Positions 1-25,226 of a stretch of 25,226 nt of DNA are shown here, piece by piece. Source of the stretch: Chloroflexota bacterium (GTDB lineage: Bacteria; Chloroflexota; Anaerolineae; CG2-30-64-16); the NCBI GenBank assembly GCA_029555885.1, contig JAKPQT010000472.1:1-25226 (forward strand), given 5' to 3'. Position 1 is the first letter of the stretch. Every line of letters begins with the position of its first letter. Under the pieces are notes generated by a model. It was not told the origin of the DNA and made no database searches. It saw only the letters and a program-made list of their open reading frames with translations. The position numbers and the translations under genes are program-made.

Positions 1-376
1 GCTGGGCGGCCGCGTGGCCGAAGAAGAGGTCTTCGGCGACATCACGACGGGCGCTTCGAACGATCTCGAACGAGTCACCGCGCTGGCCCGCCGGATGGTC
101 ACGCAGTACGGCATGAGCGAGAACCTCGGCCCGCAGACCTACGGCGAGAAGGAGGACCAGGTCTTCCTGGGCCGCGAGATCGGCGAGCAGCGCAACTACA
201 GCGAGGAAGTGGCCGAGGCCATCGACACCGAAGTACGCGAGATGATCCACGATGCGCACGAGCGGGCCCGCGGCATCATCCGGCAGTATCGCGACAAGCT
301 GGACGAAATCGCCCGCCGCCTGATCGAGCACGAGACCGTCGACGCCGCCGAGTTCCAGGCCATATTTGCGGCGTAG
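1..376 (+). CDS. ftsH: ATP-dependent zinc metalloprotease FtsH, C-terminal fragment (5' end outside window)
   Basis: The reading frame is already open at base 2 ([13 protein letters not shown]) and ends at TAG 374-376, so only about the last 124 residues are present. The segment matches the end of the M41 peptidase domain of Fts[21 protein letters not shown], then [17 protein letters not shown] and [17 protein letters not shown]. In E. coli FtsH the Asp of the ASND stretch is the third zinc ligand, and it is kept here. FtsH is a membrane-anchored hexameric AAA+ protease for misfolded membrane proteins and short-lived regulators; its transmembrane and AAA+ parts lie upstream of the window. The helical tail ends soon after the peptidase core. 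The stop codon lies at the edge of an intergenic inverted repeat (374-457). Family assignment is secure; whether this is one of several ftsH paralogues cannot be judged. Confidence 0.96.
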
Positions 377-457
377 AGACGTAAGGCTCACGCAGAGGCG
401 CAAAGGGCGCAAAGAGCTTACTAATGGAGCTTTGCGATCTTTGCGCCTCTGCGTGAG
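374..457. repeat. Intergenic inverted repeat behind ftsH
   Basis: A 19-base arm at 387-405 (CTCACGCAGAGGCGCAAAG) is perfectly complementary to 439-457. The inside of the loop carries further GCAAAG/CTTTGC pairing, so the whole can fold into one long hairpin. It begins at the ftsH stop codon and ends about 9 bases before the SD of the next gene. It lacks a U-tract, so it is not a classic terminator, though it could attenuate transcription or protect the ftsH 3' end. The leading sequence from 373 resembles a segment inside ppc near 15315. Confidence 0.85.
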
Positions 458-478
458 CATCCTGATCGGAGCACCTCA

Positions 479-1423
479 TTGGTTCGCACCCCTCCCCTGG
501 CAGGTGACCGCGCGCGGCCGGCCCGGCTGTCCAGCACCGACCTGCTCATGCTCACCGCGACCGCCATCTGGGGGGTCAACTTTACCGTCATCAAGGTGGC
601 CCTGGCCGGGTTCTCGCCGATGGCCTTCAACGGGCTGCGCTTCGGCCTGGCAACGGTCGTCATCATGGCAATCCTCTGGTGGCAGGCGCGGCATACGCCC
701 GGCTCCGATCTGCTCGACGTGCCCCGCCGCGACTGGGGCCCGGTGATCTTGCTCGGCCTGTTCGGCCACACTTTCTACCAGGTCATCTTTATCAACGGCC
801 TGTCGCGCACTACGCCCGCCAATTCATCCCTGCTGATGGCGACATCGCCCATCTGGGTCGGCATCATCGGCTATGCGCTGCGCATCGAGCGCATCAACCG
901 CCTGATGTGGCTCGGCATTGCGCTGTCGTTCGCGGGCATCGGCGTGCTGATGATGGGCGGTGAAAACAAGGTCAGCCTCGGCAGCACGACCCTGATAGGC
1001 GACCTGTTGATTCTCGCCTGTGCGTTCGCCTGGGCCATCTATACGACCGCCAGCAAGCCCCTGCTTGCGCGCTACTCGCCGCTCAAGCTGACGGCATGGT
1101 CGATGCTGGCCGGCGCAGTCCCGCTGACGCTCATCAGCATCCCGTCCATGATCCGGCAGGACTGGTCAGCCATCTCGCCTGCCGCGTGGGCCGGCCTGGC
1201 CTTCTCGACGCTGATGGCCCTCGTCGCCGGGTATCTCATCTGGTACACCAGCGTCCAGCGGGTCGGCAACGCGCGCACCGCGGTCTACTCCAACCTGACG
1301 CCGGTCATCGCCATCGTCTTCGCGTGGCTGACCATCGGCAGCCGGCTCGCGCCGCTGCAGCTCGCCGGCGCCGCGGTCGTCCTGGCCGGGCTGATGGTGA
1401 CGCGGCGGGGCCGGGCGCGGTGA
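479..1423 (+). CDS. EamA/DMT-superfamily transporter (drug/metabolite exporter type)
   Basis: This 314-residue, very hydrophobic protein has the two-repeat architecture of 10-TM drug/metabolite transporters: EamA repeat 1 at about residues 22-160 and repeat 2 at about 173-310. Typical signatures are AIWGVNFTVIKVAL (29-42) at the first helix, a central SSLLMATSPIWVGIIG block, and VYSNLTPVIAIVFAWL near the end of repeat 2. Such proteins export amino acids, metabolites or drugs across the cytoplasmic membrane; substrate cannot be read from sequence. The start is TTG 479, preceded by GGAG (467-470) at 8 bases; an in-frame ATG at 548 would cut into helix 1 and has less support. It lies 102 bases after ftsH, separated by a long hairpin, so it may be expressed independently. 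Confidence 0.92.
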   Translation: MVRTPPLAGDRARPARLSSTDLLMLTATAIWGVNFTVIKVALAGFSPMAFNGLRFGLATVVIMAILWWQARHTPGSDLLDVPRRDWGPVILLGLFGHTFYQVIFINGLSRTTPANSSLLMATSPIWVGIIGYALRIERINRLMWLGIALSFAGIGVLMMGGENKVSLGSTTLIGDLLILACAFAWAIYTTASKPLLARYSPLKLTAWSMLAGAVPLTLISIPSMIRQDWSAISPAAWAGLAFSTLMALVAGYLIWYTSVQRVGNARTAVYSNLTPVIAIVFAWLTIGSRLAPLQLAGAAVVLAGLMVTRRGRAR

Positions 1424-1514
1424 TATGAACCCAGGCATCCTGAGCGGGTGGACGGCGCAACGTGGTTAACGGGATACGGCCAGTCGAAGGAGCGGCTCCT
1501 GGAACGCCTTGCTC

Positions 1515-2222
1515 ATGAACCCACAGCTTCTTAAGCTCTTCTACAACCTTCGCAGTCACCGGATCGGCGAGTGGTCGGTCGACCGGCTGCTCGTGACGTT
1601 CGCCTGGGCAGCATCCGCGTTCGTGCTGCTGCGCTGGGTCCTCCGCGGGCAGCCGCCGCTCGCGTGGTGGCACTGGCTCATCCTGGCCCTGCTGATCCTC
1701 GGCGGGCTGGCGATCATCGTCCTGGCCCGCCTGGCGGCCAGGCACGATTTCGTGCGGTTCACCCCGCAGCCTGAGCTCGCGCCGCCTGCCGCCGTTCCGC
1801 TCGCGCCGCAGGACAAGGTGCAGACCTATGCCACAGGCCACTTCGAGGTCGAGGGCAAGGCCGGGTTCTTCGCGGGGCTGCTCGCCTACTGGCGCACGTT
1901 CGCGACCCGGGAGCACGCCGTGATGGCGATCATTCACCGCACCCGCTTCCTCGGCCTCGCGGTCACGGCCGATGCGCAACTCGGCATGTGGTACATCTTC
2001 ATTGCGCCGGAGACCATCGAAGAAGCTCGCGCAGGCCAACTGGAGTTCGGCGGGCAGCGGCGGCCTGCGCTGTGCATCACCTACCGCCACACCGCGCCGC
2101 AGACCGCTGCCAAACGCCTCGTGCGCCGGCTCCGCACACCGGTAACGCGCCGGGCCGTTTACCTGGCGTTCGAGGATACCACTGCGCGCGACCGCGTCTG
2201 GTCCGACCTGGCCGCGGGGTAG
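1515..2222 (+). CDS. Unrecognised membrane-anchored protein with two N-terminal TM helices
   Basis: I do not recognise this family. The roughly 235-residue product begins with a short amphipathic stretch (NPQLLKLFYNLRSHR), then two hydrophobic helices (about residues 25-42 and 48-72) with a short linker, then a proline-rich hinge (PQPELAPPAAVPLAP). About 145 residues follow that are predicted to be cytoplasmic by the positive-inside pattern. The soluble part is rich in alternating hydrophobics (AVMAIIHRTRFLGLAVTAD, MWYIFIAPETIEEA, AVYLAFED), suggesting a beta-rich fold of PH- or YdbT-like type; this is speculation. ATG 1515 has GGAA 10 bases upstream; TTG 1509 is an alternative, and an in-frame TAA at 1467 limits the 5' end. 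It is followed by an independent promoter, so it is probably not in an operon with the next gene. Confidence 0.8.
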   Translation: MNPQLLKLFYNLRSHRIGEWSVDRLLVTFAWAASAFVLLRWVLRGQPPLAWWHWLILALLILGGLAIIVLARLAARHDFVRFTPQPELAPPAAVPLAPQDKVQTYATGHFEVEGKAGFFAGLLAYWRTFATREHAVMAIIHRTRFLGLAVTADAQLGMWYIFIAPETIEEARAGQLEFGGQRRPALCITYRHTAPQTAAKRLVRRLRTPVTRRAVYLAFEDTTARDRVWSDLAAG

Positions 2223-2241
2223 GGGGCGCTGGAGTCCATTC

Positions 2242-2252
2242 TGTTATATAAT
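2242..2252 (+). promoter_or_regulatory. Candidate extended -10 promoter for the GH106-like gene
   Basis: TGTTATATAAT contains TG plus one base before TATATA, and an overlapping perfect TATAAT at 2247-2252, in an AT-rich pocket 52 bases before the ATG. No convincing -35 is seen, which is tolerable for extended -10 promoters. No operator is recognised. Confidence 0.5.
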
Positions 2253-2303
2253 GCCCTCGCGTCCGACAACGTTTGTCCGTCAACCAGCAAAGGAGCTCAC
2301 CTC

Positions 2304-5261
2304 ATGGACCCAATCCTCTTCGTCAATCCCCCTAAGACCGTCCGCCCGATGGTGCGGTGGTGGTGGCCCGGGCTGGATGTGCAGGCTGAAGAGCTCGGCC
2401 GCGAGCTCGCCGAAATGGACCACAGCGGCATCGGCGGCGTCGAACTGCAGCCGTTCAGCATCGGCCTGCCTACGGGGTTGCAGAAGGCCGACCCGCGCTG
2501 GGCCGGCCGTGTCCACCGTTTCATGCAGCCCTACCACTACGAGATGATGCGGACAGTCATCGACGCGGCCCGCAGCCGGGGCATGTTCGTGGATATTACC
2601 CAGAACTCCGCCTGGCCGACCGGCGGTACGCACATCACGCTGGAGGATTCCCTCCAGACGCTGCTGATGACCACCGAGACCGTGCACGGGCCAAAGGCGT
2701 GGCAGGGCCGCGTGCCCCGCGTGCGCCCGCTGCGCCTCTACGGGTTCTTCCGCAACGTCGTGGGCCGCGTCGCAAAGGGCATGGATATGCTGGAATACAT
2801 CCCTGAGGACAAGCGGCTGCTGGCCGTGGTGGCCGGCCGCGCGACGGGCAAGCCGGGACATTTCAGCTCGTGGAAGGCCAAGGAGAGCACCCTGCTTGAC
2901 TTTGCCAGCATGATCGACCTGACCGGTCAGGTGGATGCCGAAGGGCGGCTAAGCTGGGATGTGCCCGCAGGCACGTGGCAGCTCTTCGCCGTCTACGAGG
3001 GCACTGCGGGCGCGATGGCGCTCCAGGATGCGCGCAGCGAACCGGGCAAGCGCGCACTGGTCGTCAATCACTTCGATGCGCAGGCGGAGCAGCGTCACCT
3101 GGACGCGTTCTTCGGCCCTGCGCACGCGCACTTCGGCGGCGACTTCGGCCGCACCTTCCGCGCGTTCTTCACCGATAGCTTCGAACTCATCAGCCCCATG
3201 CACTGGACGCGAGGCTTCATCGACGAGTTCCGGCGGCGGCGCGGCTATGACATCACCCCTTACCTGCCCGCAATGTATGTGCCACTGAAGGACGTCGGTT
3301 ACTACACCTACGGCAACGAAATCGGCCTGCCCAACTTCGACTTTGCGGGAGGGACAACCGATGCCGGCGCGCGCATGCGCTGGGACTTCCAGCGCACCCT
3401 GTCAGAGCTGTTCGTCGAGCAGTTCATCCGGGGCATGGCGGACTGGGCGCACGCCCGCGGCGTGCAGAGTCGCGTTCAGGGCTATGGCATGCTGGCCGAC
3501 CCGCTGGCGATGCTCGGCTACTCCGATATCCCCGAGACCGAGCAGCTTTACGGTGGGGGCGCGCTCAACTTCCTCAAGCTGGCCGGCGCGGCGGGCACGC
3601 TGTACGAGCGGCCCGTCGTCACGTCCGAGTCGCTCGTCTGGCAGGGCCGGGCCTACATGACCACGCCGCTGAAGTGGCGCGTGGGGCTCGACCGGCTGTA
3701 CGAGTCCGGCATCAACCAGGCCATCTATCACGGCTACCCGTACCATCACCCCGCGTTCCCGCATCCGGGCTACCACCCGTTCGCCTCGCCGTACATGGCG
3801 ATGATGAACTTCTCGTCGGACATGAGCAGCCAGGACCCGCTGCTGGCCGGGGCCGCGCCGGCGCTCAACGCCTATGCTGCGCGGGCCCAATATCTGCTCC
3901 AGCGTAGCCGGACGAGCACCCGCGTCGGCATCTTCTACCAGTTGTTCGACTATCCCAACGGCAACTACATCGAGGAGGAGCTGGTCGCGGGCGTGCTCGA
4001 CGAGCAGGACGCGCAACTGCCGAAGGCGGGCGGCATCAGCGGCCGGGTCATGCAGATGATCATGCCATCGGGCGGCGACGTGACCGGCGACCGCAAGTGG
4101 ATCCAGGATAGCGCCGCGCTGGCCGCGCACCTGGTCAGCCGCGGGCACTACCCCCTCTACTTCAACGAGGACCGCCTGCTCCAGGCTCATATCGAAGGCC
4201 ATGCGGTCATCATGGGCGAGGCGCGCTTCGAGGCGCTGATCCTGTTCCGGGAGACGAGCCTGACCGTCGAAGCCGCGACCAAGCTGGCCGAGCTGGCGGC
4301 TGCAGGCATCCCCGTGCTGTTCGTAGATGTCCGCCCCGACCGCAATCCCGGCTGGCACGACCACGCGGCGCGCGACCAGGCCGTGCGTGAAGCAGTCGGC
4401 GGCATCGGCGGCCCGCTATGCCACAGTTCGGACGACGTGGCAGCCGCGCTCGCCGCGGCGGGCGTGCAGGGGGAGGTACGTTATACGGAACCGCAGCCGC
4501 ACGTCGGGTTCATCCACAAGATCGACCGGGAGGACGGCACGGAGTACTTCTGGCTCCGTAACCGCCGCCGCGACGAGCGCGAGGTGGCGGTCACGCTGCC
4601 GGCCGCGGGCACGCCGGTTCTGCTCGACCTGTGGACGGGCAGCATGGCCGCGCTCGCGCATGAGGTGACGGCGGATGGTGTGAGGTTGACCCTGCGGCTG
4701 GCAGGTTACGAGTCTGTGGTGGTGATGCTGGCATCTGCTGCGACCGCGGCCGGGCTGCCCCAGGCGCAGCCCCCTGTCCTGCAGGCGGACCTCGAACCGG
4801 CTGTCACCGTCCAGGGTTTCGCGTTCACTGCGGACCAGCGCCTCGCCAACGGCACGCAGCGCCGCATCGAGCTGGACCTGCCGGAGCTGCGCGACTGGCG
4901 CGACGTGCTGGAGCTGGCGAGCCTGGGCGATCCGGGCACGTACCGCGCTACCTTCACGATGGGCCCGCTGGAGGCGGGACGGCGCTACTTCCTGCAGCTC
5001 GACCGGGTCTGCGACCGCGCGGACATCATGCTCAACGGCCGGGCCCTCGCGCCGCTGCTCGTGCTGCCCTGGCGCCTGGAGATTACCGGACTGTTGCGGG
5101 AAGGCGCGAATACCCTGAGCATCACCGTCACGCCCACCCTGCGCAACCAGCTCGTCGGCTATGCGGAGACCGGCAGCAAGGACCACCGGCAGTACAAGGG
5201 CGGCGTCAAGATGCCATCAGGGTTGATCGGTGCAGTCCAGGTGTGTGCGCTGCGCGGGTAG
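2304..5261 (+). CDS. GH106-like glycoside hydrolase (alpha-L-rhamnosidase family candidate)
   Basis: This 985-residue protein has the layout of GH106-type enzymes, which release terminal alpha-L-rhamnose. The opening RPMVRWWWPGLDV (14-26) and GIGGVELQPF (42-51) match the start of the catalytic barrel. FTDSFE (289-294) followed by WTRGFIDEFRRRRGYD is the family's acidic active-site block; E294 is a likely catalytic residue. DIPETEQLY (408-416) and TSESLVW (440-446) are further acidic segments typical of these barrels. Residues about 850-985 form a beta-sandwich resembling GH2 or carbohydrate-binding jelly rolls (YFLQLDRV, ADIMLNGRALAP, LREGANTLSITVTP). No signal peptide is present, so the enzyme is probably cytoplasmic and acts on imported oligosaccharides or glycosides. 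ATG 2304 has AAGGAG (2290-2295) 8 bases upstream. It converges with the minus-strand sugar locus across a repeat hairpin. Family fairly sure, substrate not. Confidence 0.85.
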   Translation: MDPILFVNPPKTVRPMVRWWWPGLDVQAEELGRELAEMDHSGIGGVELQPFSIGLPTGLQKADPRWAGRVHRFMQPYHYEMMRTVIDAARSRGMFVDITQNSAWPTGGTHITLEDSLQTLLMTTETVHGPKAWQGRVPRVRPLRLYGFFRNVVGRVAKGMDMLEYIPEDKRLLAVVAGRATGKPGHFSSWKAKESTLLDFASMIDLTGQVDAEGRLSWDVPAGTWQLFAVYEGTAGAMALQDARSEPGKRALVVNHFDAQAEQRHLDAFFGPAHAHFGGDFGRTFRAFFTDSFELISPMHWTRGFIDEFRRRRGYDITPYLPAMYVPLKDVGYYTYGNEIGLPNFDFAGGTTDAGARMRWDFQRTLSELFVEQFIRGMADWAHARGVQSRVQGYGMLADPLAMLGYSDIPETEQLYGGGALNFLKLAGAAGTLYERPVVTSESLVWQGRAYMTTPLKWRVGLDRLYESGINQAIYHGYPYHHPAFPHPGYHPFASPYMAMMNFSSDMSSQDPLLAGAAPALNAYAARAQYLLQRSRTSTRVGIFYQLFDYPNGNYIEEELVAGVLDEQDAQLPKAGGISGRVMQMIMPSGGDVTGDRKWIQDSAALAAHLVSRGHYPLYFNEDRLLQAHIEGHAVIMGEARFEALILFRETSLTVEAATKLAELAAAGIPVLFVDVRPDRNPGWHDHAARDQAVREAVGGIGGPLCHSSDDVAAALAAAGVQGEVRYTEPQPHVGFIHKIDREDGTEYFWLRNRRRDEREVAVTLPAAGTPVLLDLWTGSMAALAHEVTADGVRLTLRLAGYESVVVMLASAATAAGLPQAQPPVLQADLEPAVTVQGFAFTADQRLANGTQRRIELDLPELRDWRDVLELASLGDPGTYRATFTMGPLEAGRRYFLQLDRVCDRADIMLNGRALAPLLVLPWRLEITGLLREGANTLSITVTPTLRNQLVGYAETGSKDHRQYKGGVKMPSGLIGAVQVCALRG

Positions 5262-5272
5262 GCAAGCGGAAC

Positions 5273-5371
5273 AGAACGCGGATGACGCTGATGACAAAGA
5301 TGGACGCTGATTTTCTACGTAAGTCAAAAAAGATCAGCGTAAATCATGACGATCAGCGTTATCCGCGTTCT
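5273..5371. repeat. Imperfect inverted repeat of AACGC/GCTGAT type between convergent genes
   Basis: The left arm 5273-5314 starts AGAACGCGGATGACGCTGAT; the right arm 5328-5371 is its imperfect reverse complement, ending ATCCGCGTTCT. A 13-base loop separates them. It lies between the GH106-like gene (stop 5261) and the convergent minus-strand gene (stop 5392), where it could serve as a bidirectional transcription barrier. It belongs to the same family as the elements at 6359, 8740 and 18367. Confidence 0.85.
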
Positions 5372-5391
5372 ATTCAGCCGCAGCATACCGC

Positions 5392-6336
5392 TCAGCTTCG
5401 CAACTCTCGATACGCGCGCACCACAGCCGCCCATGCGGCGGCCGGATCCTCGCACGCCTCGTTCGTCCCCTCGCCGGCGCGGAAGCCCCACGTATAGAGC
5501 GCGTCCGGCGCTTCCGCCGCGATGGCCTGGGCGGCCTGCTCGATCTCGCCCTCGCGGCCCGCGGGCATGCGCCACGCCTGCAGCCACATCAGCGACCGCT
5601 TGCCGTAGCGCCGGCTCAATTCGACCGTTGCGCGTGTCTTCTCGCTGACCCAGGCCATATCCTGACCGAAGCACTCCCAATACGGGTCGGTCCCGAAGGT
5701 GTCGAGCGGTGCGATGGCCGCCGTCGCCTCCCACGCGGCCTCATCCGTCGGCATCACGCACGTCGCGGTCTCGAAACGCGTATCCAGCCGTTTGACGAAC
5801 GCGCTCATGCCCTCGACGTACGATGCGATGTTCGCCTGCCGGAACGCGTCGAGGTCATCCGCTGCAGCGTGGCGGAGGTCACCGCGGCCGCCGCGCTCGG
5901 CATAGCGCGCCCGGCAGTGCTCGCAGTAGCAGTCCTGCACGGTGGGCTCGTCCCAGAAGTACGCGTCGTAGCCCAGCCCCGCGCACATCTCGACCATCTC
6001 CTCCGCGCGGCGGCGCAGCGCCGGGTGGTTCATGCACCCTTCGCCCTTGCGCGACCCGTCGCGGCGCACCTGCCAGACATCGGGATTGTCGGTCAGCAGG
6101 CGACTCACGCGGCCCCCGCCGAACGCACACGCAAAGCCCCACAGGTTGGCGACGATGCGCAGCCCCAGGTCATGCGCGATGGCCGGCGCGCTGCGCACCT
6201 TGCCCGGGAAGATGTGGAAGTCGTTCTCCGCCAGTGTGATGAGTACCTCGTCGCACCCCATCTCGCGCATCGCGGCCAGGTCCGCGTGCAGATGCTCCGG
6301 CAGATACGCCCCATAATAAGCCATACCCAGCTTCAT
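5392..6336 (-). CDS. Putative TIM-barrel glycosidase-like protein with DEP and CxCxxC motifs
   Basis: This 314-residue protein has alternating strand/helix segments of a (beta/alpha)8 barrel: MKLGMAYYGAYLPEH at strand 1, CDEVLITLAEND (28-39) at strand 2, LRIVANLWGFAC at strand 3, YDAYFWDEPT (123-132) at strand 4. The WDEP acidic pair (D129, E130) sits where many retaining glycosidases carry the acid/base. It is followed by DCYCEHC (C136, C138, C141), a cysteine cluster seen in several uncharacterised glycosidase-like families of environmental bacteria. No signal peptide or TM segment, so cytoplasmic. I chose the second ATG (6336) because GGAGG lies 5 bases before it; the ATG at 6348 has no SD. 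It is the distal gene of the minus-strand block, after an M24 peptidase and a repeat. Glycosidase function is inference; the exact family is unknown to me. Confidence 0.8.
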   Translation of the reverse strand: MKLGMAYYGAYLPEHLHADLAAMREMGCDEVLITLAENDFHIFPGKVRSAPAIAHDLGLRIVANLWGFACAFGGGRVSRLLTDNPDVWQVRRDGSRKGEGCMNHPALRRRAEEMVEMCAGLGYDAYFWDEPTVQDCYCEHCRARYAERGGRGDLRHAAADDLDAFRQANIASYVEGMSAFVKRLDTRFETATCVMPTDEAAWEATAAIAPLDTFGTDPYWECFGQDMAWVSEKTRATVELSRRYGKRSLMWLQAWRMPAGREGEIEQAAQAIAAEAPDALYTWGFRAGEGTNEACEDPAAAWAAVVRAYRELRS

Positions 6337-6358
6337 GCCTGCCTCCATTGGGTGGGTG

Positions 6359-6486
6359 GAATAGAACGCTGATCAACGCTGATAGTCATGATTGACGCTG
6401 ATGTTTGGTCTGATATATAGAGAAAAATCAGCGCAGATCAGGGCCAAGCGAAGCTTGGCACATCAGCGTCATCAGCGTTCTATTCA
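6359..6486. repeat. Mosaic inverted repeat with nested GCCAAGC hairpin
   Basis: Left arm 6359-6402 begins GAATAGAACGCTGATCAACG; right arm 6427-6486 ends ATCAGCGTTCTATTCA, its imperfect complement. Within the right arm, GCCAAGC (6443-6449), GAA, GCTTGGC (6453-6459) form a perfect 7-bp hairpin. The same inner hairpin occurs at 8760-8776 and, degenerated, at 18393-18405. It sits between the M24 peptidase stop (6490) and the glycosidase-like gene start (6336). Confidence 0.88.
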
Positions 6487-6489
6487 CGC

Positions 6490-7758
6490 TCAAATCACGT
6501 GGAACGCGGTTTGGCGGCCGTGGATGAGGCGGCAGCCGGTGCGGGTGAAGACGACATCCTGTTCCATGCTGAGCCGCACTTCCTGGCCGTCCCATTCGGG
6601 GATAGGTCCGCTGACCGACAACTCCATCGTGAACGCGTTGTTGTAGCCCAGGGCCACGTCCCCGCGGCCGGGGTTGCGCTCCTGCTCCCACGGCAGGCCG
6701 ATCAACGGACCCGGCTCGTGCAGGTACAGGCCGAGCGAGTGCGAGTAGATGCGCGGGTTCGGGATGCCCTCGCGGCGGGCGCGCGCCAGGATCTTTGCCA
6801 GCAGCTCATCGCCCGTCAGACCGTGGCCGAACTCTGCCATGAAGATGTCCTGCAGCCGGTTGCCCTCCGCCAGCAGCGCGGCCAGCCCCGCGGGCGGTGC
6901 GCTCTCGCCGGGCCCCAGGATGTAGGCCCATTCCTGGTGGTCCGAGTTGAGCCGCAGATACTTGACGCCGACATCGCAGTGCACCAGGTCGCCGGGCCGG
7001 ATGATTTTGTCGTCGGGACCGTAGCGCTCGGTTGCGGCATTGCTGCGCCGGAGCGTGAAATACGGCTTGAAGGCCAGCTCCAGCCCCAGGTCCGCGGCAG
7101 TCTGCCAGTAGGCCCATTCGAGGTCCTCCGCGGTGGTCACACCCGGGATGAGCGTGGCACGGCTGTAGCAGCGCGCGATGATCGCGTGCGCGACCGCGGC
7201 CACGTGCTCGTACAGCGTGACCTCCTCCTCGGACAGCGTGCTGAGCCACGCGGTCGCCAGCGGCTCCGCGGACACGAGGCGGTCCACATATTTGGCCGGC
7301 AGGCGGTTCGTGAGCTGGGTGTACAGGTTGTGCGTGAGCCCGCTTGCCGCCCACTGCACTGGCCCGATGTTAATGCCGATGCGCTGCGGGTTGCGCTCCT
7401 GGATCGTGCGCAGCAGGATGGGCCACTGCTCGACCTCGAGCTGCCCGCGATAGGGCCGGTCATACAGGTCGTGCGTGTTCGTGCCGGAGATGTTGATCCG
7501 CTCGATCTGGTGCACGCCGTCCGGCCCCGGCCCGCGGTCGTAGAATACGATGACCTGCAGGATGGGGCACCAGGTGTCCATCGGGATGAGGGTGGTGAAG
7601 ACGGGGTCGAGGTTGTCCTCGTGGCAGAGGATCAGCCACATATCGATGCCCGACGCGGCCATCGCCGCAGGGAGCACGGTTTCGAGCCGCTGCTTGAGCA
7701 CGCGGTTGATGACCGCGGCGCGCTCACGTACCGGCAGCACGTGGATGGGATGAGCCAT
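6490..7758 (-). CDS. M24-family metallopeptidase (Xaa-Pro peptidase/creatinase fold)
   Basis: This 422-residue protein has an N-terminal creatinase-like domain (about 10-175) and a C-terminal pita-bread metallopeptidase domain (about 180-415). All five dinuclear-metal ligands expected for M24 peptidases can be placed: D262 (HCDVGV), D273 (NSDHQEW), H340 (YSHSLGLYLHEPGP), E379 (FTMEL) and E399 (SMEQDVVFT). Xaa-Pro peptidases remove the residue before proline from peptides in the cytoplasm; the fold also includes creatinase and other C-N hydrolases, so substrate is open. HSLGLYLHEPGP rather than GHGIGLEVHE places it in a divergent subgroup. Start ATG 7758 has AGGAGG 6 bases upstream. It lies among sugar-metabolism genes on the same strand, but repeats on both sides make strict operon membership uncertain. 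Confidence 0.9.
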   Translation of the reverse strand: MAHPIHVLPVRERAAVINRVLKQRLETVLPAAMAASGIDMWLILCHEDNLDPVFTTLIPMDTWCPILQVIVFYDRGPGPDGVHQIERINISGTNTHDLYDRPYRGQLEVEQWPILLRTIQERNPQRIGINIGPVQWAASGLTHNLYTQLTNRLPAKYVDRLVSAEPLATAWLSTLSEEEVTLYEHVAAVAHAIIARCYSRATLIPGVTTAEDLEWAYWQTAADLGLELAFKPYFTLRRSNAATERYGPDDKIIRPGDLVHCDVGVKYLRLNSDHQEWAYILGPGESAPPAGLAALLAEGNRLQDIFMAEFGHGLTGDELLAKILARARREGIPNPRIYSHSLGLYLHEPGPLIGLPWEQERNPGRGDVALGYNNAFTMELSVSGPIPEWDGQEVRLSMEQDVVFTRTGCRLIHGRQTAFHVI

Positions 7759-7775
7759 GATGCGCCTCCTGTTAA

Positions 7776-7830
7776 GTGACAGGATCGACGATACGAAAAC
7801 TAATCCTGAAGCATCCTGTCAATCCTGTCC
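7776..7830. repeat. ATCCTGTC-type intergenic repeat
   Basis: GACAGGAT at 7778-7785 is complementary to ATCCTGTC at 7813-7820, followed at once by another copy, AATCCTGTCC (7821-7830); AATCCTGAAGC sits between. The segment fills most of the gap between the methyltransferase stop (7836) and the M24 peptidase SD. It differs in sequence from the AACGCTGAT repeats but occupies the same position, directly behind a stop codon. Confidence 0.65.
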
Positions 7831-7835
7831 CAGCC

Positions 7836-8708
7836 TCACGCCTCTGCGACGTAGACGACCCACTCCGGCGAATCCTTCAGGGCGAGTTGATCCCACGCCG
7901 GGTGGACTGTGACCCTAGCAAAACCTGCCTCCGCGAGCATGGCCGTCATGGCCTCCACCGGATAGGCCTGGTCGGACAGGCCATAGGCCTGCAGCTCGCC
8001 GGTGTCGAGGTTGATGATGTAGAACCGCTCGACTGCGGCCTGCTGCTCCGAGTCCCAACGGCGTTCGCCCAGGTGCAAGTAGGGGAAGTCGCCCCACAGC
8101 CCGCCGCGGTCCGTGTACCACCAGTTGCTGTCCCGCTTGTCGAAGCGCCCGTCATCCAAGATTTCGAGCAGCAGCCGGCCGCCCGGCCGCAGCGCAGCGT
8201 GGATGCGGCGGAGCATGTCGCGCGATTCGTCCGGCGTCAATACAGTAAACTGCCCGTAGATGTAGATTGCGGCATTATAAGGCGGGGCGAAGTCCGCACT
8301 GCCGAAATCCACCGTCCGTACGTCGGCCTGGATGAACTCGCACGGCAGGCCCGCGCAGTGGCTTCGCGCGTAGCGAAGAGACGCCGGGCTGAAGTCGACG
8401 CCGGTCACGTTGATGCCGGCTCGCGCGAACTCGGCGGCATAGAGTCCCGGTCCGCACGTTACATCGAGCAGCCGGTCGCCGGGATGGAGGTTGAGCCAGT
8501 CGAGCATGACCTGCACCTGGCCGCGCACCTCCGGCACGGGGCGGCTGGCCGCGCCATGCGACTGGTCCAGGTGCTGGGCCAGCATCCGTTCGCTGAACGC
8601 AGGGTCATCCCACGGCAGGTTGACGCCGTGGACCCAGGGCACGGGCGGCTGGGGCCGGTCATAGATCGCACGGAGCGCGGCGGCGAGGCGGTCAGGGTCG
8701 GGTCCCAT
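7836..8708 (-). CDS. Class I SAM-dependent methyltransferase
   Basis: This 290-residue product has the Rossmann-like methyltransferase core: motif I LLDVTCGPGLYAAEFA (80-95) for SAM binding, motif II VTGVDFSPASLRYAR (101-115) with the ribose-binding acid, motif III EFIQADVRTVDF (124-135), and the post-I motif LRPGGRLLLEI. The C-terminal half adds beta strands, including NWWYTDRGGLWGDFPYLHLGERRW, that probably shape the substrate site. The target could be a small molecule, a sugar or a protein; sequence does not tell. Start ATG 8708 is chosen because AAGGAG lies 5 bases upstream; the open frame continues to 8807, but that part is read through an intergenic repeat and is almost certainly untranslated. 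Same strand as mtlD upstream and the M24 peptidase downstream. Confidence 0.9.
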   Translation of the reverse strand: MGPDPDRLAAALRAIYDRPQPPVPWVHGVNLPWDDPAFSERMLAQHLDQSHGAASRPVPEVRGQVQVMLDWLNLHPGDRLLDVTCGPGLYAAEFARAGINVTGVDFSPASLRYARSHCAGLPCEFIQADVRTVDFGSADFAPPYNAAIYIYGQFTVLTPDESRDMLRRIHAALRPGGRLLLEILDDGRFDKRDSNWWYTDRGGLWGDFPYLHLGERRWDSEQQAAVERFYIINLDTGELQAYGLSDQAYPVEAMTAMLAEAGFARVTVHPAWDQLALKDSPEWVVYVAEA

Positions 8709-8739
8709 AGTATCTCCTTGTTGAGTGGTTTCGAACGGA

Positions 8740-8870
8740 GAATAGAACGCTGATAACGTGCCAACCTTCGCTTGGCCCTGATGAGACTGATGAACGCTGA
8801 TTCTCATTAGAATAATAGGTCAAAAAGATCAGCGTAAATCATGATCATCAGCGTAAATCAGCGTTCTATC
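8740..8870. repeat. Mosaic inverted repeat overlapping the mtlD stop codon
   Basis: Left arm 8740-8801 begins GAATAGAACGCTGATAACG and includes a nested hairpin GCCAACC-TTC-GCTTGGC (8760-8776, one mismatch). Right arm 8828-8869 ends AAATCAGCGTTCTAT, complementary to the start of the left arm. The TAG stop of mtlD (8866-8868, minus strand) is the TAG inside the repeat's terminal GATAGAACGC. The methyltransferase SD lies just outside the other end. Confidence 0.88.
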
Positions 8871-10056
8871 CTTTCCTGCCCCGCAGAGCATTGTACTGCG
8901 CGACAACAAGGCGGTGGAGTTCCTCGCCCGGCTGGATGCCGCATACCTCTGCCAGCACGGTGTCCAGCCCCTGTTGGCGCAGCCGACCCTGGAGCTCCTG
9001 TGCGATGGGATCTGCCGGCGGGTCGAAGAGCAGCCCTGCTGCGATGCCCGTGGCGAGGTGGACGGGCACGACGCCCTGCGCCTGCGCGTTGCGCGCTGCG
9101 CCCACCAGCCGATCGCCAGGCGCCAGCTTGCGCAGCGGGTCGCGGCCCAGGCGCAGCGTCGTATCTCCCAGCGCGCGGTTGGCGAAGCGCGCAAGCAGGT
9201 CGTCGATATTGGCGAGCAGGCTGCCGGGCTCCGGGCGGTATTTGCGGGTCAACGCGAGCGCGGATTCCTCCATGGCGCCGCGCGCCTGGAAGTAAATCTC
9301 GTCGTCCGCCAGCGCTTCGTAGCCGTACTCATAGCCGCGCAGATGGCCGAGATAGGCCAGTACCGCATGGCCCGCGTTGTGAATGTAGAGCTTGCGGTCG
9401 GTGAAGAAGGCGAACGGGCTGTAGGGCGTCATGTGGACGATGGGCGGCGGCGGGCCGATGAACCCCTCCCGGTCCACGGGCAGTTCCTTATACGGCTCGA
9501 CCAGGATGAGGCTGGGGTCCGCCGCGCGCAGCTCGGGCGTTAATGGCGGAACCATGCGCGCGATGACCGTATCCACGAAACCGATGTGCGCAGCGGCATA
9601 GCCGTGCAGCCCTGCGGGCAGGTGGGCAAGCACCATCTCGCGAAAGATGGCTGCGGCCCCGTGGAGATTCTCGCACAGGATGAGGTTGAAGGGCGCGGTG
9701 ATGCCCAGCTCCGCCCGCCGCGCGATGCCCGCCGCGACCGGCGCGGCGATGTGTTTCAGCACCCCAGCGCCGACCGCGGTCGCGCCGATCTCCGCCCGGG
9801 CGAGCGCGTCCGCGACCGCCGCCGTGTCGGCGGAGTGCAGCGCGCGCACCGGCCCGACCGTGACCTCCTCGGTCCGCTCGTTGGTGACCAGCCGGATGGT
9901 GTACGCTCCGCGGCCGTTCAGCGCGTCCAGCAGCGTCCGGTCCACGTCCACAAAGGTGACGCCGTAGCCCGACTCGCTGAAGAGCTGGCCCATGAAACCC
10001 CGTCCGATGTTCCCCGCACCAAAAATGATAGATTGTTTCATCAATTGTCCGCTCAC
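8866..10056 (-). CDS. mtlD: Mannitol-1-phosphate 5-dehydrogenase (MtlD family)
   Basis: This 396-residue protein aligns end to end with the family (E. coli MtlD is 382 aa). It has the NAD-binding start IIFGAGNIGRGFMGQL (10-25), PFNLILCENLHGAA (122-135), AAHIGFVDTVIARMVPP (155-171), and the polyol dehydrogenase catalytic block RKLYIHNAGHAVLAYLG with K222, N227 and H230. PLRKLAPGDRLVG near the C-terminus is also family-typical. MtlD oxidises mannitol 1-phosphate to fructose 6-phosphate with NAD+ in the cytoplasm. GTG 10056 is taken as start because GGAGGAGG lies 7 bases upstream; ATG 10041 aligns with the E. coli start and is the alternative. No mannitol PTS is in the window, so the phosphorylated polyol must come from another transporter or kinase. 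It follows a large dehydrogenase with a 50-base gap, probably one transcript. Confidence 0.94.
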   Translation of the reverse strand: MSGQLMKQSIIFGAGNIGRGFMGQLFSESGYGVTFVDVDRTLLDALNGRGAYTIRLVTNERTEEVTVGPVRALHSADTAAVADALARAEIGATAVGAGVLKHIAAPVAAGIARRAELGITAPFNLILCENLHGAAAIFREMVLAHLPAGLHGYAAAHIGFVDTVIARMVPPLTPELRAADPSLILVEPYKELPVDREGFIGPPPPIVHMTPYSPFAFFTDRKLYIHNAGHAVLAYLGHLRGYEYGYEALADDEIYFQARGAMEESALALTRKYRPEPGSLLANIDDLLARFANRALGDTTLRLGRDPLRKLAPGDRLVGAARNAQAQGVVPVHLATGIAAGLLFDPPADPIAQELQGRLRQQGLDTVLAEVCGIQPGEELHRLVVAQYNALRGRKG

Positions 10057-10090
10057 CCGTTCGCCTCCTCCGCGCAGCGCAAGAGGAACT

Positions 10091-10121
10091 GGTTACTTAT
10101 TACTCTTTACGCGTTACTCGT
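10091..10121. repeat. Short TTACTCGT-type repeat overlapping a stop codon
   Basis: Loose copies of one unit (GGTTACTTATTACTC, TTTACGCGTTACTCGT) lie at the 3' end of the dehydrogenase. They resemble the right arm of the hairpin at 20391-20448 (TTACTCGTTACCCGTGACTC). The stop TAA (10107-10109, minus strand) and the last codons GTSNA are encoded by this segment, so it has become part of the gene. Confidence 0.6.
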
Positions 10122-11861
10122 CCCGTACACATCCCCTGCGTACCGCCTGAGGAATTCTGCCTCCGCGGCGCGCGTCCACTGGCCCTGGCTGTCGAGCAGG
10201 TCATGTACCGCGGGCACGATCCCCTTCAGGTCGGCCAGTGCGGTCAGCGGGAAGGCAGCGGCCTGGGGATAGATGACCATCTTGCCGGGGAACCGCCCTT
10301 CCATCAGCCCCTGCATCCCGTCGCGCGCTGCGTCCAGCCCGCCGATGGCCGCGACCGCGTTGGCTGTCGAGAGATGGCCCGCGGCCACGCGTTCCAGCAC
10401 CGCGGCCTGATCGTGGATCGTAGAGCCGGCGGAGCCGGTCATCTGCATGCCGCCGAGATAGACGTTCGAGAGGTCGAGCTGCGCCACGGTGCCGCGTGCC
10501 AGCCCACCGAACACGACGAGCAGCCCGTGGGGCGCGAGGTGTTGCGCGGCGCTCTCCACTGCGGCCACGTTGGCGACGACAACCACGACATCATCGAAAC
10601 CGCAACCCTCGTGTGCAGCCACCAGCGCGGCCTCATGCTCCTCCGGTGTCATCAGCTTCGGGTTGACGACCGTCAGCTCGATGCCGCGGCGCTCGGCCAG
10701 CGGGCCGAAGTCCGCGACCAGTTCCGGGTTGCGCACCAGGTTGGTCTCCGAGACGATAATGCGCCGGGGGCCCTGGGGCATCTCGAGCAGTCGCTGCAGG
10801 TGCATCCGGCCCATCGGCCCGCCCCCGCCGACGATCCACGCGACCCCGCCGGGCACGACCTCCGTCCGGTTACGCAATGCGCCGCCTGCGACGGCGCCGC
10901 TGCCATACGCTGCGCTGAGGTCCGGCCCGCGCGTCCCGACGTACACAACGGCGTCATAGTGCACGCGGCCCACGTCTACGGCCACGGGCCGGCCCAACGG
11001 CCGCTCGCCCACGAGGTTGACCAGTCCGCCGCTCGCGATGACCGCAGGCAGCCGGTCGAGCACCTCCGGCGTGGGATCCAGGACGATGATGTCGTCGAAC
11101 CCGCCCGACGCCAGCTCCTGCGCCAGCGCCGTGTACCCCTCCGGCGGAACTCCGTCGCGGCGGATAACCTCCGGCCAGGCGATCTGCGTCAGCAGGCTCT
11201 CCGGCACATCGGTCGCCACAACGTGTTGCGGCAGGCCGTGGTGGAACGCCCCGCCGAGCGTGTACTCGCCACCCAACCCCGGCCGCCCGACGATCCAGGT
11301 CACACCGTCCTTCTTGATATGCAGCCGCCGCCGCGGGACAAACGCGGCCACGACGCACGCCCACGGCTCCGTCAACGCCACCTCCGCATACCCCATGTCG
11401 CCGGGGACCGGAATCGCATAGCACCCCTCGTCGCCGTCCAGCGCGGCAGGGCCGAGCAGGTTGTACTGCGATAGCCCGCCATGAAACACATAGCCGTACG
11501 CCAGGTTGCGCCCCCGGTAGTAGATGTCTGCCTGCATCGCAAACCGCTGGCCCGGCGCGAAGGTGTCGCGCCACGCCTCCCCCACCTCGACCACGGTCAG
11601 TGCGACCTCGTGCCCCTGCACGATGGGCCGCTCAGCCAGGTTGCGGCCGTACAGCCGGGGATGGCTGCCGCCCTGCCGCAGGATCTTGACGTCGGAGTAG
11701 CACAGCCCCACGGCATCGGAACGGACGAGGATCTGGTCGGGCGCGGGGTGCGGCACCGGCCAGGTCTCCGGCTGGCCGTTGCGGCCCAGGTTCTCCAGCC
11801 CCGCGCCGTACAGGGGCCACGCCAGCATGGTATCGGGAATGCGAATGGGTTGGGGAGTCAC
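10107..11861 (-). CDS. Large MDR-superfamily (zinc alcohol dehydrogenase-like) oxidoreductase with two Rossmann-like segments
   Basis: Medium-chain dehydrogenases are normally about 350 residues; this one is 584. Numbering below counts from the upstream TTG codon at 11873. The GroES-like catalytic part (about 45-175) has C58 (GLCYSD), H88-E89 (VQGHEVALTVVEVG) and E169 (LTEPWACV), which fit catalytic zinc ligands, but no four-cysteine structural zinc lobe. A first nucleotide-binding-like segment follows (WIVGRPGLGGEYTLGGAF, 193-210), then a second, more canonical one (WIVGGGGPMGRMHLQRLLE, 346-364) running to about 540. The PMGRMHLQR signature recalls L-sorbose-1-phosphate reductase and related sugar-phosphate dehydrogenases. 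With mtlD downstream, oxidation or reduction of a sugar (alcohol) phosphate is a reasonable inference. GTG 11861 is chosen because GGAG lies 6 bases upstream; TTG 11873 has no clear SD. It is the first gene of the minus-strand block. Confidence 0.85.
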   Translation of the reverse strand: MTPQPIRIPDTMLAWPLYGAGLENLGRNGQPETWPVPHPAPDQILVRSDAVGLCYSDVKILRQGGSHPRLYGRNLAERPIVQGHEVALTVVEVGEAWRDTFAPGQRFAMQADIYYRGRNLAYGYVFHGGLSQYNLLGPAALDGDEGCYAIPVPGDMGYAEVALTEPWACVVAAFVPRRRLHIKKDGVTWIVGRPGLGGEYTLGGAFHHGLPQHVVATDVPESLLTQIAWPEVIRRDGVPPEGYTALAQELASGGFDDIIVLDPTPEVLDRLPAVIASGGLVNLVGERPLGRPVAVDVGRVHYDAVVYVGTRGPDLSAAYGSGAVAGGALRNRTEVVPGGVAWIVGGGGPMGRMHLQRLLEMPQGPRRIIVSETNLVRNPELVADFGPLAERRGIELTVVNPKLMTPEEHEAALVAAHEGCGFDDVVVVVANVAAVESAAQHLAPHGLLVVFGGLARGTVAQLDLSNVYLGGMQMTGSAGSTIHDQAAVLERVAAGHLSTANAVAAIGGLDAARDGMQGLMEGRFPGKMVIYPQAAAFPLTALADLKGIVPAVHDLLDSQGQWTRAAEAEFLRRYAGDVYGTSNA

Positions 11862-11909
11862 GCGATGCTCCAATCCAGGTGATGTTGTAATGGCCGGCCA
11901 AACCGCGTG

Positions 11910-11938
11910 ATGATACTGCCAAATCGTTTTTTACTCAA
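11910..11938 (-). promoter_or_regulatory. Sigma70-type promoter of the minus-strand sugar locus
   Basis: On the minus strand, TTGAGT (11938-11933) and TATCAT (11915-11910) are separated by 17 bases, placing the transcription start near 11903, about 42 bases before GTG 11861. It stands back-to-back with the promoter at 11949-11977. Confidence 0.7.
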
Positions 11939-11948
11939 CTTGAGGCTA

Positions 11949-11977
11949 TTGACGCGCCGGTGTGCAGATGCTAGAAT
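11949..11977 (+). promoter_or_regulatory. Strong sigma70-type promoter for the hydrolase-ppc unit
   Basis: TTGACG (11949-11954), a 17-base spacer and TAGAAT (11972-11977) preceded by TGC (extended -10) make a near-consensus promoter 41 bases upstream of GTG 12018. Its -35 is only 10 bases from the -35 of the opposing promoter, so a regulator bound here would affect both. Confidence 0.8.
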
Positions 11978-12017
11978 CAACGCAGTGTCTCAGTCACTCT
12001 TTCCAAAGGAGGACACC

Positions 12018-13256
12018 GTGAGCAAGTTTCTGCGCATCGTCCTATTGTTGACGGTCATTGCCAGCGGAACGCTCATCGCATCGCCCGCGCGGGCAGACGC
12101 GCTGCCGGTCCCCGGACCGTGCATCGAAGGGGCGCCGATCGACGGCGCGCGCACCCTCTACTGCGTCCCGACCTCCGGGTGGAACGGCGACCTCGTCGTC
12201 TACGGCCACGGTTATGTCGCGTTCAACGCGCCGCTCGACTTCTACAACCTCACTATGCCGGACGGCGGATATCTGCCCGCCGTCGTGCAGCAGCTTGGCT
12301 ATGCCTTTGCCACCACGAGCTACCGCCGCAACGGGCTGGCCTTCCTGGAGGGCGTCCAGGATGTCGCCAACCTGACTGCCTCCTTCCCGACTGTGACCGG
12401 GCTGACGCCGCAGCATACGTACATTGTCGGCCCATCTGAGGGCGGCATCATCACCGCCCTGTCTATCGAGCGTAACCCGACACTCTATACGGGCGGTCTC
12501 TCGCTCTGCGGTCCGGTCGGTGACTTCCGCAAGCAGATCGACTACTGGGGTGATTTCCGCACGCTGTTCGATTACTTCTTCCCGGGCGTGCTGCCGGGCA
12601 ACACCATTGACATCTCGTCCGAGTTGATTGCCGGCTGGGATGGCTACTACTCGGCGGTCGTAGCCCAGGCGCTTGCAGCTAACCCGGCTGCTGCCGCGCA
12701 GCTGATTCGCACGTCGGGCGCGTCGGTCGACCGGCGCAACCTCGCCAACACGACCGGCCAGACAACGCTCGGCCTGCTCTGGTACAATGTCTTTGCGACT
12801 GAGGACGGCCAGGCGCAGCTCAACGGCAACCCGTTCGATAACCTGACGCGCGTCTATCGCGGATCGCTCAACGATGCGGCGCTGAACGCAGGCGTTGCGC
12901 GGTATGCAGCGGATTCGACCGCGCTCGCGAGCATCCCACCGTACAACACGACCGGCCAGGTCACCCGGCCGCTGGTCACGCTGCACACAACCGGCGACGA
13001 AATCATTCCGTACTGGCATCAGAAGCTCTATCGCCAGAAGCTGCTCGCCAACGGCGTGAGCGGCGTCTTACAGATTCCGGTCAACCGCTACGGGCACTGC
13101 AACTTCACCACCGAGGAAGTCCTCAGCGCGTTCAGCCTGCTGGTCATCCAGGCCACCGGCGCGCCGACCATCGAGATCCCGGGCTTCAATCTGGCCGGCA
13201 AGCGGGCCGAGCTGGACCAGGCACGCCAGGAAGCTGACCTGTCGGAACTGAGGTAA
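12018..13256 (+). CDS. Secreted alpha/beta-hydrolase
   Basis: This 412-residue protein starts with a clear signal peptide: basic N-terminus (SKFLR), hydrophobic core LLLTVIASGTLIA, and a cleavage site after ASPARA (about residue 26). The mature part has the alpha/beta-hydrolase triad: nucleophile S140 in IVGPSEGGI (GxSxG elbow), D327 in HTTGDEIIP, and H360 in YGHCNF. HGYV (64-67) is the oxyanion-side HG motif. Such enzymes cleave esters, lactones or peptides outside the cytoplasm; GPSEGG is a pattern shared with secreted esterase- and peptidase-like groups, so substrate is open. GTG 12018 is preceded by AAAGGAGG at 5 bases, an excellent SD, and by a strong promoter. Only 9 bases separate its stop from ppc, so the two are probably cotranscribed although unrelated in role. 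Confidence 0.9.
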   Translation: MSKFLRIVLLLTVIASGTLIASPARADALPVPGPCIEGAPIDGARTLYCVPTSGWNGDLVVYGHGYVAFNAPLDFYNLTMPDGGYLPAVVQQLGYAFATTSYRRNGLAFLEGVQDVANLTASFPTVTGLTPQHTYIVGPSEGGIITALSIERNPTLYTGGLSLCGPVGDFRKQIDYWGDFRTLFDYFFPGVLPGNTIDISSELIAGWDGYYSAVVAQALAANPAAAAQLIRTSGASVDRRNLANTTGQTTLGLLWYNVFATEDGQAQLNGNPFDNLTRVYRGSLNDAALNAGVARYAADSTALASIPPYNTTGQVTRPLVTLHTTGDEIIPYWHQKLYRQKLLANGVSGVLQIPVNRYGHCNFTTEEVLSAFSLLVIQATGAPTIEIPGFNLAGKRAELDQARQEADLSELR

Positions 13257-13265
13257 CCTTACATC

Positions 13266-16079
<2,814 letters not shown>

Positions 16080-16428
16080 GAATAGGGGTGGTGCAAGAAG
16101 GCCAGGTCCGCAGAGGGCATAGATGTAAGAATCAGCGGTCATCCCCGGCAGCCTGCTCGTCGCCCTCCCACACCGGGCGACCGCGGTCGCAGCAACCGTG
16201 TTGCCGCGCCACGCTGCCAGATCGGTCTCCCCGACTGATAACTCACCGGCGCAGGGCGGTTTCGTAGTCGTTGCCTAACAACACGGTCGCCGCAGTTCTT
16301 GCTCCCAGTTGGAATGAACGGAACAGACAGAACGACCTTTATATGGTACAAGTATGACACTATCGCTGCACCAGCCAGTCGAACTTCGTTCGGGTCAGCA
16401 AGCGCGACTACACCAAGGAGACAAAACG
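16080..16428. other. 349-base gene-free region with a 14-bp palindrome
   Basis: No convincing gene is seen between ppc and the diiron protein. It holds a perfect 14-base palindrome GCGACCGCGGTCGC at 16177-16190, a possible operator or chance GC-rich symmetry, and an AT-richer stretch at about 16337-16362 (CTTTATATGGTACAAGTATG) that may contain the promoter of the next gene, though no -35/-10 pair is convincing. It is the longest untranslated stretch in the window. Confidence 0.5.
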
Positions 16429-17853
16429 ATGGTCGTCCCGACTACATCCCCAGGACTCGATCCGAGCATGGACTACGACATGATCGATTCGGTCAAGCAA
16501 GACCACGAACATCCCAGGATCAAGGGCCTCGCGGTGCGGCGCCGTGACCTCAGCGAGACGTTGAGTAGCGCGGATGGCACTTATCCCTGGCTGCGCTCCA
16601 AGGAGAACGTGGTCTACCTGACCCGGCTGGTCTCGCTGATGTTCGGTCTGGCCCGCTTGCAGGCCGGTTGGATACCGAACTGCCCAAGCTACGATCTCAA
16701 AACTGAGATTCCAGCGCGTCTCTATGAGGATGTGCGCCACGTCATCCGGCTGCGCGAGCGCCTGGCGCAGTTACCCGGCGGGCGCGACCGGATCGACCCG
16801 GACCCCGAACTGCAATCCTTCCTGGATGCCCTGGGCCGGGCCGGCGACCATCACCAATTCCTGGCAGGGCTCTATCTCGAAGTCAAGCGCAGCCTGCTGG
16901 CGACACTCGAAGATTTCGCGCGGGCGAGCGACCCGTTATACGACGCCCCGACGATCTACGAGCTGCGGGGCATCATTCCGGAGCTGCGCGACCAAATCGA
17001 TTGGGCCAACGGCATGCTCCTGGAGAGCCGGCTCGCCCTGGACACGGCGCGTAAGGTCGAGGCCTGGCGCGCTTATGTGCGCGCGCTGCTGGCTCAGATA
17101 GGCGGCATCCTGGGCAACACCCCCGCACCGGAAAGCGGTATGCCATCGAGCCCGGTCGCAAACCCGCTGGGACCGGCGCCCGAAAAGTTCCAGGGTGATC
17201 CGCGCATGCAGTACATCGACCACTTCCCGATGGACCGCAGCGAGGATCCGGTTAACCTGACGCTGCGCGAAATCGTGTACCACAATGCAACCGAATGGCA
17301 GGTGGTGGACCAGATGGGCGTCATCTTCTATGCGGTCAAGGGTCTGCCGCTGGAGTTTTTCCACGACCTGGCGCGGCACATGTGGGACGAGGCACGGCAC
17401 AGCCTGATGGGTATGCGCCGGCTGCGCGAGTTTGGCTACGACCCGTTCCGCGATTTCAAGTGGCCCTATTTCACGCAGCGCGCGGACGCGATCAAGGATT
17501 GGTACGGCGGCCTGACGATGGTGGGTGAGGCGTGCAGCTTCACGCGCAAGCACGGCAGCATCGAGCCGTTCTACCACTTTGGTGATCCGCTCAGCGCACA
17601 GCAAAGTGAAATCGACTGCGCGGACGAGCGGCTCCACGTCACTTTTGGCCGCAAGTGGCTGCCTGTGCTGGCTGCAGGCAGCGGCGACGAACGCCCGCTG
17701 CCCGTGCTCGTGCGTGAACTGCGGCAAACGAACCTGGCAAGGCGCGGCGACGAGTTGGGCGAGCTATCGGAGGAAGCCAAGCGTGAGCTGGCTAAAAGCG
17801 CGGTGGCCTTCTGCACCAGCATAGAATTCTCGTTGGACTTCACGGTTTATTAG
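16429..17853 (+). CDS. Putative diiron ferritin-like protein
   Basis: This 474-residue, soluble, strongly helical protein carries the metal-ligand pattern of diiron four-helix bundles in its C-terminal half: NATEWQ (E289, or E281 one turn earlier) on helix A, HMWDEARHS (E321, H324) on helix B, MVGEACSF (E367) on helix C and CADERLHVTFG (E400, H403) on helix D. The spacing E...ExxH...E...ExxH is that of ferritin-like oxygenases and oxidases rather than of a storage ferritin. The N-terminal half is also helical (YLEVKRSLLATLEDFARASD, ELRGIIPELRDQIDWA) and could be a ligand-poor extra bundle. ATG 16429 is preceded by AAGGAG at 8 bases; the open frame reaches back to 16354 without an SD. An Fe-S protein gene follows 29 bases later, suggesting an electron-supply partner. 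Reaction unknown. Confidence 0.82.
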   Translation: MVVPTTSPGLDPSMDYDMIDSVKQDHEHPRIKGLAVRRRDLSETLSSADGTYPWLRSKENVVYLTRLVSLMFGLARLQAGWIPNCPSYDLKTEIPARLYEDVRHVIRLRERLAQLPGGRDRIDPDPELQSFLDALGRAGDHHQFLAGLYLEVKRSLLATLEDFARASDPLYDAPTIYELRGIIPELRDQIDWANGMLLESRLALDTARKVEAWRAYVRALLAQIGGILGNTPAPESGMPSSPVANPLGPAPEKFQGDPRMQYIDHFPMDRSEDPVNLTLREIVYHNATEWQVVDQMGVIFYAVKGLPLEFFHDLARHMWDEARHSLMGMRRLREFGYDPFRDFKWPYFTQRADAIKDWYGGLTMVGEACSFTRKHGSIEPFYHFGDPLSAQQSEIDCADERLHVTFGRKWLPVLAAGSGDERPLPVLVRELRQTNLARRGDELGELSEEAKRELAKSAVAFCTSIEFSLDFTVY

Positions 17854-17882
17854 CCGGCCGCGTCTGCGAGGAGCGTGGGACA

Positions 17883-18347
17883 GTGGATAACCAACCGATG
17901 GACGAGGCCGAAGCACGGCAGCAGCCCGGTGTCGCGCGCGTGTATCGCAACGAACAGATCGCGGTGACCTGGGAGCCGGCGCTGTGCATTCATGTGGGCC
18001 ACTGCTTCCGGGACCTCCCCGAGGTCTTCCAACCGCAGAACCGGCCATGGGTGAATATCAATGGTGCAACGGCCAATCGGATTGCCGAGCAGGTCCGGAA
18101 GTGCCCGTCGGGCGCGCTGCGATTCGTGCGGCTTGACGGTGCTGCAGCGGAACCGCCACCGTCAGAGGTCACGATCGAAGTGCGGCCGAACGGCCCGCTG
18201 TTGGTCAAGGGCACCGTGCACATCCGCGGAGCAGACGGCCAGCTTATACGGGAGATCACGCAGTGCGCGCTCTGTCGCTGCGGCCATTCCGAAAACAAAC
18301 CGTTCTGCGACGCCACCCATCGCCGGATCGGCTTCCGCGCGCCGTAA
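17883..18347 (+). CDS. Fe-S protein: divergent 4Fe-4S (Fer4_19-type) domain fused to a CDGSH domain
   Basis: This 154-residue protein has two iron-sulfur modules. Residues about 20-82 match the divergent single-cluster ferredoxin type: C35 and C41 (ALCIHVGHCFRDLPEVF), PWVNINGA, and C74 (VRKCPSGALRF). Residues about 105-154 match the CDGSH family that binds a 2Fe-2S cluster through three Cys and one His: C131, C133, C142, H146 in CRCGHSENKPFCDATH. CDGSH clusters are redox-active and can be transferred. GTG 17883 is preceded by AGGAG at 9 bases, and the gene starts 29 bases after the diiron protein, almost certainly in the same transcript. The natural reading is an electron donor or cluster-delivery partner for the diiron protein; this is inference from context. 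A repeat hairpin follows 20 bases after the stop. Confidence 0.92.
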   Translation: MDNQPMDEAEARQQPGVARVYRNEQIAVTWEPALCIHVGHCFRDLPEVFQPQNRPWVNINGATANRIAEQVRKCPSGALRFVRLDGAAAEPPPSEVTIEVRPNGPLLVKGTVHIRGADGQLIREITQCALCRCGHSENKPFCDATHRRIGFRAP

Positions 18348-18366
18348 AGGTTCGGGGTAGGCGGAG

Positions 18367-18430
18367 GAATAGAACGCTGCTGGCGCTGATGTGCCAAGCT
18401 CCGCTCAATCAGCGTCAGCAGCGTTCTGTT
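18367..18430. repeat. Short AACGCTG-type inverted repeat between convergent genes
   Basis: Arms 18371-18390 (AGAACGCTGCTGGCGCTGAT) and 18408-18427 are complementary at 19 of 20 positions. The loop begins GTGCCAAGCTCCGCT, a degenerate copy of the nested hairpin seen at 6443 and 8760. It separates the Fe-S protein (stop 18347) from the convergent lipoprotein gene (stop 18450). Confidence 0.88.
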
Positions 18431-18449
18431 AATGCCCGCGCATCCCGAC

Positions 18450-19082
18450 TTACACCAGCCCGATATCCGCCAGGCCGACGAGGGTGACAAACTCTTCCGT
18501 GTAGACCGTCACGCGCAGGGTCATGTCTACGTACGCGTTCGAGCGGAGGCGGCCGCTCCAGCTTACGGAGTCGCCGAGCTTCCGGTACGGGTAGCCGCTA
18601 ACCCCTTCGAACTCCGCCCCGTTATCCGTCTTGCCCTTGTAGGTGATGAGCGTGCCGGGGATCCGGTCGCCCCGGCGCACGGTGTAGGTGATGGCAGCCT
18701 TGTACTCGTAGGCCGGGCTGTCAGGGTAGGGCGCGAGTTCCGGCTGCGCGTCGGCAATCTCAATCCGGACCGTGCCTATGGTCTGCAGCCGGTCCGCGTT
18801 GGCCGCGACGATTCGCTGACCCATCGTCACGTTGACCCCGCTGACCGGCGTGCCCTTCCAGTCCAGCGAGTCCCCGACCTTCTTGACGGCCTGCATGTCG
18901 TCGATCAGCACGACTGCGCCGTCCTCGCTGTAGCCGATGTAGCGGATGTCCGCGCCGGGAATGCTCTCGTTCATTGCGATGGTCTGCTCGGTCGGCCCGT
19001 TGTACGTCAGCGTGCCGCCGCCCATGCCGGAGCAGCCTGCCAGGATCAGCAGCGAGACAAGCAGAAAGATGCGCCTTGCCAT
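18450..19082 (-). CDS. Lipoprotein with two tandem ~70-residue repeats
   Basis: I do not recognise a named family. The 210-residue product starts with a lipoprotein signal: MARRIF, hydrophobic core, and lipobox LAGC (14-17), so C17 should be lipidated and the protein exposed outside the cytoplasmic membrane. The rest is two beta-rich repeats, about 41-109 and 141-209, offset by exactly 100 residues: IPGADIRYIGYSEDGA vs IPGTLITYKGKTDNGA, KKVGDSLDWKG vs RKLGDSVSWSG, VNVTMGQRIV vs AYVDMTLRVT (20 of 69 identical by my count). A shortened related stretch, GGGTLTYNG, precedes repeat 1. ATG 19082 has GAGG 6 bases and GGAGGAG further upstream. It starts 4 bases after the PrsW-type protease gene, so the two are cotranscribed and probably function together at the membrane. 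Confidence 0.85.
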   Translation of the reverse strand: MARRIFLLVSLLILAGCSGMGGGTLTYNGPTEQTIAMNESIPGADIRYIGYSEDGAVVLIDDMQAVKKVGDSLDWKGTPVSGVNVTMGQRIVAANADRLQTIGTVRIEIADAQPELAPYPDSPAYEYKAAITYTVRRGDRIPGTLITYKGKTDNGAEFEGVSGYPYRKLGDSVSWSGRLRSNAYVDMTLRVTVYTEEFVTLVGLADIGLV

Positions 19083-19086
19083 ATCC

Positions 19087-20373
19087 TCACTCCTCCGTCA
19101 AACGCCGGGGCAGCCAGGCCAGCGTCACCACGGCCAGCAGCCACAACACCACCAACGCCGCGCCGATGAAGAAGGCCTGAACGTCACGCAGGCCCAGCGC
19201 GCCGAACCCCACGGTCGGCGGCACCAGCCCGGACACGCCGACCGCTACCGCGCCGGCATTCCACAGCCCGTGCAGCCCCATGCTCAATGCGGCCAGCCCT
19301 ACGCCCCGCATGAACCGGCGCTCGCTGAGGACCGCCTGCCAGCCCAGCCCGAACAGACCGGAGGCCAGGCAGTGCATGGCCGAGGCGCCCCCGCGCGTGA
19401 GCATGGCGCCGGCCCACCCGGATGGCTCCACCAGGCCGAGCGCGCCGTTGAGCATCCCCTCGACCACTGCGAAGCCGGCGCCTGCCGCCACGCCGAGCAG
19501 GAAGCCATCCAACCGAGTCAGCTTGCGTCCCAGTCCGCCAACGATGGGCACTGCAAGCGACTTTGAGAGCTCCTCGACCACCGGCACGAAGACGCTGGCG
19601 AACAGCAGAATACCGAGCACTGCAAGCGGTGACGCCAGCCACTCCAGCGAGGCGGGGTCAGGCACGCCGCCGCCCTGCTGCATCTCCGTGGCCCATGCTT
19701 CCAACTGGGTGAGCAGGTCGGGCCGGGCGACCGAGAGGATGACGGAGGCAACCACGACCACGAACACCAGCGCCAGCGCCTCTGCGAAAAAGCCCAGCCC
19801 GACGCCGCCCAGCCCGCCCCAGGCCAGGCTGCCCCAGGTCGAGCGCACGGGCACGCCGGGCGACGGCAGACGCACCTCCCTGTCGAGCAGGGCATCCTGG
19901 CCGGCATCAAGCGCGACCTCGGCGGAGGGCTCCGGCGGCAGAAGACCCCGGACTGTGACCAGCCGGCCGCCCCGCCGCGCCGCGCCAGCCGCGAGCGCCA
20001 GGTAGAGCAGCGGCGGAATCAGTGCAGCGAGCACATGCAGCGCGGGCACAAAGAAATCGATCCGGGCCGAGATGAGCAGATGACCGGCGAGCAGGACCAG
20101 CGCGAACGCCACCAGCCACCACCCCCACCGCGGCAGCATCAAGGTCGCGCCCGGTTGACCCGCCAGTGCGCGCCAGCCGTGCCACACCAGCACTGCGCCC
20201 AGTCCGATGCCCGCAGCCGTGACCGCAAAACCGAGGCTTGTGGTCAGCAGGTTAAACAGCTCCAGATCGCTGCTGATCAGGATGCCAAACAGGACCACTC
20301 CGCCGGCAGCGAGTCCGCTGAGCATCGCCACCACCCCCGCAATCACCGCCAGGACCAGGATCGGTTTTCGCAT
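19087..20373 (-). CDS. PrsW-type intramembrane metalloprotease
   Basis: This 428-residue multi-spanning protein has the motifs of the PrsW family (MEROPS M82): EExxK in VPVVEELSKSLA (E267, E268, K271), FxxxE in GAGFAVVEGML (E305), a helix with H334 (ASAMHCLASGLFGLG), and HxxWN in SMGLHGLWNAG (H368). In Bacillus PrsW cleaves the anti-sigma factor RsiW within the membrane. The N-terminal 140 residues form about four helices outside the core, followed by a soluble loop (145-180). No anti-sigma factor or sigma factor is seen nearby; the adjacent gene is a lipoprotein. ATG 20373 is chosen because GAGG lies 5 bases upstream; the longer frame from GTG 20403 reads through a repeat hairpin. Its expression may depend on read-through from mrfA or on an unseen promoter. 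Confidence 0.88.
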   Translation of the reverse strand: MRKPILVLAVIAGVVAMLSGLAAGGVVLFGILISSDLELFNLLTTSLGFAVTAAGIGLGAVLVWHGWRALAGQPGATLMLPRWGWWLVAFALVLLAGHLLISARIDFFVPALHVLAALIPPLLYLALAAGAARRGGRLVTVRGLLPPEPSAEVALDAGQDALLDREVRLPSPGVPVRSTWGSLAWGGLGGVGLGFFAEALALVFVVVVASVILSVARPDLLTQLEAWATEMQQGGGVPDPASLEWLASPLAVLGILLFASVFVPVVEELSKSLAVPIVGGLGRKLTRLDGFLLGVAAGAGFAVVEGMLNGALGLVEPSGWAGAMLTRGGASAMHCLASGLFGLGWQAVLSERRFMRGVGLAALSMGLHGLWNAGAVAVGVSGLVPPTVGFGALGLRDVQAFFIGAALVVLWLLAVVTLAWLPRRLTEE

Positions 20374-20390
20374 CAGCACCTCACGGAATG

Positions 20391-20448
20391 AGTAATGAGT
20401 CACGGGTAACGAGTAATTACTTTTACTCGTTACCCGTGACTCGTTACT
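20391..20448. repeat. 26-bp near-perfect inverted repeat overlapping the mrfA stop codon
   Basis: Arm 20391-20416 (AGTAATGAGTCACGGGTAAC...) and arm 20423-20448 are complementary at 25 of 26 positions with a 6-base loop. The TAA stop of the helicase gene (20444-20446, minus strand) is inside the right arm. It fills the gap between the helicase and the protease gene and would form a very stable stem in the shared transcript. Confidence 0.92.
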
Positions 20449-22843
20449 GATTTCTGCCTTGCAATAGTCTCTGCAAGATCACCTTCGCGGCGGCCTTGTC
20501 GAGCGGCTGGTTGTTGTTGCCGCATTTGGGGCTCTGGACGCAGCTCGGACAGCCGTCCAGGCATGCGCAGCCGTTGATGACATCCAGCGTGGCCGCCCAG
20601 AGCTGGGGCAGCAGGCCGAAGCCCTTCTCCGCAATCCCTACACCGCCGGGAAAGCCGTCGTAGATGAAGATCTGCGCCTGCTCCGTGTCGGGGTGCCGCG
20701 GGGTGCTCAGTCCGCCGATGTCCCAGCGATCGCACATGGCGAAGAGCGGCAGAATACCGATGGCCGCGTGCTCGACCGCGTGGATGCCGCCGAGCGGGTC
20801 CAGCCCGCGGGCGGCGAGCAGCACGGGCAGGTCATCGGGCAGGTCCCACCAGACGGCGACCGTCTCGTACTCGCTGACCGGCATCTCCAGCGGCTCCTCG
20901 CCCAGGTTGGCCTCGCTGAACTGCTGCAGCCGGCGGAAGCCGACGACCTGGCTGCGCACCCGTACGCGGCCGAGGTACGCGGTGGTTGAAGGCAGGGCCT
21001 GGTGGCGCAGCGACCGGACGATCCGCACGTCGTTGATCTCGCGCGGCTGGGTGTAATAGTCCGCGGTGACCGGCCGGACGATGGCATGGCGCAGGTCCGC
21101 GTTGTACTCGGTCACCTGGTACGATTCGCCCTGGTGCAGGTAGATGGCGCCCGGATGGACGCGCTGGGGCGCGGTGCTCGCGCTCAGCTCCTCGATCATG
21201 CGGAAGTGATTCGACGCATCGAGCACGGCGAACCGGTCGCCCTCCGCATCGCGCAGCGAGACGCCCTGGGCCGGGTAGTCGCTCTGCGTGTACACCCACT
21301 GCTCGCCCGTGTAGCGGAGCGTGCCATCATTCTCTAGCGCAATCATCGCATCCACGAAGCCCGGCCCGAAGAGCTTCTCGTCGTCCGACAGCGCGGTAAC
21401 GGGCGGTGCTGCCGGGTCCGGCGCAACGTGCAGCGGCGCCTCGTGCGCGGCGCACGGCAGGTGACGCTGGAGAATGTAGACGTTGTCCGGATCGAGCAGC
21501 GCATTCTCCTGCGGCTTGCCCAGGAGCTGGTCGGGATGGCGCATGTAGTACTGGTCCAGCGGGTTATCCAGCCCGACGAGCGTCGCGAGCGCGGGCTCCG
21601 TCCCTCGGCCTGCGCGGCCGGCCTGCTGCCACAGGCTGGCGATGGTGCCGGGATAGCCGACGAGGATCGCGGCGTCCAGCCCGCCGACGTCGATGCCCAA
21701 CTCGAGCGCGGACGTCGCCATGACGCCGACGAGCCGGCCCCCGAACAAGGCCCGCTCGATGTCCCGCCGCTCGTCCTTCATGTAGCCCGCGCGGTATGCC
21801 GCGACCCGGTCGACCAGCTCTGGCCGGCGCCGCTGCAACTGCTGGCGGGCATAGCGCAGCAGCAACTCCGCCACGACGCGCGCCCGCGCGAACGTGATGG
21901 TTCGCACGCCGCTCGTCACGAGCGAGGTGAACAGCTCGCTGGCCTCGTGGTTGGCGCTTCGCCGTGCAGTGTGGGTCCGGTCGACGAAGGGCGGGTTCCA
22001 CAGCGCGAAGGTGCGCGGGCCGTGCGGTGAGCCGTCGTCGCTGATGACCTGCGCAGGCAGGCCGGTGAGCAGCTCGAAATGCTCCGCCGGGTTGGCGATG
22101 GTGGCCGATGTTGCGATGAAGACCGGCGCGGCCTTGCCCTGATAGAGCGCGCACACCCGCCGAAGCCGCCGCAGCACGCACGCGACCTGCGAGCCGAACA
22201 CCCCGCGATAGGAGTGGGCCTCGTCGATGACCACATAGCGCAGATGGCGAAAGAACTCGGCCCACAGCGCGTGGTTGGGCAGGATGCCCGCGTGCAGCAT
22301 ATCTGGGTTGGTTAGCAGAATGCGCGCGGACTTGCGCAGCCGGCTGCGCGCACCCTGCGGTGTGTCGCCGTCATACGTTGCAGCCAGCGGGTTGACGATG
22401 CCCGGCCCCGCCGCCTTGAGCAGCGCGTTGAGCTTGCCGAGCTGGTCCTGGGCCAGCGCCTTGGTGGGGTAGAGGTAAAGGTCGCGCGCCAGCGGGTCAC
22501 GCGCGAGCGCCTCCAGCACGGGCACGTTGAAACAGAGGGTCTTGCCGCTGGCCGTGGACGTGGCAACCACGAGGTTGTGGCCGGCGCGCGCGGCGTTGAT
22601 GGCCTCTGCCTGGTGCGTGTAGAACTGCTCGGTGCCGGAAGCCTTAAGCGCGGCGCGCACGGGCGCGCTGAGCGGCTCGCGCAGCCGCGCATAGCGCGCA
22701 CCGCGCGCGGGAATGGTCCGCGCATGGACGATCTGACCCGCGTACCCCTTGGCCTGGCGGAGCGCGGCGAGAAACGCCTCCGGGTCGAAGTCAGTCGCCG
22801 GCGCGTGGGCGAATTGGCGTTTGGTGACAGGTTGCTTGCTCAT
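20444..22843 (-). CDS. mrfA: MrfA/YprA-type DEAD/DEAH-box helicase with C-terminal cysteine cluster (DUF1998)
   Basis: The 799-residue protein has a full SF2 helicase core: Q-motif region THQ (76-78), Walker A ATSTASGKT (94-102), motif Ia YPTKALAQDQL, DEAH (207-210), SAT (246-248), ATSALELGIDVGGLD (motif V) and QQAGRAGRG (motif VI). The C-terminus carries GCACLDGCPSCVQSPKCG, the CxCxxxCxxC zinc cluster of the MrfA/DUF1998 group. In Bacillus subtilis MrfA acts with the exonuclease MrfB in repair of mitomycin-C damage; Hrq1 is the eukaryotic relative. No mrfB-like exonuclease is adjacent here. ATG 22843 is chosen: it aligns with the start of helicase homology, and the open frame further upstream overlaps the divergent transporter gene. 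No SD is present, but an extended -10 lies only 13 bases before the ATG, pointing to a leaderless mRNA. Confidence 0.92.
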   Translation of the reverse strand: MSKQPVTKRQFAHAPATDFDPEAFLAALRQAKGYAGQIVHARTIPARGARYARLREPLSAPVRAALKASGTEQFYTHQAEAINAARAGHNLVVATSTASGKTLCFNVPVLEALARDPLARDLYLYPTKALAQDQLGKLNALLKAAGPGIVNPLAATYDGDTPQGARSRLRKSARILLTNPDMLHAGILPNHALWAEFFRHLRYVVIDEAHSYRGVFGSQVACVLRRLRRVCALYQGKAAPVFIATSATIANPAEHFELLTGLPAQVISDDGSPHGPRTFALWNPPFVDRTHTARRSANHEASELFTSLVTSGVRTITFARARVVAELLLRYARQQLQRRRPELVDRVAAYRAGYMKDERRDIERALFGGRLVGVMATSALELGIDVGGLDAAILVGYPGTIASLWQQAGRAGRGTEPALATLVGLDNPLDQYYMRHPDQLLGKPQENALLDPDNVYILQRHLPCAAHEAPLHVAPDPAAPPVTALSDDEKLFGPGFVDAMIALENDGTLRYTGEQWVYTQSDYPAQGVSLRDAEGDRFAVLDASNHFRMIEELSASTAPQRVHPGAIYLHQGESYQVTEYNADLRHAIVRPVTADYYTQPREINDVRIVRSLRHQALPSTTAYLGRVRVRSQVVGFRRLQQFSEANLGEEPLEMPVSEYETVAVWWDLPDDLPVLLAARGLDPLGGIHAVEHAAIGILPLFAMCDRWDIGGLSTPRHPDTEQAQIFIYDGFPGGVGIAEKGFGLLPQLWAATLDVINGCACLDGCPSCVQSPKCGNNNQPLDKAAAKVILQRLLQGRNQ

Positions 22844-22856
22844 GTTGGCCGGACTT

Positions 22857-22865
22857 ATTTTACCA
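22857..22865 (-). promoter_or_regulatory. Candidate extended -10 of mrfA
   Basis: Minus-strand TGGTAAAAT gives TG, one base, then TAAAAT. Transcription would start about 6 bases before ATG 22843, too close for an SD, and none is seen. This is consistent with a leaderless or near-leaderless transcript. Confidence 0.5.
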
Positions 22866-22888
22866 TACTGCCAGTTACCTTGCTTGCG

Positions 22889-22897
22889 TGTTATAAT
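22889..22897 (+). promoter_or_regulatory. Consensus extended -10 promoter of the transporter gene
   Basis: TGTTATAAT is a perfect extended -10 (TG, one base, TATAAT) 46 bases before ATG 22944. A weak -35 (CTGCCA, 22868-22873) lies 18 bases upstream. The transcription start should be near 22904. Confidence 0.75.
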
Positions 22898-22943
22898 CGA
22901 CACGAGCCGCATCACCTGCGGCGCGCGTTCTCTTGAGGTAGGC

Positions 22944-24563
22944 ATGAGCGCACTTCTCACCGACCAGATGCTCGTCCTGTTTGCCATCCTGGCACTCGGC
23001 TCATGGCTGGGCCACCTGTCGTTCCGGGGCATCTCGCTGGGCACAGCCGCGGTATTCTTCGTCGGGCTGGCCTTCGGGCACTTCGGGCTGACCGTGCCGA
23101 AGCCCATCATGGACCTGGGGCTGCTGCTCTTCCTGTATGCGGTAGGGCTGCAGGCCGGGCCGCGCTTCTTCCGCACGTTCCGCAAGCAGGGCATCCAGTT
23201 CGTCATCATCGCAGGCATCGCCATCGGGGCCGCTGCGGTCGTGACTGCGCTGGTGGCGTACGCGCTCAAGCTGCCCTTCGCACTCGCTGCGGGCATGTTC
23301 ACCGGTGCGCTGACCAACACGCCCGCGCTGGCCGGCGCGCTGGACGCCATCTCCCGCGTTGCGCCCGACCAGGCGACCTCCGTCTCGGTCGGCTATGGCA
23401 TCGCGTATCCGCTGAGCATCGTCGGTGTGACGCTGTTGACTCAGTTCCTGCCGCGCCTGCTGCGGCGGGATGTCAAGACCGCGGAGGAACAGTGGCTGGC
23501 GGCCCAGCTGGCCGAGCGGCCCGCCTTGCAGAAGGCCCAGTTCAAGGTCAGCAACCCAAACCTGGACGGCAAGCGGCTGGACGAGCTTGACACGCACCGG
23601 CTCAGCCAGGTGAACATCTCGCGGGTGCGCAAGGGGCAGCAGGTCATCGCGGGCCGGCCCGACGTAACCCTGGAACTTGGCGACGTGGTGCTGGTCGTGG
23701 GCGCGCCCGAGGAACTGGCGAAGATGCGGCTTTTCATCGGGGAGGAGGTCAACGTGCCGATGGAGGCCGACGGCCGCGCCATCAGCCGTGACTTGTATGT
23801 GAGCGAGGCGTCACTGGCCGGCAAGCGGCTGATGGACCTGCGCGTGTGGGACCGTTACAACGTCATCATCACTCGCATCCGGCGCCAGGGGCTGGAGATT
23901 ACGCCGGTCGGCACGAGCACGCTCGAACTGGGCGACACGCTGCGCGTTGTTGGGGATGAACCGGCCATCGCGCAGTTCGCCAGGATGGTCAGCGGCGACG
24001 CGCGGCGCATCGACGAGACCAACATGGTACCCTTTCTGATCGGCCTGGTGCTGGGCGTGGGGCTGGGGCTCGTGCCGTTCCAGCTTTCCAGCGGGCTGAC
24101 CATCAAGCTGGGCGCGGCCGGCGGTGCGTTCCTGGTCAGCCTGGTGCTCGGCCACTTCGGCCGCATCGGCCCGTTCCGCCTCTACGTGCCGGCGGCGGCC
24201 AAGAACCTATCGCGCGAACTCGGACTGATGCTGTTCCTGGGCGGAGCCGGGGCCAATGCCGGTACACAACTTCTCAACGTCATCCAGCAGCAGGGTGCCG
24301 GTGTGTTCATCGCGGGGGCAGCCATCACGCTGACGGCCGTGATCCTGACCATCGTTCTCACGCACGTCGTCTACAAGCTGAACCTGCTGTCAACCCTCGG
24401 CCTGCTGGCAGGGGTCATGACCAACCCGCCGGCGCTCGCCACCGCGGGCAACCAGACGAGTACCGATGTCCCTGCGGTGACCTACGCCAGTGCCTTCCCC
24501 GTCGTCCTCATCTCCAAGATTTTGCTGGCGCAATTGCTCGTGCAGGTGCTCCAGTTGTTCTGA
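22944..24563 (+). CDS. AspT/YidE/YbjL-family transporter with two RCK_C (TrkA-C) domains
   Basis: This 539-residue membrane protein has the family's mirror layout: a membrane half (1-175), two cytoplasmic RCK_C-like domains (about 200-275 and 283-350) and a second membrane half (360-539). The halves are homologous: both contain the motif GALTNTPALAG (121-131) / AGVMTNPPALA, and both have LGLLLFLYAVGLQAG-like helices (LGLMLFLGGAGANAG in the second half). The RCK_C repeats each show the LDGKRLDEL / LAGKRLMDL opening and the LELGDVVLVVG / LELGDTLRVVG ending. The best-known member is the aspartate:alanine exchanger AspT (TC 2.A.81); YidE and YbjL have unknown substrates. RCK_C domains often bind small ligands or nucleotides and regulate gating. 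ATG 22944 has GAGG 5 bases upstream. It is divergent from mrfA with a 100-base shared control region. Confidence 0.93.
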   Translation: MSALLTDQMLVLFAILALGSWLGHLSFRGISLGTAAVFFVGLAFGHFGLTVPKPIMDLGLLLFLYAVGLQAGPRFFRTFRKQGIQFVIIAGIAIGAAAVVTALVAYALKLPFALAAGMFTGALTNTPALAGALDAISRVAPDQATSVSVGYGIAYPLSIVGVTLLTQFLPRLLRRDVKTAEEQWLAAQLAERPALQKAQFKVSNPNLDGKRLDELDTHRLSQVNISRVRKGQQVIAGRPDVTLELGDVVLVVGAPEELAKMRLFIGEEVNVPMEADGRAISRDLYVSEASLAGKRLMDLRVWDRYNVIITRIRRQGLEITPVGTSTLELGDTLRVVGDEPAIAQFARMVSGDARRIDETNMVPFLIGLVLGVGLGLVPFQLSSGLTIKLGAAGGAFLVSLVLGHFGRIGPFRLYVPAAAKNLSRELGLMLFLGGAGANAGTQLLNVIQQQGAGVFIAGAAITLTAVILTIVLTHVVYKLNLLSTLGLLAGVMTNPPALATAGNQTSTDVPAVTYASAFPVVLISKILLAQLLVQVLQLF

Positions 24564-24608
24564 GAGACTGTGTGAGAAGCCTGTTCTGGGCGGTCGAAAC
24601 GCTGTCCC

Positions 24609-24627
24609 CGGGTTGTTACGCAACCCG
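24609..24627 (+). terminator. Weak terminator-like hairpin behind the transporter gene
   Basis: CGGGTTG (24609-24615), loop TTACG, CAACCCG (24621-24627) gives a perfect 7-bp stem 46 bases after the stop codon. The following sequence (ACCAAGTTTGCC) has only a short T run, so termination may be inefficient. Apart from this hairpin, 24564-24750 shows no gene or recognisable site. Confidence 0.4.
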
Positions 24628-24750
24628 ACCAAGTTTGCCTGCGCAGATGCCATATGTGACCATGTGCACTTGGGCGCGCAGAGAGCGTGGGTGCCGAGAT
24701 GATGGGGCTGCAGGGAATGTGCCCAGAAACGTATGGTGTCTGGTGTGGTA

Positions 24751-24784
24751 GGAAAATAGAAACGCCTTGCAACTGCAAGGCGTT
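24751..24784 (-). terminator. Rho-independent terminator of the tRNA gene
   Basis: On the minus strand AACGCCTTGC, a 4-base loop and GCAAGGCGTT form a perfect 10-bp stem (24761-24784), followed by the T-rich tail TCTATTTTCC (24760-24751). It lies 54 bases past the tRNA 3' end. Another small hairpin (GGGCC 24805-24809 with GGCCC 24814-24818, flanked by GGTAG/CTACC) lies in the trailer between. Confidence 0.75.
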
Positions 24785-24837
24785 ATCGGGTTAAGTGGTA
24801 GGCTGGGCCAATGGGCCCGGTAGTCTACCGACTCAGG

Positions 24838-24909
24838 TGGCGACGCTCAGACTCGAACTGAGGACCCAGCGATTATGAGCCGCTTGCTCTGCCACTGAGC
24901 TACGTCGCC
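24838..24909 (-). tRNA. tRNA-Met (anticodon CAU), probably elongator
   Basis: The minus strand folds as a complete cloverleaf: acceptor GGCGACG/CGTCGCC (7 bp), D-stem GCTC/GAGC with loop AGTGGCA, anticodon stem AGCGG/TCGCT with loop CTCATAA (anticodon CAU), a 5-base variable loop GGGTC, and T-stem CTCAG/CTGAG with loop TTCGAGT. The discriminator is A. The CCA end is not encoded (genomic CCT follows), so it must be added after transcription. The anticodon stem lacks the three consecutive G-C pairs of initiator tRNA, so it is elongator Met, or possibly the lysidine-modified Ile tRNA that also has a CAU anticodon. Confidence 0.95.
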
Positions 24910-24946
24910 GTTCTTACACAATATGTAGTGGGTGTTGGTCTTTTAT

Positions 24947-24974
24947 ACCACTACCCCTAGTGGTGTCTATTTTT
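24947..24974 (+). terminator. Terminator-like hairpin on the plus strand beside the tRNA
   Basis: ACCACTA (24947-24953), loop CCCC, TAGTGGT (24958-24964) is a perfect 7-bp stem followed by GTCTATTTTT, a usable U-tract in plus orientation. It lies upstream of the minus-strand tRNA and would block transcription running toward the IS element. The stem is AT-rich, so strength is uncertain. Confidence 0.45.
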
Positions 24975-25019
24975 GGTTTGTTGATTTTTTAAGGCGAATC
25001 GCTTGCTTGAAAGCCAACG

Positions 25020-25052
25020 AAAAAAAGCCCGTGCCTTTTGGTCAGCACGAGC
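25020..25052 (-). terminator. Strong Rho-independent terminator behind the IS630 transposase
   Basis: On the minus strand GCTCGTGC, a 10-base loop and GCACGGGC pair over 8 positions (one G-U), followed by seven T (25026-25020). It ends minus-strand transcription 47 bases beyond the transposase stop codon and insulates the tRNA. Confidence 0.82.
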
Positions 25053-25098
25053 GCGCATGATACAATTTTTTGCGGTGCGCAAGTGCTAGACCTTGATT

Positions 25099-25226
25099 TC
25101 ATAAGTTCTCCGACTTGACGTCGGCCAGCGCCCGCAGCCTTTCTTGCAGGTTGCTGCGGGTGAACTGCCAGTTGAACGGCCTGGCCGTTCGGTTGTAGTG
25201 CTCTTGATAGCACAGGATGCGCTCGG
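25099..25226 (-). CDS. IS630-family transposase, C-terminal fragment (continues beyond window)
   Basis: On the minus strand the last 42 codons read ERILCYQEHYNRTARPFNWQ..., then FTRSNLQERLRALADVKSEN and L, ending at TGA 25101-25099. The segment NRTARPFNWQFTRSNLQERL is characteristic of the C-terminus of IS630/Tc1-type DDE transposases, just after the catalytic core. The catalytic residues and the other IS end are outside the window, so completeness and activity cannot be judged. IS630 elements insert at TA and duplicate it; the left boundary is expected within a few tens of bases of 25099, perhaps at the CTAGACC around 25087, but without the other inverted repeat this is not proven. Confidence 0.85.
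   Translation of the reverse strand, partial: ERILCYQEHYNRTARPFNWQFTRSNLQERLRALADVKSENL

Follow-up and report, generated by a model that had tools for sequence, protein, structure and literature searches.

The window analysed here, a 25,226-nt stretch of DNA from a Chloroflexota bacterium, carries four imperfect palindromes that on balance probably belong to one small non-coding palindromic repeat, about 40–170 bp long, that is gained and lost as a unit and moved in trans. Small palindromic repeats are a recurrent, poorly explained portion of bacterial genomes. This family has neither the GTAG tag nor the RAYT link of REPs, yet keeps the REP habit of lying at 3′ ends and providing stop codons. 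Its constituent word recurs across phyla with differing favoured letters, offering a testable case for repeat spread without a known dedicated transposase and for asking which of selection and template switching underlies the paired changes seen in DNA palindromes.

Four elements of one palindromic family

The four elements, with limits set by a covariance model that was itself built partly from them, are as follows.

E1, 5272–5372, minus strand: full-length palindromic element without the nested hairpin; outermost words ACGCGGAT
E2, 6362–6482, plus strand: full-length palindromic element whose nested hairpin is perfect; missing at the orthologous junction in the related genome G003
E3, 8743–8868, minus strand: full-length palindromic element with nested hairpin; G003 keeps a right-end relic only
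E4, 18370–18428, minus strand: internally shortened element keeping half of the nested hairpin, with convergent genes on both sides

A sequence-only reading of this DNA had claimed four elements with long imperfect palindromic arms, and all four are confirmed where it placed them. Folded as RNA, E1 to E4 have z-scores of −10.6, −9.5, −6.6 and −8.6, respectively, and 0 of 200 shuffles folded equally well in each case. The elements lie between genes and measure 59–126 nt by the model limits. They are built of iterated words, ACGCTGAT and variants, 9–10 nt apart, between inverted TAGAACGC...GCGTTCTA ends; 15 of the 16 window sites of the ACGCTGAT/ATCAGCGT word fall within E1–E4. The outermost words of E1 contain GCGGAT, and E1 is still a full member. 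Once one of them is reversed, E2 and E3 are homologous over their whole length, indicating copies of one unit rather than unrelated palindromes. The only Rfam match at gathering score in the window is a tRNA at 24838–24909, with none at the elements, and a known RNA family was rejected.

Three elements carry a second hairpin within the palindrome.

Nested hairpin of E2, 6443–6459, plus strand: GCCAAGC-GAA-GCTTGGC, perfect
Nested hairpin of E3, 8760–8776, minus strand: one mismatch
Nested hairpin remnant of E4, 18393–18405, minus strand: half lost

Its state in each copy is as previously claimed. As read, the hairpin occupies opposite arms of E2 and E3, the two elements being reverse complements; in a common orientation it sits in the same arm of E2, E3 and E4. 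The further claim that it always lies at the same place holds for the arm and for the immediate neighbours, which are identical in E2 and E3 (ATCAGG precedes it), but the distance to the border varies slightly, with two words outside the hairpin in E2 and E4 and one plus a little in E3. Among 7 full copies, one stem pair covaries (G–C, C–G, T–A), and the covariation score, calculated with the E4 half hairpin left out, was reached by 29 of 500 shuffles. In one G003 copy, C105, the loop is inverted on a perfect stem. The compensatory change anticipated for this stem is real at one pair but statistically modest, and the inverted loop speaks for template switching no less than for selection. The hairpin is probably a second small hairpin unit, carried in one arm by one subfamily.

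Copies in relatives and at orthologous junctions

Several lines of evidence bear on whether these elements move. First, the family is dispersed. G003, 'Chloroflexi bacterium ADurb.Bin325', has a PEP carboxylase 90% identical to that of the window and holds the repeat family in at least 24 places at E values up to 0.1 and at least 22 at E values up to 0.01; these are lower bounds because 150 of about 2,150 first-look candidates were scored. Element matches occur in 7 of the 10 genomes of G003's taxonomic family, G003 included, and 3 have none; the most copies, 91 two-strand matches, are in G015. The relatives are fragmented draft assemblies. The expectation of many dispersed copies is thus borne out, at tens per genome in some relatives, as is that of an almost wholly intergenic location: only 4 of 72 copies lie inside a predicted gene. 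For G015, the counts of gene interiors and orientation used 27 elements in 20 regions out of the 91 matches. Elements in G003 span 38–137 nt by the model limits, one of them below 40 nt, and one-sided arms in tandem and two half elements occur in that genome besides whole units. The favoured word varies between genomes, and several genomes share one word. The genome S014_14, the only one found for its genus, is copy-rich.

Second, elements differ in presence between orthologous sites. At the three sites comparable in G003 (that of E4 is not), E1 and E2 are absent, and of E3 a short relic of the right end persists, TAG included. The elements share such presence or absence, and terminal inverted repeats, with TA-type MITEs (ERIC, RUP, Correia), and they have probably been gained and lost as discrete units during evolution. 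No target-site duplication could be demonstrated at E2, where the flanking sequence also differs at the empty G003 site. Most copies have TA at both ends, but this TA is part of the palindrome, and the empty G003 site is not similar enough to show a duplication. As for plasmid carriage, 6 records match the E2 region briefly (best coverage 27%, E values 0.03 to 5), and the idea was rejected.

Third, in G003 and G015 the arms within single copies match one another more closely than random pairing of arms inside the genome would give. Within-copy matches number 219 of 264 in G003 (random pairing, 204.0 ± 3.6) and 280 of 324 in G015 (259.5 ± 5.2), values reached by 0 of 2,000 shuffles in either genome; in the 4 nt outside the elements, matching does not exceed random pairing. 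The G003 test took 22 of 26 elements; L104, L127, L131 and L176 were set aside as tandem arms, half elements or copies with a damaged end. In the window (n = 4), G013 (n = 11) and G018 (n = 4), covariation of the arms did not reach significance. The pairing may be kept, copy by copy, by template switching in replication, by selection or by both.

A less probable account is that the palindromes never moved and were grown and kept in place by replication errors, with slippage adding words, hairpin template switching copying arm onto arm and flipping loops, and recombination between copies homogenizing the word in each genome. Template switching is reported, in the cited account, to yield compensatory changes and loop inversions (PMC8794818). 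This would suit the word arrays at near-constant spacing, the tandem one-sided arms, the paired changes in single copies, the inverted loop of C105 and the slightly differing word counts between nested hairpin and border. It leaves the conserved TAGAACGC border unexplained, and E2 and E3, at two loci, have a common border, word order and nested hairpin over about 120 nt, a likeness that needs copying between loci. The mobile-unit reading has its own difficulties: no transposase is tied to the element ends, G003 has the one-sided arms and half elements described above, and the preference for 3′ ends is absent in the other taxa examined. Movement would most likely be in trans.

Placement at gene ends

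In the window's taxonomic family, elements hug stop codons, as judged from simple gene predictions made for this analysis. A mannitol dehydrogenase-like gene ending at 8866 takes its stop codon from the terminal TAG of E3 (8866–8868, minus strand). Across this taxonomic family, neighbouring stop codons number 80, and 54 of them fall between 12 nt outside and 14 nt inside an end of an element. The distribution peaks, with 12 stops, at the position where the opening TAG of the element serves as the stop codon. Spacers holding elements are convergent in 18 cases and divergent in 3. Insertion at gene 3′ ends would do little harm, and the element's own TAG or TGA can act as the stop codon of a predicted gene. 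Had elements inserted into a stop codon's TA, the far side should go on as TAA or TAG; the letters there are instead TAT, CTATC or others (cases read by eye, uncounted), and this origin was rejected.

An element transcribed together with its upstream gene would fold into a long hairpin at the 3′ terminus of that mRNA; in a convergent spacer, both ends would carry one. The placement, the excess of convergent over divergent spacers and the arm covariation could therefore be read as marks of a functional RNA or DNA structure selected at gene 3′ ends, such as a bidirectional transcription end, an RNase barrier or an mRNA stabilizer. We consider this unlikely. There is no terminator-like site at any element (one site in 5200–18600, at 9730, versus 5.9 expected from shuffles), so that an intrinsic terminator, which would need a T run after a G+C-rich hairpin, is rejected. 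The elements are also absent or decayed at the orthologous G003 junctions, three of the ten genomes of the taxonomic family have no match, and other taxa show no 3′ preference (9 convergent and 18 divergent spacers).

The word in other phyla

The word recurs in other bacterial phyla in a patchy expansion, mostly as one-sided arms, although strict words overlook degenerate second arms. The cross-taxon count omitted six G003 loci, the Streptomyces locus L033 and viral loci, and set aside 31 edge clusters; the two-armed share of G015 loci is biased upward because they were picked with the palindromic model. Given the one-sided clusters and the lack of 3′ preference elsewhere, we do not claim the cross-phylum word as the same element. 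Tentatively, the window may hold one local version of a class of small repeats that spans phyla, with the word ACGC(T/A/G)GAT every 9–10 nt, often bordered by TAGAACGC. The word would spread to as many as about 200 pattern matches in single genomes and drift concertedly, leaving genomes with different favoured dialects, and an undescribed machine would mobilize it; one Chloroflexota family would have turned it into a two-armed palindrome hosting further hairpins.

The regular spacing also raises the idea of binding-site arrays for a DNA-binding protein, with words about one helical turn apart and the palindrome doubling the array. In 82 scan loci outside G003, the commonest spacing is indeed 10 nt (38), followed by 20 (34), 23 (18), 30 (8), 9 (4) and few others, after removal of the 86 word pairs at 10 nt that the scan pattern itself demanded. 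In the window's taxonomic family, by contrast, spacing is mostly 9 nt (57 versus 7 at 10 nt), as in some Bacteroidota (all 16 listed pairs in G634), and the distribution is patchy; such arrays are improbable.

Relation to known repeat systems

The elements are best read as a new variant among REP-, ERIC- and MITE-like repeats. Literature searches, with most subscription journals and bioRxiv outside their scope, gave no paper by exact strings of the word or its variants and, by keyword, no description of the family in the titles and abstract openings covered. As described in the cited account, REPs occur mainly downstream of coding regions, in spacers flanked by convergent or co-directional genes, and those of the GTAG type are 20–40 bp long, carry GTAG at one end, often provide a TAG stop codon and often have a RAYT (PMC3733652). 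The present elements resemble GTAG REPs and BIMEs thus described in being intergenic palindromes by 3′ ends in convergent or co-directional spacers (a placement found only in the window's taxonomic family), in ends that give TAG stops and in alternative complementary stem letters (PMC3733652). They differ from those REPs in being mostly longer (38–137 nt in G003), in their 9–10-nt words, in having (A)TAG at both ends as a rule and in lacking a RAYT link.

Mobilization by a RAYT tyrosine transposase is very improbable and was rejected: REPs as described share the placement and the TAG-stop habit (PMC3733652) and Y1 transposase matches occur in 5 of 7 element-bearing genomes of G003's taxonomic family, but they also occur in 2 of 3 element-free ones, G015 and G013 have elements and no Y1 match, G012 has 4 Y1 matches and no elements, no element lies at any of 20 Y1 loci (those with a locus among 22 matches in 12 genomes, drafts in which absence proves nothing; fetched flanks up to 1.5 kb), and none of 52 ends (from 4 window elements and 22 of 26 in G003) has a G directly before the TAG position. 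Of the proposal of a mobile REP- or MITE-type unit, dispersal, intergenic siting and presence or absence at orthologous junctions stand, and the suggested RAYT-like partner falls.

ERIC is an imperfect palindrome. As the cited accounts describe it, ERIC/IRU/RU-1 is an intergenic repeat of 127 bp that exists in multiple copies, has TA at each end and is in some cases fused to the 3′ end of a gene (PMC2229807, PMC2759123), and the present elements share these traits of copy number, siting and ends. They differ in host group and, by inspection without alignment, in sequence; a TA duplication could not be demonstrated here, and an iterated word is not mentioned in the available text of those accounts (PMC2229807, PMC2759123). 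CGTC REPs, in the cited description, have no dedicated transposase, a stem of 8–9 bp and a loop of 4–5 nt (PMC3733652). In 3 of 7 copies of the nested hairpin, CGTC follows the stem after one base, but the 7-bp stem and 3-nt loop of this hairpin fall outside that class as described, and the CGTC can belong to the word itself (GCGTCATC). Finally, the inverted ends with TA and the small size recall the RUP and Correia/NEMIS MITEs, held in the cited account to be mobile in trans; there, RUP ends resemble those of IS630-Spn1 (PMC2229807).

Four copies of a palindromic unit

The sequence-only reading had claimed four imperfect palindromes in the window, and all four were found where it placed them:

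E1, 5272..5372, minus strand: element flanked by a GH106-like gene and a convergent gene with no Pfam match
E2, 6362..6482, plus strand: element flanked by two co-directional genes, of which one is M24 peptidase-like
E3, 8743..8868, minus strand: element between a methyltransferase gene and a mannitol dehydrogenase-like gene
E4, 18370..18428, minus strand: element flanked by a CDGSH/Fer4 gene and a convergent gene with no Pfam match

Each occupies a gap between predicted genes, with E3 overlapping one gene's stop codon. The element ends are inverted copies of TAGAACGC, one end of E1 and of E4 being CAGAACGC, and the arms are composed of ACGCTGAT words; this word and its complement occur at 16 sites in the 25,226 bases, 15 of them inside E1–E4. 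RNA fold z-scores are −10.6, −9.5, −6.6 and −8.6 for E1 to E4, and for each element 0 of 200 shuffles folded as well.

Aligned in a single orientation (E3 is the reverse complement of E2), the elements read from the border through two words, a TCATGATT-like stretch and a third word to a variable A+T-rich apex, which the complementary arm follows. By eye, the spacing of the outer two words differs between the arms, 10 nt against 9 nt, in E2, E3 and contigs C36, C406, C145 and C82 of the relative Chloroflexi bacterium ADurb.Bin325 (G003), and is 9 nt in both arms in E1 and some other copies. The nested hairpin sits in the arm with 9-nt word spacing; it is absent from E1, and E4 lacks both the centre and half of the hairpin. 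The window elements are thus copies of one unit. One G003 locus (L104, C37:2581-2803) holds three tandem one-sided arms, each with a AATAGAACGC start, closed by a single short opposite arm.

A dispersed family in relatives

Screening 84,980 species genomes with AGAACGCTGATNNACGCTGAT yielded 88 stretches. A PEP carboxylase match was present in 5 of 10 scan-hit genomes, 90% identical to the window's in G003, an unclassified member of the Chloroflexota, and at most 47% in the others. The border-plus-word pattern matched G003 18 times and its reversed control 0 times. With a covariance model made from 11 elements, 43 matches were obtained there at E up to 0.1; they correspond to 24 places, most of them detected on both strands, and 22 of the 24 remain at E up to 0.01. 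At this stricter limit G011, G012 and G014 have no match, but 7 of the 10 genomes of the G003 family do, including G003, which bears out the proposal of a dispersed, multi-copy family. The favoured word varies by genome, with at most four elements read per genome except G003.

Covariance-model matches (both strands, E up to 0.01) and favoured words in element-bearing family genomes
Genome; matches; favoured word
G015; 91; ACGCAGAT
G003; 40; ACGCTGAT
G013; 24; ACGCTGAT and ACGCAGAT both
G017; 12; ACGCGGAT
G018; 12; ACGCAGAT, some ACGCTGAT
G019; 8; ACGCAGAT, some ACGCTGAT
G016; 5; mixed, e.g. CACGGAT, ACACAGAT, ACGCGGAT

In two genomes, the arms pair within copies. When left arms were set against right arms of other copies from the same genome (2000 shuffles), the within-copy match was 219/264 in G003 (22 copies) versus 204.0 ± 3.6 shuffled, and 280/324 in G015 (27 copies) versus 259.5 ± 5.2, with 0 of 2000 shuffles as high in either. 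The excess was not significant in the window (4 copies), G013 (11) or G018 (4), and the 4 nt beyond the border matched no better than chance in any of these five sets.

The unit is multi-copy, has conserved borders and is present or absent between relatives; it probably moves in trans. Orthologous sites could be compared for E1, E2 and E3, window 4755-9027 being orthologous to G003 contig C333. At the E2 junction G003 has no element and about 20 bases between the two genes; since the adjoining flanks differ too, a target duplication is not readable there. At the E3 site about 24 nt resembling the right end survive, the TAG that serves as stop among them, and the remainder is gone; the E1 site holds an unrelated stretch.

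Elements at gene 3′ ends

Placement was read for 72 elements (window 4, G003 26, G015 27, G013 11, G018 4) with a simple codon-based gene caller trained per genome on that genome's loci. Only 4 lie inside a predicted gene, in keeping with the mostly intergenic placement expected earlier; 41 are in co-directional, 18 in convergent and 3 in divergent spacers, and 6 at edges. The 18 to 3 convergent excess (one-sided binomial, 0.0007) compares with 13 to 6 among these loci's other spacers of 40 nt or more. Neighbouring gene 3′ ends fall from 12 nt outside to 14 nt inside the element edge in 54 of 80 cases. In 12 of the 80 the element's first three letters are the stop codon, TAG in 12/12, and in 7 the stop is a TGA ending at element position 11 or 14. 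In co-directional spacers the upstream stop is the nearer one for 32 of 41 elements. By predicted genes, the elements thus lie at 3′ ends and provide TAG as a stop; they would be transcribed along with the upstream gene and could form a hairpin in its mRNA. No terminator-like site was found at any window element.

Loci from other taxa are co-directional (56), at edges (31), divergent (18), convergent (9) or inside a gene (1), with the upstream stop nearer in 29 of 56 co-directional cases. As these loci lack the 3′ bias, the preference is, within the reach of this comparison, particular to the window's family.

Relation to known repeats

The family is genuine, and its general kind is already known. 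According to PMC3733652, REPs lie predominantly between convergent and co-directional genes, convergent ones mostly <20 bp from both 3′ ends in the two species plotted, and their GTAG ends often supply a TAG stop. The elements described here share this placement and the TAG stop from the element end, but are without GTAG and mostly longer; they resemble ERIC in size and TA ends, as described in PMC2229807 and PMC2759123. An exact-string search including the ACGCTGAT-type word and variants found no paper in the literature collection covered.

The RAYT-like partner suggested by the sequence-only reading is not supported: 0 of 20 examined loci of the Y1 transposase contained an element, and G013 and G015 bear elements without a Y1 match (E up to 0.001; cut-off 23 bits). 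Y1 matches occur in 5 of 7 element-bearing family genomes (G003 1, at the 23-bit cut-off; G016 1, G017 4, G018 2, G019 2), and in 2 of 3 element-free ones (G011 1, below cut-off; G012 4; G014 without any). Both S014 genomes have them as well.

The nested hairpin

When four genomes were searched for TGCCAACCTTCGGTTGGC, allowing up to 3 mismatches, G003 had 12 rows against 3 in its control; the other three genomes had 3 to 5 matches, similar to the 3 to 4 of their controls. The G003 rows fall at 11 places: element arms hold 5 (C5, C82, C105, C345 and C383, of which C105 and C383 are half elements), another palindrome (CTCCTGACGTGCGAACC-TTC-GGTTCGCACGTCAGGAG and variants) holds 3, and 3 lie elsewhere. 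This second palindrome, CCCTCTCCTGACG...CGTCAGGAGAGGG and variants (L134, L138 and L141, on C175, C78 and C117), has a central hairpin of the same CC-NNN-GG kind, with GCGAACC/GGTTCGC replacing GCCAACC/GGTTGGC.

Seven full hairpins lie in elements: E2, E3 and the five G003 places. The claim that the hairpin keeps the same place stands for its inner neighbour, ATCAGG preceding it in 7/7, but not for the words toward the border: two in E2 and C383, one plus ACGT or similar in E3, C82, C105 and C345, and one in C5. The expected compensatory change is likewise only partly seen. One stem pair varies as G-C, C-G and T-A, with E3 a mismatched intermediate, but one is A-T or G-T, five are invariant, and the covariation score (0.181 versus 0.087 ± 0.040 shuffled) was equalled or passed by 29 of 500 shuffles; 66 of 500 attained the 97.6% share of paired cells. 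In a common reading direction, six copies have GAA or GCA as their loop and C105 has TTC, and one loop is therefore inverted. Template switching has been reported to yield compensatory changes and loop inversions (PMC8794818, PMC8604942). Other nested units, a GGTCGGTCTCCGACC/GGTCGGAGACC pair in G003 C52 and a CCTTCGGCAGGCTCAGGACAAGG unit in G013 C416, suggest that the palindrome accepts hairpins of more than one kind.

Wider distribution of the word

The word pair ACGCDGATN{1,2}ACGCDGAT occurs in 69 of 400 evenly drawn Chloroflexota genomes (833 matches versus 6 control), exceeding 10 matches in 15, among them G137, largely via one tandem array. It occurs in 46 of 247 Bacteroidota (4 control matches; >10 in 3 genomes, one the chosen centre) and in 14 of 149 Actinomycetota, never >2 per genome (1 control match). 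In the 32 genomes giving scan loci, a selected sample, counts went up to 197 in Anaerolineae, 60 in one Armatimonadota genome, 41 in one of Paludibacter, 35 in one of Acidobacteriota and 21 in one of Edwardsbacteria; control matches totalled 2.

In 82 scan loci outside G003, after removal of 86 pairs demanded by the scan pattern, word spacing was 10 nt (38 pairs), 20 (34), 23 (18), 30 (8) and 9 (4), whereas in the window's family 9 nt prevails, 57 versus 7 at 10; in Bacteroidota G634 it is 9 nt in 16/16 listed pairs. Clusters with two arms are the usual form in the window's family and rare elsewhere. Under a strict word definition, which misses E4, two-armed clusters number 3/3 in the window, 6/7 in G003 and 25/28 in G015 (a set picked with the palindromic model), against 2/61 in the copy-rich S014_14, 1/11 in S014_12, 0/9 in Paludibacter STB_57 and 6/35 in other taxa. 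Common descent, transfer and convergence are all candidates for how phyla may have come to share the word.

Some spacers of S014_14 (G001; e.g. L026, L045, L087) are long mosaics that combine several kinds of hairpin repeat with one-sided ACGCTGAT arms, and one mosaic stretch matches dozens of places in that genome.

Other repeats and RNA in the window

386-458: a further near-perfect palindrome (GCTCACGCAGAGGCGCAAAGG...) between two genes, fold z −11.1; the stretch has matches at several G003 places and at more in G013
1435-1496: stretch of about 60 nt between two genes, no simple palindrome apparent by eye; dozens of G003 matches, mostly 79-91%
7776-7829: AGGAT/ATCCTGTCAATCCTGTC words as an imperfect repeat, in a gap between two genes
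20387-20452: GAGTAA/GAGTCACGGGTAACGAGTAA words forming a near-perfect palindrome, fold z −11.9; similar CTCGTTACTCATTACTC words come after a half element in locus L131
24838-24909, minus strand: tRNA gene
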